Position numbers and translations under genes: made by a program. 61,839 bases of DNA from Verrucomicrobiia bacterium (lineage in GTDB: Bacteria; Verrucomicrobiota; Verrucomicrobiia; Limisphaerales; UBA8199). The notes under the pieces were generated by a model. It saw nothing but the letters and a program-made list of their open reading frames with translations, ran no database searches and was not told the origin of the DNA. Of this stretch, positions 1-61,839 are shown piece after piece. Position 1 is the stretch's first letter; every line of letters starts with the position of its first letter. Location: contig DASYZB010000154.1 in assembly GCA_035946615.1 (NCBI GenBank), positions 1 through 61,839 of the forward strand, read 5' to 3'.

Positions 1-483
1 AGGCAGAGTCAGAGGCGGCCTGAACCCCGCCGAAAGGATTTTTCCGGCGCAGTAATCACCCGCGCGGTGTGTACTGGACCAGCGGATTTCGACATGCTAA
101 CGAGGTGAATTGGCACTGATGCCTAGTGTAGCTTATCATTATGACTACATTCATTAGTTGCATTTCCATCATCGCCAAAAACCCCGCTTTTGGGACAGGC
201 TCTAGCTAGCCCTCGTTTACCGACGCCGGAAAAACCTGTTTGTCCAGGCTTCGCCCCCACAAGGCAGCACCCTCCCATCGGGCAACAAGGTCGCCGCGGA
301 ACACGCCTGCGCCGCGGTCATGGGGCTGTTGGCGAGAAAAGATGTCTGGAATATGTGTTCATCTCGCTGCCAATCTGATGGGCGTTGCTCCGCTGACCTG
401 CGGAACAATCCCGTTTTTTCTCTCCAGGCCCATACAAAACCGATTCAGGCCGGTGTCTATTGAAGCGAAGATATAGAGAATCC
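1..483. other. Left-edge region with no convincing gene
   Basis: No reading frame here looks like a protein gene. All three forward frames at the edge close early (stops at 21-23, 53-55 and 106-108), so the tail of an upstream gene may end in the first 110 bases, but none is recognisable. A 6-bp complementary pair (175-180 with 188-193) is too weak to call a terminator. On the minus strand around 253-300 a short stretch reads like one Kelch/galactose-oxidase blade (A-T-L-L-P-D-G-R-V-L), which may be a relic or chance. Confidence 0.5.
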
Positions 484-2019
484 ATGCAACTACGAAATCA
501 AAGCCCCAAATTGTTCAGTGGAAGCTCGCGTTTGGTCTGGGTCATTGTGATTGGGTGCCTTCTGACTGTCCTCATTGCAGTTCTTTTGCCCGCCTCGCAT
601 ATTGTCGAAGGCCATTCGGATTCTGCCAATTTAAATGCGCATTCAATGCCGCACGAGGGCTTCCGGGCCGAGGGCGCGGAGGGCGGTGGCCCTTCGGTGC
701 TCAAGTCGCCTTCCACCGCAGAGGAAGTTGTCGCCGCCAAACTCAGCCAGTTCGCCCATTACCGGCACAGAGTTGTCAAAGCGATGGCCAGACATTTCAA
801 AATCCAAATCCCTGCCGATGTGGAAGCCTTCTTTGGGGCTGCCGAGGCGGGGAACTGGGATGAGATTAAGGCACGCTTCAAGGCACTCTCTGAGCGCCAT
901 GACGCCGTGCCTAGGTCGCACGACCTCGATGTAGTCTGGCATGCAATCCTGGAAACCTACGGAGCCGCTGAGCAGGGCCACATGTGGCCCGCGCAGAAGC
1001 TGCTGGATTACGGCAACGCGATCCTTGGCTCGCTTCATCCTGGAATGATTTACGTCGGAGGGACTGACCCGGGCTGTTTCATCCCCACTTTCCTCAACGA
1101 CACCAGCGACGGCGAGCGCCACATTACGCTTACACAAAACGCCCTGGCCGACGATACCTACCTGAATTACTTGAGTTTCATGTATGGAGACCGGCTCAAT
1201 ACCCTCACCCAGGATGACCGCAACCTGGCATTCCGGAATTATGTCGCCGATTTCCAAAAGCGCCAGGCGCATGACCAACAGTTCCCGGACGAACCCAAAC
1301 AACTACTGCCCGGCGAAGAGATTCGAAGCGCGGATGGAACCCTCACGCCATACGGTGCCCTCTCTGTGATGGCGGTGAACGAATCCCTGTTTCAATCGTT
1401 GCTACAAAAGAACTCCGATGCCTCTTTCGCATTGGAGGAGTCCTTTCCATTCAAGTCCACCTACGCCAGCGCCAGCACCCTTGGTCCCATCATGGAATTG
1501 AGAGTTCAGGGCCAACAGGACGCCCTCAGCCAGAACCGTGTCGATCAGTCCTTGGAATATTGGCAGCAGACCGCTCAGGAGCTTCTTTCCCAACCCGACA
1601 CTTCTGAGGATGGTGCCGTCAGCAGGACCTTCTCCAAAATGGCCACGGCGCAGGCGAACCTGTTCCGAGACCGCAACTACCCTGCGCAAGCGGAGGAAAC
1701 CTTCCAACTGGCCACTCAAATCTGCCCCTACAATCCCGAGGCGGTCCTCGGTTACATCAACCTGCTCCTGTCACAGGGGAGGTTTCAAGACGCGGCTGTG
1801 GTGGCGCAAAACGCGGTGCAAGCTGCCCCGGAAAATACCCAGTTCCGCGCCTTGCTCCAGGCGCTGAATAACAAGGCGAAGACTAATTGGGTAGCGAGGA
1901 AACCGGCGTTTGAGGCTGTTGACGATTGGTGTGGTTATCTTTCCAATTGCGCGATTGAATTTCACTGCCCGAGGGAGAGTCATCCAGATAGGGCCTGGGA
2001 ACCCGCCCCTGTTACCTAA
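484..2019 (+). CDS. Membrane-anchored tetratricopeptide repeat protein
   Basis: Predicted 511-residue protein with one N-terminal membrane segment (about residues 13-36, V-W-V-I-V-I-G-C-L-L) and a long extracytoplasmic part. A G-G-T-D-P-G motif near residue 195 followed by T-Q-N-A-L-A-D resembles a motif I associate with large verrucomicrobial membrane/TPR families. Residues about 385-465 form two to three TPR-like helical pairs (A-E-E-T-F-Q-L-A, then F-Q-D-A-A-V-V-A-Q-N-A). I chose the ATG at 484; the frame extends to a TTG at 460 with no better upstream signal. The last 45 residues are Trp/Cys/Pro-rich and unlike the rest, as if the frame reads past the ancestral end. No enzymatic function is suggested; a scaffold or interaction role is inferred from the repeats. 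Confidence 0.7.
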   Translation: MQLRNQSPKLFSGSSRLVWVIVIGCLLTVLIAVLLPASHIVEGHSDSANLNAHSMPHEGFRAEGAEGGGPSVLKSPSTAEEVVAAKLSQFAHYRHRVVKAMARHFKIQIPADVEAFFGAAEAGNWDEIKARFKALSERHDAVPRSHDLDVVWHAILETYGAAEQGHMWPAQKLLDYGNAILGSLHPGMIYVGGTDPGCFIPTFLNDTSDGERHITLTQNALADDTYLNYLSFMYGDRLNTLTQDDRNLAFRNYVADFQKRQAHDQQFPDEPKQLLPGEEIRSADGTLTPYGALSVMAVNESLFQSLLQKNSDASFALEESFPFKSTYASASTLGPIMELRVQGQQDALSQNRVDQSLEYWQQTAQELLSQPDTSEDGAVSRTFSKMATAQANLFRDRNYPAQAEETFQLATQICPYNPEAVLGYINLLLSQGRFQDAAVVAQNAVQAAPENTQFRALLQALNNKAKTNWVARKPAFEAVDDWCGYLSNCAIEFHCPRESHPDRAWEPAPVT

Positions 2020-2112
2020 AGCGGTTTTGGAGCGGGCAGCGCAATGAGGTTTGCCCAACGTGAGGCCAGGGCCAAAACGCCCACACGCGAGCAACGAAAC
2101 AGCTTGGAAAAC

Positions 2113-2143
2113 AAAAAAGCCGTTCCGCATCGCACGGAACGGC
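2113..2143 (-). terminator. Rho-independent terminator after erpA
   Basis: A perfect 9-bp stem (2119-2127 with 2135-2143, GCCGTTCCG/CGGAACGGC) with a 7-base loop is followed, on the minus strand, by six T residues (2118-2113). It lies 28 bases beyond the erpA stop codon and fits an intrinsic terminator for that transcript. Confidence 0.85.
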
Positions 2144-2171
2144 ATTATTCAGCCAGGCATGAACTTTCAGG

Positions 2172-2519
2172 CTAGGCCGTAAAGGATTTGCCACAGCCGC
2201 AACTCTGGCGCGCATTGGGATTGGAAATCTTAAAGCCGCCGGCACTCAGGCTGTCGCTGAAATCCACCACCGCCCCGCGGATATACTGCGCGCTGAACGG
2301 GTCCACCAGAACGCTCACGCCGTGCATTTCCATAGCGAAATCGTCAGCGCGTTTCTCATCGAACGTCATCGAGTATTGCATTCCGGAGCACCCCCCCTGC
2401 TCGACGTACACCCGAAGCAGTTTTCCGCTGTTCTCTGGCTTTTGAAGCAGCGAACGCACTTCCTCAGCGGCCGCAGGCGTCAACTGCACGGCCGATTCGG
2501 AAGCAATGGTCTCATTCAT
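2172..2519 (-). CDS. erpA: Iron-sulfur cluster insertion protein, ErpA/IscA (HesB) family
   Basis: The 115-residue A-type Fe-S carrier receives clusters and passes them to apo-enzymes in the cytoplasm. The three family cysteines are present: one in G-G-C-S-G-M-Q-Y and two in the terminal S-C-G-C-G. Length and domain order match the family. The start at 2519 (M-N-E-T-I) is preferred over an upstream ATG at 2564 because the family begins here and an AGAGAG purine run precedes it. The gene stands alone with its own terminator. ErpA versus IscA cannot be settled from sequence alone; no isc or suf genes are adjacent. Confidence 0.85.
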   Translation of the reverse strand: MNETIASESAVQLTPAAAEEVRSLLQKPENSGKLLRVYVEQGGCSGMQYSMTFDEKRADDFAMEMHGVSVLVDPFSAQYIRGAVVDFSDSLSAGGFKISNPNARQSCGCGKSFTA

Positions 2520-2712
2520 AAGCTCTCTGAAACAAACCCTAAGCCGCATCCACAGCGATGTCAATAATTGCAGCGGTGGTTTGGGACATATGTTCGCGTC
2601 CGAGCGCTGAAGGCGCGATTCATCAGAAGATGAGGGAGAAGCATTGCCAGATTAGAGATGCAGTTCATGCTACGGACTCCCTCAGTAGCGGTTTTGAAAT
2701 GAATAGCTCCCG

Positions 2713-3510
2713 CTAAGCGTTCAGGGGCGCCGCCGCTACTGGGCCAGGCGTTGCCGGCGCAACGACCACTTCGATACCTCGCGCGCGCAGACCGTCGATG
2801 AGGTCCATCGGGGCCCGCGCATCCGTCACGATCGTGTTCACAGAATCCAAATCACATAATGGCAGCACCGATTTGCGGCCAAACTTCGTATGATCAAAAC
2901 AAAAAATCACTTTTTGCGCCGCCTGTATCATCGCCCGCTGAATCTCGATGAGCAGGCCGTGCGAATTGGTAATGCCGTCGAGCGATACACCGCCCGCGCT
3001 CATGATCGCCACGTCGGCGTGCATCCGCAAAAAGGCATCTACCGCCAGCGGCCCCACCAAAACGCCGAGCCGGGGGTAAATAACCCCGCCGGAAACAATC
3101 ACCTCCAGACGGTTCGCTGACGCAAAATGGTTCGCCACTGGAAGCGAATTGGTAATTATCTGCGGCGCCTTGGCCTCCAGATAACGTGCGGTGTGATAAA
3201 CCGTTGTTCCTGCGTCTATGATGATGCTCTGGTTGGGCTGGATCAGCTCCGCACACGCGCGCCCAATCGTCTCTTTCTCGGCCAAATGATGCGTATCCCG
3301 CGCAGTAAACAGGAATTCATCCGACCGGGGAGCTACCAAACGGGCACCTCCGTGCGTTCGGCGTAATGACCCTGACGTTTCCAAGGACGAAAGGTCCCGG
3401 CGAACTGTGGAAATGGACGCATGAACCTGGTCTGCAATCTCTTCTAAGGACGCAAACTCAACCTTTTGCAGGTATTCCGCAATTCGCTCTTTGCGCTGTT
3501 CTGACTGCAT
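2713..3510 (-). CDS. DeoR-family transcriptional regulator of the microcompartment operon
   Basis: A 265-residue DeoR/GlpR-type repressor. The N-terminal winged helix-turn-helix covers about residues 5-58 (E-R-I-A-E-Y-L, then S-I-S-T-V-R-R-D-L). The DeoRC sensor domain follows, with D-A-G-T-T near residue 99 and I-T-N-S near 120, the usual sugar-phosphate binding loop. It is transcribed divergently from the microcompartment operon with 82 bp between start codons. That arrangement is typical of a regulator acting on its neighbour in response to a phosphorylated sugar; the effector (for example fuculose- or rhamnulose-1-phosphate) is inferred from the pathway. The C-terminal tail is Pro/Ala rich and probably not structured. 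Confidence 0.85.
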   Translation of the reverse strand: MQSEQRKERIAEYLQKVEFASLEEIADQVHASISTVRRDLSSLETSGSLRRTHGGARLVAPRSDEFLFTARDTHHLAEKETIGRACAELIQPNQSIIIDAGTTVYHTARYLEAKAPQIITNSLPVANHFASANRLEVIVSGGVIYPRLGVLVGPLAVDAFLRMHADVAIMSAGGVSLDGITNSHGLLIEIQRAMIQAAQKVIFCFDHTKFGRKSVLPLCDLDSVNTIVTDARAPMDLIDGLRARGIEVVVAPATPGPVAAAPLNA

Positions 3511-3536
3511 CTGACAGGATCATGGCAGAATATGGA

Positions 3537-3584
3537 ATATTTTGCAATATATTTGTTGACTTAGTTCAGAATACGACGTAAAAC
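3537..3584 (+). promoter_or_regulatory. Candidate promoter and operator of the microcompartment operon
   Basis: The divergent gap between the DeoR gene and pduL is AT-rich. It holds a -35-like TTGACT (3556-3561) and, after 17 bases, a -10-like TAAAAC (3579-3584). The start codon at 3593 follows so closely that the message would be nearly leaderless, so another promoter is possible. A 5-bp palindrome ATATT-N4-AATAT lies at 3537-3550 just upstream and could be a DeoR site. The octamer AATACGAC at 3570-3577 recurs in a palindrome at 28309-28332. Confidence 0.35.
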
Positions 3585-3592
3585 ATTCACAA

Positions 3593-4276
3593 ATGGTCGC
3601 TTCTGCACCATCTACTTTGCACAGGGCCGTGGTTGAGCACATGGTCCGTCAGGCCGTGTATCAGCGGCTAGGCAAGCCGTTGCCTTCACGGGCGGCAGCA
3701 CCCAATCCGTTGGTCGTGAATGTCAGCGCGCGCCATTGCCATCTCACTCCGGAGGCTGTCGAGGTTCTTTTTGGAAAGGGCCACCAACTGACTCCGCACA
3801 AGTGGCTTTATCAGGACGGCCAATTTGCGGCGAAAGAAACGCTCACTTTGATAGGTCCACGCAGCCGGGTCATCTCCAACCTCCGCATCCTGGGGCCGTG
3901 CCGGAATTTCAACCAGGTTGAATTGGCATATACAGATGGCATCGCGTTGGGATTCGAGCTGCCGTTGCGCATTTCCGGCGACATCAAAGGGACGCTGGGC
4001 AGCATGCTGATGGGGCCGGCTGGATTTTTTGAGATGCAGGAGGGCGTTATCCGGGCGCTGCGTCATGTGCATATGTCGCCGGAAGACGCGAACTATTATG
4101 AGGTCAAACCCGGCGCTGAAATGCGGCTCAGAATTGGGGGCCCTTGCGGGTTAATTTTGGATAAGCTCCTGGTCCGCGTGGATAAGAGCTTCAAACTGGA
4201 AGTCCATATAGACACCGATGAAGGCAATGCCTGCAACCTGCAGCCTGAAACCCCCTGTGAACTGATGGAAGCATAA
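3593..4276 (+). CDS. pduL: Microcompartment phosphotransacylase, PduL type
   Basis: The 227-residue enzyme exchanges CoA and phosphate on an acyl group (lactyl-, propionyl- or acetyl-CoA to the acyl phosphate) inside the compartment, regenerating CoA. The two PduL repeats are visible with metal-binding histidines at about H48/H50 (S-A-R-H-C-H-L-T) and H158/H160 (R-H-V-H-M-S). Residues about 8-27 form an amphipathic helix followed by a Pro/Ala linker, typical of an encapsulation peptide, which supports a lumen location. It is the first gene of the operon and is followed by two shell genes. The ATG at 3593 is chosen because a later ATG (3641) would cut the targeting helix. Confidence 0.9.
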   Translation: MVASAPSTLHRAVVEHMVRQAVYQRLGKPLPSRAAAPNPLVVNVSARHCHLTPEAVEVLFGKGHQLTPHKWLYQDGQFAAKETLTLIGPRSRVISNLRILGPCRNFNQVELAYTDGIALGFELPLRISGDIKGTLGSMLMGPAGFFEMQEGVIRALRHVHMSPEDANYYEVKPGAEMRLRIGGPCGLILDKLLVRVDKSFKLEVHIDTDEGNACNLQPETPCELMEA

Positions 4277-4334
4277 CCCTTTATCCGCTTTCTCCACATT
4301 TACCCATCCACTCCATTATCAATGAATTAACTAT

Positions 4335-4628
4335 ATGAGCGAAGCATTAGGCATGATAGAAACCAAAGGCTACGTCGGCAGCGTCGAGGCCAGTGACGCG
4401 ATGGTCAAGGCCGCCAACGTGAATCTGATCAAAACCATACCAATCGGCGGCGGCTTAATCACCGTGCTGTGCCGGGGTGATGTGGGTAGCGTCAAAGCTG
4501 CCGTCGATGCAGGGTCCAAAGCGGCAGCGAAAGTCGGCGAACTGGCGAGCTCGCATATCCTGGCGCGGCCACACGAGGATTTGCTGAGGTCTTTCCTGGG
4601 CGAAGCCGCCAACGCGAAGCCCAAATGA
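4335..4628 (+). CDS. BMC-H shell protein (first copy)
   Basis: A 97-residue single-domain BMC (Pfam BMC) protein. Such proteins form hexamers that tile the flat facets of the shell. The fold signature is clear: M-I-E-T-K-G-Y at the start, D-A-M-V-K-A-A-N-V, and [13 protein letters not shown]. The pore loop at residues 37-41 reads I-G-G-G-L, giving a glycine-lined, probably wide and uncharged pore. The tail after S-H-I-L-A-R-P-H is short. It is 58 bp after pduL and 43 bp before a second BMC-H gene. Confidence 0.93.
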
Positions 4629-4671
4629 GGTTCGACCGGGCACAACCAACGATTCACAAACCAAAATTCTT

Positions 4672-4950
4672 ATGAGTCAACAAGCAATCGGAATGATCGA
4701 ATGCAAAGGCTTATGCCCTTTGCTGGAGGCCTGCGATGCCGCTCTCAAATCCGCCAACGTCACCCTCGTGGGCTGGGAGAAAATCGGCAGCGGGTACGTC
4801 ACCGGCTTTTTCCGGGGGGATGTCGCTGCCGTGAAAGCCGCAACCGACGCGGGCGCGGCTGCAGCGGCGCAAGTCGGCCAGGTCATCAGCGTGCAGGTCA
4901 TCCCGCGCCCGCATGAAGGGCTATCCGTCCTGGGCCGGTGGCTGCAATAG
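4672..4950 (+). CDS. BMC-H shell protein (second copy)
   Basis: A 92-residue BMC-H paralogue of the preceding gene, again a hexamer-forming facet protein. It carries M-I-E-C-K-G-L, an E-K-I-G-S-G-Y pore segment (IGSGY at residues 38-42, the common canonical form) and [14 protein letters not shown]. Three cysteines in the first 21 residues (C11, C15, C21) distinguish it from the other two copies. A 96-bp gap to the acetate kinase gene shows no promoter or terminator that I could recognise. Confidence 0.93.
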
Positions 4951-5046
4951 GCAGGCCGCAGACACCCTCGGGATACCCAAGCGCATGAAATCCATGCCTT
5001 ACGTCTCCTACAAAGGTTTGGAACTGACCTTTTCATTCGCCCTCCG

Positions 5047-6330
5047 ATGAAAATACTTGTCGCCAATTTGGGCTCGACCTCGTTGAAGTGGCGGCTGTTC
5101 GATTTCACAAGCGGCCAGGAACAGCTTCTGCACAAAGGCGGCTTCGAACGGGTAGCCGATCACGCCAAGGCAATCGGCGATTGCCTCGTCCAACTAAAGG
5201 ACGCCGACGCCATCCAGAGCGACACCGACCTTGCGGCCGTGGGTTTTAAAACGATAATGGCTCGAGGCGTCAACGGCTGTGTGCGACTCGATGAAAGAGT
5301 CCTCAAGGCGATGGAGGCCTTCAACGGAATCGCTCCCGCGCATAATCCGCCCTACATAACAGGAATCCGGCTGTTCGCGCAGAGAATGCCGTCTGTGCCG
5401 CTGGTGGGGTTGTTTGAAACCGCCTTTTATCAGTGGATGCCGCCCGCGGCAGTTCGCTATGCGGTCCCGGAAGAATGGCACAACCTGGGCGTTCGGCGCT
5501 GGGGCTTTCACGGGGCCAGTCATAAGTATATTGCCGAACGCTCCGCCGAACTGCTGGGCCGCGAGGATGTCGCCAAACGGGTGCGACAATTGTATGTCAA
5601 TGTCGCCGCAACGCCTGTGAGCCAGCCTGACCTGCGTATCATCTCTTGTCATTTGGGCGGCAGCTCGTCCATAACCGGCATCCTCAATGGCCTGGCCATT
5701 GGAACCAGTATGGGCCTGAGCCCCCAATCCGGTTTGCCGCAGAATAACCGGGTCGGTGACCTGGATTCATTCGCGCTGCCATTCCTGATGCGCACCGCCG
5801 GGCTGACGCTCGACGACGCCGAAACCATTCTCTGCCAGAATTCGGGCCTCAAAGCCCTCTCGGGCGGTCTGAATGATATACGTGACATCCTACAGGCCGC
5901 AGCGGGAGGCAATGCCCGCGCTCAACTGGCCCTGGAAGTGTTCGTACAGCAGACCCGCCACTGGATTGGCTCATTCCTGGCACAACTAAACGGCGCGGAT
6001 GCCCTGGTCTTCACGGCGGGCATCGGCGAGAACCGGGCCGAGCTTCGCAAATCGATTTGCTCAAATCTCGATCAGTTGGGGGTCCTGCTGGATGAGGAAA
6101 AAAATGATTCGACACGGGCAAAGGAAGCGCTGATTAGCACCCCGGATTCACCGGTGAAGGTCCTGGTCATCCCCACCAACGAGGAACTGGTTGTGGCGCG
6201 CGAAGTGAAGCGCTTTTTGGAAAAAATGCAGGCCGAGCAGCAGCGGAACGCCGCCCAGCCCAGGCGGCCTCGCGATTATACTGACAAGTTCAAAATCACC
6301 ACTCTCAAAACAAAACTAACAAAGCATTAA
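5047..6330 (+). CDS. ackA: Acetate (acyl) kinase
   Basis: A 427-residue kinase of the acetate/propionate kinase family that turns the acyl phosphate made by PduL into the free acid and ATP. Motifs are N-L-G-S-T-S-L-K-W at the start (phosphate loop), H-L-G-G-S-S-S-I-T, N-R-V-G-D-L-D, and F-T-A-G-I-G-E-N. It sits between BMC-H genes, 3 bp before the third one, so it belongs to the operon. The last 30 residues or so (after F-L-E-K-M) form a basic tail rich in Arg and Lys that goes beyond the usual kinase end. The tail has no clear amphipathic helix, so whether the enzyme is packaged is open. In the inferred pathway the substrate would be lactyl phosphate. Confidence 0.9.
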   Translation: MKILVANLGSTSLKWRLFDFTSGQEQLLHKGGFERVADHAKAIGDCLVQLKDADAIQSDTDLAAVGFKTIMARGVNGCVRLDERVLKAMEAFNGIAPAHNPPYITGIRLFAQRMPSVPLVGLFETAFYQWMPPAAVRYAVPEEWHNLGVRRWGFHGASHKYIAERSAELLGREDVAKRVRQLYVNVAATPVSQPDLRIISCHLGGSSSITGILNGLAIGTSMGLSPQSGLPQNNRVGDLDSFALPFLMRTAGLTLDDAETILCQNSGLKALSGGLNDIRDILQAAAGGNARAQLALEVFVQQTRHWIGSFLAQLNGADALVFTAGIGENRAELRKSICSNLDQLGVLLDEEKNDSTRAKEALISTPDSPVKVLVIPTNEELVVAREVKRFLEKMQAEQQRNAAQPRRPRDYTDKFKITTLKTKLTKH

Positions 6331-6333
6331 CTT

Positions 6334-6630
6334 ATGGCACATCAAGCAATAGGACTTATTGAAACCCGCGGGTTGGTGGCCCTGGTGGAAGGCACCGACG
6401 CAATGCTCAAGGCGGCAAACGTCGAGTTGGCGGGGCCCATGACACAAGTCGGCAACGCCCTGGTCACCGCCGTCGTTGTGGGCGACGTGGCCGCTGTCAA
6501 AGCGGCCACTGATGCCGGCGCCCAGGCCATCAAGGCCATCAAAGGCGAGCTGGTCAGCGTCCACGTCATCGCCCGGCCTCACGCGGATGTGGAAGCCGTG
6601 CTGCCCAAAAAGCCGGTAGCCAAGCAATAA
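6334..6630 (+). CDS. BMC-H shell protein (third copy)
   Basis: A 98-residue BMC-H protein, third hexameric shell paralogue in the locus. It has L-I-E-T-R-G-L, D-A-M-L-K-A-A-N-V and [14 protein letters not shown]. The pore loop is V-G-N-A-L (residues 39-43), so Asn and Ala replace the usual Gly/Ser-Gly, which should change pore size and chemistry relative to the other two. It starts 3 bp after the kinase stop codon, indicating translational coupling. Confidence 0.93.
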   Translation: MAHQAIGLIETRGLVALVEGTDAMLKAANVELAGPMTQVGNALVTAVVVGDVAAVKAATDAGAQAIKAIKGELVSVHVIARPHADVEAVLPKKPVAKQ

Positions 6631-6646
6631 TCCACCAACCTGACCT

Positions 6647-6958
6647 ATGTTTCTGGCCCGGGTTGAAGGCGCGGTGGTCGCCACAAAAAAGGACCCCTCC
6701 ATGAGCGGACGCAAGTTGCTCCTGGTCCGGCCCCAATTGGTCGATGAAAAAGACCCAACTCAGTTTCGTCCCGGTATGAATACCATCGTGGCGGTGGATA
6801 CACTGGGGGCGGGGATTGGGGAGTTGGTGATGTTTTGCCAGGGCAGCTCTGCCCGCCTGGCGTCAAGCCTGAAGGATGCCCCCGTCGATGCGGTCATTAT
6901 CGGCATTGTCGATACCGTCGATGTCCTGGGAAAGCAAATCTATAACGCAAAGACATGA
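6647..6958 (+). CDS. BMC-P vertex shell protein, EutN/CcmL family (first copy)
   Basis: A 103-residue EutN/CcmL-type protein. These form pentamers that cap the vertices of the shell. It begins M-F-L-A-R-V-E-G-A-V-V-A-T and contains V-A-V-D-T-L-G-A-G-I-G-E and C-Q-G-S-S-A-R, the conserved beta-barrel core, ending in the helical V-D-T-V-D-V. Its stop overlaps the start of the aldehyde dehydrogenase gene by 4 bp. Confidence 0.92.
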   Translation: MFLARVEGAVVATKKDPSMSGRKLLLVRPQLVDEKDPTQFRPGMNTIVAVDTLGAGIGELVMFCQGSSARLASSLKDAPVDAVIIGIVDTVDVLGKQIYNAKT

Positions 6959-8451
6959 GCGCCGTGAACGAAGCTTTGATTCGGGATGTGGTAGCCGAAG
7001 TGCTGGGGCGCCTGGGCCAGGCCCCCGGCAAAAATGGAACCTCTGCTCCCGTCCCACCCAGCGAGCCTTGCGGTTGCTCTCATCCTGCGCAACCCAGCGC
7101 CGCCAGTTCGGGCGGGGGCCGGCATGGGGTATTTCAAAATGCAGAAGCCGCCTGCGCCGCCGCTCAGCAGGCCTTTGTGCAGTTGAAACAAAAGGGGGTC
7201 GCTGCCCGGGCGAAAGTTGTTGAAATAGTCAAAACACTGGCGGAGTCCAATGCCGTCGAGTGGGGAAAACTTGAATTGGATGAGACGAAAATCGGGCGGC
7301 TGGATCACAAGATCGAAAAGCTGAAGATTATCAAATTAGTGCCTGGCGTCGAGTGGCTGCACCCGGACGGACGCAGCGGCGATCACGGCATCACGCTGGA
7401 AGAATACACGCCCTTCGGCGTGGTGGCGGCCATTACGCCCTCGACTCATTCGGTCCCCACTTTGAGCGGCAATATCGTCAATATTGTTGCTGCGGGTAAT
7501 AGCGTCGTGTTCAACCCTCACCCATCCGCAGCCCGATGCGCCGCCGTCGCAGTCGCTGAATTCAACAAGGCTTTCGAACGCGAGGTCGGCATCGAGAATT
7601 TGGTCACAATAATCGAGCATCCCACCATCGAATCGTTCAAAGCTATCTGCAGTCACGACGCCGTCCGGCTTCTCTGTGTGACCGGCGGGCCGGGGGTGGT
7701 CAAGGCCGCGATGCAAACCGGCAAACGCGCCATCTGCGCCGGGCCAGGCAACCCGCCTGTCGTGGTCGATGACACCGCTTGCATGAAACGCGCCGCCAAG
7801 TCGATTATCGCCGGCGCCGCCTATGATAACAACCTGCTCTGCATCGGGGAGAAGGAGGTCTTTGTGCTGGGTAGCGTGGCGGACGAGTTGATGGAGGAAA
7901 TGGAAAAAGCGGGCGCCGTTCGGCTTAACGCCGGCCAGGTCGAACGCCTCACAAAGGAAGCGTTCGCTTTTAAGGAAGGCCAGGGCGCAGGGTGCCCTGA
8001 ACCGATGGTCAACAAAGCCCTCATCGGCAAAGATGCCCGAGTGCTGGCCAAAGCCGCCGGCGCAACCGTGCCAGATAAAAGCGAGCTGTTGTTTGGCGAA
8101 ACGGACAGGGACCACCTCTTTGTCAGAGAGGAACAGATGATGCCCTTCATCCCGATTGTGCGGGTCAGCTCAGTCGAAGAGGGAATCCAGGCGGCTGTGG
8201 CAGCCGAGCACAATTACAAACACACCTCGATCATTCACTCACACAATGTGGAACACATGACCGCGATGGCCCGGGCTCTGGACACGACTCTGTTTATCAA
8301 AAACGGCCCGTGCATGGCGGGCCTCGGCCTCGGCGGTGAGGGCTATCTGAGTTATTCCATCGCGACACCGACTGGCGAAGGAGTGACCAACCCAAAGACC
8401 TTTTGCCGGGTGCGCCGCTGTGTGATGGTCGATAACCTGCGCATTTACTGA
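6955..8451 (+). CDS. CoA-acylating aldehyde dehydrogenase (PduP/EutE-like), encapsulated
   Basis: A 498-residue NAD-dependent enzyme that oxidises an aldehyde (lactaldehyde in the inferred pathway) to its CoA thioester. The catalytic cysteine is C296 in N-N-L-L-C-I-G-E-K-E-V-F. The T-G-G-P-G-V-V-K and C-A-G-P-G-N-P-P segments are typical of the family. Residues about 4-21 (E-A-L-I-R-D-V-V-A-E-V-L) form an amphipathic helix, followed by a Gly/Pro/Ser-rich linker (about 22-60): an N-terminal encapsulation peptide like those of PduP and EutE. It is flanked directly by shell genes. Lactaldehyde specificity is inferred from the operon, not seen in the sequence. Confidence 0.92.
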   Translation: MSAVNEALIRDVVAEVLGRLGQAPGKNGTSAPVPPSEPCGCSHPAQPSAASSGGGRHGVFQNAEAACAAAQQAFVQLKQKGVAARAKVVEIVKTLAESNAVEWGKLELDETKIGRLDHKIEKLKIIKLVPGVEWLHPDGRSGDHGITLEEYTPFGVVAAITPSTHSVPTLSGNIVNIVAAGNSVVFNPHPSAARCAAVAVAEFNKAFEREVGIENLVTIIEHPTIESFKAICSHDAVRLLCVTGGPGVVKAAMQTGKRAICAGPGNPPVVVDDTACMKRAAKSIIAGAAYDNNLLCIGEKEVFVLGSVADELMEEMEKAGAVRLNAGQVERLTKEAFAFKEGQGAGCPEPMVNKALIGKDARVLAKAAGATVPDKSELLFGETDRDHLFVREEQMMPFIPIVRVSSVEEGIQAAVAAEHNYKHTSIIHSHNVEHMTAMARALDTTLFIKNGPCMAGLGLGGEGYLSYSIATPTGEGVTNPKTFCRVRRCVMVDNLRIY

Positions 8452-8453
8452 GT

Positions 8454-8723
8454 ATGGTCCTCGCTCGCGTTGAAGGCAATGTTGTGGCCACCCGCAAGCA
8501 TCCCGGCTTCGAAGGGTGGCGGCTGGTGATTTGTCAGCCCATCAACCAGGCAGGGGTTGCCGAGGGCGCGCCGCAGGTCTCTATCGACCCCCACGGCGCC
8601 GGGCTGCACCAGCGTGTGATTATTTCCTCCGATGGCGCAGCCGCCCGCGTCCTGGTTGGCGACGACAAAAGCCCCGCCCGCTGGTCGGTCATTGCCATCG
8701 TCGATGAGCAGCAACCCGGATGA
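8454..8723 (+). CDS. BMC-P vertex shell protein, EutN/CcmL family (second copy)
   Basis: An 89-residue EutN/CcmL pentamer protein, the shortest of three. It begins M-V-L-A-R-V-E-G-N-V-V-A-T-R-K and continues with a C-Q-P-I-N-Q segment and S-S-D-G-A-A-A-R, then ends soon after the core barrel (S-V-I-A-I-V-D). It starts 2 bp after the aldehyde dehydrogenase stop codon. Three BMC-P genes with no BMC-T gene is the shell composition expected of PVM-type compartments. Confidence 0.92.
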   Translation: MVLARVEGNVVATRKHPGFEGWRLVICQPINQAGVAEGAPQVSIDPHGAGLHQRVIISSDGAAARVLVGDDKSPARWSVIAIVDEQQPG

Positions 8724-8729
8724 AGTTCG

Positions 8730-9035
8730 ATGAGACTTGGCAACGTCATTGGCCGCGTAACACTGAGCGCCACCCTCCCCTCTCTCACCGGAGCCCGCTG
8801 GTTGGTCGTCTCTCCATTTGCTCGCGAGCAATTCTCGAAGGGCTTGGCCACATCCGCCACCCTCAGCAAAGAACCCAGCCTGATTGTCTATGATAACCTG
8901 GGCGGCGGAGTCGGCCAGCCAATCGGCTTTGAGGAAGGCCGTGAAGCGGCTTGCCCATTTGATGGCCCCACGCCCATTGATGCAATCAACGTCGCCTTAA
9001 TCGACGAGCTCTTTTACAAACCACTCAACCCATGA
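8730..9035 (+). CDS. BMC-P vertex shell protein, EutN/CcmL family (third copy)
   Basis: A 101-residue EutN/CcmL protein and the most divergent of the three: M-R-L-G-N-V-I-G-R-V replaces the L-A-R-V-E-G opening of its paralogues. The barrel core includes W-L-V-V-S-P and Y-D-N-L-G-G-G-V-G-Q. The C terminus is extended by about 20 residues (P-T-P-I-D-A-I-N-V-A-L-I). It lies 6 bp after the previous BMC-P gene and overlaps the aldolase start by 4 bp. Confidence 0.9.
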   Translation: MRLGNVIGRVTLSATLPSLTGARWLVVSPFAREQFSKGLATSATLSKEPSLIVYDNLGGGVGQPIGFEEGREAACPFDGPTPIDAINVALIDELFYKPLNP

Positions 9036-10102
9036 AGCAGGTTTTCAGTGTCCGTGATTTGGAAGAGATGCTGCGCGCCGGCAAAGATGTCCATGCGCTG
9101 CCGCAGGATGCATTGTTGACGCCCTCAGCGCGTGACTTCCTGCTGGACCTTGCCAAGGACAACGGGGGTTTTGACGCAAGAAAGCCTGAGACGGCCACGC
9201 CGCGCAATCCAGTCATCGCTCCTTCCTCGAAAAGCTCAAAAGCCGAGATCGAGGCCTTCTTCAAGTCTCCGCAAATTAACGACCTGAAGCTCCAGATTTG
9301 CGATATTGGCCGCCGCCTCTGGCAGCGTGCGTACGTGGATGGCAATGGCGGTAACATCGCGATCCGAGTAAGCGATGACATCGCGCTTTGCACCCCCACG
9401 CTGGTCTCCAAAGGTTTCATGAAACCGGAAGACATGTGCTTGGTGGACCTCGAAGGCAACCAACTCTGTGGTGAGAAAAAGCGCACGAGCGAAATTCTCA
9501 TGCACCTGCAAATAATGAAGCGGCAGCCGCGCGCGGTAGCCACGGTTCATTGCCACCCGCCCTATAGCACCGGCTTTGCGGTGGCGGGTATTCAACCGCC
9601 CACCTGCATGATTCCGGAATTCGAGGTGTTCGCCTCGGTGGCCATTGCCCCGTATCGCACGCCCGGCACACCGGAGATGGGCAAGCTGGTTGCCGACCTT
9701 GTCGATAAACATAACACCATCCTCATGGCCAACCACGGGGTGGTCACCTGGAGCCACAACAACCTCGAGGACGCCTACTTTAAAATGGAGATTCTCGAGG
9801 CCTACTGCCGCACAGTCGTTGTTGCCTCCCAATTAGGGAAACCCGTCAACACCATGACTCCTGCCCAATTGCAGGACCTGCTTAAAATCAAACAAAGCCT
9901 CGGCATACCCGACCCACGGTTTGGCCTGAAAGAATGCGAACTGTGCGACAACGAGGGCTGGCGTCCCGGCGTGACCTGCGCACTGCAGGCCCACAACGGC
10001 GGGCAAGACACTGCGGTCACGCCGCCTGACCCTGCCGCCGAGGCCCTTATCCAAACCATTACCGATCAGATCATGTCCGGCCTCACGCCCGGTCACAAGT
10101 AA
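9032..10102 (+). CDS. Class II sugar-phosphate aldolase (fuculose/rhamnulose-1-phosphate type) with two extra terminal segments
   Basis: A 356-residue protein. The central domain (about 75-280) is a class II aldolase/adducin fold that would cleave fuculose- or rhamnulose-1-phosphate into dihydroxyacetone phosphate and lactaldehyde. Zn ligands and catalytic acid appear as E154 (T-S-E-I-L-M), H173/H175 (V-H-C-H-P-P) and H235 (A-N-H-G-V-V). Residues 1-45 are extra and read F-S-V-R-D-L-E-E followed by L-T-P-S-A-R-D, like the N-termini of EutQ/EutT-type microcompartment proteins. Residues about 325-356 form a Pro-rich linker plus an amphipathic helix (A-A-E-A-L-I-Q-T-I-T), an encapsulation-peptide pattern. 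The first reaction of the pathway would therefore occur in the lumen. A C-x2-C pair (K-E-C-E-L-C, about 302-305) could hold an extra metal. Confidence 0.88.
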   Translation: MKQVFSVRDLEEMLRAGKDVHALPQDALLTPSARDFLLDLAKDNGGFDARKPETATPRNPVIAPSSKSSKAEIEAFFKSPQINDLKLQICDIGRRLWQRAYVDGNGGNIAIRVSDDIALCTPTLVSKGFMKPEDMCLVDLEGNQLCGEKKRTSEILMHLQIMKRQPRAVATVHCHPPYSTGFAVAGIQPPTCMIPEFEVFASVAIAPYRTPGTPEMGKLVADLVDKHNTILMANHGVVTWSHNNLEDAYFKMEILEAYCRTVVVASQLGKPVNTMTPAQLQDLLKIKQSLGIPDPRFGLKECELCDNEGWRPGVTCALQAHNGGQDTAVTPPDPAAEALIQTITDQIMSGLTPGHK

Positions 10103-10115
10103 CCGCGAATTTTTT

Positions 10116-11042
10116 ATGAAAATCACCATTATCGGCGGCGGAGGCCGGGTTGGCTCGTGCGCAGCCTATGCCCTGCAGTGCGAAGGACTGATGGCCGAGC
10201 TGCAAATTCTTGACGCCAATAAAGACCTCATGGAAGGCGAGGCCCTTGATTTGCTTCATGGCTCGGCATTTGCCGGCGATCAAAAAATCTACCCCGGCGA
10301 TTACGCGCGCGCTGCGGATAGTGACTTGTTCCTGATCACCGCTGGCCTGCGCCGTAAACCGGATGAATCGCGGCTGGACCTCATCAACCGCAATGTAACC
10401 CTTTTCCTGCAGATTCTCGACAGCATCAAATCCGCAGGGATGCGGCCCGATGCCCACGTCCTGGTTGTGTCAAACCCAGTGGATATCCTTACCCACTTGG
10501 CTGTACGAAAGCTGGGGTTGCCTTGGCAGCAGGTCTATGGCCTGGGCACCATGCTCGATACCTGCCGCTTCAGCTCGTTTATCGCCGACGAACTCAAGCT
10601 GGCTCCTACCCAGGTCAAAGCCCTCATCCTGGGCGAGCACGGCGATTCCATGGTGCCCATTTGGTCCAGCGCAACCGTCAATGGCTTGCCCTTGTCCGGC
10701 TTGCCCGAGTGCACCCCCGGCTTTCAGAATGCCGTCTTCGAGCGGACCAAAGGCAGCGGGGCGGAGGTGATTAAGAAAAAGGGGGGCGCCGGTTGGGCGG
10801 TCGGAGTTGCCATTCGCGAAGTGGTTCACACGGTCCTATTGAACAAAAAATCCCTTCTTCCGGTTTCAAGCCTGGCGCAAGGGGTGTATGGGATTGATAA
10901 GATTTGCTTGAGCTTGCCCTCTGTGTTGGGCCGCAAGGGCATTGAACGACAGGTCGAACTCAAGCTGTGGCCCAAGGAACAAATGGCATTGCAGCAATCC
11001 GCCCGCGCCTTGAAAGAGACGCTCGCAAAGGCCGGCGCCTGA
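10116..11042 (+). CDS. NAD-dependent lactate/malate dehydrogenase family protein
   Basis: A 308-residue 2-hydroxyacid dehydrogenase. The Rossmann loop is at residues 7-13 (G-G-G-G-R-V-G) and an Asp at 33 (I-L-D-A-N) favours NAD over NADP. The catalytic His is H175 in G-E-H-G-D-S-M. The specificity loop reads T-A-G-L-R-R-K-P-D-E-S-R: R80 sits where malate dehydrogenases have Arg and lactate dehydrogenases Gln, while the surrounding E-S-R-L-D-L looks lactate dehydrogenase-like. In the compartment it probably recycles NAD for the aldehyde dehydrogenase or acts on lactate. No clear targeting helix is present. It lies 13 bp after the aldolase. Confidence 0.85.
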   Translation: MKITIIGGGGRVGSCAAYALQCEGLMAELQILDANKDLMEGEALDLLHGSAFAGDQKIYPGDYARAADSDLFLITAGLRRKPDESRLDLINRNVTLFLQILDSIKSAGMRPDAHVLVVSNPVDILTHLAVRKLGLPWQQVYGLGTMLDTCRFSSFIADELKLAPTQVKALILGEHGDSMVPIWSSATVNGLPLSGLPECTPGFQNAVFERTKGSGAEVIKKKGGAGWAVGVAIREVVHTVLLNKKSLLPVSSLAQGVYGIDKICLSLPSVLGRKGIERQVELKLWPKEQMALQQSARALKETLAKAGA

Positions 11043-11061
11043 TCCGCTGGTTTGCCGGCCC

Positions 11062-12360
11062 ATGAAATCCCTCGATGCCAAATTGGCGCAAATAAGAGCC
11101 AACCCGGCAACGACGGCCTTCATCATCGCCGATGCCAAAGATGCCGACATGGCATTCGGAACCCGGGCTCCGGGCCCGCGCGCTTATCTCTCCAAACGCG
11201 GAGAGCGGCCAGCGCGCTTCTCGCCGGAAATCTGGAGCCGAGCGGATTACGGCTACCGAAACCTGCCGGAGTTTTTGGACATCATCCGTGAGGTGGTTCA
11301 CCAGGGGGTGATCGACATCCTGCTCATGTCGGCATACGTCAACGAGCAACTCACAATCAAGGAAGGTCTCTTTCGCAGTTCCCATGTCACTCCCGCCGCC
11401 CGCGCCAACGACGCCACCGATGTCTGGGCTGTGCGCCACGGCTGCTATACCGCTGAACCGGCGCAACCTTTTCGCACCGCCACCATTGATCACATTCAAT
11501 GCGGCAAAATCGAGTGCGACCGTTCCGCCGAGAGTTTTCCAGGCGCCAATCTCGGTCTCTACTCGGTCACGTTCGTCAACAACCTCGAACAAGACCGGGA
11601 AACCCTCCTTGCTTTCAAAGAATTCCGCGAAGAAGCCGAGCGGAAAAACTTCCGTTATTTCCTGGAAGTCTTTGACCCGAATATCGCCAGTGGGATTCCT
11701 GCGGAAAAACTGGGCGAGTTCATTAATGACAATATCCTGCGCAGCCTGGCCGGCGTGCCGGAGTCCGGGCGGCCACTGTTTCTGAAGATTGTCTATCACG
11801 GCCCGCGGGCGATGGAGGAGTTGGCCCAGTACGACCCCAATCTCATTGTCGGCATTCTGGGCGGAAGCGCCGGCACGACTTACGACGCCTTTAAGCTAAT
11901 TCATGAGGCGCAGAAATACGGGGCGCGGGTCGCCCTGTTTGGGCGCAAGATCAACAATGCCGAACATCAACTGGCTTTTATCGAGATGCTGCGCCTGATC
12001 ACCGACGGCAAACTTTCTCCTGAAGAGGCGGTGCGGGCTTATCACGGCGTGTTGGAAGCCAAAAACATCAAACCCAAGTTGCCGCTGGAACAGGACCTCG
12101 AATTGACCGATGCGGCCATGAGTTATCGCGCCAATCGAAACGCCCGAACCCTCGTCAGCCTTTCTACGAACCGCTTACCGGCCGCGGCATCGAATACGAC
12201 AGAGCGCAGCAACCTGCGCGCGACCGGCGCGGCCAATCGAGCCAAAATGGCCGACAACTCCTGGCCAAAAAAAACCGACGGCTCTCCCGACTTCGATAAA
12301 ATGGATACGCACCAGCGCCGCGCTTACGATCACCACCGTTTAACCCGCAAATTTGGCTGA
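11062..12360 (+). CDS. Conserved microcompartment-associated protein of unknown function, aldolase-like barrel
   Basis: A 432-residue protein, last gene of the operon, 19 bp after the dehydrogenase. I do not recognise a characterised family. Alternating hydrophobic strands ([40 protein letters not shown]) look like a TIM barrel of the DeoC/LacD/class I aldolase kind, with K242 in F-L-K-I-V-Y-H a candidate Schiff-base lysine. Residues about 355-405 are a low-complexity Asn/Arg/Ala linker. The last 30 or so (S-P-D-F-D-K-M-D onward) form a charged helix that could be a targeting or docking tail. The operon position implies a role in the sugar pathway; the reaction is unknown. Confidence 0.75.
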
Positions 12361-12415
12361 ACCGTTTCCAAAAGCTTGCGTTCAGGCTAAAAGATGGGAC
12401 ATTTCTCTGACTTCG

Positions 12416-12634
12416 ATGAGTAGCGAGCAACCGATAGAACTCGAAGGCACCATCGCCACTGTCTTGCCGGGAACGATGTTTCGGGTCAAGCTGGACAATG
12501 CGCACGAGGTGCTGGCTCATCTCTCGGGTAAGATGCGCAAGCACTTCGTCCGTCTGACCGTTGGTGATCGTGTCCGGCTCGAAATGTCCCCTTACGACCT
12601 GAGCAAGGCCCGCATTACTTATCGCCTCCGTTGA
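12416..12634 (+). CDS. infA: Translation initiation factor IF-1
   Basis: A 72-residue S1/OB-fold protein that binds the A site of the 30S subunit during initiation. It shows the family's [23 protein letters not shown] and L-S/M-S-P-Y-D-L segments and the normal length. The frame opens at 12353 but the start at 12416 (M-S-S-E-Q) matches the family. It is 55 bp after the microcompartment operon and followed by a hairpin, so it may be read partly from the operon or from its own promoter. I could not pick out a clear promoter in the short gap. Confidence 0.92.
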
Positions 12635-12719
12635 TGGGGTGAGGTCCCCATATCCGTAAAAGGTCCTAAAATTGAAAGATAGCGTTTCGCCAAGGGGGGA
12701 ATTGCGAGTTGTTGTTGGA

Positions 12720-12752
12720 AAAGCGGCGGCATCTTCGAGGTGTCGCCGCTTT
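12720..12752 (+). terminator. Hairpin terminator after infA
   Basis: A 9-bp perfect stem AAAGCGGCG/CGCCGCTTT (12720-12728 with 12744-12752) is extended by a weaker inner stem and a TTCGA-type loop. It lies 86 bases after the infA stop. The following bases are only partly T-rich, so it could also be a Rho-assisted end or an RNA-stabilising hairpin. Confidence 0.6.
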
Positions 12753-12805
12753 GATCATAATTCATCCTTCTTCCTTCATACTTTCGCGTTTATAGTGGCG
12801 CAGCC

Positions 12806-14080
12806 GTGATAAATCCTGCCGGGACATCACCCGAATCGTTGACTGCGGGCTCCGCTGCGCCCTCGCGTGATCCGTATGCGGTGCTGCGCAACCGCGACCT
12901 GCTGCTGTACCTGGTTGGCCGGTTCATGTCCTCATTGGGCCAGCAGATGCTGACTGTTGCGGTGGGCTGGGAACTTTACGAGCGCACCAATTCCGCATTG
13001 GCTCTGGGTTTGGTGGGGTTGACTCAAATGGTTCCGATGATCCTGTTCACGTTACCGGCTGGTCATGTGGCCGACAATCATGATCGCAAACGCATCATCG
13101 TTCTAATGACCTTTCTCATTGGCCTCGCCAGCCTGGGGCTGACCTGGATTTCGAGCCGGCACGCTGACGTTTTTTGGATTTATTTCTGCCTCTTTGTTGC
13201 CGGCACGGCCCGCACCTTTTTATGGCCGGCCAGTTCCGCTTTCCTGCCTCATCTGGTTTCCCGCCAGCAGTTCTCAAAAGCCGTCACTTGGAGCAGCGGC
13301 AGCTTCCAGCTTTCATCCGTGGTGGGTCCTGCGGCGGGCGGCGCCCTCATCGCAGCCACTCACAGTGCAGCCCCGGTTTACGCCGCCAATGCCGCCGCCT
13401 CACTATTATGCCTGACTCTCATTAGCCTCGTCAGCCGAAGCCATGTGGTGGCCATCAAAGAGAAAATGACCCTCAAAAACCTGATCGTTGGCTTCAACTT
13501 TGTCTTTTCCAACCCGATCATCCTGGGAACAATTACGCTGGACCTTTTTGCCGTGCTCCTGGGCGGCGCCACGGCACTATTGCCGGTTTATGCCAAGGAC
13601 ATCCTGCGCGCCGGCCCGAGGGGGCTTGGCTTTTTGCAAGCGGCTTTGCCTTTGGGTTCTCTGGTCTGCGCGCTATTCCTGGCTCACAGGCGTCCGCTTC
13701 AGAAAGCCGGCAGGACCATGCTCTGGGCGGTTGCTATCTTCGGGCTGACCACAATCGTATTTGGCTTTTCGCGCTGGTTCTGGTTGTCGATGCTGATGCT
13801 CTTTGTCTGCGGGGCTGTGGATAACATCAGCGTCGTTGTCCGGCACACCCTGGTGCAACTGCTTACTCCTGATGAAAAGCGCGGGCGCGTCTCGGCCGTC
13901 AATAGCCTGTTCATCGGGACCTCCAATGAGTTAGGCGGTTTCGAGTCGGGCACCGTTGCCTACTGGTTGGGACCGGTCTTCTCGGTGGTCTCGGGAGGGA
14001 TCGGGACGGTGTTGGTGGTTATCGCCGTAGCCGTGCTCTGGCCGCAAATCCGCGCCTACGGGCGATTGGACGCCGGGTAG
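12806..14080 (+). CDS. Major facilitator superfamily exporter (MFS_3/EntS-like)
   Basis: A 424-residue inner-membrane transporter with about 12 hydrophobic segments. The loop between helices 2 and 3 carries the MFS signature in the form A-G-H-V-A-D-N-H-D-R-K-R (about residues 91-102). The start of the mature fold (L-R-N-R-D-L-L-L-Y-L-V-G-R) is typical of the MFS_3 group of drug and siderophore exporters. The start codon is GTG. It is a lone gene; the substrate cannot be inferred. Confidence 0.8.
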   Translation: MINPAGTSPESLTAGSAAPSRDPYAVLRNRDLLLYLVGRFMSSLGQQMLTVAVGWELYERTNSALALGLVGLTQMVPMILFTLPAGHVADNHDRKRIIVLMTFLIGLASLGLTWISSRHADVFWIYFCLFVAGTARTFLWPASSAFLPHLVSRQQFSKAVTWSSGSFQLSSVVGPAAGGALIAATHSAAPVYAANAAASLLCLTLISLVSRSHVVAIKEKMTLKNLIVGFNFVFSNPIILGTITLDLFAVLLGGATALLPVYAKDILRAGPRGLGFLQAALPLGSLVCALFLAHRRPLQKAGRTMLWAVAIFGLTTIVFGFSRWFWLSMLMLFVCGAVDNISVVVRHTLVQLLTPDEKRGRVSAVNSLFIGTSNELGGFESGTVAYWLGPVFSVVSGGIGTVLVVIAVAVLWPQIRAYGRLDAG

Positions 14081-14103
14081 CAAACGACCCTTAACCGGGT
14101 GAT

Positions 14104-14418
14104 TCAGGAATCCCTGTTCGCGTCTGTTCCGCCCTGGGCATTTTCGACCAATTCCTTGATCCGCTGGGCGTCAGCTTTTCGATGTCCATGGCTCGCCAGC
14201 GGATCGCTTCCGCCGGAGGACTCGACTAAAATATCCGACCAGATGATGCCGGTCTTGATATGGACAGACGCCACTTTGCTAATGCTGATCGTCATCTCGT
14301 CCTGGTTGAACCAGGAGCGCTTGCGCCTTGTAACGGCCTTATCGGTCACCTCAATAACAGTGGGGAAGAGGAAATTGCCTCTCGTCCAACGGCTGGCCTT
14401 GAAAATCTCTTCTGGCAT
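14104..14418 (-). CDS. Small bacterial PH-domain-like protein
   Basis: A 104-residue soluble protein whose strand pattern (V-I-E-V-T-D, V-T-R-R-K-R-S-W-F, Q-D-E-M-T-I-S-I-S-K-V-A-S-V) followed by a C-terminal helix (A-Q-R-I-K-E-L-V-E-N) matches bacterial PH domains of the YdbT/YokE kind. Function is unknown. It runs convergent to the exporter gene with 23 bp between their stop codons. The forward frame over the same bases lacks any recognisable pattern and was rejected. Confidence 0.6.
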   Translation of the reverse strand: MPEEIFKASRWTRGNFLFPTVIEVTDKAVTRRKRSWFNQDEMTISISKVASVHIKTGIIWSDILVESSGGSDPLASHGHRKADAQRIKELVENAQGGTDANRDS

Positions 14419-14877
14419 AAGGCGGTTCCGCAGCTTGGCCGACCGATGGCCTTTCGCCGCGTCGGGGGCTGCTTTGGACTGTCAGAGTAGGGTGGAGAGC
14501 GCGGAGATGTCAACCAGAGCGATTTGTTTGTTTGTCACCAAAACGCTGGCTCCCGCTTGCGCCATCCCGCGCGAAGCGTCGTGGACTGAGCCAGTCCTGC
14601 TCTAATGCCTACCCGTACCTAGGCCACCAAGGCGAGGAGGAGCAAGAGCAAGAGTATGAGTATGAGTATGACATAGAGGCGGAGCGGACACTGGCGCAAC
14701 AAGGCCGGACCGGGCATTTAACTCATGCAGCGCTGGGACGAAGCCCTGGCGCGCCGCCGCTGGCGCTTTTGGGCTGAGGTGATGTGCCCGCCCCTAATTT
14801 CATTGACCCTTCCGATGCCTTAGGCTTTTCTTTCCGTATGCATCGAGCCTCTGTTGTCCTTGACGCTATTTAATCTT
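14419..14877. other. 459-base intergenic region
   Basis: No recognisable gene was found. It should hold the promoters of the PH-domain gene (minus strand) and of the Tat oxidoreductase (plus strand), but no clear -35/-10 pair stands out. A short open frame at 14532-14777 would encode Glu/Gln/Tyr repeats from the hexanucleotide tract listed separately; it has no homologue-like features. Confidence 0.5.
14641..14670. repeat. Hexanucleotide tandem repeat tract
   Basis: Five consecutive 6-base units: AGCAAG twice, then AGTATG three times, preceded by related purine-rich sequence. It is a small microsatellite that could vary in copy number by slippage. It lies about 210 bases upstream of the Tat oxidoreductase gene. 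Confidence 0.85.
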
Positions 14878-16221
14878 ATGAGCTCTCACCGAACACTCTC
14901 GCGCCGTTCTTTTCTCAAAACTCTTGGCATGGCCGCTGCGGCCGCACCGTTCGTCACCACGGGTTGGGCAGCCCGCTCACCGAACAGCGTGTTGCGCCAC
15001 GCCAGCTTCGGCGCCAGCGGTATGGCTTGGGCTGACCTCAATGAGCTGACCAAGTTCAAGGCGCTAGAACTAGTCGCCGTCGCCGAAGTGGACCTGAACC
15101 GAACCGAGGAGCTGAAGAAAAAATTCCCCCAGACCAGGATTTATCAAGATTGGCGGGAGTTGCTTGACACCGAAGGCCACGGCATTGATTCGGTCAACGT
15201 GTCCACCCCAGACCACATGCACGCCGTCATGGGCATGAGCGCCATTCAACTGGGCAAGCACGTTTATGGCCAAAAACCCCTCGCCCACGATTTGCATGAG
15301 GTCCGCAAGCTCACTGAGGCGGCTGCCCGCAAGAAAGTGGTCACGCAAATGGGAATCCAAATCCATGCGACCAGCGATTACCAACTCGCTACGATACTGG
15401 TTCAATCCGGGGCCATCGGCAAAATCAAGGAAGTCCACTCCTGGTGCCCCAAATCCTGGGGCGACCCCACGCCCCGCCCGGACCGCTCGGACCCGGTGCC
15501 CCAAGGCTTCGACTGGAAACTGTGGCTGGGGGTATGCACCGAGCGGCCCTTCCTCGGCGAGGCCTATTATCACCCGGCCAACTGGCGAAAACGTCTCGAC
15601 TTCGGCACCGGGACGTTCGGGGACATGGGCTGTCACATCTTTGACCCGGTATTCGATGCCCTGCAACTCTCGGCGCCGCTCTCGGTGCGTTCGAGCGGAG
15701 TAGCCCCCAACCAATGGAACTGGGCCATGGATTCGCACATCGAATATATTTTCCCGGGCACATCCTTCACGGCCGAACCCCAGGTGATACTGACTTGGTA
15801 TGACGGGGGAGCCAAACCACCTGCCGAAATCCTGGCTCTGTTGGAGGGAGACGAACGACCGAATACCGGCTCGATCTTCGTTGGAACCCAGGGCACGCTG
15901 GTCTTGCCGCACGTCTCACGCCCATTGCTCTATCCTGATAAAAAGTTCAAAGACCTGAAATTTCCTGAAGTCGAGTCGCGTGATCATTGGGGCGAGTTCG
16001 TTAAGGCCTGTTTGGGGCGCGACCGGACGCTGGCAAATTTTGGTTACGCCGGACCATTGACTGAGTCAGTGCTGCTAGGAGGTGTGGCTTCTCGATTCCC
16101 GAACACCACGTTGCGCTGGAACCCCACCCGGCTAGAATTCGACTTGACCGCAGCCAACCGGTTCATCCGGCGTGAGTACCGGCCTGGCTGGGGCGTTAAA
16201 GGCTTGAGTTGGAGTGTGTAA
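14878..16221 (+). CDS. Tat-exported Gfo/Idh/MocA-family oxidoreductase
   Basis: A 447-residue secreted oxidoreductase. The N terminus has a twin-arginine motif (S-R-R-S-F-L-K) and an Ala-rich hydrophobic core, so it is exported folded, probably with bound NAD(P). The NAD-binding half includes A-V-A-E-V-D and V-N-V-S-T-P-D-H-M-H-A. G-K-H-V-Y-G-Q-K-P-L-A-H contains the Lys of the family's E/Q-K-P catalytic motif. The ATG at 14878 is chosen over a TTG at 14854 because it puts the Arg pair at the usual place. Such proteins act on sugars or inositols in planctomycetes and verrucomicrobia; the substrate is unknown. Confidence 0.88.
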   Translation: MSSHRTLSRRSFLKTLGMAAAAAPFVTTGWAARSPNSVLRHASFGASGMAWADLNELTKFKALELVAVAEVDLNRTEELKKKFPQTRIYQDWRELLDTEGHGIDSVNVSTPDHMHAVMGMSAIQLGKHVYGQKPLAHDLHEVRKLTEAAARKKVVTQMGIQIHATSDYQLATILVQSGAIGKIKEVHSWCPKSWGDPTPRPDRSDPVPQGFDWKLWLGVCTERPFLGEAYYHPANWRKRLDFGTGTFGDMGCHIFDPVFDALQLSAPLSVRSSGVAPNQWNWAMDSHIEYIFPGTSFTAEPQVILTWYDGGAKPPAEILALLEGDERPNTGSIFVGTQGTLVLPHVSRPLLYPDKKFKDLKFPEVESRDHWGEFVKACLGRDRTLANFGYAGPLTESVLLGGVASRFPNTTLRWNPTRLEFDLTAANRFIRREYRPGWGVKGLSWSV

Positions 16222-16293
16222 GCCTTGAACTCAAATCGTTACACCGCTGTCACCCCGATGTCACATTCCCGTGATTGTTCGCGCCGCAGCCCC

Positions 16294-16995
16294 ATGTTAT
16301 TGCATCCGGTGGTGAGATCCAAAATCCTCGTGATCGATGACGAGCCTGAGGCGGTCGAGTTGGTCGAGTTTAATCTCGCCCAGGCAGGCTTTGATGTCCT
16401 CAAGGCAACCGATGGCGCCGAGGCCCTCAAAAAGGCCCACGCCATGATTCCGAGCTTGATCATTTTGGATTTGATGCTGCCTGAAATCGATGGATTGGAG
16501 GTATGCAAAATCCTCCGGCGCGATACGGCAACCGCTGCTATTCCGATTGTGATGGTGACCGCCAAGGCTGCCGAAATTGATCGTATCTTGGGGTTGGAAC
16601 TGGGCGCCGACGAATATATCTGCAAACCGTTCAGCCCCCGCGAATTGGTCTTGCGCGTTAAAAAGCTGCTGCAACGCACCCAGGCCGCAACCGCAGAACC
16701 GGACCTGCACAGATTTGGCGAACTGGTGATTGATCCCCCCCGGCACCTGGTCAGTTGGCGGGGCAAGCAGATCGAGTTAACAGCCACGGAATTCAAGCTG
16801 CTTTTGCTCCTGGCCCAAAGACGCGGCCGGGTGCAGTCTCGCGAGCAACTGCTGCGCGATGTCTGGGAATATAACAACCTTATTGATACTCGCACGGTGG
16901 ATACTCATATGCGCCGGTTGCGTGAAAAGCTTGGGCCTGCGGCAAAATTCCTCGATACCGTGCGCGGTGTAGGCTATCGTTTCCTTGAGGCCTAG
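16294..16995 (+). CDS. phoB: Response regulator, OmpR/PhoB family
   Basis: A 233-residue two-component regulator. The receiver domain has the acidic pair in I-D-D-E-P, the phospho-acceptor D59 (I-I-L-D-L-M-L-P), and the conserved Lys in C-K-P-F-S. The C-terminal winged helix covers about 135-230 (L-T-A-T-E-F-K-L-L-L, then R-T-V-D-T-H-M-R-R-L-R). The frame opens with TTG at 16225; ATG 16294 places the first strand normally. The partner kinase gene follows 24 bp later. The PhoB name rests on similarity and on the pairing; no pst or phoU genes are nearby, so phosphate control is not proven. Confidence 0.82.
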   Translation: MLLHPVVRSKILVIDDEPEAVELVEFNLAQAGFDVLKATDGAEALKKAHAMIPSLIILDLMLPEIDGLEVCKILRRDTATAAIPIVMVTAKAAEIDRILGLELGADEYICKPFSPRELVLRVKKLLQRTQAATAEPDLHRFGELVIDPPRHLVSWRGKQIELTATEFKLLLLLAQRRGRVQSREQLLRDVWEYNNLIDTRTVDTHMRRLREKLGPAAKFLDTVRGVGYRFLEA

Positions 16996-17019
16996 CAGCC
17001 GAAGGGCGCATTTCGGGCT

Positions 17020-18354
17020 GTGGACCTCGGACTTTCTATGCTATGGCCTATTGTGACCATGGTCCTGGCGCTGGCGCTGCTGGTCCTGAACGGCTGGTGG
17101 CGGGCGCGCTTTGAACGCGCCCAACGAACCGCCGCAAAGGAACTCGAACGGCTCCGCCGCTCTCAGGCCCAGTCCACTCTCGAGGTCCAGACCCGCCAGG
17201 AAGCTCTCTTCAACAGCATGGCCGAAGGACTCCTGCTCCTGGATCAGGGCGGTCGTGTGCAACTGGCAAACCGCGCCGTTACGGCCTTATTTGGGATCAC
17301 CAATGACATCCGCTCTCGCACGATTATGGAGGCGCTGCGCCTGCACGAACTGGCCGAGTTGGTCGAGTTTCTGGGGCCGCGAAGGCAAGTGCTGGGTTTT
17401 GAGCTGAAGCTGGCGCGCCCTACCGAGCGCTGGCTGCAGGTCAATGGGGCAGCTATCTTTAACGGGGCCGGAAAAAGACAAGGCACTATTCTTGTTTTCC
17501 ACGATTTGACCCGCCTCAAGCGCCTGGAAAGTTCGCGCCAGGACTTCGTTGCAAACGTCAGCCATGAATTGCGCACCCCGCTCTCCCTCATTAAGGGTTA
17601 CGTTGAAACCCTGCTGGATGGGGCCAAGGACAACCCGGTGGTGGCCAATAAATTCCTGCAGACTATCGATCGCAACGCGGAGCGATTAAAGCTCTTGATC
17701 GAGGATTTGCTCACCATCTCGGAATTGGAATCGGGCCGCATCCAGCTCAATCTCCAGACCATCCCCTTAAAGCCCCTGGTTGCCAAGGTCCTGAGCGATT
17801 TCAAATCCCGTGCCCAGGCCAGGCAGACCAGCCTGGTGGACAATGTTCCAGACATGCAGATTCGGGCCGATGCGGACCGGCTCGAACAGGTCTTGTGTAA
17901 CTTGATTGACAACGCGATCAAGTACGGTCGGTCGGCGGGGACCGTCACCGTAAGCGCCCGGGCTCTTGGTGACGCCCAAATCGAGGTGTGTGTCCAGGAC
18001 GACGGTCCGGGAATCCCCCCTGACTCCATCGAACGTGTGTTCGAGCGGTTTTATCGAGTTGATAAGGCCCGCTCCCGCGAACAAGGCGGCACAGGGCTGG
18101 GCTTATCCATCGTAAAACATATCGTGCAAAGCCATAGCGGGCGAGCCTGGGCAAGGAGCCAGCTTGGTCAAGGGGCCTCGTTCTACTTTACACTTCCAGA
18201 CAGCGAGGGATTACAGGAACGCGGACTCCCGGAAAGCTCGTCCCTCCGGGAAGGCAGAGTTGCACAAGGCTCTGAACTTCCCCAATTGAGAAATGAGGCC
18301 CGAGGGCTTGCTCAGAACGCCGGAGTTGGGCAAGTTAAGCCTATCACACAATGA
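17020..18354 (+). CDS. phoR: Sensor histidine kinase, PhoR-like
   Basis: A 444-residue membrane kinase. One membrane segment near residues 7-24 is followed by a coiled coil, a PAS domain (about 60-165), a HisKA domain with the H-box (V-S-H-E-L-R-T-P-L), and an ATPase domain with N-L-I-D-N-A-I-K-Y, D-D-G-P-G-I-P and G-T-G-L-G-L-S. There is no periplasmic sensor domain, as in many PhoR proteins. The start is GTG 17020; ATG 17038 is also possible. The last 50 residues are a low-complexity tail that runs to the start of the next gene (4-bp overlap). Confidence 0.85.
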   Translation: MDLGLSMLWPIVTMVLALALLVLNGWWRARFERAQRTAAKELERLRRSQAQSTLEVQTRQEALFNSMAEGLLLLDQGGRVQLANRAVTALFGITNDIRSRTIMEALRLHELAELVEFLGPRRQVLGFELKLARPTERWLQVNGAAIFNGAGKRQGTILVFHDLTRLKRLESSRQDFVANVSHELRTPLSLIKGYVETLLDGAKDNPVVANKFLQTIDRNAERLKLLIEDLLTISELESGRIQLNLQTIPLKPLVAKVLSDFKSRAQARQTSLVDNVPDMQIRADADRLEQVLCNLIDNAIKYGRSAGTVTVSARALGDAQIEVCVQDDGPGIPPDSIERVFERFYRVDKARSREQGGTGLGLSIVKHIVQSHSGRAWARSQLGQGASFYFTLPDSEGLQERGLPESSSLREGRVAQGSELPQLRNEARGLAQNAGVGQVKPITQ

Positions 18355-19379
18355 ACCGACGCCAATTCCTGCACACCGGCGCTTCGCTTGCCGCCATCGC
18401 ATTTACATCCCAGGCAGCGCCGCACCATTCCGCAACCGAAGCCCCCTTCGACTCCAGCGGGGCACAGGCACCTCCGCTGGGCCACCCCATCCTCAGCGGT
18501 TCGGGCGAGTTTCGCTTCGAGTTCGTACCAGACAAGCTCATGCTTCCACCCGATGTGAAGATGAAAAACGGGCATGGCCTCTGCCGGGATGCCCAGGGCA
18601 ACATCTATTTCACCTACGAACCGGAAAGCCTTGAGGACCAGACCCGCTCACTGGTGCGCTTTGCGCCGGATGGAACCAACCCAGTGTTGCTGGGAGCCGA
18701 CAACGCCCTGGCCCGAGGCGTGCCGCACGGCCTGAATATTGCCGTCGAACCGGATGGCCGGGCCGTGCTGTATCACGCCAACAATGATGCCACTGTCCAT
18801 AAGACCACTCTCGAAGGCCAGGTGCTTTGGACCCAGAAATGGAGCCCTCAAATGGGCAATTACAAGCCCACCGATTCGGTTGCTTCGCCCGCCAACGACC
18901 GGGTCTTCGTTGCTGACGGTTATGGCAGCAGCATGGTCCACGCCCTCAAGACAGCCGATGGCGTCTATGCCGGCAAATCCTGGGGCGGCCTGGGTTCAGC
19001 CCATGGCGAGCTGAACTGCCCGCACGGAATCACCTACGATTCGAGGCGCAAGCTGCTGCTCACAGCCGACCGCGGCAACAAGCGGCTTGAGTATTTCACT
19101 TTGCGCGGGGCTTACCACAGCACGATCGAGGCGAAGGAAATCACCGCTCCCTGCAATGCGGACATTCGGGGGGATTACGTGCTGGTTCCTGACCTGGACG
19201 GGCCAATGATTATTTTAGACGGCGACAACAAGGTCGTATCGGTTATTGAAGTTGGCAAACTACTCGGACCACACGGCTTCCGCCATCCGCACGATGCGAT
19301 CTGGCTCGAAAATGGGGACATCGCCGTCTGCACGTGGAATCCGGGCCGGCTGGGCTATTGGAAGCACCTGACCTCTTAA
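18351..19379 (+). CDS. Tat-exported NHL/six-bladed beta-propeller protein
   Basis: A 342-residue secreted protein starting with a twin-arginine signal (M-N-R-R-Q-F-L-H-T, then an Ala-rich core). The body shows repeated blade motifs such as [28 protein letters not shown] and F-R-H-P-H-D-A. Regular His-containing loops suggest a metal-binding propeller of the NHL, SMP-30/gluconolactonase-like or peptidylglycine-lyase-like kind. Its start overlaps the kinase gene by 4 bp, so the two are co-translated, and its stop overlaps glgC on the other strand by 4 bp. The catalytic role is unknown. Confidence 0.72.
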
Positions 19380-20692
19380 ATCACCGTCCCATGCGGGAGC
19401 ACGCCGCTTTTTGGAATAATGACAATCCCGTCGCGGATGTAATAACTGGGGTGGTCCACTTTTTCGGGTTTGCCTGCGGGGGAGATCACGACGTTATCGC
19501 CAATGCGCGCGTTTTTATCGACGATGGTGTTTTCGATGCGGCAATTGGACCCAATGCCAATGCGGGGTTTGCCGGCCTTTTCGTGTTGGAGGATGGATTC
19601 ATAGGATTCATAATAATCGCTTCCTAAGACAATTGACCGGCGCAACACGGTTCCCGGCCCCACGATGGAACGTAATCCGACAATGCTGCTGGAAATTGAT
19701 GCGCGGCTGATAATACAACCATCAGAAATCACCGCGTGATCGATTTCAGCCCCGTTGATTTTTGAGCCAGGCAAAAAGCGCGGGCGGGTGAAGATCGGCG
19801 AGGCCATATCGAAGAAGTTGAACCGGGGGAGTTCGCTGGTGAGGTCCAGGTTGGCATCGAAGAAGGCGCGGATAGTGCCGATATCTTCCCAGTACCCCTG
19901 AAAGACAAAGGAAGACACACGCCGATTTTGGATGGCTTGGGGAATAATGTGTTTGCCGAAATCTGTCAGAGTATTCTCCAGGCTTTGAAAAATGACTTCC
20001 CGGTTGAACACGTAAATGCCCATCGAGGCTAGAAAGAACTCCCCTTCGCCGCGGATGCCCAGCGATTGGTACCAGGCGGGATCGACTCGCAACGAATCCT
20101 GCACCTGCGGGTCGGACGGTTTCTCGACGAACCGGGTGATGCGCCGGTCCGCATCGATTTGCATTATGCCCAAGGCGGGTGTTTCGCTGCGGCGCACGGG
20201 GATCGTGGCGATAGTGATATCCGCCCCGCTCTCAGCGTGCTGGTGAATGATCGGACGAAAATCCATCCGATACAATTGGTCCCCGCTTAGAATCAGCAAG
20301 CGGTCCCAATCATGGTTGCGGAAATGAATCATGTTCTTGCGAACGGCATCCGCAGTGCCCTGGTACCAAGAATCATCCGTGTAAGTTTGCTCGGCTGCCA
20401 GGATTTCGACGAAACCGCCTGAGAAATAGTCAAAGCGGTACGACTGCGCGATGTGGCGGTGGAGCGAGGCCGAATTGAACTGCGTCAGCAGGTAAATTCG
20501 CCTCAGACCGGAATTGATGCAGTTGGAAATGGGCACATCGACCAGGCGATATTTGCCCGCCAAAGGGACAGCCGGTTTGGCCCGCTCCTTGGTCAAAGGA
20601 AACAAGCGGGTGCCTTGGCCACCGCCCATAATAACCGACAACACGCGGCTGGTGTTAATCGTTTGGCGGCCCGTTTGTGAGATGAAATCCAT
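19376..20692 (-). CDS. glgC: Glucose-1-phosphate adenylyltransferase
   Basis: A 438-residue ADP-glucose pyrophosphorylase, first committed step of glycogen synthesis. The nucleotide-binding loop [12 protein letters not shown] (about residues 23-34) and [11 protein letters not shown] are intact. R-F-V-E-K-P and [10 protein letters not shown] are in the expected positions, and a left-handed beta-helix (I-S-D-G-C-I-I, I-G-S-N-C-R-I) closes the protein. No other glycogen genes are adjacent. It runs convergent to the propeller gene. Confidence 0.95.
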
Positions 20693-20751
20693 GAATTGTC
20701 AAGCGCCATGGGAGTATAGGGTCTTTACGGAACGATGCGCAAGCTTTGTCA

Positions 20752-20786
20752 CGAAATCCGCGAAATCCTCGAAATCCACGAAATCC
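20752..20786. repeat. Four copies of a 9-base unit (cgaaatcc + 1)
   Basis: CGAAATCC occurs at 20752, 20761, 20770 and 20779, exactly 9 bases apart, each followed by one variable base. It lies 60 bases upstream of glgC, between two minus-strand genes. It resembles two other 9-base-periodic intergenic segments in the window (29925-30016, 39391-39549). Confidence 0.85.
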
Positions 20787-20834
20787 TCGCCAGAAAATCC
20801 AAGGCCAATGAGGTCAGTCCCAAATCTATGTAGT

Positions 20835-20924
20835 AGACGACGTAAGAAGCCTCAGATCAAGATTGTCAGCCAGCGGCCTTTGGTTCACCCGGAAGTTGCT
20901 GATCAAAAACTTCTTACGTCGTCT
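20835..20924. repeat. 15-bp perfect inverted repeat with 60-base spacer
   Basis: AGACGACGTAAGAAG at 20835-20849 is matched exactly by its reverse complement at 20910-20924. No target-site duplication flanks it. It lies 31 bases past the stop of the membrane-protein gene at 20956, so it could fold at the 3' end of that transcript or be a MITE-like relic. Confidence 0.8.
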
Positions 20925-20955
20925 CCGACATCGAAAGAATCAGTGAGATCTCAGA

Positions 20956-21855
20956 TCAGGTCTTCGCAGCGGCTACTGTGGGCGCCTGAACCGGCACAGG
21001 AACGGACGAGGTTCCCGCCCACCCACCCCAGGCAGCCACCAGCAGGCCTAAAAACAACGCAATAAACCCCCACAATGGAACCCACTCGAGTTGTGGCCGG
21101 GTTCCTTGTTCGTTTTGGACGTGAGCCTGTTGAAATTCCTGGTCCCATCGGCTCAGCAGAGACGCGGCGTCCTGCTGGCTGAGGTTGTGTTTGGTGGTTA
21201 GCAGATTGATGGCCTGGTCGCGAGCCTGGGGCGCTTTGGACGGGCCGCCTTGAGATTCCATACGCGCCAGAGCACTCGCCAAATCCGTGTCCTGCTGGGC
21301 CAGCGCGCTCAATTGGCCGGGTGGCTGTTGGCCCTCGGTCCGGCCTGTCGGTGGAAGCAACGCCCCGGAATTGGGCAAGGCCCCTTTGACCTCAGGTGCA
21401 TCCGCAAGCGGGCCGGGTTCATTGGCGGGGTTCAATTGAGAAGAGATAGCATTGCCGATGAATGTGCCCGTACCGCCCAGGACCGAGCCCACCGTGGTGG
21501 CCAGCAGCAGAAACATCGCTACCATCGCCACGCTCCAGGAAACAATCCCGTGCAGCATTCCGTCAGCTCGCTGTGGCCCGCCGCAAAGTCGCCCGGCGAT
21601 GCACGAACCTATCCAAATCGAAACCAGGCCGGTCACTAGGAGCCAGATGCCTGAGCCGGTGATGATTTGGGCGCCCGAAACCTGCGGCTGGCTTGCATTC
21701 AGCTTCGCAATGCCCACCGCCACACCCAGCAAAGTAAACATCACCTGCATCACAATGGTGACAAACATCCCGCCAAAAATTGCTCCCCAGGAAACCCTCT
21801 TGACATGTGAAGGCGCCAGACCTGAAGGCTGCTCAATATAGACTTCTTCTTTCAT
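20956..21855 (-). CDS. Predicted membrane protein with four membrane segments
   Basis: A 299-residue protein. Hydrophobic segments lie at about 25-48 (W-G-A-I-F-G-G-M-F-V), 67-90, 100-125 (V-A-M-V-A-M-F-L-L-L) and near the C terminus (W-V-P-L-W-G-F-I-A-L-F-L-G-L-L). Between segments 3 and 4 lies a roughly 130-residue hydrophilic domain rich in Gln, Ala and Pro. The N-terminal V-S-W-G-A-I-F-G-G pattern occurs in uncharacterised membrane proteins of many Gram-negative bacteria. No function can be assigned. It is a lone minus-strand gene. Confidence 0.65.
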   Translation of the reverse strand: MKEEVYIEQPSGLAPSHVKRVSWGAIFGGMFVTIVMQVMFTLLGVAVGIAKLNASQPQVSGAQIITGSGIWLLVTGLVSIWIGSCIAGRLCGGPQRADGMLHGIVSWSVAMVAMFLLLATTVGSVLGGTGTFIGNAISSQLNPANEPGPLADAPEVKGALPNSGALLPPTGRTEGQQPPGQLSALAQQDTDLASALARMESQGGPSKAPQARDQAINLLTTKHNLSQQDAASLLSRWDQEFQQAHVQNEQGTRPQLEWVPLWGFIALFLGLLVAAWGGWAGTSSVPVPVQAPTVAAAKT

Positions 21856-22068
21856 ACAACGGCATCGCTCTCCAATCCTTTTCGATTCACTCCTGAGTTT
21901 TCTGCATCGGTAAAGTACTCCTGATAGTAATCAAGCCGCTTTGGGGTGTTTCCCTATTGTCTCTGTTTTTCAAACACCCGTGCGAAACGAATGACCAGCG
22001 GTCTTCAGAGCCCCTGAGACGCCCTCGACAGAACCGGTTGGGTCGTCTAGCTTGCCCGCTAAAGAGCT

Positions 22069-23178
22069 ATGACTGACCCGCGCTACACCAAGCTGGCTAA
22101 ACTCCTGGTTGAATATTCGACGGCACTCGAAAAAGGCGATCGCGTTCTGTTGGACCTGATTGATGTGCCGGATGAATTCTCGATTGAATTGATTCGCGCC
22201 GCCCGGGCAGTGAAAGCGGTGCCGATAGTCGCTGTGCGCCATACACGATTGAACCGCGAATTGCTGCGCGAGACCGACGAACAGCACGCCGCGCTCGAAC
22301 GCGATCTGGAGTTGTTCCGCATGAAGAAGATGCAGGCCTACATCGCGGTGCGCGGCAGCTCTAACGCCAATGAAAACGCCGACATTCCCAGCGAACGCAT
22401 GGCGCTCTATTCGCGCACAACCCGCCCGGTGCTGAATCACCGGGTGAGCAAGACCCGTTGGTGCGTCTTGCGCTGGCCCTCTCCCAGCATGGCCCAGGGC
22501 GCTGGAATGAGCACGGAGGCATTCGAGGACCTCTTTTTTAACGTCTGCACGATGGATTACCGCAAGATGGCCCGCGCGATGGCCCCCCTGGAGAGGCGCC
22601 TCAGCAAGGCCGACCAGGTTCATCTCAAAGCGCCCGGCACCGACCTGAACTTCAGCATCAAGGGCATCGGCGCTAAAATGTGCAAAGGCGACCGGAACAT
22701 TCCCGATGGCGAAGTCTTCTCTTGTCCAGTAAAGGACTCGATTCAGGGCCGAATTCAATTCAATACCCCCACGCTATATTCCGGGACCAAGTTCGAGAAT
22801 GTGTGTCTCGAATTCAAAGACGGCAAGGTGGTCAACGCGACCTCCAATAACACCCGGCGGCTCAACGAGATTTTGGATACCGACCCCGGGGCCCGTTATA
22901 CCGGCGAGTTCTCGCTTGGGTTCAACCCGTATATCCTTAACCCGATGTGCGACATTCTCTTTGATGAAAAAATCGCCGGGTCCCTCCACCTAACACCCGG
23001 CCAGGCCTATGAAGAATGCGACAATGGCAACCGCTCAGCCGTCCATTGGGATATGGTGCTGATCCAGCGCCCCGAATGGGGTGGAGGTGAAATTTGGCTG
23101 GACGGCGAACTGATTCGAAAGGACGGTATATTTCTTCCCAAAGACCTCAGGCCCCTCAATCCGCAACACTTGAAGTGA
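22069..23178 (+). CDS. M29-family aminopeptidase
   Basis: A 369-residue metallo-aminopeptidase of the thermophilic AmpS/AmpT family. The N-terminal half has the family's [11 protein letters not shown]. The C-terminal half carries the metal-site segments [18 protein letters not shown], and the final H-W-D-M-V-L with G-G-E-I-W-L-D-G. The protein is cytoplasmic (no signal) and would release N-terminal residues from peptides. It ends inside the convergent LysR gene (23-bp overlap). Confidence 0.88.
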
Positions 23179-24082
23179 GGCTCATCCCGCGGTTGCCCGC
23201 AACAGCTTCCTTCGCCGATTTGCAAAAACTTTCAGCCAGGGGTGTCAGCCCCTTTTTGGTCCACACAGCCCCGATTACAAAAGGCTCGGGCGCGGGCGAC
23301 AGCGGGATGAGTTTCAGGCGGGGGCCGGCCGAGCAGGAGAAGCTTTCAGGCACTATGGCCAGCCCGGCGCCAGACTCAACGGCGGCGATCAAGCTGGCGG
23401 AGCTATCTTGTTCCTGGGCAATCCTGGGTTTGGCTTTGATCGGCGCAAACAACGCGTCGAGGTAATCATGATATTCCGGGTAATCCTTGCTGCTAAAGAC
23501 CACCAGCGCTTCCCGGGCGGCTTGCGCCAGAGGGATGGAACGCAGCCGGGCCAGCGGGTGGCCGGGTGGCGCCGCCAGGCACAACGTGTCCTGCGCCAGT
23601 TCCTCAAAGTGCAGTCCCCGCAGCATCCTGCTGCTGGGGCGCACCAGGAACGCCACATCGAGTTTGCCCTCCCGAACCCCAGCCAGCATTTCCTCGGTGG
23701 ACACGTCGTGCAACCTGACTCGGACCTTTGGAAACCGCGTCTGAAATGCTCGCAAGCTTGCGGGCATTATCCGGACCGTTGGCGAGGGGGCGTACCCAAC
23801 ATGAAGTTCCACACGGCCCGCAGTGGCAATCGCCCGCGCAGCCTTCACAGCCGCTTCGGCTCGCTGCACAACCGCGCGCCCTTCGGTGAGAAAGGCCCTT
23901 CCGGCTTCGGTCAAGCGCACCGATTTCGCGCTCCGTTCAAACAGGGAAAACCCAAGCTCCTCTTCCAAATCGCGAATCTGCCGGCTCAGGGCCGGCTGGG
24001 ACACACGCAGCTTCAGCGCCGCCCGCGAGACGTTCTCCGCCTCGGCAGCGGCAATAAAATAGCGGAGATGACGCAGTTCCAT
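23156..24082 (-). CDS. LysR-family transcriptional regulator
   Basis: A 308-residue regulator. The N-terminal helix-turn-helix (M-E-L-R-H-L-R-Y-F, then [20 protein letters not shown]) is followed by a linker helix and a periplasmic-binding-like effector domain (from about residue 90, [10 protein letters not shown]). It is similar to regulators of aromatic or nitrogen metabolism, but the effector is not evident. It is divergent from the pirin gene with 85 bp between starts, so pirin is its most likely target. Confidence 0.88.
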
Positions 24083-24167
24083 AGGAAAACGACTATGCCC
24101 TTTGGTTATGCTCAGTCAAGAAACATGATCTTTCTCAAGCCCCTTTGATCTGTGGCAGTGTAGGGGC

Positions 24168-24863
24168 ATGAGAATGATTCGAAAAGCAAATGAACGGGGG
24201 CACGCCGAGCACGGCTGGCTGGATTCTTACCACACTTTCAGCTTCGCGGATTACTACGATCCGGATTGGATGGGCTTCCGGTCCTTGCGTGTCATCAACG
24301 ACGACCTGGTGATGCCGGCGATGGGGTTTGGAACGCATCCGCACCGGGATATGGAGATCATCACCTATGTCCTGAGCGGCGCGCTCGAGCACAAGGATTC
24401 CATGGGCAATGGCCGCGTCATCCGCCCAGGGGAAGTCCAATATATGGCCGCGGGAACCGGGGTTCAGCACAGTGAGTTTAACCCCTCGAAGGATGAAGCG
24501 GTGCACCTGTTGCAAATCTGGATTGTGCCCGAGCGCAAAGGGGTGAAGCCGCGCTACGGCGAGAAGTCCTTGGTGGACGCGCCAAAAGGCCGGTTCAACC
24601 TCGTGGTCTCGAAGTCAGGTCGCGAGGGTTCACTGTCCATCAATCAGGACGCCGAGCTCTACCTGGCTAAATTGGAACCTGGCAATGAGGCCTCGCATGC
24701 GCTGAAACCATCGCGTCATGCATGGCTGCATGTGGCCGAAGGGGAGGTGAGGCTTGGCGGCGACACGCTCAAGAGCGGCGATGCGGTGGCGTTTTCGGAT
24801 GAGTCGCAAGTGCAACTCACCGCCCTGAAGCCGTCGCAGGTGCTGCTGTTTGATCTGAATTAA
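24168..24863 (+). CDS. Pirin family protein
   Basis: A 231-residue bicupin. The N-terminal cupin holds the metal site: F-G-T-H-P-H-R-D-M-E gives two His and one Glu, and G-V-Q-H-S-E-F-N the last His. The opening A-E-H-G-W-L-D-S-Y-H-T-F-S-F is diagnostic. Pirins of this size (YhhW group) can act as quercetinase-like dioxygenases or redox-responsive cofactors. It is probably controlled by the divergent LysR gene. Its 3' end overlaps the sigma-factor gene on the opposite strand by 47 bp. Confidence 0.92.
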   Translation: MRMIRKANERGHAEHGWLDSYHTFSFADYYDPDWMGFRSLRVINDDLVMPAMGFGTHPHRDMEIITYVLSGALEHKDSMGNGRVIRPGEVQYMAAGTGVQHSEFNPSKDEAVHLLQIWIVPERKGVKPRYGEKSLVDAPKGRFNLVVSKSGREGSLSINQDAELYLAKLEPGNEASHALKPSRHAWLHVAEGEVRLGGDTLKSGDAVAFSDESQVQLTALKPSQVLLFDLN

Positions 24864-26181
24864 TGCGCCGCGCGCTCTCAGGCGCTGGTCTGATAAGAGT
24901 ATGCTCCTGGCAGGTCTCGATGCGCCGGGATAGGAAGAGCTGCTCGGATTTCAGGCCGGTGAGCTTGAGGGCGCGGCGGAAGTAATCTGCCGCGGCCGAA
25001 AAGTTGCCTCGGCGGCTTTCGAAATCTCCCAGGACAGCGTAGAAAAGATAGTACGAGTTCAATTCCATTTGATTCGGGATCGCCCCGACGGCGCCGATTC
25101 CAGCTTCGGGGCCATGAACGTAGGCCAGTGCAACGGCGCGATTCAGGGCGACGACGGCTGAATCATCAAAGTCCAGGAGGCGGTCGTAGAGGGCCAGGAT
25201 TTGCCGCCAATCGGTGGATTGAAAATCTTTGGCGGCGCAATGGCAGGCGGCAATGCCGGCCTGAAGGTGGTATTGGGTAAGCTCCTCTCCTGCAGCCGAG
25301 CGGGCGAAGTGGAACATGCCTCGGGCCAGGAGCGATTGATCCCAGCGGGAGCGGTCCTGTTCGGCGAGCCGGAGCAGGTTGCCATCTCCATCGCTGCGGG
25401 CGGGAAGGCGGGCGGCATTCAGGAGCATCAACGCCAAAAGTGCATGGGTTTTAGGCGCGCTTCCGGCGGCATGGTCAGCCAGCAACGCCGTCAGGCGAAT
25501 GGCTTCCTGGCAGATTTCCTCGCGTACGAGCTTTTTGCCGCTCGATGCCTTGTAGCCTTCGTTGAACAGCAAATACAGTGCTTGGAGAACGCCGTCCAGC
25601 CGCGCCGCCAATTGGTCGCCTGCGGGGATTTCAAAAGGAATCCGCGCGTCGCGAATCTTTTGTTTCGCCCGGGTCAGCCGTTTGGCAATGGCGGCATCGG
25701 TGGTCAGGAAGGCGCGGCTGATTTCAGTCACACTGAAGCCGCAAAGGGTTTTTAATGCCAATGCCACCTGGGCGTCGGCTGGGATTGAGGGGTGACAACA
25801 GACGAAAATCATCCGCAACCTGTCGTCGGCGATTTCCTGGTCGGCGAAAATGGCAGCATCAGCCGCCTGTGCTGGCCGGTCCATCAAATGAACGATTTCG
25901 GCTTCTTTATCGCGGAAGACCTTCTGGCGGCGGATGAAATCCAGCGCCAGATTACGCGCCGCGCGCATGATCCAGGCTGATGGATTTTGGGGCACACCAT
26001 AAAAGGGCCATGTCTGTAAAGCCCTAATGAGGGCTTCCTGGACGACGTCTTCTGCGAGCGTCAGGTGCTCGATACCAAAGATTCCGGCCAGGGTGGCCAC
26101 CATTTTGCCGGACTCATGACGGAAGAGATGCTCGACCACTTCAGACACCTCACTTCCATCAGGATTTTGGTCTTCGCCCAT
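24817..26181 (-). CDS. ECF-type RNA polymerase sigma factor with C-terminal SnoaL/TPR-like domain (ECF42 group)
   Basis: A 454-residue sigma factor, much longer than a plain ECF. Region 2 (about 15-80; A-E-D-V-V-Q-E-A-L-I-R-A-L and A-W-I-M-R-A-A-R-N-L-A-L-D-F-I-R) and region 4 (about 125-180; C-G-F-S-V-T-E-I-S-R-A-F-L) are followed by a roughly 270-residue C-terminal domain (DUF6596 plus TPR-like helices) with L-L-F-N-E-G-Y-K-A-S and R-A-V-A-L-A-Y. That is the ECF42 pattern. Such factors have no anti-sigma and are usually encoded beside DGPF/YCII proteins; one lies 1.7 kb away on the same strand. It is last in the minus-strand set 28277-24817. Confidence 0.88.
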   Translation of the reverse strand: MGEDQNPDGSEVSEVVEHLFRHESGKMVATLAGIFGIEHLTLAEDVVQEALIRALQTWPFYGVPQNPSAWIMRAARNLALDFIRRQKVFRDKEAEIVHLMDRPAQAADAAIFADQEIADDRLRMIFVCCHPSIPADAQVALALKTLCGFSVTEISRAFLTTDAAIAKRLTRAKQKIRDARIPFEIPAGDQLAARLDGVLQALYLLFNEGYKASSGKKLVREEICQEAIRLTALLADHAAGSAPKTHALLALMLLNAARLPARSDGDGNLLRLAEQDRSRWDQSLLARGMFHFARSAAGEELTQYHLQAGIAACHCAAKDFQSTDWRQILALYDRLLDFDDSAVVALNRAVALAYVHGPEAGIGAVGAIPNQMELNSYYLFYAVLGDFESRRGNFSAAADYFRRALKLTGLKSEQLFLSRRIETCQEHTLIRPAPESARRINSDQTAAPATASGR

Positions 26182-26220
26182 GATTCAGCTCCGTCCTTTA
26201 GTTTGTTCGTCTAATTCGAA

Positions 26221-26520
26221 TTAACCACCAGCCAGTGCGCCAATAATCAGGAAGGGCTCGGCCCCGCTGGCAACCAAGTCCGGCAAGACGCTCTCGACCC
26301 GCTCGTGTGACAGGTCCTGCTCGCAAGCAAAAAACCGCACGAATGGTCTGCGGCGCAAGGTAACATGATCACGGATTGTGCCGCGCAACACAGGAAAGCG
26401 GGCCTCAATGGCATCGAGAACGGCGCCCAGGGTGACCGGGCCGGCAAGCTCAACCTGGACCTCCCCGTCCACGCGCGCCAGCGTCCGTAAATGCGCCGGC
26501 AATAGCACCCGGATGTTCAT
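26221..26520 (-). CDS. ThiS/MoaD-family ubiquitin-like protein
   Basis: A 99-residue beta-grasp protein: [12 protein letters not shown] at the start, [18 protein letters not shown] in the middle, and a C-terminal A-L-A-G-G. The diglycine end is what ThiF/MoeB-type enzymes adenylate and thiolate, so it could act as a sulfur carrier; this is inferred. It overlaps the upstream propeller gene by 4 bp, implying co-translation. A MoeZ-like enzyme that could load it is encoded at 38237-39379. Confidence 0.78.
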
Positions 26521-27680
26521 TGCAAGGTCTGGACTTCAACCGAGAGGACTGCAGGTAAGTCCCGCGCGATGGGGTTCCAATTGTTGCCGTTGTTGGCCGA
26601 CGCATAAACCTGTCCGCCCGTGGTGCCGAAGTAAATGCCGCACGGGTCGAGAGCATCAACAGCCATGGCATCGCGCAACACATTCACGTAGCAGTCGCGC
26701 TGCGGCAATCCTTTAGTAAGGGCCTCCCATTCGTTCCCCCCGGTCCGGCTGCGGTACACGCGCAGCTTGCCATCCGGCGGGAAATGCTCCGAATCGCTCT
26801 TGATTGGGACGACGTAAATCGTGTTGGGCTCGTGCGCATGCACGTCAATCGGGAACCCGAAATCCGTCGGGAGATTGCCGCTGACTTCGTGCCACGACTC
26901 GGCGGCATTGTCGCTGCGCATCACATCCCAGTGCTTCTGCATGAACAGCACATCCGGACGCGACGGATGCATGGCAATGCGGTGGACACAATGGCCGACC
27001 TCGGCGTCCGGGTCGGGAAGTTGAAAGGCGGATTTGAGCCCCGAATTTACCGGGCGCCAGGTTTTGCCCCCATCATCTGTGCGAAAAGCGCCCGCTGCCG
27101 AGATGGCGACGAAAAGCCGCCCGGGCCGGCTGGGGTCCAGGATAATGGTATGAACGCACATGCCGCCGGCGCCCGGTTGCCAGAGGTGGCCCTTGGCACT
27201 GCGTAGCCCGGAGAGTTCATGCCAGCTCTGGCCGCCGTCGGTTGTGCGGAACAGGGCGGCGTCTTCGGCGCCGGCATAGACGGTTTCGGGATCGGTTAGC
27301 GAGGGTTCCAGGTGCCAGACACGCTTGAATTCCCACGGGTGCTGCGTGCCGTCATACCATTGATGCGTGCCAGGGGTGCCTTCGTACACGAACTTATCCC
27401 CCACCGGCTCCCAGGTCTTGCCGCCGTCCTTCGAGCGCTGAATTTTTTGGCCAAACCAGCCGCTGGTCTGCGATGCATAGAGCCGGTTTGGATCGACAGG
27501 CGAACCCTTGAGGTGATACACCTCCCAACCCGCAAAGTGGGGCCCGCTGATCTTCCATTGTTTGCGTTTGCCGTCCGCCGTAAGGATAAAGGCCCCTTTC
27601 CTGGTGCCGACCAACAGGCGCACGCCGGTGGCTGGGCGCTTCCTTTTTACCGCTACTTTCCGTTTTGGTTTGGTTCCCAT
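26517..27680 (-). CDS. BNR/sialidase-like beta-propeller protein, cytoplasmic
   Basis: A 387-residue protein with repeated Asp-box (BNR) motifs: [24 protein letters not shown] and similar. It fits the VPS10/sortilin-like or WD40/YVTN/BNR propeller group rather than true sialidases; I see no sialidase Arg triad or F-R-I-P motif. There is no signal peptide; instead the first 17 residues are strongly basic ([12 protein letters not shown]). It is coupled to the ThiS/MoaD-like gene by a 4-bp overlap. Function is unknown; a role linked to the carrier protein is inferred from the overlap. Confidence 0.75.
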
Positions 27681-27706
27681 AGGACAATTCGTGGTGTTTA
27701 TTCTGC

Positions 27707-27826
27707 CTACAACGTTTTCAAATACTCGTCAAGCCGGTCCAAAGTCCCGGACCAGCCTTTCTGCGTCGTTCTTGGCCTTCCTGAAGTCCCAAACAGGGGC
27801 CTGAGGACGGTTGAGCCAATGAAGGC
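27707..27826 (-). pseudogene. C-terminal remnant of an SRPBCC/AHSA1-family gene
   Basis: A 39-codon open stretch on the minus strand ends [15 protein letters not shown], then K-T-L and a stop at 27707-27709. This matches the C-terminal helix of AHSA1/YndB-type SRPBCC proteins (G-W-x3-L-D-R-L-x-x-Y-L). An in-frame stop at 27827-27829 and the YCII gene just upstream leave no room for the other 110 or so residues of the domain. It looks like a decayed member of the sigma/YCII gene set. Confidence 0.6.
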
Positions 27827-27863
27827 TCAAACCGCCCCGGGCCCGAACTTGGGCTGAATGAGC

Positions 27864-28277
27864 TTAAGCGTTTGCCTCGGCGAGTTGCGCGTCGGGCACT
27901 GCTTCCCCCGTCAGCGGGCATTGTTCGGCCACCGGCCTCACCTCGATTTTCACGCCGTGGGCCAGCCCGGGACATTCCTGGGCGATAGCCACGGCCTCAT
28001 CGAGGCTCTGGACCTGCAACAGGAAATAGCCGCCAATGGCTTCCTTCGATTCGGCAAACGGGCCATCGGCCACCATCCGCCCGTTTTTGCCTGAAACCAC
28101 TTTGCCTTCAAACCCCAGCGGATTGCCCGCCACCGCCTTGCCCTGCGCCGTCAGGCGTTCGAACCAGGCCATCCATTGGCTGGCGACCTGTTGCATCTGC
28201 TCGGGAGAGAGTCCCTTGTGCCAATCATTACCGCGGAACAGCAGCATGTATTGAGGTGTCTTGCTCTGTGTTTGCAT
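27864..28277 (-). CDS. YCII/DGPF-domain protein, partner of ECF42 sigma factor
   Basis: A 137-residue YCII-related (DGPF) protein: Y-M-L-L-F-R-G at the start, D-G-P-F-A-E-S-K-E-A-I-G-G-Y near residue 72, and E-V-R-P in the last strand. The signature D-G-P-F is intact. These small proteins are encoded with ECF42 sigma factors and are thought to work with them, but the biochemical role is not known. It is the first gene of the minus-strand set that ends with the sigma factor. Confidence 0.88.
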   Translation of the reverse strand: MQTQSKTPQYMLLFRGNDWHKGLSPEQMQQVASQWMAWFERLTAQGKAVAGNPLGFEGKVVSGKNGRMVADGPFAESKEAIGGYFLLQVQSLDEAVAIAQECPGLAHGVKIEVRPVAEQCPLTGEAVPDAQLAEANA

Positions 28278-28308
28278 ATATTTGCCTTTCTTTTATTAAC
28301 TATTAATT

Positions 28309-28332
28309 GTCGTATTCCGTCAACAATACGAC
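28309..28332. promoter_or_regulatory. Palindromic candidate operator in a divergent promoter region
   Basis: GTCGTATT (28309-28316) and its exact reverse complement AATACGAC (28325-28332) flank an 8-base spacer. The site lies 32 bases upstream of the YCII start and about 180 bases upstream of the divergent MFS gene. The half-site recurs at 3570-3577 in the microcompartment promoter. Binding protein unknown; a hairpin is an alternative reading. Confidence 0.4.
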
Positions 28333-28514
28333 GAACCAGCCGGAGCGGCCAGGACAGGAATTTTAAAAAATTCACAACAACCTCGGTCGTGCCTTGAAGT
28401 CTGAGTTTCCCTTGCGCGTTGGGCGTTGAGGGTTGGAATTTTTTCTCCGCATCTGCCCGCTGCGGATAAGCTTGCCTGGGATGGGTTGGTTTTTTAGGCT
28501 GGCCGCACTGAGCT

Positions 28515-29897
28515 ATGAACACGTCGATCCGCTTCAGACTTTTCCTCATGATGATCCTGGAATTCTTCATCTGGGGATGCTGGCTGCCGTTGATTTATAA
28601 TTATCTGCCCAGTCTGGGCTTTTCCGCGTCGCGGCCGCCGCAGGAACTGGCCGGGTTTATTCCTCACAATCTCTGGGTGCTTTTCTCACAACAAAGTCTC
28701 ATCCTCAACGCCTTTCCCCTTGCCGCCGTGGTGGGGATGTTCTTTAGCAATCAATACGCGGACCGGCATTTTTCGGCAGAACGTTTTCTGGCATTCAGTC
28801 ATTTTATTGCCGGCATAGCGATTCTATTGCTGGCTTACACGCGCTCGTTTTGGCCCTTTTTCCTGCTGATGCTGGTGCATTGCCTCCTTTATGTGCCGAC
28901 CAATTCCATCGCCAATTCAATTGCCTTATCCACCATGAAAGACGCCCAAAAGGAATTCGGGCTCGTGCGGGTGGGCGGCACGATTGGATGGATTCTGGCC
29001 GCCTGGCCTTTTACGTTTATCCTGGTGGACTGGGACAAGGTGCGCGCGGCTAATCCGCACGGTCCGATCAACTGGCTCGGCACAGTGCTGAGCTCGGGCC
29101 TGAGCGGTGAGGCCCTCCAGAAGGGCACGCGCTGGACGTTCATCGTCGCCGGCATCTCTTCGCTGCTGCTGGCCGCCTACAGCCTGACCTTGCCCCACAC
29201 GCCCCCTAAAAAGGTCGAGGCGGGCGCCAATCGATTTGCGTGGCTCGAGAGCCTCAAGCTGCTTCGCCAGCCCTTTGTGTTGGTCCTGTGGCTGGTGACT
29301 TTTATCGACGCGTTCGTCCTCTACAGCTATTTCAATTGGACGGGCTCATTTCTGGCCGCTAAGCCTGAGGCGGGCGGGGTCGGCATTGCCGGCAACTGGA
29401 TTATGCCGGTCATGAGCCTGGGGCAGATTGCCGAGATGCTGACGATGTTTATCCTTGGCGCAACGCTCAAACGGCTCGGGTGGCGCTGGACGATGGTCAT
29501 CGGAATTCTCGGGCACGCCGCCCGCTTCACCATTTACGCCTTCTGGCCTCAGGCGGTCCCGGTGATTATCGTGCAACTGCTCCACGGCATTTGTTACGCG
29601 TTCTTCTTTGCCACCGTCTATATCTTTGCCGACGAATATTTCCCCAAAGACGTGCGCGCCAGCGCGCAGGGTTTATTCAACGTGATGATCCTGGGGATTG
29701 GCGCGCTGGTGGCTAATACGGTCTGCCCTTACTTGATGCAGAGCAAGTTCACCCATGACGGGGTGGTGAACTTCCGTGGCCTTTTCCTCGTGCCGCTGGG
29801 CGCCGCTCTGCTGGCAGCACTGGCACTGGCACTGTTCTTCCATCCACCCAAGAAACCTCAGCCCACACCCGCTGAGCCGGAAGCGGTCACGGCGTAA
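28515..29897 (+). CDS. MFS nucleoside transporter (NupG-like)
   Basis: A 460-residue inner-membrane protein with about 12 hydrophobic segments. R-F-R-L-F-L-M-M-I-L-E-F-F-I-W-G-C-W at the start and E-F-G-L-V-R-V-G-G-T-I-G-W-I after helix 4 are typical of the nucleoside:H+ symporter group. A loop between helices 5 and 6 is longer than usual (about 40 residues, P-H-G-P-I-N-W). Substrate is inferred from family likeness. Purine nucleoside phosphorylase is encoded 7.3 kb away, not in the same operon. Confidence 0.8.
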   Translation: MNTSIRFRLFLMMILEFFIWGCWLPLIYNYLPSLGFSASRPPQELAGFIPHNLWVLFSQQSLILNAFPLAAVVGMFFSNQYADRHFSAERFLAFSHFIAGIAILLLAYTRSFWPFFLLMLVHCLLYVPTNSIANSIALSTMKDAQKEFGLVRVGGTIGWILAAWPFTFILVDWDKVRAANPHGPINWLGTVLSSGLSGEALQKGTRWTFIVAGISSLLLAAYSLTLPHTPPKKVEAGANRFAWLESLKLLRQPFVLVLWLVTFIDAFVLYSYFNWTGSFLAAKPEAGGVGIAGNWIMPVMSLGQIAEMLTMFILGATLKRLGWRWTMVIGILGHAARFTIYAFWPQAVPVIIVQLLHGICYAFFFATVYIFADEYFPKDVRASAQGLFNVMILGIGALVANTVCPYLMQSKFTHDGVVNFRGLFLVPLGAALLAALALALFFHPPKKPQPTPAEPEAVTA

Positions 29898-29924
29898 GAT
29901 TGGAAAAGCCAAAACTTGAAAGAG

Positions 29925-30016
29925 GCGAAGCAAAGCTGCCGCAAAAGCATGCAAAGGACACAAAGATGAAGGAAACAATTCATATTCTTTGCGATCTCTG
30001 CGTTCTTTTGCGGCAA
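29925..30016. repeat. 9-base-periodic intergenic element with inverted arms
   Basis: The left arm (from about 29930) repeats a GCAAA/ACAAAG pattern about every 9 bases; the right arm (to 30016) repeats CTTTGCGAT/CTCTGCGTT/CTTTTGCGG. The arms are inverted copies: 29937-29947 pairs perfectly with 30005-30015 over 11 bp. It sits between the 3' ends of two convergent genes, so the RNA hairpin could serve both transcripts. Confidence 0.75.
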
Positions 30017-30017
30017 C

Positions 30018-31499
30018 TCAATTCTTTCCGTCAGCAGCCTTGATGGCCTTGAGCTTCTGGAACTCGGGTTTTGTCGAGTAGTGCTTATCCAGAGGATAGC
30101 AGCCGCTGATAAGGCCGTTGCGCGGGGCGGTGGTGCAATCGCTGAAGGTGCGGCAGATTGATTTGACTGAGAGCACCCCCTTTTGCAGGGCATCGGCCAG
30201 CATTGTCGGATAAGCGAGCACCATCCGACCCAAACCGATGAGGTCGGCCCATTGATGGCGCACGACGTATTGCGCCACGTGCGGCAGGTACTCCTGCAGG
30301 TAACTATAGCCGGACCCAACAACGACCATGCCTTTTGGGGCGCGCTGCTTGAGTTGGCGCACGGCCTGGATTTGGCGGGCCACGCCCGCCAGGGGGTCCT
30401 CTGGGGGTTGGTAGCCATCTGAAGGCGGATACGCGGCTGGGCGCTGAATATGCGGATTGTAGTAGGGCGACCCAGCGCTCAAGTTGACGAGCTTGACTCC
30501 CACTTCCGCGCAGAGTTCAAGGAACCGAACAGGTTCGTTCAGGTCATATTCGTGCGGGTTTGCCTGGTTAATCCCGAACCCAAAGCGATACGGGAGCAAG
30601 TGGGAAACTGCTTCCGGAATTCCCGGGCCGGGCTTGCCCGGCAGCGAGAGGGCGGGGTCGGGTTTGAATGGCACGAGGTCGAAGGCGCTAAGGCGCACGC
30701 CGATTTCGATTGGATTGCCCTCGGCGCGAATCCCTGAAACTATCTCGCGCAACAACCTCGTGCGGTTTTCGAAGGAACCGCCATATCTCCCTGGCCGGGT
30801 AAAGCCGCTGAGCAGTTCGTGCAAAAGGTAGCCGTGGCAATGTTTGATATCGACGAAGTCCGCGCCGGCTTCCCAGGCAATCCTGGCAGCGCGAACAAAA
30901 TCCAGAACCAGAGCCTCGAGCTCCGCATCGGTCCAGACCTGTTCATCGCTGGTGACCTTGAATTTGGCGTCCAGGATGGGGTGGCGATAGGCCACGCGCG
31001 GTTCGAGGCGGAACTTGTCATGGGGTTTGCAGAACCGGCCAGAGTGAGTCAATTGAAATCCTATCAACAGGTCGTCCGCAGTCCCATAAAGCTTTCGATG
31101 CGCCTGGACCAATTCCTGGCGCAACCGGGCCAGGTCCGCCTTGTTGGTTTGATTGATGACAAGCTGATGCGGATTGGCCCGCCCATCTGGGCGCACGGCC
31201 ATGGCTTCACCGCCCCAGATGAGTTTGGCGCCGCTTTCGCCGAAGCGCTGCCACCTGCGCAAAACTTCCTCCGTCATCCCGCCACTGGCTGAGCCGTCCC
31301 ACCCTTCCATCGGCTGCACGGCGTAACGGTTGCCAATGCGCTTCCCATTGATTAACGCCTGTTCGACCGCTTGCGACAGAGGCGAATCCGATGCGGTGAG
31401 AATGCTCTCCTCACATGGCAAATCGATTCCGAGCGAGGCAACGTGCGCGCGGAAATCGGCCACCGTCTTGAGTGAAGGGACGCGAGTGAGCTTCAGCAT
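30018..31499 (-). CDS. NADH:flavin oxidoreductase, old yellow enzyme family
   Basis: A 493-residue FMN-dependent TIM-barrel oxidoreductase. H-C-H-G-Y-L-L-H-E-L (about residues 217-226) carries the two active-site histidines, followed by the family's G-G-S-F-E-N-R segment. F-Q-L-T-H-S-G-R-F and V-V-G-S-G-Y-S-Y (phosphate binding) also match. Cysteines in C-R-T-F-S-D-C-T and S-G-C-Y near the C terminus resemble a remnant of the 4Fe-4S site of the larger dienoyl-CoA reductase-type members, but the second domain is absent. Substrate unknown. A sugar porter gene lies just upstream on the same strand (32 bp). Confidence 0.85.
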   Translation of the reverse strand: MLKLTRVPSLKTVADFRAHVASLGIDLPCEESILTASDSPLSQAVEQALINGKRIGNRYAVQPMEGWDGSASGGMTEEVLRRWQRFGESGAKLIWGGEAMAVRPDGRANPHQLVINQTNKADLARLRQELVQAHRKLYGTADDLLIGFQLTHSGRFCKPHDKFRLEPRVAYRHPILDAKFKVTSDEQVWTDAELEALVLDFVRAARIAWEAGADFVDIKHCHGYLLHELLSGFTRPGRYGGSFENRTRLLREIVSGIRAEGNPIEIGVRLSAFDLVPFKPDPALSLPGKPGPGIPEAVSHLLPYRFGFGINQANPHEYDLNEPVRFLELCAEVGVKLVNLSAGSPYYNPHIQRPAAYPPSDGYQPPEDPLAGVARQIQAVRQLKQRAPKGMVVVGSGYSYLQEYLPHVAQYVVRHQWADLIGLGRMVLAYPTMLADALQKGVLSVKSICRTFSDCTTAPRNGLISGCYPLDKHYSTKPEFQKLKAIKAADGKN

Positions 31500-31531
31500 G
31501 GAGGGATTCTGATCGGGTTAGTCCGGCGTAT

Positions 31532-32965
31532 CTATTCAATCCCAAGCTGCTTTTGGATTCTTTCGAGCGAAATACCCTTGGTTTCCGGCATGACCAGCCA
31601 GACCCAAATGAGCTGGCCGACCATGCAGAGGGCGTAAAAGGCGAAGGTATTTCCGCCGGATTTAGAGGCGATGACGGGGAATGTCCAAGAGATAAGCGCG
31701 GCCATGATCCAATGGGTCGAGGTGCCCAGGGCTTGGCCGCGGGCACGGACGCGGTTGGGGAAGATTTCGCTGATAAAGACCCAGATGACCGCCCCCTGAC
31801 CGAAGGCGTGGGAGGCAATGAAAACCAGGAGGCTCATGAGAAGGAGTTTGCCTTCGGTGTGGGTATAGAAGGCATACGCCGCAGCACTCAGGCTCACGAT
31901 GTAGCCGAACGAGCCCACGAACATGAGTTTTCTGCGGCCAAAATGGTCAATAATGGCCAGGGCGGCCATGGTAAACACCAGGTTGGTGAAGCCGATAATG
32001 ACCGATTGGAACAGGGCAGATTGAGTGCCGGCGCCGGCGATTTTGAAGATATAAGGGGTATAATAAATGAGGGCGTTGATGCCGGATAACTGGTTGAAAG
32101 CGGCAATCGCAACCGCCAGCAGGATGGGACGCCGGTATTTTTTGCAAAAGAAAGGTTCGGCGAGGGTGTGGTGTTCGAGGTCGAGCGATGCCTGGATTTC
32201 GCGCAGTTCACCATCGAGATTTGCTGGAGAGGCCCCGCAGGAGACGAGGACTTCGCGCGCCTCGTCGAGGCGGCCACGAGCGATAAGCCAGCGCGGGCTT
32301 TGAGGGACGAAAAACAGAAAGAAGAAGAAGGCGGCGGCGGGAATGGCCATGACGCCGAACATCCAGCGGTATTGGGTGGCCCCAGGAATGACGGCGCCGA
32401 TGATGTAATTGGAAAGGTAAGCCAGGAGAATGCCCAATACGATGTTGAATTGGGTGATGGCGACCAGGCGACCTCGGAGTTTAGCGGGAGAGATTTCGGC
32501 GATATACATCGGCGAGACAACAGAAGCCCCCCCGACCGCCAGGCCGCCCACGAACCGGAAAGCTACAAACGACCACCAGTTCCAAGCTAGGGCGCAACCG
32601 ACGCCAGAAACGAAATAGAGAATGGCCAGCAGGGACAGGACGCCGCGCCGGCCAAACGAATCAGCGGGGCGCCCCACGGCTATAGAGCCGATGACGGTGC
32701 CAATCAGCGCGCTGGCTACGGTGAAGCCGAGCATGAATTCGAGCAGGCTCTCCGGGCCTATCGAGGGCAGCATGGCTTGCAGCCGCTCCGTAATGCCGGT
32801 CACAAAACCCGCTTTGAGCCAATCCGTGGTGCCTGAGATTACGGCCGTGTCGAAGCCGAACAGTAACCCGCCGAGCGCGGCGATGACGGTGCTGCGCAGC
32901 AGGACCGCGGTCAAGCGGTCAGCGCTTTGGGCAGGGCTCGAGATTTGAGAGGGCGAGGTGGTCAT
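31532..32965 (-). CDS. MFS sugar porter (XylE/GLUT-like)
   Basis: A 477-residue sugar:H+ symporter with 12 membrane segments. Sugar-porter signatures: G-G-L-L-F-G-F-D-T-A-V-I-S-G in helix 1, R-x-G-R-R after helix 2 (S-F-G-R-R-G), R-F-V-G-G-L-A-V-G-G in helix 4, Q-L-S-G-I-N-A-L-I-Y-Y in helix 7, and P-E-T-K-G at the C terminus. The loop between helices 2 and 3 is longer than in XylE. The substrate is a monosaccharide not identifiable by eye. Probably co-transcribed with the OYE gene. Confidence 0.92.
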   Translation of the reverse strand: MTTSPSQISSPAQSADRLTAVLLRSTVIAALGGLLFGFDTAVISGTTDWLKAGFVTGITERLQAMLPSIGPESLLEFMLGFTVASALIGTVIGSIAVGRPADSFGRRGVLSLLAILYFVSGVGCALAWNWWSFVAFRFVGGLAVGGASVVSPMYIAEISPAKLRGRLVAITQFNIVLGILLAYLSNYIIGAVIPGATQYRWMFGVMAIPAAAFFFFLFFVPQSPRWLIARGRLDEAREVLVSCGASPANLDGELREIQASLDLEHHTLAEPFFCKKYRRPILLAVAIAAFNQLSGINALIYYTPYIFKIAGAGTQSALFQSVIIGFTNLVFTMAALAIIDHFGRRKLMFVGSFGYIVSLSAAAYAFYTHTEGKLLLMSLLVFIASHAFGQGAVIWVFISEIFPNRVRARGQALGTSTHWIMAALISWTFPVIASKSGGNTFAFYALCMVGQLIWVWLVMPETKGISLERIQKQLGIE

Positions 32966-33092
32966 TGGAGATTTTCAGATTTCTGATTTCAGAGTGGGAA
33001 AGCGCGGGCTGGACAGTTTCATAAAGTGCGTGGTGGAACCCAATAGCGCAAAAAGGGCGCCGGAACAAACTTAAAAGGGTGGTCAACGAACT

Positions 33093-34697
33093 CTAAAAAG
33101 AACGATACGGCGCGTTGGTTTGGTAAAACATGAGGCGGCCCTGGAATTCCTCCCTCTCGTCATCCTGAGTGGAAAGGGAGATGGCCTGCTTTTCTGTGCT
33201 GACCGCTTGTTTGAACTGGCCGGCTTCGGCATAGGCTGCGGCCAGAGTATCGAGGATTTTGGGGCTGCGCCTGCGGCTTCCCTGGGCGGCTTGTTGCGCG
33301 AATTTCAGCGCGGTTTGGCCATCACGCAGGTGAGGGTCAGGTGAGGTAGCCAGCAGCCAGGCAGCCGTCTGGAGCGCCACGGCATCGCCTTGTGCAGCGG
33401 CTTTCTTATACCAGTTGAGGGCTTCCAAATCGTTTTTGGCGACCCCCTGGCCTTGATGATAGAACTCGGCCATGCAGCATTGGATTTCGGGGTTTGCCTG
33501 GGCCGCAACCTCGCGCCAGTACCCTTCGGATTCGGCGTAAGGATTAGAGCCCCCCAGGGCCGCTTCGTTGAGGTTCGGAACAATCCCTTTGAGGGCGGCC
33601 TCTCGCCACCATTTCTGCGCCTCATCGGGGTCTTTATCCACTCCAATACCTTTCCAATAACAGAGGCCAAGGTAAAGCTGGGCGCCGGGATGACCCTTTA
33701 TGGCGTCCTGTTTGAAACAGTCGGCAGCGGCGGGGAGGTTTCGTGGGAGTCCCTGCGCATTGAAATAGCAAAGGCCGAGTTTGAAGAACGCCCCACGAGT
33801 GCCGCCGTCAGCAGCCTGACGCCACCATTTGACTGCTTCAGCCAAATTTGTTGAGAGACCTAAACCTTTGCTACAGCACCCGGCGAGCTTCATTTGGGCG
33901 GCGGCTAGCCCCTGCTCCGCCGCTTTGCGGAACCAACCGGCGGCTGCAACGGGGTTCTTCTTTACGCCGAAGCCGGTTGAACAGCAGGTGCCGAAAAAAT
34001 CCTGCGCTTCGGCCGGTCCTTGTTCGGCAGCCTGCCGCGCCCAGCTCGCGGCAGCGGCGGGGTCCGAATCGATGCCCTGGCCGCTCGAGTAGCATAGGGC
34101 CAGGAAGAGTTGCGCCGGCGCCTTTCCTTGCTCAGCCGCGCGCTGGACCCATTTGACTCCTCGCGCCGGGGCGCGATTGACACCAGGGCCGCCATTGAGA
34201 TAGCAGACGCCGAGCTGGAATTGGGCATCGGCGAAGCCGTTGGTTGCGGCTCGCTCGAACCAATCAACAGCGGCTGAAAAGTCCTCCGGTCCGCCGAGGC
34301 CGAACAGGCGGCCCAAACCGAGCAGGAATTGGGCGGGAGGCAGATTGGCTTGGGCGGCCTTTTGCAGCCAGGGAAGAGCCTCCGCGTAATCCTGGGTCAA
34401 ACCGTCCCCGGCGAAATAGGAGTAACCAAGACGCAATTGCGCGAGGGCGGCGCCTTTCGCGGCGAGGTCCCGCGCAGCATCCGGCGAGGCCCTCAACACT
34501 GCATTCCACTCGGGCCTGTGCCGCAGAGCGAGAGCCCAGTCATTGGTGGCGGCGGCAATACCCGGCCATTCATCGTGCAGTTTGCCGGTTTGCGCGGCGA
34601 TAACCCGGCCAGGCAGCAGGGCCTTTGCGCCAGCCTCGCCTGGCGAAGAAGCCAGCGAAACAACAGGCAGAAAGCAGAGCAAGAGGGTTGCCTTCAT
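33093..34697 (-). CDS. Secreted Sel1-repeat protein
   Basis: A 534-residue exported protein: signal peptide M-K-A-T-L-L-L-C-F-L-P-V-V-S, then an array of about 10 Sel1-like repeats of 36-38 residues (A-x2-W-x2-K-A-A-x2-G-x2-x-A-Q-x-x-L-G-x-C-Y). Many repeats carry a Cys in the L-G-x-C-Y position. Such solenoids bind other proteins in the periplasm. The start at 34697 is preferred to 34718 because it begins the signal peptide and avoids overlap with the LysR gene. Partners unknown. Confidence 0.85.
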   Translation of the reverse strand: MKATLLLCFLPVVSLASSPGEAGAKALLPGRVIAAQTGKLHDEWPGIAAATNDWALALRHRPEWNAVLRASPDAARDLAAKGAALAQLRLGYSYFAGDGLTQDYAEALPWLQKAAQANLPPAQFLLGLGRLFGLGGPEDFSAAVDWFERAATNGFADAQFQLGVCYLNGGPGVNRAPARGVKWVQRAAEQGKAPAQLFLALCYSSGQGIDSDPAAAASWARQAAEQGPAEAQDFFGTCCSTGFGVKKNPVAAAGWFRKAAEQGLAAAQMKLAGCCSKGLGLSTNLAEAVKWWRQAADGGTRGAFFKLGLCYFNAQGLPRNLPAAADCFKQDAIKGHPGAQLYLGLCYWKGIGVDKDPDEAQKWWREAALKGIVPNLNEAALGGSNPYAESEGYWREVAAQANPEIQCCMAEFYHQGQGVAKNDLEALNWYKKAAAQGDAVALQTAAWLLATSPDPHLRDGQTALKFAQQAAQGSRRRSPKILDTLAAAYAEAGQFKQAVSTEKQAISLSTQDDEREEFQGRLMFYQTNAPYRSF

Positions 34698-34714
34698 GCC
34701 CGAACTGGCGCCGT

Positions 34715-35593
34715 TCAAATCGGCTTTTTCAGCAATTCCAAAAACTGCTTCATCGCCGGGGAGAGCACCTTGGATTTTTTGTAAATGGCGCCCATCAGCC
34801 GCATATGATTGCCTTCCAGCCGCACGGCTGCCAGGCTTTGATCGGCTACTTCCTGGCGGATTGTGCTCTCGGGAACAACGGCGATGCCAGAGCCGATTTC
34901 GACCGCGCGTTTAATCGTCTCGATATTATCAAACTCCATCGCGTATTCGACCGAGACGCCCTGTTCCTTGAAGATTCTATCGATGGCCTTGCGGGTTGGC
35001 ATGTCAGAATCAAAACCGACATATTTCTGCCCTTCCAGCGCTTTGAACCGGGCGGTTTTGGCCTTGGCCAGGGCATGTTGTGGCGGGCAAATCAGGACCA
35101 GCGGGTCCTTGCGCAAGGGGACGACTTCCAGTTTGGAATCGTGATTCGGATAGGAGACAAGGCCCAGGTCCACAATGTTGCCCAGCACATCCTCATAAAC
35201 ATTGTTCTCGCGGCGGTACTCGACGTGCAGGTTCACCGTGGGGTGCTCCTTCAGGAAGGCCTTGATGTAAGGCGGCAGATCGTGAAGCCCGATGCTGTAC
35301 ACGGCGGACACGCGCACCGTGCCGGAAATCTCGTTCTTGAGTTCCTGGAGTTTGCTGTGAATGCTCTCGTAACCCTGCAGGAGGCGTTTGCTGTACTCAT
35401 AAAGGACCTCTCCTTCAGACGTTAGCCGGAAGTTCTTCTTGCTGCGCTCGATGAGGAGCGACTTGAATTGGCGCTCCAGGGCGCTGATGGTCTGGCTGAC
35501 GGCAGACTGGGTGACCCCGTTGACCTGCGCCGCTTTTGTGAAGCTCTCGGTGTCAGCCAGGTCGCAAAATACTTTAAGGCTCTCGAATTGCAT
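34715..35593 (-). CDS. LysR-family transcriptional regulator (CysB/CysL-like)
   Basis: A 292-residue regulator: N-terminal helix-turn-helix (S-F-T-K-A-A-Q-V-N-G-V-T-Q-S-A-V-S-Q-T-I) and effector domain from about residue 92 (V-R-V-S-A-V-Y-S-I-G-L-H). It lies 18 bp upstream of the Sel1 gene on the same strand, so the two may be co-transcribed. Target genes and effector are not evident. Confidence 0.88.
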   Translation of the reverse strand: MQFESLKVFCDLADTESFTKAAQVNGVTQSAVSQTISALERQFKSLLIERSKKNFRLTSEGEVLYEYSKRLLQGYESIHSKLQELKNEISGTVRVSAVYSIGLHDLPPYIKAFLKEHPTVNLHVEYRRENNVYEDVLGNIVDLGLVSYPNHDSKLEVVPLRKDPLVLICPPQHALAKAKTARFKALEGQKYVGFDSDMPTRKAIDRIFKEQGVSVEYAMEFDNIETIKRAVEIGSGIAVVPESTIRQEVADQSLAAVRLEGNHMRLMGAIYKKSKVLSPAMKQFLELLKKPI

Positions 35594-35704
35594 GCAGTGA
35601 TTGAACTGAAAATAATGGAAAGAGTCAACAGAATCAGTTCGAGCATTATTAAAAAACCAGAGAGGGTTTTCCGCCCTGCCAGCCGGTTCAAACCTGAGGG
35701 ATTC

Positions 35705-37198
35705 TTAGCGCTCCAGGACCTGTTTGACTTTCAGGAGCAGTTCCTGGCTGGTGAAGGGCTTTTGGAGGTAAGCGCCCTCCTGTTCCTGGCCAGCTGGCCA
35801 AATACAGCCGCTGGTGGAGAGGATGCGCAAATCAGGCGCACTCTGGCGAATTCGTTCGATGAGTTCGCGACCACTCATGCTGGGCATGACCAGGTCCGTA
35901 ACAACCAAATCCACCGGTTTCTTGCCCGCAATCAGCTCCAGGGCCTTTTGTCCGGTGCTCGCGGTGAGGACCTGGTAACCATAGGCCGAGAGGATCATCT
36001 GGCCCAAGGTCAGCACCGGTTCTTCGTCATCGACGAAGAGGATAGTTTGATCTCCGCGGAGGTCGCTTGCCGCCATCTCGCTGTCGCCAACGATATGTTT
36101 TTCTGCGGGGAGATAAACGCGGACGGATGTGCCGCTGGCTGGCTGGCTGGAAACCGCAACACCGCCGCCGTGATTTGTGACAATTCCATAAACCCACGCC
36201 AGCCCCAAGCCGCGATGTTTGCCGCCCTTTGTGGTAAAGAACGGCTCGAAAATGCGGGGCAAAACCTCGGCGGAAATCCCGGCGCCATTGTCGCTAATCT
36301 CGATGCAGACATACGCCCCGGGGGCCAGTTGCACGTTGCGGTCCTGGGCGCGTCCGGCCAATTCCACGTTGCGGCTTTGGACGGTGATGCGTCCATAGCC
36401 GGTCACGGCTTCGAGGGCGTTTTCGAGGATTTTCATGAATGCCTGCTGCATCTTGGCTTCATCGAATTTGGCGGCGAAGAGCTTGCGTTCCAGAACGAGA
36501 TTCCATTCCAGGGGATCGGCCGGTGGATGTTCCTTGAAGAAATCGACGGAGTGCTGGAGCAGGAGATTGAGGTTGCCGCTGGTCTGGCCGTGAGAATCCT
36601 TTTCCTGGCGGCTGAAGGCTCCCAGATCGTTAGCAATTTCGGCCCCATGCGCAGCCGACTTCTCGACTTCCAGCAGCGAGCGGCGCCAGGGATGATCTGG
36701 CTCCATCTGTCCCAGAATGAGTGAGGTATGGCCCAGGATGCTGGTCAATGCATTGTTAAAATCCAGCGAAACGGTCCGAGCCAATTGCAAGGCGCAATCG
36801 AGCTTCTGCTTGTGCGCCAGGCCCGCATCACCATTGGCCCCTTTGAGTTCACGCGCCGGGAGTGTTATCTCGGGCAACAATTGAATGACAAACACCTTTT
36901 GGCCATCCCGATTGAGCGAACAGATGGAGGCCAGTTGGGACAAGGTGGCCCCGCCTTTCCCGCGAAGTTTAAGGGTAACGGTAGGGGCAGGCGCCCTTTC
37001 CCATTGGGCCAGAAATTGCTCCGCGCTGCTGGTGTTCTCCGGCGACCAGACGGCGGAGAGGTGAGGCAAATCGCCTTCCAAAGCAGGGCCAAAGAGCCTC
37101 ACGGCGGCGGAGTTGGCGCGGCAGATAATGCTGGCTCCGTCCACCAGGAGGGCCGGCCAGCCGGCATTCTCGAGGGCAAAAGTGATATCGTGCTTCAT
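35705..37198 (-). CDS. Hybrid histidine-kinase-like protein lacking the phospho-acceptor histidine, with C-terminal receiver
   Basis: A 497-residue soluble protein: PAS-like domain (1-110), dimerisation domain (about 130-195), ATPase domain (about 225-360; E-N-A-L-E-A-V-T, D-N-G-A-G-I, G-L-G-L-A-W-V-Y-G-I-V) and a receiver (about 380-497; F-V-D-D-E-E-P, V-T-D-L-V-M-P, Q-K-P-F). In the usual H-D-F-N-N motif of this kinase class the His is Leu (V-S-L-D-F-N-N, L145, codon at 36764-36766). Autophosphorylation at the standard site is therefore impossible. ATP-binding motifs and the receiver Asp remain. It may act as a pseudokinase, a phosphatase-like partner or a receiver scaffold. Confidence 0.82.
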   Translation of the reverse strand: MKHDITFALENAGWPALLVDGASIICRANSAAVRLFGPALEGDLPHLSAVWSPENTSSAEQFLAQWERAPAPTVTLKLRGKGGATLSQLASICSLNRDGQKVFVIQLLPEITLPARELKGANGDAGLAHKQKLDCALQLARTVSLDFNNALTSILGHTSLILGQMEPDHPWRRSLLEVEKSAAHGAEIANDLGAFSRQEKDSHGQTSGNLNLLLQHSVDFFKEHPPADPLEWNLVLERKLFAAKFDEAKMQQAFMKILENALEAVTGYGRITVQSRNVELAGRAQDRNVQLAPGAYVCIEISDNGAGISAEVLPRIFEPFFTTKGGKHRGLGLAWVYGIVTNHGGGVAVSSQPASGTSVRVYLPAEKHIVGDSEMAASDLRGDQTILFVDDEEPVLTLGQMILSAYGYQVLTASTGQKALELIAGKKPVDLVVTDLVMPSMSGRELIERIRQSAPDLRILSTSGCIWPAGQEQEGAYLQKPFTSQELLLKVKQVLER

Positions 37199-37225
37199 CG
37201 GCAGAATTTTGCGGATGGCAGGTTA

Positions 37226-38041
37226 CTAAGCGGTTGGCCTTTCACAATGCGAATCTTCGCGACCATAGAGTCTGGCAAAATTCTTCAGCAATTGCGCTGC
37301 CAAAACGCCCACGCGCCGGCCCGATTCGAGCACGTCAGGGTGTGAAAGTGGGTTTGCCCCTGAACTGGCAGCCAAGTTCGTGATACAAGAGAGGGCGGCG
37401 ACGCGCAGGCCGCAACGGCGGGCCACAATCGCCTCGGGAACAGTGCTCATCCCGACGGCATCGGCGCCCAGAGCGGCGAAAGCCCTGATTTCAGCCGGGG
37501 TTTCATAACTCGGACCGCTAACAGCGACATAGACACCTTCGCGAATGGCCAAACAACAGATGCGGGCTGCCCGGCGCAGGATTTGACGCAATCCGGGCTC
37601 ATATAGGCGCGTTAAATCTGTAAAGTTGGCGGGTTCAGAAGGCGTTCCCCGCAACGGGTTGACTCCCATCAGGTTGATGTGATCGGTCAGTATCATGAAG
37701 TGGCCTGGGCGGAATGCCGCGTTGATGCCCCCGGCAGCATTGGTGAGCAACAGGGCTTCTATCCCGAAGGCTGCCAGGACGCGGATTGGAAAAGTGACCA
37801 CGGACATTGGATGCCCTTCGTAAAAATGGGCCCGGCCACTGAGCACCAGGACTGGTGTGCCGCCTAATCGTCCCAGCAGCAGGCTCCCTTCATGGCCGCG
37901 AACGGCGGGAGGCGCAAAGCCCGGGAGGCGCGAGTAAGGGATTTGCGCGTCGATTTCCAGTTCCTTAACTGCGCTCTGGAAGCCGCTCCCCAAAACAATT
38001 GCCAGGGTCGGACGCAAGCGGGAGAGTTTCTTTAGACGCAC
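37226..38041 (-). CDS. Purine nucleoside phosphorylase
   Basis: A 271-residue PNP/MTAP-family enzyme that splits purine nucleosides with phosphate. Motifs: A-I-V-L-G-S-G-F (phosphate site), V-R-G-H-E-G-S, S-G-R-A-H-F-Y-E-G, T-N-A-A-G-G-I-N, and S-G-P-S-Y-E-T-P-A-E-I with D-A-V-G-M-S-T. The open frame runs on to 38464, into the start of the divergent MoeZ-like gene, but residues before the GTG at 38041 have no PNP likeness, and a 271-residue product matches the trimeric family. A GTG at 38215 is a weaker alternative start. Confidence 0.85.
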   Translation of the reverse strand: MRLKKLSRLRPTLAIVLGSGFQSAVKELEIDAQIPYSRLPGFAPPAVRGHEGSLLLGRLGGTPVLVLSGRAHFYEGHPMSVVTFPIRVLAAFGIEALLLTNAAGGINAAFRPGHFMILTDHINLMGVNPLRGTPSEPANFTDLTRLYEPGLRQILRRAARICCLAIREGVYVAVSGPSYETPAEIRAFAALGADAVGMSTVPEAIVARRCGLRVAALSCITNLAASSGANPLSHPDVLESGRRVGVLAAQLLKNFARLYGREDSHCERPTA

Positions 38042-38236
38042 GGCTGTCTTCGAGGGGTCTGCGCCAAGGGCGGGGCGGCGAAGGCGTGCAGGCCGGCGGC
38101 TTTTGGTGGTGGTGTGCGGCCCGAGAATCGGGCGAGACGCCTGCGCTACGGTGGCAGGTAACGAGTCCGGATTTCGCCGTTTGCTCCCGGTGAGTTTCTC
38201 AATTAATATTGGCACAGGTGTTAGGTTATTGACGCA

Positions 38237-39379
38237 ATGGACGCTGGCGCCGATGAGTTCCGCCGCTATGCGCGGCAGGTGATTTTGCCTGAAGTTGGAG
38301 CGGCGGGCCAAAAAAAAATTGGCTCGACGCGGGTATTGTGCATTGGGGCAGGAGGGCTGGGGTCGCCGGTGGCCCTGTACCTCGCTGCCGCCGGGATTGG
38401 CAAACTCGGCATTGTGGACTTTGACGTAGTAGATGTATCGAATCTTCAGCGGCAGGTCCTGCACGGGACACCCGACATTGGCCGCCCGAAAACGGCTTCA
38501 GCCCGCGAGACAATCCAACGCATCAATCCGCATGTGGAAGTCGAACTGCATGCTGTGCGCCTGACCAGCCAGAACGCGTTCGAGCTTCTCGGGGCCTATG
38601 ACCTGGTGGTGGACGGCACAGACAATTTCCCCACGCGCTATTTGTCCAATGATGCTTGTGTTTTGTTGGGCAAACCAAACATTTACGGCTCCATCTTCCG
38701 GTTCGAAGGGCAGGCGAGTGTGTTCGCGCCGCACCTGGGCGCGCCGTGTTACCGTTGCCTGTACCCGGAACCGCCGCCGCCGGGCCTGGTGCCCAGTTGT
38801 GTGGAAGGCGGAGTTCTGGGAGTGCTGCCCGGGATTATTGGTTTGATTCAGGCGACTGAGGTCCTGAAACTTGCCGCAGGAATCGGGGCGCCGTTGACCA
38901 ATCGCTTGTTGCTGTTCAATGCCCTCGACATGAAATTCCGCGAACTAAAGCTGAGGCGCGACCCGGAGTGTCCCGTGTGCGGCGAACGTCCCACCATCAC
39001 CCGGTTAATCGATTACGAGCAGTTTTGCGGCTTAAATTCTCAAACAAAACCGATGCATCCCGACGAAGTCACTGTCCAGGAACTCCAGAAGGCCCTGCAG
39101 AACCCCAAGCTGGGCATCAAAATCATTGATGTGCGCGAACCCGATGAGCAGCGCATCGCGCGCATTGAAGGGGTGCCGCTGCTGCCCCTAAGCCAATTGG
39201 CCCACCGGTTCAACGAATTAGACCCAGCCCAGCAATATTATATTCACTGCAAAAGCGGGATGCGCTCGCTGCAGGCCTTGGAATTCCTGCGCCAGCACGG
39301 GTTCAAACATCTCAAGAGCGTCCAGGGTGGCATCACGGCGTGGTCCAATGAAATCGATCCGGCGGTGCCGAGGTACTAA
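38237..39379 (+). CDS. MoeZ/MOCS3-like adenylyltransferase-sulfurtransferase
   Basis: A 380-residue two-domain enzyme. The ThiF/MoeB domain (1-270) has the ATP loop G-A-G-G-L-G-S-P, the D-G-T-D-N-F segment, a cysteine in P-S-C-V-E-G-G-V-L-G, and two C-x2-C zinc pairs (C-Y-R-C and C-P-V-C). A rhodanese domain (about 285-380) has the loop H-C-K-S-G-M-R-S with the sulfur-carrying Cys. Such fusions adenylate and thiolate the diglycine end of ubiquitin-like sulfur carriers for cofactor, thio-modification or cysteine synthesis. The ThiS/MoaD-like protein at 26221 is a candidate partner. Confidence 0.9.
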   Translation: MDAGADEFRRYARQVILPEVGAAGQKKIGSTRVLCIGAGGLGSPVALYLAAAGIGKLGIVDFDVVDVSNLQRQVLHGTPDIGRPKTASARETIQRINPHVEVELHAVRLTSQNAFELLGAYDLVVDGTDNFPTRYLSNDACVLLGKPNIYGSIFRFEGQASVFAPHLGAPCYRCLYPEPPPPGLVPSCVEGGVLGVLPGIIGLIQATEVLKLAAGIGAPLTNRLLLFNALDMKFRELKLRRDPECPVCGERPTITRLIDYEQFCGLNSQTKPMHPDEVTVQELQKALQNPKLGIKIIDVREPDEQRIARIEGVPLLPLSQLAHRFNELDPAQQYYIHCKSGMRSLQALEFLRQHGFKHLKSVQGGITAWSNEIDPAVPRY

Positions 39380-39390
39380 GCCTGAAACAT

Positions 39391-39549
39391 GGAGAAAGAA
39401 ACAGGAGGAAAAGGAGAGAACAGAGATTTTTGAAACACTTTGTGAGCAATGGAGGCACAAACAGCGCCTCTCCATTTAATGGGCAGCCACACGGGTGCAA
39501 GCCATAGTTTTGGCTTCGTGTTCACACCTCTGTTTTCTCTGTTATCTCC
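39391..39549. repeat. 9-base-periodic intergenic element with inverted arms
   Basis: The left arm is purine-rich with a period near 9 (GGAGAAAGA, AACAGGAGG, AAAAGGAGA, GAACAGAGA). The right arm is its pyrimidine-rich counterpart (CTCTGTTTT, CTCTGTTAT, CTCC). 39413-39426 and 39536-39549 are inverted copies with 13 of 14 bases paired. It lies between the 3' ends of convergent genes, the same context as the element at 29925-30016. Confidence 0.7.
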
Positions 39550-39587
39550 CGTTCAAACTGACTGGTCACGGCCAAGGAAAACGCGCT

Positions 39588-40052
39588 TCAGTGCTTGGGC
39601 CGGAGCAGAATCGCTTTTTTATCCGTGCCTTCGACCTCAACGCTGTGGGTCTCGATGTTGGGGTCGTCTTTGAGGGCCTGGTGGATGATCCGCCGGTCGA
39701 AAGCGCTCAACGGCTCGAGTTCCACAACATCTCCCCAACGCCGGACTTTTTCGGCGGCTTCCATAGCTTTTTTAACCAGCGCCTCCCGGGCTTGAGCGCG
39801 GTAGCCGCTCACATCGACCATGACCTTGGGAGCCGAGGCGTCTTGCTGGAATAGCAACCGGTTGGTGATATACTGCAGGTCCGAGAGGGTTTGGCCCTGG
39901 CGGCCAATCAAGCGCCCCGAATCCTCGGTTTTGACATCGAGCAGGATGCCGTCTTCCATGTGGTGCTCCTCGACGGTGGCAGCGAAACCGAGGAGGTCGA
40001 GCATTTTTTGCAGCGTGACTTTGGGTTCAGCAGGCATAACGGAGTCGGTCAT
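39588..40052 (-). CDS. jag: KH/R3H RNA-binding protein, Jag/KhpB family
   Basis: A 154-residue RNA-binding protein. The KH domain (about 30-95) has the G-R-L-I-G-R-Q-G loop; the R3H domain (about 100-154) has A-F-D-R-R-I-I-H-Q-A-L. The N-terminal Jag_N domain of firmicute proteins is absent. It closes the rpmH-rnpA-yidD-yidC-jag group. Homologues bind many mRNAs and affect cell division; that role is known from other bacteria, not shown here. M-T-D-S-V-M has a possible second start five codons later. Confidence 0.88.
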   Translation of the reverse strand: MTDSVMPAEPKVTLQKMLDLLGFAATVEEHHMEDGILLDVKTEDSGRLIGRQGQTLSDLQYITNRLLFQQDASAPKVMVDVSGYRAQAREALVKKAMEAAEKVRRWGDVVELEPLSAFDRRIIHQALKDDPNIETHSVEVEGTDKKAILLRPKH

Positions 40053-40101
40053 TGCGCGTTAATAGTTGAGTAAAGCACGATGGCTGCGGTTTTCCTGGCC
40101 T

Positions 40102-41877
40102 TTATTTCCTCTTTTTCGGCGGCGGCGTCAATACCGGAGCGGCCATTGGGGCGGTGTCCGGGTTCATGCGAATCAGCTTGGTTTGGACGATGCTCAAGAG
40201 ATTCTGGACCGTCCAGTAAAGAGTCAGGCCCGCCGAGTAATTATAGAGAAAGACCATGAACATCAGAGGCATATAGCGCATGATTTTGGCCTGGCTAGGG
40301 TCCATGCCGGCTGATGGGGGCGTCAGGTGGGCCTGCCAGAGCATGGTGCCTCCCATGATCAGCGGCAGGAGATTAAAGGGAAAATTAAGGCCGGGAATGA
40401 AAAAGAGCGTATCGGGTTCGGACAGGTCAGCTACCCAAAGAAAAGGCGCGCCGCGCAACTCGATGGCGGTGCGGATCATAAAGAAGAACCCAAAAAAGAC
40501 CGGCATCTGGATGAGCGTAGGCAAACAACCGCTCATGGGATTGATTTTATTTTCCTTCCAAAACTCCATCATCTTGCGCTGCTGTTTGGCGGGGTCATCT
40601 TTGTATTTTGCCTGGAGCTCCTTGATCTTGGGCTGAAGGGCCTGCATGCGCTTGGCCGAGCGTGTGCTGGCCTGGGTCAGGGGCCAGAAGACCACTTTGA
40701 TGACGACGGTGATGGTGACAATGGCCCAGCCATAGGAGAGCGCCAATGTGCTATGGAGCCAATTCATCCACAACAACAGCCCCTTGGAAACAAAGCCGAA
40801 AAAGCCGAAGCCCATGACGGCGTCCACGTTGTTGTTGAACGAGGAGGCGATAGTCGCCAGGGTGCGGTACTCCTTGGGGCCGGTGTACAGGGTGACCTGC
40901 CGCTGGAGAGTCGAGTGAGAAGCCAGAGTTAAGGGTGGATAAACCAACTCTGCTTCATAGCCCACCGGTTGGCGAACCGTCCGGTACACCACTTCTTCCT
41001 GGGCCGGTTGCGGCAAATTAATCTTGCGCACCACAACTTGCGCGGCGTCCTGGTGCGGCATAACCACCAGGGCGAAGTACTGGTTGTGGACAGCGACCCA
41101 CTCGACGTTGTTGCTCCCGCCGCGGAATTCGGCGGGAGGCGTGCGCGGGATGCACGCGAAACCGCTCGAAGAAAAATAGCTGGCGCCGATTTCCTGCGAC
41201 TTTGCGCCGTTATACCACAGCACCCCCACGGCCGAGCCGTTATCCTGGGCATTGAGGGGCGTGGCGGTTCCGGCGAACCAGTGCTGGGCCGGGAGGTTCA
41301 GCGGGTGGTCCGAGCGGTTCTCCAACCGCACGGTTACAGTCACCAAATAATTGGTGCTCACGCCGAAATCCTTCACGATGGTGAGGCCGTTGGTCAGCGT
41401 CTTCTCGGCGCGCACGCCATTGGTAGTCTGTGTGAGAGCATACAGGCTGTCACCTTGCACCTCGGCCCCGTCGAGCAGCGCCAGAGTCGGGGCCGGCGTG
41501 AACGAGTCGAGAGTGGCCACGCCCCGGGCGCTCTGGCTCCTTCGCCGGGCGACGGTTTCCGGATATTTGAGCAGCTCGATAAGTTTCAAGCCGCCGCCAA
41601 TCGAGGCGAACGTGTAATGGGCGTTGGGATTGGTGATTTCGACGAGTTGCTCCGGGACATTCGTGTCGGCGAGGAGCATGGGGGTGGGGGGGGCTTCAAC
41701 CGAGGCTGGGGCAACCGGCGAGGACGGGGCCTGGTTCGAGGCGTTCAACGAGGCGTTGAGGGCGTTGGTAACGCCCGCTGGAAGGAGGCGTGGAGGAAAG
41801 AATTTATCCAGGATTGGTTTCCAGGCGAACAGCAGGAGGACACAAATAACGACGACGATGATTGAAGTACGGTCCAT
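40102..41877 (-). CDS. yidC: Membrane protein insertase YidC
   Basis: A 591-residue insertase of the Gram-negative type. An N-terminal membrane anchor (I-I-V-V-V-I-C-V-L-L-L-F) and a large periplasmic beta-domain (about 60-355) precede five membrane segments. The hydrophilic-groove Arg region is seen in Q-A-S-T-R-S-A-K-R-M-Q, and the cytoplasmic loop in K-Y-K-D-D-P-A-K-Q-Q-R-K-M-M-E-F. It folds and inserts membrane proteins with or without Sec. It lies 6 bp after yidD and 49 bp before jag. The C-terminal tail is Pro/Lys-rich. Confidence 0.95.
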   Translation of the reverse strand: MDRTSIIVVVICVLLLFAWKPILDKFFPPRLLPAGVTNALNASLNASNQAPSSPVAPASVEAPPTPMLLADTNVPEQLVEITNPNAHYTFASIGGGLKLIELLKYPETVARRRSQSARGVATLDSFTPAPTLALLDGAEVQGDSLYALTQTTNGVRAEKTLTNGLTIVKDFGVSTNYLVTVTVRLENRSDHPLNLPAQHWFAGTATPLNAQDNGSAVGVLWYNGAKSQEIGASYFSSSGFACIPRTPPAEFRGGSNNVEWVAVHNQYFALVVMPHQDAAQVVVRKINLPQPAQEEVVYRTVRQPVGYEAELVYPPLTLASHSTLQRQVTLYTGPKEYRTLATIASSFNNNVDAVMGFGFFGFVSKGLLLWMNWLHSTLALSYGWAIVTITVVIKVVFWPLTQASTRSAKRMQALQPKIKELQAKYKDDPAKQQRKMMEFWKENKINPMSGCLPTLIQMPVFFGFFFMIRTAIELRGAPFLWVADLSEPDTLFFIPGLNFPFNLLPLIMGGTMLWQAHLTPPSAGMDPSQAKIMRYMPLMFMVFLYNYSAGLTLYWTVQNLLSIVQTKLIRMNPDTAPMAAPVLTPPPKKRK

Positions 41878-41883
41878 GAAGTC

Positions 41884-42162
41884 TTAGTTCGGAGCGGTCG
41901 CAGGTTTTGAGGCTGGGACTGGGTCTTCTCCGCATCCGCCCCAGGGATGACAACGGGCGATGCGCTTGAGCGCCAGCCAGCTTCCAGCGAGGGCTCCGTG
42001 CCGGGCGATGGCCTCGGCGGCAAAGGCGGAGCAGCTCGGGTGAAACCGGCATTGACCCAAAGGCCCGAAAAGGAAGGTCTTGGCCGGAGAAATCACCCAG
42101 CGATAGACTCTCACCCCGAGGATCAAAATGTATTGAGCAGGATTCACGGCCCAGTTGGTCAT
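41884..42162 (-). CDS. yidD: Membrane protein insertion efficiency factor YidD
   Basis: A 92-residue YidD (Hemolysin-like/DUF37) protein: Y-R-W-V-I-S-P-A-K and the three-Cys core [12 protein letters not shown] with R-C-H-P-W-G-G-C-G are intact. It assists YidC at the inner membrane. Its ATG overlaps the rnpA stop by 4 bp, and yidC follows 6 bp later. Confidence 0.95.
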
Positions 42163-42527
42163 CCCAACAATCCTGCTTTCCGCAGGGTTGTCAAAAAATC
42201 CTTTTCAACGCCGCTAAAGCCTTTCGAGACGATGGAGGGCCGGGCCACGAGCACTAACTCCACCGGCGCAGTCAGTTCATGCTGGTGCAACCGGAAGCTC
42301 TCGCGCAAAAGGCGCCGGGCACGGTTCCGCGTTACCGCCCCCCCTACTTTAGAGGCTGTGATGACCCCTAAACGCGACTGGCCGCCCGGGGCAAGCCGTT
42401 GCCAGTTGGCTATCAAACAACCGCCGGCCAGCCGGCCGCCTTTTTGTTTGATGCGCATGAAATCCCTGCCTTCTTTGATACGGGATTGGGGGCCTAACCG
42501 CAGCGGTTGTGATTTCTGCACGGCCAT
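42159..42527 (-). CDS. rnpA: Ribonuclease P protein component
   Basis: A 122-residue RNase P protein, which helps the RNA subunit mature tRNA 5' ends. The RNR motif appears as [15 protein letters not shown], with R-L-G-V-I-T-A-S-K before it. Its stop overlaps yidD and its start is 10 bp after the rpmH stop, so the order is the classical one. Confidence 0.95.
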
Positions 42528-42536
42528 GAGCCAGCA

Positions 42537-42674
42537 TTAGACCGGCGTCAACCGCTTTCGGCCTGTGCGCCGGCGATTACGCAAGATGGCCCGCCCACTC
42601 TTACTCGAGTTACGGTTCAGAAAACCGTGCTGTCGTTTGCGTCTAATTTTTGACGGTTGGTATTGTCGCTTCAT
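42537..42674 (-). CDS. rpmH: 50S ribosomal protein L34
   Basis: A 45-codon gene, found by translating the minus strand upstream of rnpA. It starts M-K-R-Q-Y-Q-P-S-K, continues R-K-R-Q-H-G-F-L, then [11 protein letters not shown], and ends G-R-K-R-L-T-P-V before a TAA stop. These are the family's fixed positions (K-R-x2-Q-P-S, H-G-F, G-R-K-R-L). Ile-10 where most L34 have Asn, and Leu-Asn-Arg after H-G-F, are mild departures. It is the first gene of the rnpA-yidC transcript. Confidence 0.95.
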
Positions 42675-43152
42675 AAATCACTCTATTCCCCTGGGGGCTA
42701 AATTAACAGCAACTGACCGTGCACTTCCCACTCGACTGAGCGACGGCTTCAATTGACCTCTGGCCAGGAAATACCCCGGAAACGGACGCGAGAGCATAGC
42801 AGCGAAGGACTTCGTGTCAAGCAGGCCGAAAAATGCGGCTGGCTTTTAGGATTCAATCAGAACAGCAAAATGCAAAGCGACTGCCGCGCTGGCGTCCAGA
42901 GTGAGGCTCACTTGCGGCCTGCCTGAATGAGGCGGGAAATCGTGAGCTTCGACTGCCCTTTTCGATTCAATCGGACATTAACGACCCGCCGCCTCCATTG
43001 CTCGGTCAATCGGCGAGAGTCGCGCTCGGCCGGAACCACGTGCCAATCCTTTTCTGTTGCTCGTCCAAAAACCTCCCGCTAACGTGCGACGCGTGTTTTC
43101 CGCAGCTTCTTCGCGCGCTCCGCAAGCGGCAACGGCGGCTGGCCAGGTCTCT
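42675..43152. other. 478-base divergent intergenic region
   Basis: This lies between the starts of rpmH and the FKP gene and must hold both promoters. No dnaA gene, DnaA-box cluster or AT-rich origin-like stretch is seen, although rpmH often neighbours dnaA/oriC. A GATTCAATC sequence occurs twice (about 42849 and 42964); its meaning is unknown. The FKP frame extends upstream to 43057 but that part is not conserved-looking. Confidence 0.5.
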
Positions 43153-46038
43153 ATGGAATACCTCCTGACGCTGCCGCCGCAAATGGCCGAGCAGTTTGGA
43201 GAGTTAGAAGGCAAATCACAGCCGCAATGGGTAGCGGCTTGTGACCCTGTTGGGCGCCCGCTCGGTTCGGGTGGCGGGACGGCCCATCTGTTGGTTGAGG
43301 CCTGGCGGCGAAATGCCTCCGGTAAACCGTTTGGTTCCTGGCTGCTGCACGGCCAGAAGCTGATCATTCACGCCGGCGGCCAGAGCAGGCGCTTGCCGGC
43401 CTACGCGCCCGCAGGCAAGTTGCTCATGCCCGTACCCGTTTTCCGCTGGGCGCGCGGCCAGCGGCTGGACCAAACGCTGCTGGACCTGCAATTGCCCTAT
43501 TACGAGCGGGTCCTGGCCCACGCGCCGGAAGCCGCCGCGCTGATCACCAGCGGCGATGTGCTCCTTCGATTTGCTCCCACGCTTCCGCCTTTCCCAAAAG
43601 TCGATGTGCTGGGGTTGGGGATGTGGCTGGAACCCGAGAAGGCGCAGGATTTCGGCGTCTTCTTCTCGACGCGCAACCAGCCCGGCCAATTGGAATTCTT
43701 CCTTCAAAAACCATCGGCTGCACGAATCCGGGAGTTAGCCGAGGAGTACCTCACACTGGTGGACACCGGGATGTGGCTCTTGAGCGAGCGGGCAATTCGT
43801 GTGCTGATGGAGCGGTGCGGATGGGACGAGCGACGCCAGGAGTTCGCAGGCGCAGCCACTGCGCCCTATGAACTTTATGCGCAATTTGGGCTGGCATTGG
43901 GCAAGTCCCCTGTGGCGCCTGACCCAGCCGTCAATGCCCTCACCTGCGCGGTCGTGCCTTTACCCGAAGCCCAATTCTTTCACTTTGGCACAAGCGCGCA
44001 AATGATCGAATCGGTATCGAGCTTGCAAAACCTTGTGCTGGACCAGACCAAATTGGGGATGGCAGGCGCGCGCCGGCATCCGGACCAGGTGACCCAGAAT
44101 TCGCAGGTCGATGTGCCGCTGCGTCGCGAAGGCAATCACACCCTTTGGATTGAAAACAGTGTCGTGCCGTCTTCCTGGCGGCTGGCATCCGAGCATGTCA
44201 TCACCGGGGTCCCGGAGAACGATTGGAGCCTGGAGCTCCCGCCCGGGGTGTGTCTGGATTTCGTGCCGGTAGGGACGGACGATTTTTGCGTCCGGGCCTA
44301 TAGTTTCAAAGACAGATTTGCCGGGAGATTTGGCGGAGAGGAAACCCGCTGGCTCGGGCGGCGGCCACAACACTGGCTCACCGCGCGCGGCCTCAAACCG
44401 GAGGACTGCGGAATTGATTTGGGAGATGATATCCAGGCATGCCAACTCTTTCCGGTTCTCTCGAAGGAGCAACTTCAAGGCTCCTTCATCGAATGGCTTT
44501 TCACCTCGGAACCGGCGCCCAATGAGAAACTGAGCGCACTGTGGCGCAGCCTGCCACGTTTTTCAGCTCAAGAGCTTTGCCAACGGGTCAATCTGCCTCG
44601 GCTTTATGCCCAGCGAGGACGCTTACGCAACGGCTGCCTGCTCCCGATGCTCAAGAACTTCCGTTCGAGCGTTTTTTTTAGACTGGACCTTGAAGGCACC
44701 GCTCGCGCCTTTGCGGCTACGGGAAACGAAGTGCCCACTTTATCCTTGGACGGCCATGCCGACCCGATGCAACCGGTCCACGGCCGAATGTTTCGCTCGG
44801 CTGTTTTGAGGCATCGGCAGGCTCCCTCCTGGCAGGAGTTCGAGCAGTCGGCTTTTGCGAAACTGCGGGAGTTGCTCATCCACGAGGCCCAACTCTCGCC
44901 TACGACGCCGCGCTGCGCCATTAAAGAGGATCAGATTGTCTGGGCTCGCAGTCCTGTCCGCTTCGACCTGGCGGGAGGCTGGACCGACACACCGCCTTAC
45001 TGCATCGAGTATGGCGGCAAGGTGCTAAACCTTGCCGTGAACCTAAACGGGCAGCCGCCAGTCCAGGTCTTTGCCAGGGTTTGCCAGCGGCAAGAGATCG
45101 TCCTCCATTCCATTGATTTGGGCGCCGAAGAACGTGTGCGGACATACGCGGAGCTGGACACTTTTGGCACACCGCAGAACCCGTTTGCTTTGCCCAAAGC
45201 AGCGCTGGCGCTGGCGGGATTTCTGCCTCGGTTCAACGCCTCAGCGCGTTTCTCGAGTCTGGAGAAGCAGCTTGAGGGTTTTGGCGGGGGGATCGAGTTG
45301 TCCTTGCTCTCGGCGATTCCGAAAGGGTCGGGGCTGGGCACCAGCAGCGTTCTGGCGGCAACCGTGCTCGCAGCCCTGAGCGATCTGTGCGGGTTGGGGT
45401 GGGACCGACACGTCCTGTTTACGCGCACCTTGGCGCTGGAACAGATGCTCACCACCGGTGGCGGTTGGCAGGACCAGGCCGGGGCGCTGTTCCGCGGGAT
45501 TAAGTTGATTGAGACCGCGCCGGGCCTGGCCCAGCAACCGACCTTGCGCTGGCTCCCGGACCACTTGTTCGGCCACGAGTACGCCAACCGCTCCATCCTT
45601 CTCTATTACACTGGCCTGACACGCCTCGCCCGCAATGTTCTGGGGGAAATTGTTCGTGGGCTTTTTCTAAATTCACCGGCGCACCTGGAGATCATCCAGG
45701 AAATTGGGCAGAACGCGGAATTTGCCGGGGCCGCCATTCAAAAGTGCAATTACGCGATGCTCGTGGATGCGGTGCGCCGGAGTTGGGCGCTCAATCAACG
45801 GCTTGACCCAGGCACAAACCCGCCGCCGGTGCGGGAAATCCTGGGCAGGGTCCAGGATGAGGTCGCCGCAGCCAAATTGTTGGGGGCGGGCGGGGGAGGC
45901 TACCTGCTGTTGTTTGCCGAGGACGAAACCGCCGCTGCGCGGATCAAACAGAAGCTGATCCGGCACCCGCCAAATGCGCGCGCCCGCTTTGTCGATTTTG
46001 CAGTCTCGGAAACCGGACTCGAACTGACACGAAGCTGA
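43153..46038 (+). CDS. fkp: Bifunctional L-fucokinase/GDP-L-fucose pyrophosphorylase (FKP)
   Basis: A 961-residue fusion close to the 949 residues of Bacteroides FKP. The N-terminal pyrophosphorylase half has D-P-V-G-R-P-L-G-S-G-G-G-T-A (about residues 30-43). The C-terminal GHMP kinase half has R-S-P-V-R-F-D-L-A-G-G-W-T-D-T-P and the ATP loop P-K-G-S-G-L-G-T-S-S. It converts L-fucose to fucose-1-phosphate and GDP-fucose, the donor for fucosylated surface glycans. The start at 43153 is chosen because M-E-Y-L-L-T-L-P-P aligns with the Bacteroides start; the frame opens earlier with TTG at 43057. Confidence 0.93.
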   Translation: MEYLLTLPPQMAEQFGELEGKSQPQWVAACDPVGRPLGSGGGTAHLLVEAWRRNASGKPFGSWLLHGQKLIIHAGGQSRRLPAYAPAGKLLMPVPVFRWARGQRLDQTLLDLQLPYYERVLAHAPEAAALITSGDVLLRFAPTLPPFPKVDVLGLGMWLEPEKAQDFGVFFSTRNQPGQLEFFLQKPSAARIRELAEEYLTLVDTGMWLLSERAIRVLMERCGWDERRQEFAGAATAPYELYAQFGLALGKSPVAPDPAVNALTCAVVPLPEAQFFHFGTSAQMIESVSSLQNLVLDQTKLGMAGARRHPDQVTQNSQVDVPLRREGNHTLWIENSVVPSSWRLASEHVITGVPENDWSLELPPGVCLDFVPVGTDDFCVRAYSFKDRFAGRFGGEETRWLGRRPQHWLTARGLKPEDCGIDLGDDIQACQLFPVLSKEQLQGSFIEWLFTSEPAPNEKLSALWRSLPRFSAQELCQRVNLPRLYAQRGRLRNGCLLPMLKNFRSSVFFRLDLEGTARAFAATGNEVPTLSLDGHADPMQPVHGRMFRSAVLRHRQAPSWQEFEQSAFAKLRELLIHEAQLSPTTPRCAIKEDQIVWARSPVRFDLAGGWTDTPPYCIEYGGKVLNLAVNLNGQPPVQVFARVCQRQEIVLHSIDLGAEERVRTYAELDTFGTPQNPFALPKAALALAGFLPRFNASARFSSLEKQLEGFGGGIELSLLSAIPKGSGLGTSSVLAATVLAALSDLCGLGWDRHVLFTRTLALEQMLTTGGGWQDQAGALFRGIKLIETAPGLAQQPTLRWLPDHLFGHEYANRSILLYYTGLTRLARNVLGEIVRGLFLNSPAHLEIIQEIGQNAEFAGAAIQKCNYAMLVDAVRRSWALNQRLDPGTNPPPVREILGRVQDEVAAAKLLGAGGGGYLLLFAEDETAAARIKQKLIRHPPNARARFVDFAVSETGLELTRS

Positions 46039-46106
46039 GGGCCGGGACTTGGTGACTGAGATTGTAAAACTTGAAATTTCCGGGCTGATGGCAAAGGATG
46101 TGCGGG

Positions 46107-48749
46107 ATGAAACTCGACTTCCGGGCAAAAACCAAGGCCCTCTTCATACTCCATGCAACGGCGGCGGCCTTAGGCCTGATGCTGGCCGTAGCGCGAACCC
46201 CTGCGGCTCAAAGCGACTCCGCATTGCGTCCCCCCTCGGTGCCGCTTGTCGCCTGCGACCCTTATTTCAGCATCTGGTCGCCGGCGGATAAATTGACCGA
46301 TGCCGATACGGTTCATTGGACGGGCAAACCGAATCGGCTCACCAGCCTGGTGCGGATTGATGGGAAGGGATTTCGCATCCTGGGCAAGGAACCGGCCGCC
46401 GTTCCCCCGCTGCCTCAAACCGGACTGCAGGTGCTCCCCACACGCACCATCTACACTTTTGAGGGTCAAGGCGTGCAGTTGACCTGCACGTTCATGACCG
46501 CCGCACTGCCCGATGACCTCATGATTTACTCGAGGCCACTGGCTTATCTGAGCTGGGCGGCTTCGGCGACTGACGGGCACGAGCACCAGGTCCAGGTTTA
46601 TTTCGATGCGGCCCCGGAGATCGCCGTCAACGATCCAAAATCGCAGCAGGTCGTAACCGTGAAGCCACAGATCGAGGGTCTGGAGGTGCTGGGTGTCGGC
46701 TCCCTCGACCAGCCGGTGCTGGAGAAGAAGGGCGATAATTTGCGGATTGATTGGGGACATTTTTATGTGGCTGCGAAGGGCGCACCAATCAAATCAGAAT
46801 CGGGTGGCTCGGGACAGAGGGCCTGGATTTGGGCTGAGGCGCAGCCGGAAACCTGGGCCAATCAAGGGGCACTCCCTTTCCCGGCGTCCGCCGGTCAACA
46901 GGCAGGCTCTGGCGACGGTCCTCAACGCCTCGCATTTTATTTCAACCTGGGCAAAATTACCTCCGCCCCCGTTTCCCGCTGGCTGATGCTTGCCTACGAC
47001 GACGAGTATTCGATCCAGTATTTTAAACACAACCTCCGCCCTTACTGGCGCCGCAACGGTGATGACGCCGCCGCTCTCCTGAAGAAGGCCGCTGCAGAAT
47101 ACGAATCACTCAAAAGCCGATGCGAGAAGTTTGACGCGGACTTCATGGCTGGGCTCACAAAGGCCGGTGGTGAAAAATACGCGCGGCTTTGCGCGCTGGC
47201 TTATCGCCAATGCTACGCCGCAAACAAAGTCGTGGCCGATGCCAATGGCCAGCCGCTCATGTTTCCCAAGGAGAATTTCAGCAACGGCTGCATCGGGACA
47301 GTCGATGTCATTTATCCGATGTCGCCGCAGTTCCTTTTGTTCAGTCCGTCATTGGCCAAGGCGATGCTGGCGCCCATCCTGGACTACGCTGCCTCGCCGC
47401 GCTGGCGTTGGCCCTTTGCCCCGCATGATCTCGGCACCTATCCGTTGGCCAATGGACAGGTCTATGGCGGGGGCGAACGCACCGAGCGCGATCAGATGCC
47501 GGTCGAGGAGACTGGTAACATGCTGTTGATGCTGGGTGGCCTGGCCCAAGTCGAAGGCAACGCCGATTTCTGCTCGAAGTACTGGCCGGTCCTCAAGAAA
47601 TGGGCCGATTACCTCAAAGCCAAAGGTTTTGATCCGGAGAACCAGCTTTGCACCGACGACTTTGCCGGCCATTTGGCCCACAACGTCAATCTCTCTGCCA
47701 AGGCCATCTGCGGCCTGGGGGCGTTCGCGAAGCTTTGCGCCATGCGCGGCGAGCAAGGCGAGGCTGGCGAGTTGATGAACCTGGCCAAGAGTTTTTCCGC
47801 GCGTTGGGTGAAGGAAGCCGATGATGGCGATCATTTCCGGCTCGCGTTCGATAAGCCCGGCACCTGGAGCCAGAAATATAATCTGGTTTGGGACCGCATC
47901 CTGGGCCTGAATCTCTTTGCCGATTCGGTCCGCCGCAAAGAAATGGACTTCTACAAAACCAAACAAAACGAGTTCGGCCTGCCGCTCGATAATCGCAAAC
48001 AATATACGAAGCTCGACTGGACACTCTGGACGGCGACCCTGACCCAGGAGCGCCCTGATTTTGAAGCCCTGGTCGCGCCCATCTGGCGTTTTTTAAATGA
48101 AACCCCAAACCGCGTTCCAATGACCGATTGGTTTTGGACACAGAACGCCCGGCAAACCGGCTTTCAAGCACGCTCGGTCGTGGGCGGAGTTTTTCTTCAA
48201 ATGCTCTATGATACCGCTGGGTGGAAACAATGGGCCGAACGCGACAGGACCAAAGCGGCAAACTGGGCGCCGTTTCCGAAGCCGCCCAAGATCGTGGTGG
48301 TCATTCCCACGTCGGAAGAGCGGCCCATGGGCTGGCGCTACACGACTCAACCGCAGGCCGTGGGTTGGTTCCAACCCGACTTTGACGACTCGTCATGGAA
48401 AGAAGCCCCTGGGGGTTTTGGCACCGAGGGGACTCCCGGCGCCGTGGTGCGCACCGAGTGGAACACGGCGGACATCTGGCTGCGCCGCGAGTTTACGCTG
48501 CCAGCGGGCAAGTGGACTGACATCGAGTTGCGGGTGCATCACGATGAAGACGCCGAGATTTATTTGAATGGCGTGCAGGCCGCCAGGCTTCCAGGGTTTA
48601 TCACAGAATATGAAACCGTCCCGATGAAGCCCAAGGCCCAGAGGGCCCTCAAACCCGGCAAGAATGTGCTGGCCGTGCATTGCCATCAAACGACAGGCGG
48701 CCAGTATATCGATGCCGGCCTGGTCGAGGTGCAATCGAGCAATAACTGA
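46107..48749 (+). CDS. Secreted glutaminase A-like protein (DUF5127/DUF4965/DUF1793) with C-terminal galactose-binding-like domain
   Basis: An 880-residue exported protein (signal near residues 10-35, ending A-A-Q-S). The N-terminal beta-sandwich (R-P-P-S-V-P-L-V-A-C-D-P-Y-F-S-I-W) and the alpha/alpha barrel (Y-R-Q-C-Y-A-A-N-K, N-G-C-I-G-T-V-D-V-I-Y-P, H-D-L-G-T-Y-P, E-E-T-G-N-M-L) are typical of the family named after fungal glutaminase A and common in glycan-degrading bacteria. Residues about 730-880 add a beta-galactosidase-type sugar-binding fold (F-D-D-S-S-W-K-E-A, L-R-R-E-F, I-Y-L-N-G). The real substrate is uncertain; glycan cleavage is as likely as glutamine. An MFS transporter gene follows 20 bp later. 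Confidence 0.78.
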   Translation: MKLDFRAKTKALFILHATAAALGLMLAVARTPAAQSDSALRPPSVPLVACDPYFSIWSPADKLTDADTVHWTGKPNRLTSLVRIDGKGFRILGKEPAAVPPLPQTGLQVLPTRTIYTFEGQGVQLTCTFMTAALPDDLMIYSRPLAYLSWAASATDGHEHQVQVYFDAAPEIAVNDPKSQQVVTVKPQIEGLEVLGVGSLDQPVLEKKGDNLRIDWGHFYVAAKGAPIKSESGGSGQRAWIWAEAQPETWANQGALPFPASAGQQAGSGDGPQRLAFYFNLGKITSAPVSRWLMLAYDDEYSIQYFKHNLRPYWRRNGDDAAALLKKAAAEYESLKSRCEKFDADFMAGLTKAGGEKYARLCALAYRQCYAANKVVADANGQPLMFPKENFSNGCIGTVDVIYPMSPQFLLFSPSLAKAMLAPILDYAASPRWRWPFAPHDLGTYPLANGQVYGGGERTERDQMPVEETGNMLLMLGGLAQVEGNADFCSKYWPVLKKWADYLKAKGFDPENQLCTDDFAGHLAHNVNLSAKAICGLGAFAKLCAMRGEQGEAGELMNLAKSFSARWVKEADDGDHFRLAFDKPGTWSQKYNLVWDRILGLNLFADSVRRKEMDFYKTKQNEFGLPLDNRKQYTKLDWTLWTATLTQERPDFEALVAPIWRFLNETPNRVPMTDWFWTQNARQTGFQARSVVGGVFLQMLYDTAGWKQWAERDRTKAANWAPFPKPPKIVVVIPTSEERPMGWRYTTQPQAVGWFQPDFDDSSWKEAPGGFGTEGTPGAVVRTEWNTADIWLRREFTLPAGKWTDIELRVHHDEDAEIYLNGVQAARLPGFITEYETVPMKPKAQRALKPGKNVLAVHCHQTTGGQYIDAGLVEVQSSNN

Positions 48750-48769
48750 GACGCCACACCCGGCGTACC

Positions 48770-50101
48770 ATGAACGACCCCGCGATCAGGACCGCCGACA
48801 GCCAAAGACTCAGGGCCGCCGGTGGTTCAATCGCCAGGCGGGGCATTGCCAATTATCGCTGGGTCATTTGCGCGCTGTTATTTTTCGCCACCACTATCAA
48901 TTACATCGATCGGCAAATACTCGCCCTGCTCAAAGAAATCCTCGACCAAAAAATCGGCTGGACGAACGAGCAATTCGGGTTTGTAAACTCGGCTTTCCAA
49001 TTCTCCTACGGCCTGGGCCTGCTGGGCTTCGGATGGTTTGTGGACCGGTTCGGCACCAAGCTCGGTTACGCAGTGTCCATCGCCGCCTGGAGCGTCGCGG
49101 CGGCTTCCCATGCCCTGGTGGGCAGTGTCAGCGGGTTCCTCGCCGCCCGCGCCGCCCTCGGTTTGGGCGAGTCGGGTAACTTCCCTTCTGCGGTGAAGGC
49201 CGTGGCGCTGTGGTTCCCCAAACGCGAGCGGGCGTTTGCAACCAGCATCTTCAACGCCGGCACCAATGTCGGACCATTGATTGCGCCGCTGCTTATTCCG
49301 GCAATGGCTTTTGCGTGGGGCTGGCAATCCACCTTCCTGGCCGCCGGCGCAGCCGGGCTGCTTTGGCTCTTTCTTTGGATTCCCTTTTATGATGCGCCCG
49401 ATAAAAGCCGGTATGTAACTCAAGCGGAGCTCGATATGATAGCGGATGCCAGGCAAGAGGTTCATCAAAAGGTCTCTTGGCTGGGCCTGCTGAGATACCG
49501 CCAAACCTGGTCGTTCATTTTGGCCAAGTTTCTCACGGACCCTGTTTGGTGGTTTTTCCTGATTTGGTTGCCGGATTTTTTCAGGCAGACGCGCGGCCTG
49601 GACATCCGCAAGAGCTGGATTCATCTCGTGACGATTTATGGGATCGTCACCGTGCTGAGTATTTTTGGCGGGTGGATAACCGGCTATCTCACCCAAAAGG
49701 GCTGGAGCGTCACCCGCGCTCGCAAAACCGGGATGCTCATCTTCGCCCTCTGCGTGGTGCCGGTCCTGGCCGTCAGCCGGGTAGGTGATTGGGCGGCGGT
49801 GTTGCTCATTGGCGTGGCGGCCTCGGCGCACCAGGCCTGGTCTGCCAACCTCTTTACGACGGTATCGGATATGTTTCCCAGCCAGGCTGTCGCTTCCGTG
49901 GTTGGCATCGGCGGAATGGCTGGGTCGGTCGGTGGTTTTATCTTTCCAATCGTTGCCGGGGGGATGCTGGACCATTTCAAAGCAGTCCAGAATATTCGGG
50001 CGGGCTATGCCATCCTGTTCGGCATTTGCGCGTGCGCGTACGTGGTGGCCTTCGTCCTGAATCACCTCCTGGCGCCGCGTTACGAACCAATCGAGTTGTA
50101 A
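48770..50101 (+). CDS. MFS transporter, anion:cation symporter family (ExuT-like)
   Basis: A 443-residue inner-membrane transporter with 12 hydrophobic segments. N-Y-R-W-V-I-C-A-L-L-F-F-A-T-T-I-N-Y-I-D-R is the opening of hexuronate/glucarate-type symporters, and G-L-G-E-S-G-N-F-P-S-A in helix 4 agrees. Substrate is probably a sugar acid, by family only. It sits between two secreted glycan-active genes (20 and 36 bp spacings), suggesting one transcription unit 46107-52483 for use of a plant-type glycan. Confidence 0.87.
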   Translation: MNDPAIRTADSQRLRAAGGSIARRGIANYRWVICALLFFATTINYIDRQILALLKEILDQKIGWTNEQFGFVNSAFQFSYGLGLLGFGWFVDRFGTKLGYAVSIAAWSVAAASHALVGSVSGFLAARAALGLGESGNFPSAVKAVALWFPKRERAFATSIFNAGTNVGPLIAPLLIPAMAFAWGWQSTFLAAGAAGLLWLFLWIPFYDAPDKSRYVTQAELDMIADARQEVHQKVSWLGLLRYRQTWSFILAKFLTDPVWWFFLIWLPDFFRQTRGLDIRKSWIHLVTIYGIVTVLSIFGGWITGYLTQKGWSVTRARKTGMLIFALCVVPVLAVSRVGDWAAVLLIGVAASAHQAWSANLFTTVSDMFPSQAVASVVGIGGMAGSVGGFIFPIVAGGMLDHFKAVQNIRAGYAILFGICACAYVVAFVLNHLLAPRYEPIEL

Positions 50102-50137
50102 AAAAGGGCGCTTATCCCGCACGCTGCAGTCGCAATT

Positions 50138-52483
50138 ATGAACTTTTTATTTCGAGCCACTTCTTTCCGCGCTGCGCTTTTGCTGGCATCCTCTCTTTGC
50201 TCGGTCACCGCCTCGTCTTCCTTGACTCTCTGGTACACCAAACCCGCCGAAAAGTGGGTCGAGGCCATTCCTATTGGCAATGGACAGCTTGGGGCCATGG
50301 TCTTTGGTGGCGTCACAACCGAGCGCCTCCAGCTTAACGAGGACACTCTCTGGACCGGGCAGCCGCATGAATACCAGCACGAGGGTGCGGCCAAGTACCT
50401 GCCAACGATCAGGCAACTGCTGTTTGAGGGCAAACAGAAGGAAGCCGAGGACCTCGCCGAGAACCAGTTCATGAGCGTGCCGCTTCACCAAAAAGCCTAC
50501 CAGCCTTTCGGCGACCTGCGCCTATTCTTCCCCGGCCACACCAATGCCATTAATTACCGGCGCGAGCTCAATCTGGAAACCGCCGTCGCCAAGGTCAGCT
50601 ATGAAGCCGGCGGTGTGCGATTTGAGCGGCGCTTTTTTGCGAGTTATCCGGACCGGGTGATTGTCTGTTCGATCGAGGCAGACAAGCGGGGCAAGGTTGG
50701 TTTCATCGCCAAGCTCGACAGCCCGCATGCAGCGGCTCGGATTTTGAGGCGCGGTGGCGATCAACTTGCATTAGTTGGCGAAGTCCAATCGGGCGGCATC
50801 CGCTTCGAATCACGTGTCCGGGTTATCGCGCGTGGCGGCAAGATAACCGTAAACGACGATGTCATTAGCGTTCAAGGGGCCGACTCGGCCCTGATTTGGC
50901 TTTCAGCCGCCACAAGTTTCAGGAATTACCACGATATCAGCGCCGACCCGGCGGAACGGTGCGAGGCCGTTATGAAGGCGATTGCGGGAAAGAGCCTCGC
51001 CACCCTGCTAAGGAGACACGAGGCCGATTACCAGAAGCTATTCCGTCGAGTGGCGCTTGATCTCGGTTCCTCCGAGGCCTGCCAGCTTCCGACCAATCAG
51101 CGCCTCAAGCAGGCGGCTACAGAATCTGACCCGCAGCTTGCGACCCTTTATTTTCAGTTTGGCCGCTATCTGCTGATCGCCAGCAGCCGGCCCGGGGGAG
51201 AGCCGGCCAATCTCCAGGGCCTTTGGAACGATAAACTGGAACCGCCCTGGGACAGTAAGTGGACCGTCAACATCAATACCGAAATGAACTACTGGCCGGC
51301 GGAGGTCTGCAATTTGTCCGAATGCGCCGAGCCGTTGTTTGATTTGATTGCTGATTGCGCTGTGACGGGTGAAAAGACGGCTAAAGCTCATTATAATGCG
51401 CGTGGCTGGGTCCTGCACCACAACACGGACATCTGGCGCGGCACGGCGCCCATCAACGCCTCAAATCACGGCATCTGGGTCACCGGCGGGGCCTGGCTTT
51501 GCCATCATCTCTGGGACCACTACCTGTTCACGGGCGACACCGAATTCCTGAAGACCCGCGCCTATCCCATCATGAAAGAGGCTGCCCTGTTTTTCACCGA
51601 TTTCCTCGTGCGCGACCCCAAAACCGGCTGGCTCATAAGCGGGCCGTCCAACTCCCCTGAGGAAGGCGGTTTGGTTATGGGCCCGACGATGGACCATCAG
51701 ATCATTCGCGACCTGTTCGCCAACACAGCCCAGGCAGCGACCTTGCTGGGCGTGGACGCGGACCTCGCCGCCAAGCTCACCACGATGCGCCGCCAAATCG
51801 CTCCGAACCAAATCGGCAAATATCACCAACTCCAGGAATGGCTCGAAGACAAGGATGATCCAAATAACCAACACCGGCATTGCTCCCATTTATGGGCGGT
51901 GTATCCCGGCTGGGAGATCACCCCGCGCGGAACGCCCGAACTGTGCGCGGCGGCAAAGCAATCGCTCATTTTCCGTGGCGACGGCGGAACCGGCTGGAGC
52001 AAGGCCTGGAAAATCAATTTCTGGGCCAGGTTCCAAGACGGGGACCACGCGCACAAGATGCTGGCCGAGGCGCTTTCGGGGAACACTTTTCCCAATCTGT
52101 TCGACGCGCATCCGCCCTTCCAGATTGACGGCAATTTCGGCGGCACAGCCGGCATAGCCGAAATGCTTCTCCAGAGTCATGAGGTCCAGTCCAAAACTGC
52201 GCAAGACGACGGCAGCCGAGGCACATCGAGAATAGAGGGAGAGCGGGATGTCGAGTTGCTACCGGCCCTGCCTAGCGCCTGGCCGAGCGGGTCGGTCAAA
52301 GGCTTAAGAGCGCGCGGCGGGTTCGAGATGGATTTAACCTGGCGCGATGGGAAGCTGACCCGCGCCACCGTCCGTTCCCTGCTGGGCAATCCCTGCAGGC
52401 TGCGGCTCGGAGAAAAGATGGTCGAGTTATCAACCCGCCGTGGAAGGTCGTATTCCTTTGACGGCGAATTACGCAGACTCTGA
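50138..52483 (+). CDS. Secreted alpha-L-fucosidase, glycoside hydrolase family 95
   Basis: A 781-residue enzyme with an N-terminal signal ([11 protein letters not shown]). The GH95 fold is clear: [36 protein letters not shown] (catalytic Asn pair), [13 protein letters not shown] and [14 protein letters not shown] (catalytic Asp). GH95 enzymes release alpha-1,2-linked L-fucose, and some act on L-galactose. Probably periplasmic. With FKP and the fuculose-type aldolase in the same window, fucose release is the most likely role. Confidence 0.93.
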
Positions 52484-52505
52484 TTCTGCCTTTTTCGATC
52501 GGCTC

Positions 52506-55193
52506 TTACGGCGTGACCACTTTATAGAACCGTTGCGCGGCAGTGGATGAGTCGGTGATGGATTTAACTGTGCCATCGCCGAGCAGCGTGGTCAGAAGAG
52601 TCCAGTTGCCGCTCGACAAGTCGTTGCGGTAAAAAACGCGGTACGTCACGCCGGCCAGGGTCGGCACCGAGACCAGCACGCTGCTGCCGGAAACCTTGGC
52701 GGACAGGCTGACGCCGGAGGCCGGCACGAGCATGAAATAATTCGGGTAACAAAGGCCGGTCGAGGTCGAGAGCCGCAGGGTGGTGGCGCCATTCAGGCTC
52801 ACGAGGGCCGGGGCCGCCAGGCCATCATCGGTCAACATCACCCACGTATGCGTCTGGTTCCCCTGCCCGACAGCGCCCCAACGGCCTAAATGACTGGTGA
52901 CCTGGTTGGTCGTCCCTGCTCCTCGGAGCACCTGGGCCAAATCCATCGAGTATGGCCCGAGACCGGCTGAGCGCGCATAGATATAGAAAGTGCCGGCCGG
53001 ATAATCCCGTGTGTAGTTAGCCCAGTCGCCGATGCCGAACCAAGCCAGGTGATAATCAAATGCGCCAAAATTGACGAAGACATCGCGGAGATAATCCTGC
53101 GCCTGCTCCTGCGGGATGCCGTCGGAACGGTATTGGAACTGCTCGCCGCTGATTGGGGAATGTTGGAAATCGATATTGGTTACAGCCTGGGCTCTCGGAT
53201 AGATGCTGTCGTCATAGGCATCGGGTATCCAGTTGGTGACAAACTGGCCGGCGCCATAGTCGAAATCCTCCGCTTCGAACATGAAATTATCCTGGCTGAA
53301 AGTGTCGAAAGCATTGGTGACGGCGATGCCGTGACCGAGAGAGTTGGTGATAGTGATAATGGCGGTGTGTACGGCGTTCGGCAGGAGGCCCGGAAAGGCG
53401 ACGCTGTTGCTTGAACTGGACCCGGCAATCACCAGGTCAGAGGAAACGTCGCTGCCATCCACGACAACTTTGATCGACCCGGCCGGGAAAGTGGCCCCGA
53501 TTGTTGTCACATTGAAACTCAGCGCATTGGTGTATTCGAAAGGATGCGCGCCGGTCGGATAGAGGTTGTTGAGGATGGGCAGATCGATCTCGCCTGCCAC
53601 AAGCGCGAAGAAATTGGGCAGGAGATTGCCCCCGCTGGTGACGCGCAGGGTGGTTTTGCCATTCAGCGTCACATTGGCGATGTTGCCGTTGGTGTCCCTG
53701 AGAAAGATGTTCTCGAAGCTCGTCCAACCTTTGCCATTGGCAATGGTAAACGTGCCGAGGTCTGTCGTCGAGGAATCGGGATTGACAGTGCTCAACGTAA
53801 GCGAACCAGACAAACTCACGTCGGTTGAAAGGCGGCCAATGACCCAATAGGTGGCGTTGGACCAGTCCCGCGTATAATTGACCCACTCGCCGCTGTTGAA
53901 CGGGTCGAGCCTGTAATCCTGGACCCCGGCAAGGACGTGGTCTTTGCGCAAGTAATCGCCGGAAATCACGGTGCCCATCGGGTCATCAGGCCGGTAGAGG
54001 TGCGTCGGACCGATGTGCAGGTTATGCTCGTCCACACCTTCGACCCCGACCGTCCCAAAGTAACAGTTCGGATTGCCAGGCGCGTCGCAGAGTTGTGGGA
54101 AATCGATGTACATCCCGTTGGTGAAATCGAAATCTTCGGCTTCCCACAAATACAAAATGGGCGGGATGCCGACCCAGGCGGTCTCGAAATAAGTATTGGC
54201 AGAGGCGGTTAAACCAAAACTGTCGGTCGCCGTAATGGAGGCGGTGTAGGTGGAATTGGATTGCAGGCCGTAGTAGGCGACGTTTTTGTTGGAGGTGGAC
54301 CCGCTGATGACCAGGTTTGAAGAGATATCCATGCCATTGAGGGTAACATCGATCCCGCTGCTCGGGATCGTAAAGCCGCTGGGTGAACTTACGTTGAACG
54401 TCAGGCCGTCACTGGGATTGACAAAAATCATGTTTTGCGGGAAGAGGCTGCCGATGCTGGGGGGAACGGCGCCGCTAACCTGGTCCAGAACGGCACTGTC
54501 AAAATAGCAAGAGCCGCTCTCGCTTCCGGCCTGGAGGTAGGCGTAGGTGTAGCGGACTGTTTTGGCGCCTATCGGCGCCACCAATTGGCTCACCGTGCCA
54601 GTCACGGCGTAGGTGGTGAAGTAGGGATCGCCCGTAGGCACCGGCGACGATACGTCGCAGGCATTCGTGACCTGATATTGGAACCAAGCATCCGTTCCAA
54701 CACTCGCTGAGAAACTATCTGATTTATACAACGCCAGAAGGTTGCCGCCGGCATCGCGAAAGGAAACTTCCATCCAAACATAACAATCAGGGCCCAATGT
54801 ATCTGTGCTCTTGGTATAAAACCAACCGCCGGCTTGGTAGGTGGAGCCTGGGGCGCTGCTGAAGTCCTGGTAAATGCCCGCCACGTTGTTGGTTGGAGCG
54901 GGCAGGTAAGAAGCCCCCCACTGCTTCCACCCAACCAGCCCACTCTGAGCCGGCGGCTCGACCCAATAGTTGCCGAATGTCTGGGCATTGGGTGGCGCAA
55001 AACGGGTCCACCCAATCGGCAGGACATGGCCGCTATTTTGCTCAAAACTCGGGTTGATAAGCAGATTGGCCGCCTCCGTATGGCGGGCCAGGAACATCAT
55101 CGCAATTAAAGCCAAAAAGATGGGCCGCTTCAAATTCAAGGCCCCCCTTTGCTGAGCGGGGCGATCGCTGCAGGATGGGGATTTTGTTTTCAT
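52506..55193 (-). CDS. Secreted multidomain carbohydrate-binding protein
   Basis: An 895-residue exported protein: signal segment near residues 24-40 (I-F-L-A-L-I-A-M-M-F-L-A). The first module (about 42-235) is a CBM4/16-like sandwich (N-L-L-I-N-P-S-F-E-Q). Two copies of an Ig-like plus CBM6/35-like pair follow, each marked E-A-E-D-F-D-F/Y and W-V/A-N-Y-T-R-D (starting near 345 and 640). A C-terminal module has Y-R-V-F-Y-R-N-D-L-S-S-G-N-W and R-F-Y-K-V-V-T-P. No catalytic domain was recognised, so it is a binder or scaffold rather than an enzyme. It is convergent to the fucosidase gene. Confidence 0.75.
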   Translation of the reverse strand: MKTKSPSCSDRPAQQRGALNLKRPIFLALIAMMFLARHTEAANLLINPSFEQNSGHVLPIGWTRFAPPNAQTFGNYWVEPPAQSGLVGWKQWGASYLPAPTNNVAGIYQDFSSAPGSTYQAGGWFYTKSTDTLGPDCYVWMEVSFRDAGGNLLALYKSDSFSASVGTDAWFQYQVTNACDVSSPVPTGDPYFTTYAVTGTVSQLVAPIGAKTVRYTYAYLQAGSESGSCYFDSAVLDQVSGAVPPSIGSLFPQNMIFVNPSDGLTFNVSSPSGFTIPSSGIDVTLNGMDISSNLVISGSTSNKNVAYYGLQSNSTYTASITATDSFGLTASANTYFETAWVGIPPILYLWEAEDFDFTNGMYIDFPQLCDAPGNPNCYFGTVGVEGVDEHNLHIGPTHLYRPDDPMGTVISGDYLRKDHVLAGVQDYRLDPFNSGEWVNYTRDWSNATYWVIGRLSTDVSLSGSLTLSTVNPDSSTTDLGTFTIANGKGWTSFENIFLRDTNGNIANVTLNGKTTLRVTSGGNLLPNFFALVAGEIDLPILNNLYPTGAHPFEYTNALSFNVTTIGATFPAGSIKVVVDGSDVSSDLVIAGSSSSNSVAFPGLLPNAVHTAIITITNSLGHGIAVTNAFDTFSQDNFMFEAEDFDYGAGQFVTNWIPDAYDDSIYPRAQAVTNIDFQHSPISGEQFQYRSDGIPQEQAQDYLRDVFVNFGAFDYHLAWFGIGDWANYTRDYPAGTFYIYARSAGLGPYSMDLAQVLRGAGTTNQVTSHLGRWGAVGQGNQTHTWVMLTDDGLAAPALVSLNGATTLRLSTSTGLCYPNYFMLVPASGVSLSAKVSGSSVLVSVPTLAGVTYRVFYRNDLSSGNWTLLTTLLGDGTVKSITDSSTAAQRFYKVVTP

Positions 55194-55409
55194 ACACAGC
55201 ATTGGTTCGCTTCCAACACGCGCTTAACGCGAAGGAGCGGCTGTACCATGCCAAGCAGACCGTCATCTGTCAATCTTTATGGGCGGACCCGGGGAACCCT
55301 CAAATCTCAAGAATTAAAGAAACGTCTGCTCCTGGCGGTCGATGCCCTTTTCATTTGAAGTTGGCGCTCCGGGGGTGATATGCTGGCATACAATTCGGGC
55401 CGCATGCAA

Positions 55410-57224
55410 ATGAAACGACCGCTGTTTTTGTGCTTTCTTTTCCTGGCCGCCGCTGCGCCCATCGCCTCTGCCATCCAAGCCCCTGCAGGCCTGATTGTCC
55501 GCACAGGCGACCTGAGCCTGGTCTTGCACTGGGACAAAGTGATCGATCCCACCCTTGCAGGCTATCGGGTCTATCGTTCACAGAATAGCGGAGCAAGTTT
55601 CACACTGCTCACCTCGACTTTGCTGACCTCACCTGGTTATTGCGATTTAAGCGTCAGCGATGGCCAGACAAACGTTTATTACGCTACTGCGGTGGATACC
55701 TCTTCACAGGAAAGCCCGCCCTCGGCAATAATTACCGCAGCACCCCATCCCTTCGCCAGCGATGACGATTTCCTCGATTACGTGCAGGCGGCCAATTTCG
55801 ATTATTTCTGGTATCTGGCAAATCCGAATAATGGCCTGGTGCCCGACCGGAGCGCAGCGGGGTCGGCCTGCAGCATCGCGGCCGTGGGGTTCGGGCTGAC
55901 GGCGATTGGCATCGGCATCGATCACGGTTGGATTTCACGCACTCAAGGCGTGGCGCGCGTTTTGACCACGTTGAACACCTTTCTTCTAGGGTCGCAGGGA
56001 GCCGGCAGCACAGGAGTCATCGGTTACAACGGCTGGTTTTATCACTTCCTCGATATGAATACCGCCCTGCGGTCTGGCTCCAGTGAGTTGTCTTCCATCG
56101 ACACGGCTCTGTTGCTGGCCGGCATTCTTTATTCCAAGCAGTATTTCAACGGCGCCAACGCCGATGAAACGGCCATTCGAACCGCCGCTGACGCAATTTT
56201 CAATCGAGTCAACTGGGCCTGGATGGCACAAGGCACCGACGCGGTGGCAATGGGTTGGGCGCCCGGCTCCGGTTTCCAAGGTTACGGCAACTGGGTGGGT
56301 TATGACGAGGCGATGCTCATCTATATCCTGGGCCTGGGGACCGCGACCAATCCCCTGCCGGCTTCGGCGTGGAGCCGTTGGACCAGCGGTTATACCTGGG
56401 CCACTTATTACGGGTATTCCTATGTGCCCCTGCCGCCATTGTTCGTGCACCAATATTCCCATTGCTGGATTGATTTCCGGCATGTCGCCGACGCCTTCAT
56501 GAACAGCCACAACACCACCTATTTCGAGAACTCGCGTCGTGCCAGCCTGGTCCAGCAGCAGTACTGCATTGCAAATCCGAAGGCGGAAGTGGGCTACAGC
56601 AGCAACGTGTGGGGATTGACGGCTTGTGACGGGCCCAGCGGGTATAACGCTCGCGGCGCCCCGGCAGGGCTTGACGACGGCACCGTCGCTCCCACCGCGG
56701 CAGGAGGCTCGATGGCTTTCACGCCGGAGCTTTCTCTGCCAACTTTGCGGTATTTCTACAGCCATTTTCGCCCGCGGATTTGGACTGCATACGGATTCCG
56801 GGACGCTTTCAATCTAGGCGCTCAATGGTATGGGTCGGATGAGCTGGGCATCGACCAGGGGCCGATCGTGATTATGATCGAGAACTATCGCACGCAAAAT
56901 GTCTGGCGGCTCATTATGCGCAATCCCGAAGTCCAACGCGGGATGCAACGGGCTGGATTCGTCCCGCTCTCGTTCATGAATCCCACACTCCAGCCCATCT
57001 GGAGCCAGGACGCAGTGAACCTGAGTTGGGCCGCCTTGACCGGACGCGCGTATCAGGTGGAATGGTCACCCGACCTGGAGGGCTGGTTTACCTCGCCCCT
57101 GGGCGAACAGCTCGCGACGAATACAACAGCAACCTGGACCGATAACGGGCCGCCCGGCACGTCCCTGGCGCCGACCAACGCCACCCAAAGGTTCTATCGG
57201 GTGGTCCAGTTCGGCACACCGTAG
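55410..57224 (+). CDS. Secreted glucoamylase-like protein, GH144 beta-1,2-glucanase type
   Basis: A 604-residue exported protein: signal M-K-R-P-L-F-L-C-F-L-F-L-A-A-A, a fibronectin III module (about 22-110; Y-R-V-Y-R-S) and an alpha/alpha barrel (about 118-530). The barrel shows the COG5368/GH144 landmarks F-D-Y-F-W, S-A-C-S-I-A-A-V-G-F-G-L, G-F-Q-G-Y-G-N-W-V-G-Y-D-E-A-M, Y-S-H-C-W-I-D-F and G-P-I-V-I-M-I-E-N-Y-R. A C-terminal module (Y-Q-V-E-W-S-P-D-L-E-G-W, R-F-Y-R-V-V) follows. GH144 cleaves beta-1,2-glucans; activity here is inferred. The start at 55410 (also 55404 or 55380) is set by the signal peptide. Confidence 0.82.
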   Translation: MKRPLFLCFLFLAAAAPIASAIQAPAGLIVRTGDLSLVLHWDKVIDPTLAGYRVYRSQNSGASFTLLTSTLLTSPGYCDLSVSDGQTNVYYATAVDTSSQESPPSAIITAAPHPFASDDDFLDYVQAANFDYFWYLANPNNGLVPDRSAAGSACSIAAVGFGLTAIGIGIDHGWISRTQGVARVLTTLNTFLLGSQGAGSTGVIGYNGWFYHFLDMNTALRSGSSELSSIDTALLLAGILYSKQYFNGANADETAIRTAADAIFNRVNWAWMAQGTDAVAMGWAPGSGFQGYGNWVGYDEAMLIYILGLGTATNPLPASAWSRWTSGYTWATYYGYSYVPLPPLFVHQYSHCWIDFRHVADAFMNSHNTTYFENSRRASLVQQQYCIANPKAEVGYSSNVWGLTACDGPSGYNARGAPAGLDDGTVAPTAAGGSMAFTPELSLPTLRYFYSHFRPRIWTAYGFRDAFNLGAQWYGSDELGIDQGPIVIMIENYRTQNVWRLIMRNPEVQRGMQRAGFVPLSFMNPTLQPIWSQDAVNLSWAALTGRAYQVEWSPDLEGWFTSPLGEQLATNTTATWTDNGPPGTSLAPTNATQRFYRVVQFGTP

Positions 57225-57241
57225 CTTTAAGAACATCACGC

Positions 57242-60200
57242 GTGCGCATCCGTTTCTTATTGGGGCCGGCGGGGAGTGGAAAGACCTATCGATGCCTGGC
57301 GGAGATTCGTGAGGCGCTATTGGGCGCGCCTGCCGGAGCGCCGTTGTTGCTGGTGGCCCCAAAGCATACCACCTACCAACTGGAGCGCCGGCTCCTGAGT
57401 GAGCCGACGCTGGAAGGCTATACCCGTTTACAAATTCTCTCCTTTGAGCGGCTCGCCTGGTTCACCTTCGATTGGCTCGAGCAGCCTTCGCCCAACATGC
57501 TCGATGAGGAAGGCCGGCTCATGGTCTTGCGCGGATTGCTCGCGCGAAAGCGCGACGATTTAAAGCTGTTTCGCGCCAGCGCGCGGCTGACCGGCTTTGC
57601 GCAGCAGCTCAGCCTGGTTCTGCGCGACCTGCAACGCAACCAACTCACGCCCGATTCCCTGCGCGCGTTGGCCGCGCAGATGAGCCAGAGCGAGGGGTTA
57701 AGCTTTAAACTCCAGGACTTGGCCGTCCTGCTGGCGGAGTATCTCAATTGGCTTAAAGGGCATGATTTGTTGGACACAGATTCCGTTTTGGCTGCGGCAA
57801 CTGAGGCGCTAATGACCCGAGCCGCAATTGGGAAATCCTTATTCAACGCTTCTGGAGTCTATGGCGCAGCCGGAGGAGGCCTAATCCATTCGATTTGGGT
57901 TGATGGTTTCGCGGAGTTTTCCCAGCAGGAATTGGATTTCCTGGCCGCGCTGGTGTTGCATTGCCAACAGGCTGCCATCTCATTGTGCCTCGATCCCGAA
58001 GCCACGGGACAAAGCTCATGGCTCTCCCCATGGTCGGGCATCCGGCGAACTTTTGAGAACTGCCGGAAACGACTGGCCCTCTTGCCCGGGGCTGAGCTTG
58101 CAGTGGAGACATTGCCTCGGGAAGCCGGCAAGAACCGGTTTTGCGGGAAGTCTGTTTTGCAGCATCTGGAACGATTCTGGCCAACGCCACAGCCGTATCG
58201 GAGCGAGGAAGGCTCGATTGAAACACCGGGCCTGAGCCTGGTCGCGTGCCCGGACCCGGAGGCGGAGGTCATCCATGCAGCGCGTGAGGTGTTGCGCTTT
58301 GTGCGGGGTGGCGGGCGCTATCGCGAGGTCATGGTGCTGGTCCGCCAACTCGAGCCTTACTATCAATCGTTTCAGCGAATCTTTTCACGGTACGAGATTC
58401 CATTTTTTCTGGATCGGCGCGAATCAGTCGCGCATCACCCGCTGGCGGAACTGACCCGCAGCGCCTTGCGTACGGTCGCCTTCCATTGGCAGCGCGAGGA
58501 TTGGTTTGCGGCGCTCAAGACCGGGCTGGCGCCGGCCCGAGAAGAGGAGATTGATCGGTTAGAGAATGAAGCGCTGGCACGGGGCTGGCAGGGGACAATC
58601 TGGCAAAAGCCGGTCCACATCCCGGAGGACCCCGCCCTCAGCCAATGGCTGGCCCGCCTGCAAACACAGCTCGTGCCGCCCTTTCAACGGCTCGCATTGG
58701 GCATGGCCTTGTGCGACACCAAACCCACCGGCCCGCAATTGGCCCAGGCGCTGCGCGAATTGTGGCGCAGTTTAAAAATAGAAGCCCGGCTTGAGGACTG
58801 GACAGCAAATGACGCCAGTGGCGCCAGGTTCCGCCTGCCCGGATCGGTGCACACAACCGTTTGGGACCAGATGAATGCCTGGCTCGATAACGTCGAACTG
58901 GCATTTCCTGGCGAGGCGCTCTCGTTGCGCGAGTGGCTGCCCATTCTCGAAGCTGGACTCGCCAACCTGACGGTGGGGCTCATTCCACCGGCCCTGGACC
59001 AGGTGCTGATTGGCGCGGTCGATAGGTCGCGCAACCCGGATGTCAGGCTCGCCCTGGTGCTCGGGATGAATGAGACCCTTTTCCCCTGCCACACCACGGC
59101 GGGCGGGCTGCTCACAGAGAGCGACCGGCACGAACTGGAGCGAAGCAATGTACTCCTGGGCGCCACATCCCGCCAGCACCTCGCAGCCGAGTGGTATCAC
59201 GCCTACATCGCCTTCACCCGCCCGAGAGAACGGCTGGTTATCACCTGGGCATCCTGCGATTCCCGCGGGGCGCCGCTCAACCCTTCACCTTTCCTGTCGC
59301 GCATCCGTCAACTCTTCCCGTCCATTAAACTCGATACGGTTCGCCAGACCCTCGACTGGCATGAGGCCGAGCATGTCGTGGAACTTATCCCGTCCTTTTT
59401 AAAGATTGAGTCGTTGGCCTCGGAAAATCGACAAGAGGCGGATGTTGAACCACCGGCTGGCCCCAACTCACTGGTCGAGTTGCCCGAAGTAGCTTCAATG
59501 CTGCGCGAAATGGGCCATTTCCAAAATCCAAAAGCCGGCGAGGCCCTTGACCCCGAACTGGCCACCCGTTTGTACGGTCCCGCTCTGCGGACCTCGGTCA
59601 GCCGCCTCGAACAATTCGCTGCCTGCCCCTTCAGATTTTTTGTTCATTCGGGCTTGCGCGCCCAAGAGCGCCAGCTATTCGAGCTGGATGTAAGGGAGCA
59701 AGGGAGTTTTCAGCATGATGTGCTGGCATTATTCCATGAGCAGTTGCGCCGGGAAGGCAGACGCTGGCGCGACATCTCACCCGCCGAGGCGCGCCAGCGT
59801 CTTGGCCAGGCAGCCAAAGGCCTGACGGCCAGCTACCGCGACGGCTTGCTCGAATCAAATGAAAAGACCCGGTTCATGGCACGGCTCTTAACCGAGACGC
59901 TGCAGGATTTTGTTGAAACATTGACCGGCTGGATGGCCGGGCAGTACCAGTTCGACCCTGTGGAGGTCGAGTTGCCCTTTGGCAGCGAGGGTGAGGCCCC
60001 GCCGTGGGTTGTGCCTTTGGACTCTGGGCGCCGGCTGGAACTGCGCGGGCGAATTGACCGCATCGATCTTTGGCGAATTCCGGGGGGCAACGAGGCCTTA
60101 TGCGTCGTGGTAGATTATAAATCCAACCACAAACAATTGGACCCGGTTTTCGTTGAGCACGGCCTGCAATTGCAATTGCTGGGGTACCTGAACGTGTTGC

Positions 60201-60706
60201 GGCATTGGCCTGACCCGCTGACCACGTTCGGCGCGGCGCGGCTGGTTCCTGCGGGTGTTTTCTATGTTAACCTGCGGGGCAAGCGCGAGGCGGAGGAAAA
60301 CCGGACTGAAGCGCTGGCCGCTCCGGAACAGGCCCGCAAGCTGGCCTACCGCCACACGGGCCGTTTTGACACGCGGGCCTTGCCCCAACTCGACGCCCGT
60401 CCCGGCGCGCGCGAGGGGGACCAGCTCAACTACAAACGGAACAACCAGGGCGGAATTTATAGGTCCTCGCGTGAGGCCATGGATTCTGCAGCATTCCAGG
60501 CCCTGCTCGACTCCGTAGAAACGAATTTAAAAGAAATGGGGCGCCGGATTTACGCCGGGGACGTTGCGATTGATCCGTACCGCAAAAACTCGACCACCGC
60601 TTGCGACCAATGCAGCTACCAGTCGGTCTGCCGCATTGACCGCTGGACTCATCATTTCCGCGTGCTGCGCAAAACAAACGCTACGGCATCGGCTTCTCCA
60701 ACCTGA
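57242..60706 (+). CDS. addB: AddB-type helicase/exonuclease subunit
   Basis: An 1154-residue protein of the AddB/RexB-like group that processes DNA double-strand breaks with AddA. Walker A is at residues 8-15 (G-P-A-G-S-G-K-T). The C-terminal PD-(D/E)xK nuclease has V-V-V-D-Y-K-S-N. The four Cys of its 4Fe-4S staple appear as one in A-A-C-P-F-R-F-F and three in C-D-Q-C-S-Y-Q-S-V-C. The start is GTG, 17 bp after the glucanase stop. No addA lies next to it: the following gene is on the opposite strand and overlaps its 3' end by 26 bp. Confidence 0.88.
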   Translation: MRIRFLLGPAGSGKTYRCLAEIREALLGAPAGAPLLLVAPKHTTYQLERRLLSEPTLEGYTRLQILSFERLAWFTFDWLEQPSPNMLDEEGRLMVLRGLLARKRDDLKLFRASARLTGFAQQLSLVLRDLQRNQLTPDSLRALAAQMSQSEGLSFKLQDLAVLLAEYLNWLKGHDLLDTDSVLAAATEALMTRAAIGKSLFNASGVYGAAGGGLIHSIWVDGFAEFSQQELDFLAALVLHCQQAAISLCLDPEATGQSSWLSPWSGIRRTFENCRKRLALLPGAELAVETLPREAGKNRFCGKSVLQHLERFWPTPQPYRSEEGSIETPGLSLVACPDPEAEVIHAAREVLRFVRGGGRYREVMVLVRQLEPYYQSFQRIFSRYEIPFFLDRRESVAHHPLAELTRSALRTVAFHWQREDWFAALKTGLAPAREEEIDRLENEALARGWQGTIWQKPVHIPEDPALSQWLARLQTQLVPPFQRLALGMALCDTKPTGPQLAQALRELWRSLKIEARLEDWTANDASGARFRLPGSVHTTVWDQMNAWLDNVELAFPGEALSLREWLPILEAGLANLTVGLIPPALDQVLIGAVDRSRNPDVRLALVLGMNETLFPCHTTAGGLLTESDRHELERSNVLLGATSRQHLAAEWYHAYIAFTRPRERLVITWASCDSRGAPLNPSPFLSRIRQLFPSIKLDTVRQTLDWHEAEHVVELIPSFLKIESLASENRQEADVEPPAGPNSLVELPEVASMLREMGHFQNPKAGEALDPELATRLYGPALRTSVSRLEQFAACPFRFFVHSGLRAQERQLFELDVREQGSFQHDVLALFHEQLRREGRRWRDISPAEARQRLGQAAKGLTASYRDGLLESNEKTRFMARLLTETLQDFVETLTGWMAGQYQFDPVEVELPFGSEGEAPPWVVPLDSGRRLELRGRIDRIDLWRIPGGNEALCVVVDYKSNHKQLDPVFVEHGLQLQLLGYLNVLRHWPDPLTTFGAARLVPAGVFYVNLRGKREAEENRTEALAAPEQARKLAYRHTGRFDTRALPQLDARPGAREGDQLNYKRNNQGGIYRSSREAMDSAAFQALLDSVETNLKEMGRRIYAGDVAIDPYRKNSTTACDQCSYQSVCRIDRWTHHFRVLRKTNATASASPT

Positions 60707-61544
60707 AGCTGCGGATCCAATTGCCTGGCTTTGTTTTAGCCACCCAGAACGATTCCCCCACGCCAATGATAGGAGGCCCTGCGGTCCATTTGCCATCCGC
60801 ATAAGGATGCAACACATACTTCTGGCCGTCCCGATCAAACAAGTGAATCACGTCGCCATTGGTGATGGGGAAATGGAGATCGTCCTGGAGGTTCCCGGCC
60901 TGGGGCACCAGCGAACTGCGAATGGAAAAGCCTGAGGGCACCGGCTGCGACAACTGCCCCTGCAAAACCTCTCCCACAAAACTGGCGGATTTGTAATCCG
61001 AGGTCGGATTGAAAAAAATGGCGCCTTCTCCCGGCAAGAGGCGCTCCGTCGGATTGCTCCATTTGCCGCCTTTGATAGCATTCTCCGAAAGGCGGAACAG
61101 GCGCGTATCGAACCGGTTCAGGGTTGTGCCGTCCGGCCAGCGTTCGAACGTCTGGCTGACGGTTCGGTTGGTGTGGAACGGATTGGCAATCATGGAAAAG
61201 CCTGGGGGCAGCGACACGGACGCGTAGCCGATGACGTTTTCCGAGAGCCGGTCGGCCGCGGTCATATGGTAAAAGCGGTAGGTAAATTTGAAGGCTTCTG
61301 AATCGATGACCTCGATTGTCGCCTCGCTGGCCGTGCCGTGCATGAGCGCGTTCCACGTCCGCAAATCCGTCGAGGCCAGGACGCGATACTCTATTCCCTT
61401 TGCCAGCGATGCCTTGAACCGGAACGGCCCATAAGGAAAGCGCATCGGGTCCAGCAGGACCGGCGGCCCGCTGGCCTTCGGCTTACGCCCTGCCAGGGCT
61501 GCTGCGCGATTCCCGATCTTCTGTATTAGCGAATTAATTTTCAC
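60681..61544 (-). CDS. Uncharacterised protein with a Y-R-V/W beta-sandwich module
   Basis: A 287-residue protein I do not recognise as a named family. Residues about 40-95 (F-R-F-K-A, Y-R-V-L-A-S-T-D-L-R-T-W, Y-R-F-Y-H-M) resemble the C-terminal module of the neighbouring secreted proteins. The rest has Y-A-S-V-S-L-P-P-G-F-S-M-I-A-N-P-F and P-G-E-G-A-I-F-F-N-P, patterns common in verrucomicrobial surface proteins. There is no clear signal peptide at the chosen start, and the first 25 residues are basic, so the 5' end may be missing or it may be a separated tail of a larger gene. It is convergent to addB with a 26-bp overlap. Confidence 0.55.
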   Translation of the reverse strand: MKINSLIQKIGNRAAALAGRKPKASGPPVLLDPMRFPYGPFRFKASLAKGIEYRVLASTDLRTWNALMHGTASEATIEVIDSEAFKFTYRFYHMTAADRLSENVIGYASVSLPPGFSMIANPFHTNRTVSQTFERWPDGTTLNRFDTRLFRLSENAIKGGKWSNPTERLLPGEGAIFFNPTSDYKSASFVGEVLQGQLSQPVPSGFSIRSSLVPQAGNLQDDLHFPITNGDVIHLFDRDGQKYVLHPYADGKWTAGPPIIGVGESFWVAKTKPGNWIRSFRLEKPMP

Positions 61545-61661
61545 CCGGTAAGCACGTCTCTACGAGGCCACTGCCCATCAGTGGCCCAGGGTCATACATC
61601 CTTGTAGCGGGAACGAAGCCGTTCGGCAATAGGGATTTAAGTAAACGCGCTCTAACCATCC

Positions 61662-61839
61662 TTACGGATAGAGCCGGTAGTACCTGGGGCGTGTGGCAAT
61701 GGCGTCATAAACAACGTATTGGTTGCCTTCGATGGTTACCGGCAGATTGAGGTCGGTCCAGGGCCCCGTCGGCGATGTCGAGTATTGCAAGGTCTCACCC
61801 GGGAAATTGGTGGACCACGCAATCCGCACCAGGTTATTG
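61662..61839 (-). CDS. C-terminal end of a secreted protein, cut by the window edge
   Basis: An open frame enters from the right edge and stops with TAA at 61662-61664, giving 58 codons. It reads L-V-R-I-A-W-S-T-N, L-Q-Y-S-T-S-P-T-G-P-W-T-D-L and finally R-Y-Y-R-L-Y-P. This is the same kind of C-terminal module as in the 52506 and 55410 genes. It probably ends a large extracellular protein whose body lies outside the window. Confidence 0.65.
   Translation of the reverse strand, partial: NNLVRIAWSTNFPGETLQYSTSPTGPWTDLNLPVTIEGNQYVVYDAIATRPRYYRLYP

Follow-up and report, generated by a model that had tools for sequence, protein, structure and literature searches.

Microcompartments of the PVM type, known from Planctomycetes and Verrucomicrobia, are thought of as machines for fucose and rhamnose with one source of aldehyde, and they are common in degraders of algal and plant polysaccharides. 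Their founding description is reportedly that of Erbilgin 2014. Besides shell proteins, the system comprises an aldehyde dehydrogenase (AldDH), a PduL-type phosphotransacylase, an acetate kinase family protein (AckA), a class II aldolase, a DeoR-family regulator and a lactate dehydrogenase (LDH)-type protein, the last of which is thought to recycle NAD+ in the organelle. Excerpts of the published accounts (PMC4207490 and others) mention a single aldolase and none of class I. In the microcompartments of the SPU type the aldehyde for AldDH is made by DeoC, according to excerpts of PMC4207490 and PMC8217296, so that a class I barrel aldolase in an organelle has a precedent.

Two further groups of enzymes come close to the protein treated here. 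LsrF and ADH synthase are class I aldolases of the DhnA group. LacD tagatose-1,6-bisphosphate aldolase, YihT and sulfohexulose-1-phosphate aldolase together represent what we take to be the PF01791 group. This grouping derives in part from excerpts of PMC12421959.

Here, we describe P0001, a protein encoded at the end of a PVM-type operon and belonging to a family that is widespread, unnamed and without annotation. On balance, we favor the reading that P0001 is a class I aldolase of this family, carried to the PVM shell by its tail and cleaving a ketose phosphate to dihydroxyacetone phosphate (DHAP) and an aldehyde. No published description of the protein was recognized in titles, abstract openings and passages (PMC4207490, PMC8217296, PMC8857213, PMC12421959, PMC8706344; Erbilgin 2014 not covered).

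The PVM-Type Locus and the P0001 Gene

The window, that is, the whole stretch of verrucomicrobial DNA analyzed (61,839 nucleotides), contains a complete PVM-type microcompartment operon by Pfam, with genes for DeoR, PduL, three BMC-H, AckA, three BMC-P, AldDH, the class II aldolase and LDH:

2713..3510, minus strand: DeoR-family regulator (PF00455, PF08220)
3593..4276, plus strand: PduL-type phosphotransacylase (PF06130)
4335..4628, plus strand: shell hexamer BMC-H (PF00936)
4672..4950, plus strand: shell hexamer BMC-H (PF00936)
5047..6330, plus strand: acetate kinase family, AckA (PF00871)
6334..6630, plus strand: shell hexamer BMC-H (PF00936)
6647..6958, plus strand: shell pentamer BMC-P (PF03319)
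6955..8451, plus strand: aldehyde dehydrogenase, AldDH (PF00171, E 5e-27)
8454..8723, plus strand: shell pentamer BMC-P (PF03319)
8730..9035, plus strand: shell pentamer BMC-P (PF03319)
9032..10102, plus strand: class II aldolase, the known PVM signature enzyme (PF00596, E 3e-43)
10116..11042, plus strand: lactate/malate dehydrogenase family gene (PF00056, PF02866)
11062..12360, plus strand: P0001, putative class I ketose-phosphate aldolase with a C-terminal tail, 432 aa (open reading frame; relatives)

These shell, AldDH, PduL, AckA, class II aldolase, DeoR and LDH-type genes are the same as in the described PVM microcompartment. Loci of the window's type differ from it in the LDH-type gene, which was seen in no more than 29 of the 80 named P0001 loci (contig ends not being excluded). 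The class II aldolase was nearby in 62 of them. The 80 named loci are the best 80 of at least 567 found and do not include distant relatives; many are cut by contig ends, and sampling by means of P0001 cannot reveal loci with LDH but no P0001.

P0001 starts with ATG 20 bases downstream of the end of the LDH/MDH-family gene and has 432 codons, the coordinates including the stop; a separate IF-1 gene comes next. Between 9000 and 13000 no promoter-like site was found by a scan that counts as weak evidence. The first-pass annotation had placed a 432-residue protein at the end of a microcompartment operon already equipped with a class II aldolase, and the open reading frame, the Pfam-confirmed genes upstream and the PF00596 match at 9032..10102 bear this out. 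The reading frame is real and conserved and not a chance occurrence, because a match at E<=0.001 was present in 34 of the 58 genomes searched around, and including, the window's own, and 29 other full or near-full copies with 68-80% identity are free of internal stops. The remaining four matching genomes hold pieces only. Some 31 kb downstream of the operon, the window carries a fucose-related block (43057-52483) with a fucokinase/GDP-fucose pyrophosphorylase-like protein, a GtaA-family protein, an MFS transporter and a GH95-type glycosidase.

Fold and Proposed Active Site of the Barrel Core

The following features of the core are relevant here:

11062..12126, plus strand: putative catalytic barrel, residues 1-355 (AF2 models; Foldseek and VIA matches to class I aldolases)
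11665..11667, plus strand: E202 codon, strand 5, invariant acid (42-sequence alignment; strand 198-204)
11785..11787, plus strand: K242 codon, strand 6, proposed Schiff-base lysine (invariance; strand 240-243; LsrF alignment)
11860..11865, plus strand: G267-G268 codons, after strand 7, phosphate-site candidate (invariant; opposite IAGG of LsrF)
11941..11946, plus strand: G294-R295 codons, after strand 8, phosphate-site candidate (invariant; opposite GR of LsrF)

Two AF2 models with mean pLDDT values of 61.5 and 65.7 show the beta/alpha alternation of a barrel over residues 1-340, and both are mediocre, with residues 28-66 near pLDDT 30. When they were compared with the PDB by Foldseek, model 1 retrieved LsrF (2.4e-8), LacD (9.5e-8) and ADH synthase (4.7e-7), and model 2 retrieved LacD (4e-7), ADH synthase (6.5e-6) and LsrF (1.2e-5), at modest TM-scores of 0.3-0.4 by query and 0.4-0.6 by target. 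By VIA, the closest folds were sulfohexulose-1-phosphate aldolase (8tnf; Z 16.8 with 254 aligned residues at 4.0 A for model 1, 15.9 for model 2), LacD (16.6, 254 residues, 3.7 A; 15.7) and class I FBA (16.4; 15.3), values that are ties and therefore cannot name the subfamily. Thus, in models of moderate confidence, P0001 has both the barrel and the strand-6 lysine of class I aldolases. This is in line with the first-pass annotation, which had likened the barrel strands to a class I aldolase and had pointed to the lysine in the motif FLKIVY: the fold turned out not to be an unrelated one, and the lysine is K242. Together with E202, G267-G268 and G294-R295, it is invariant in 42 of 42 sequences (the window's and 41 others with 43-78% identity to it), and it is likewise invariant in 30 of 30 members of the order. 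We liken E202 to the strand-5 glutamate of class I aldolases.

At the level of sequence, the relationship is remote. In an hhalign comparison of the family profile with E. coli LsrF (P 6e-5, probability 65), K242 stands opposite residue 203, counted on the printed alignment, which is presumably the catalytic lysine (K203) of LsrF. P0001 shares with LsrF and ADH synthase the barrel, the strand-6 lysine, the two glycines after strand 7 and the Gly-Arg pair after strand 8; it differs from them in that the hhalign similarity is limited to residues about 189-332, identity in the structural matches is about 10-17%, the NCBIfam cut-offs for these enzymes are far from reached, and P0001 carries a linker, a tail and an insert (about 41-62, as compared with the tail-less members of its own family). 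All four NCBIfam matches are weak and concern class I aldolases or LsrF-type thiolase; those to the curated DhnA-type models fell short of the cut-offs (PRK07226, 16.4 of 241 bits; PRK08227, 13.6 of 297 bits). A profile search against the PDB gave LsrF at E 0.14, and phmmer with the single P0001 sequence gave only noise there. Pfam returned no match for P0001 alone and 12 chance-level families for the 42 members, the best at E 0.015. In the comparison with known aldolase families, of the kind proposed at the outset, LsrF was matched by hhalign; the DeoC/LacD profile PF01791 matched 0 of 42 family members at E<=1, and single YihT, FbaB and DeoC sequences gave nothing significant by hhalign. These results set P0001 apart from LacD and YihT and also from the DeoC of SPU organelles, which belongs to a different family; in the P0001 locus, moreover, a class II aldolase is already present. 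A class II (metal) aldolase barrel was rejected, as hhalign gave no significant match to GatY and the fold matches listed belong to class I enzymes or to DhnA-type relatives of these. Taken together, a class I (Schiff-base) aldolase with a TIM barrel is probably the best reading of residues 1-355.

The Linker and the Conserved Tail

Behind the barrel, two further segments complete the protein:

12127..12261, plus strand: variable linker, residues 356-400 (low pLDDT, variable sequence and length)
12262..12357, plus strand: conserved tail, residues 401-432, W-P-x4-G-x-P-D-F-x2-M-x4-R-x2-[YF]-x3-R-L (tail alignment; helix 416-431)

In both models the linker (about 356-400) has block pLDDT values of 26-45 and the terminal helix (416-431) values of 68-84, which corresponds to the low-complexity linker and charged terminal helix of the first-pass annotation. 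Ten of 32 tail positions are invariant over 20 chosen tails (19 and the window's). The pattern P-[DN]-F-x2-M-x4-R is present in 74 of the 75 proteins extracted from the 80 named loci, L066 having a diverged form; left out of the extraction were L037, L098 (contig end), L089, an in-locus copy that ends without a tail, L050 and L093. The match range extends to residue 427 or beyond in 77 of the 80, and in the alignment of order members the tail is present in 29 of 30 copies, the other one (L006) being cut at a contig end.

A tail profile applied to 40 genomes scored below 1e-10 on 21 P0001 copies and one remnant in genome G034. Its weak matches were a contig-cut copy (G001) and an unrelated 15-position match in G002 (E 0.003), and no other intact protein with the tail was found in these 40 genomes among up to 150 candidates scored per genome. 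A tail common to other cargo was rejected, since among the candidates scored in these 40 genomes the profile is strong only on P0001 copies and the remnant. The remnant (L180, G034:C69, 5428-5508) follows immediately on a sulfatase open reading frame close to the end of a contig. The PVM locus of this genome lacks P0001, and the remnant may be a recombination scar or an assembly join.

Arg and His abound in the tail, which is basic and hydrophilic (mean hydrophobicity -0.66, moment 0.46); chosen end stretches of the AldDH and the class II aldolase encoded in the locus have mean hydrophobicities of 0.16 and 0.31. Usual encapsulation peptides are not basic and hydrophilic in this way. Their layout, as given in excerpts of PMC8217296, is a linker and an amphipathic terminal helix of about 15-20 residues. 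A helix behind a linker is what P0001 has at 416-431 and 356-400, and judging from this layout and from its distribution, the tail may send P0001 to the organelle or its shell.

Distribution and Linkage to Shell Genes

In the window's order, P0001 and shell pentamer genes occur together in 32 genomes, P0001 alone in two, shell genes alone in seven and neither in 17 (Fisher 2e-7; Fisher tests take no account of shared ancestry). A shell gene is located on the P0001 contig at a distance of up to 6 kb in 29 of the 32 genomes with both. The two genomes with P0001 only are G039, which is 80% complete, and G041, where the gene is a fragment at a contig end. Four of the seven shell-only genomes were viewed: in G034, G053 and G054 the class II aldolase is present, but P0001 and LDH are both missing from its surroundings, and the shell locus of G002 is of another kind and lacks the class II aldolase.

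A different picture emerges for the phylum. Among 240 sampled genomes, 16 contain the family, the window's own genome counted, and all 18 proteins from 15 genomes outside the order end at about residue 355 without linker and tail. A search for shell pentamers in the same phylum group, of the same size, yielded 41 Verrucomicrobiota genomes: the family is missing from 28 of them, another 12 have tail-less relatives only, which are not linked to the shell genes (the nearest about 11.5 kb away, in G096), and one is the window's own. P0001 is therefore a lineage-specific addition and no general PVM part. The possibility, noted at first pass, that the gene is missing from most PVM loci thus applies to the phylum sample and not to the window's order, where 32 of 39 shell genomes carry it. 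Shell genes as such are present in 13 of the 16 family-bearing genomes versus 28 of the 224 others, relatedness being ignored.

A plasmid search added 47 records, mostly from Rhizobium, Shinella, Agrobacterium and Sinorhizobium, and the tail is absent in all 14 examined, hence in 32 of 32 relatives examined outside the clade (18 verrucomicrobial, 14 plasmid). Conservation of the tail, a check suggested at first pass, accordingly holds for relatives from the window's order, in which the linker varies, and does not extend to these 32. In a FastTree phylogeny, 52 tail-bearing proteins (38 chosen in-locus copies, 13 off-locus copies and the window's) form one clade with an SH-like support of 0.999 and a branch of 0.31; the 38 and 12 of the 13 came from the 75 extracted proteins. 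The off-locus copies fall in six separate places inside it, and three copies (L085, L099, L107) lie too near a contig end for their position relative to the locus to be sure; five of 13 are near a ketohexokinase or PfkB kinase and three of 13 near a D-lyxose/mannose isomerase. Because all 12 tested genomes with an apparently off-locus tailed copy carry shell genes, the tail goes with the organelle.

These data bear on a possible, if rather doubtful, alternative in which P0001 is a class I aldolase but its tail, instead of targeting it, mediates contacts within an oligomer or attachment to the neighboring class II aldolase or to some other cargo enzyme. The basic, Arg/His-rich composition, the low hydrophobicity and the fixed W-P...G-x-P-D-F...M motif do resemble a specific protein contact more than a generic amphipathic peptide, and the tail is kept in copies away from the locus; on the other hand, all 32 tail-less relatives do without it, and every one of the 12 off-locus-tailed genomes has shell genes. 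With targeting as the preferred reading, we infer that recruitment proceeded from the cytosol to the organelle: a kinase-associated cytosolic aldolase would have been recruited to the PVM microcompartment in the window's order and would have acquired the linker along with the conserved helical tail as its means of reaching the shell. If so, the tail is a defined candidate tag for cargo loading.

A role of P0001 as a replacement for LDH was rejected, since both occur together in 29 named loci. In many relatives, no counterpart of the LDH-type gene (10116-11042), the presumed NAD+ recycler, was seen close to the aldolase, contig ends not being excluded. Records titled Klebsiella, Akkermansia or Proteobacteria (L040, L048, L058) carry a PVM locus or gene of the window's order and are probably mislabeled.

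Neighborhoods of the Tail-Less Relatives

A sugar kinase lies within 6 kb of the gene in 13 of 18 verrucomicrobial and 12 of 14 plasmid loci, versus 0 of 27 in-locus P0001 controls. The count is partly circular in that the neighbor queries were drawn from some of the counted loci, and the control is imperfect in that half of its span is the organelle operon. The usual neighbors on plasmids, surveyed with one record lacking annotation, are sugar ABC importers, ROK, DeoR or sugar-binding regulators, PfkB or FGGY kinases and GlpD-like dehydrogenases; the Lichenicola relative is accompanied by DhaK-DhaL. In Verrucomicrobiota, PfkB kinases, kinases of the 'prokaryotic ketohexokinase' type (PF25270), D-lyxose/D-mannose isomerase and DeoR regulators were encountered, along with mannosidase-type GH38 and GH2 enzymes in single loci. 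A setting of this kind is usual for ketose-phosphate aldolases, which act where a sugar or polyol is converted to a ketose phosphate and then to DHAP and an aldehyde. The kinases near the tail-less relatives therefore suggest ketose-phosphate cleavage, and the combination of kinase and aldolase genes resembles YihV-YihT.

The tail clade differs from its tail-less relatives by the insert at about 41-62 and by C147 and C152, which are invariant in the clade and absent in the 18 aligned tail-less verrucomicrobial sequences; one of the comparison alignments took 58 of the 75 extracted named relatives for the clade. Because of these differences, its specificity may have shifted. Two loci (L138, L139) represent a cluster type that combines a tail-less relative, a class II FBA-family protein and a PfkB kinase; L139 additionally encodes a protein similar to sulfoquinovose isomerase, below the cut-off for that enzyme. 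A search of phages gave no match, and the only one among viral contigs is a fragment, namely a partial relative (L164, 50% identity over residues 1-214) on a contig of a viral collection (IMG/VR 3300048838_000939).

Proposed Role and Substrate

The preferred reading can be put as a sequence of steps. K242 on barrel strand 6 would form an imine with the ketose phosphate in a metal-free, Schiff-base mechanism, the glycines and the arginine after strands 7 and 8 would hold the phosphate, and P0001 would release DHAP and a short aldehyde, which would be passed on to the AldDH-PduL-AckA chain that the class II aldolase also feeds. Fold class and invariance of K242 are results of computation, from which we infer catalysis and DHAP as a product. 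Our best guess for the substrate is a ketose 1-phosphate.

The genes near the relatives do not narrow this further. Within the order, neither ketohexokinase (28 of 34 genomes with P0001 versus 16 of 24 without, p 0.22) nor D-lyxose isomerase (1 of 34 versus 3 of 24, p 0.30) tracks P0001, and the relatives' neighbor genes therefore do not fix its substrate. A pathway of ketohexokinase and lyxose/mannose isomerase as the source of the substrate was rejected: it fits some relatives, but neither gene tracks P0001 in the order. In the window's own genome, a single ketohexokinase-family gene exceeded the cut-off, and it is located outside the locus. The genome further encodes an L-rhamnose isomerase (E 5e-196) and gave two matches to fucose isomerase (C-terminal domain) that barely exceeded the cut-off; lyxose isomerase was not found in it.

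We tentatively raise a more specific version of our reading, which we would not call probable, namely that the organelle holds two aldolases, the class II enzyme for L-deoxyhexulose 1-phosphates and P0001 for D-ketose 1-phosphates of the fructose-, xylulose- or 6-deoxy-fructose-1-phosphate type, with the basic tail loading P0001 also when it is encoded off-locus. The motif W-P...P-D-F...M...R-L would then stand for a new, basic type of targeting tail, and the organelle would process glyceraldehyde or glycolaldehyde besides lactaldehyde.

It is unlikely that P0001 brings no new substrate and is a spare aldolase for L-fuculose or L-rhamnulose 1-phosphate, used for example under other metal or oxygen conditions: the shared operon and the L-rhamnose isomerase of the genome would suit such a role, but the class II aldolase, the signature enzyme according to excerpts of PMC4207490, stands beside P0001 in 62 of 80 named loci, and several relatives of the family sit with D-lyxose/mannose isomerases and ketohexokinases. 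Most unlikely is a transferase (thiolase or transaldol type) that works with K242 and releases no free aldehyde. LsrF and ADH synthase (MJ0400 group), neither of them a plain retro-aldolase, are the best of the weak sequence matches and would suit this reading, but the relatives' sugar kinases, isomerases and importers form a setting of ketose-phosphate cleavage, and the nearest VIA structures are true aldolases, although the tied Z values cannot separate these families.

Should P0001 indeed be a tail-targeted class I aldolase, PVM compartments would widen their diet by recruiting new front-end enzymes, and the organelle would handle sugars beyond fucose and rhamnose. It would also give the first clue to function for a family that in rhizobia and agrobacteria carries no annotation but 'hypothetical'; the plasmid genes under long matches are called hypothetical wherever they are annotated, one short match falling under another annotation. 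Such 'hypothetical proteins' of rhizobial, agrobacterial and Vibrio plasmids (L150-L163) lie in sugar or polyol catabolism clusters with a kinase, a GlpD-like dehydrogenase, an importer and a regulator, and they may be the missing aldolases of these clusters.
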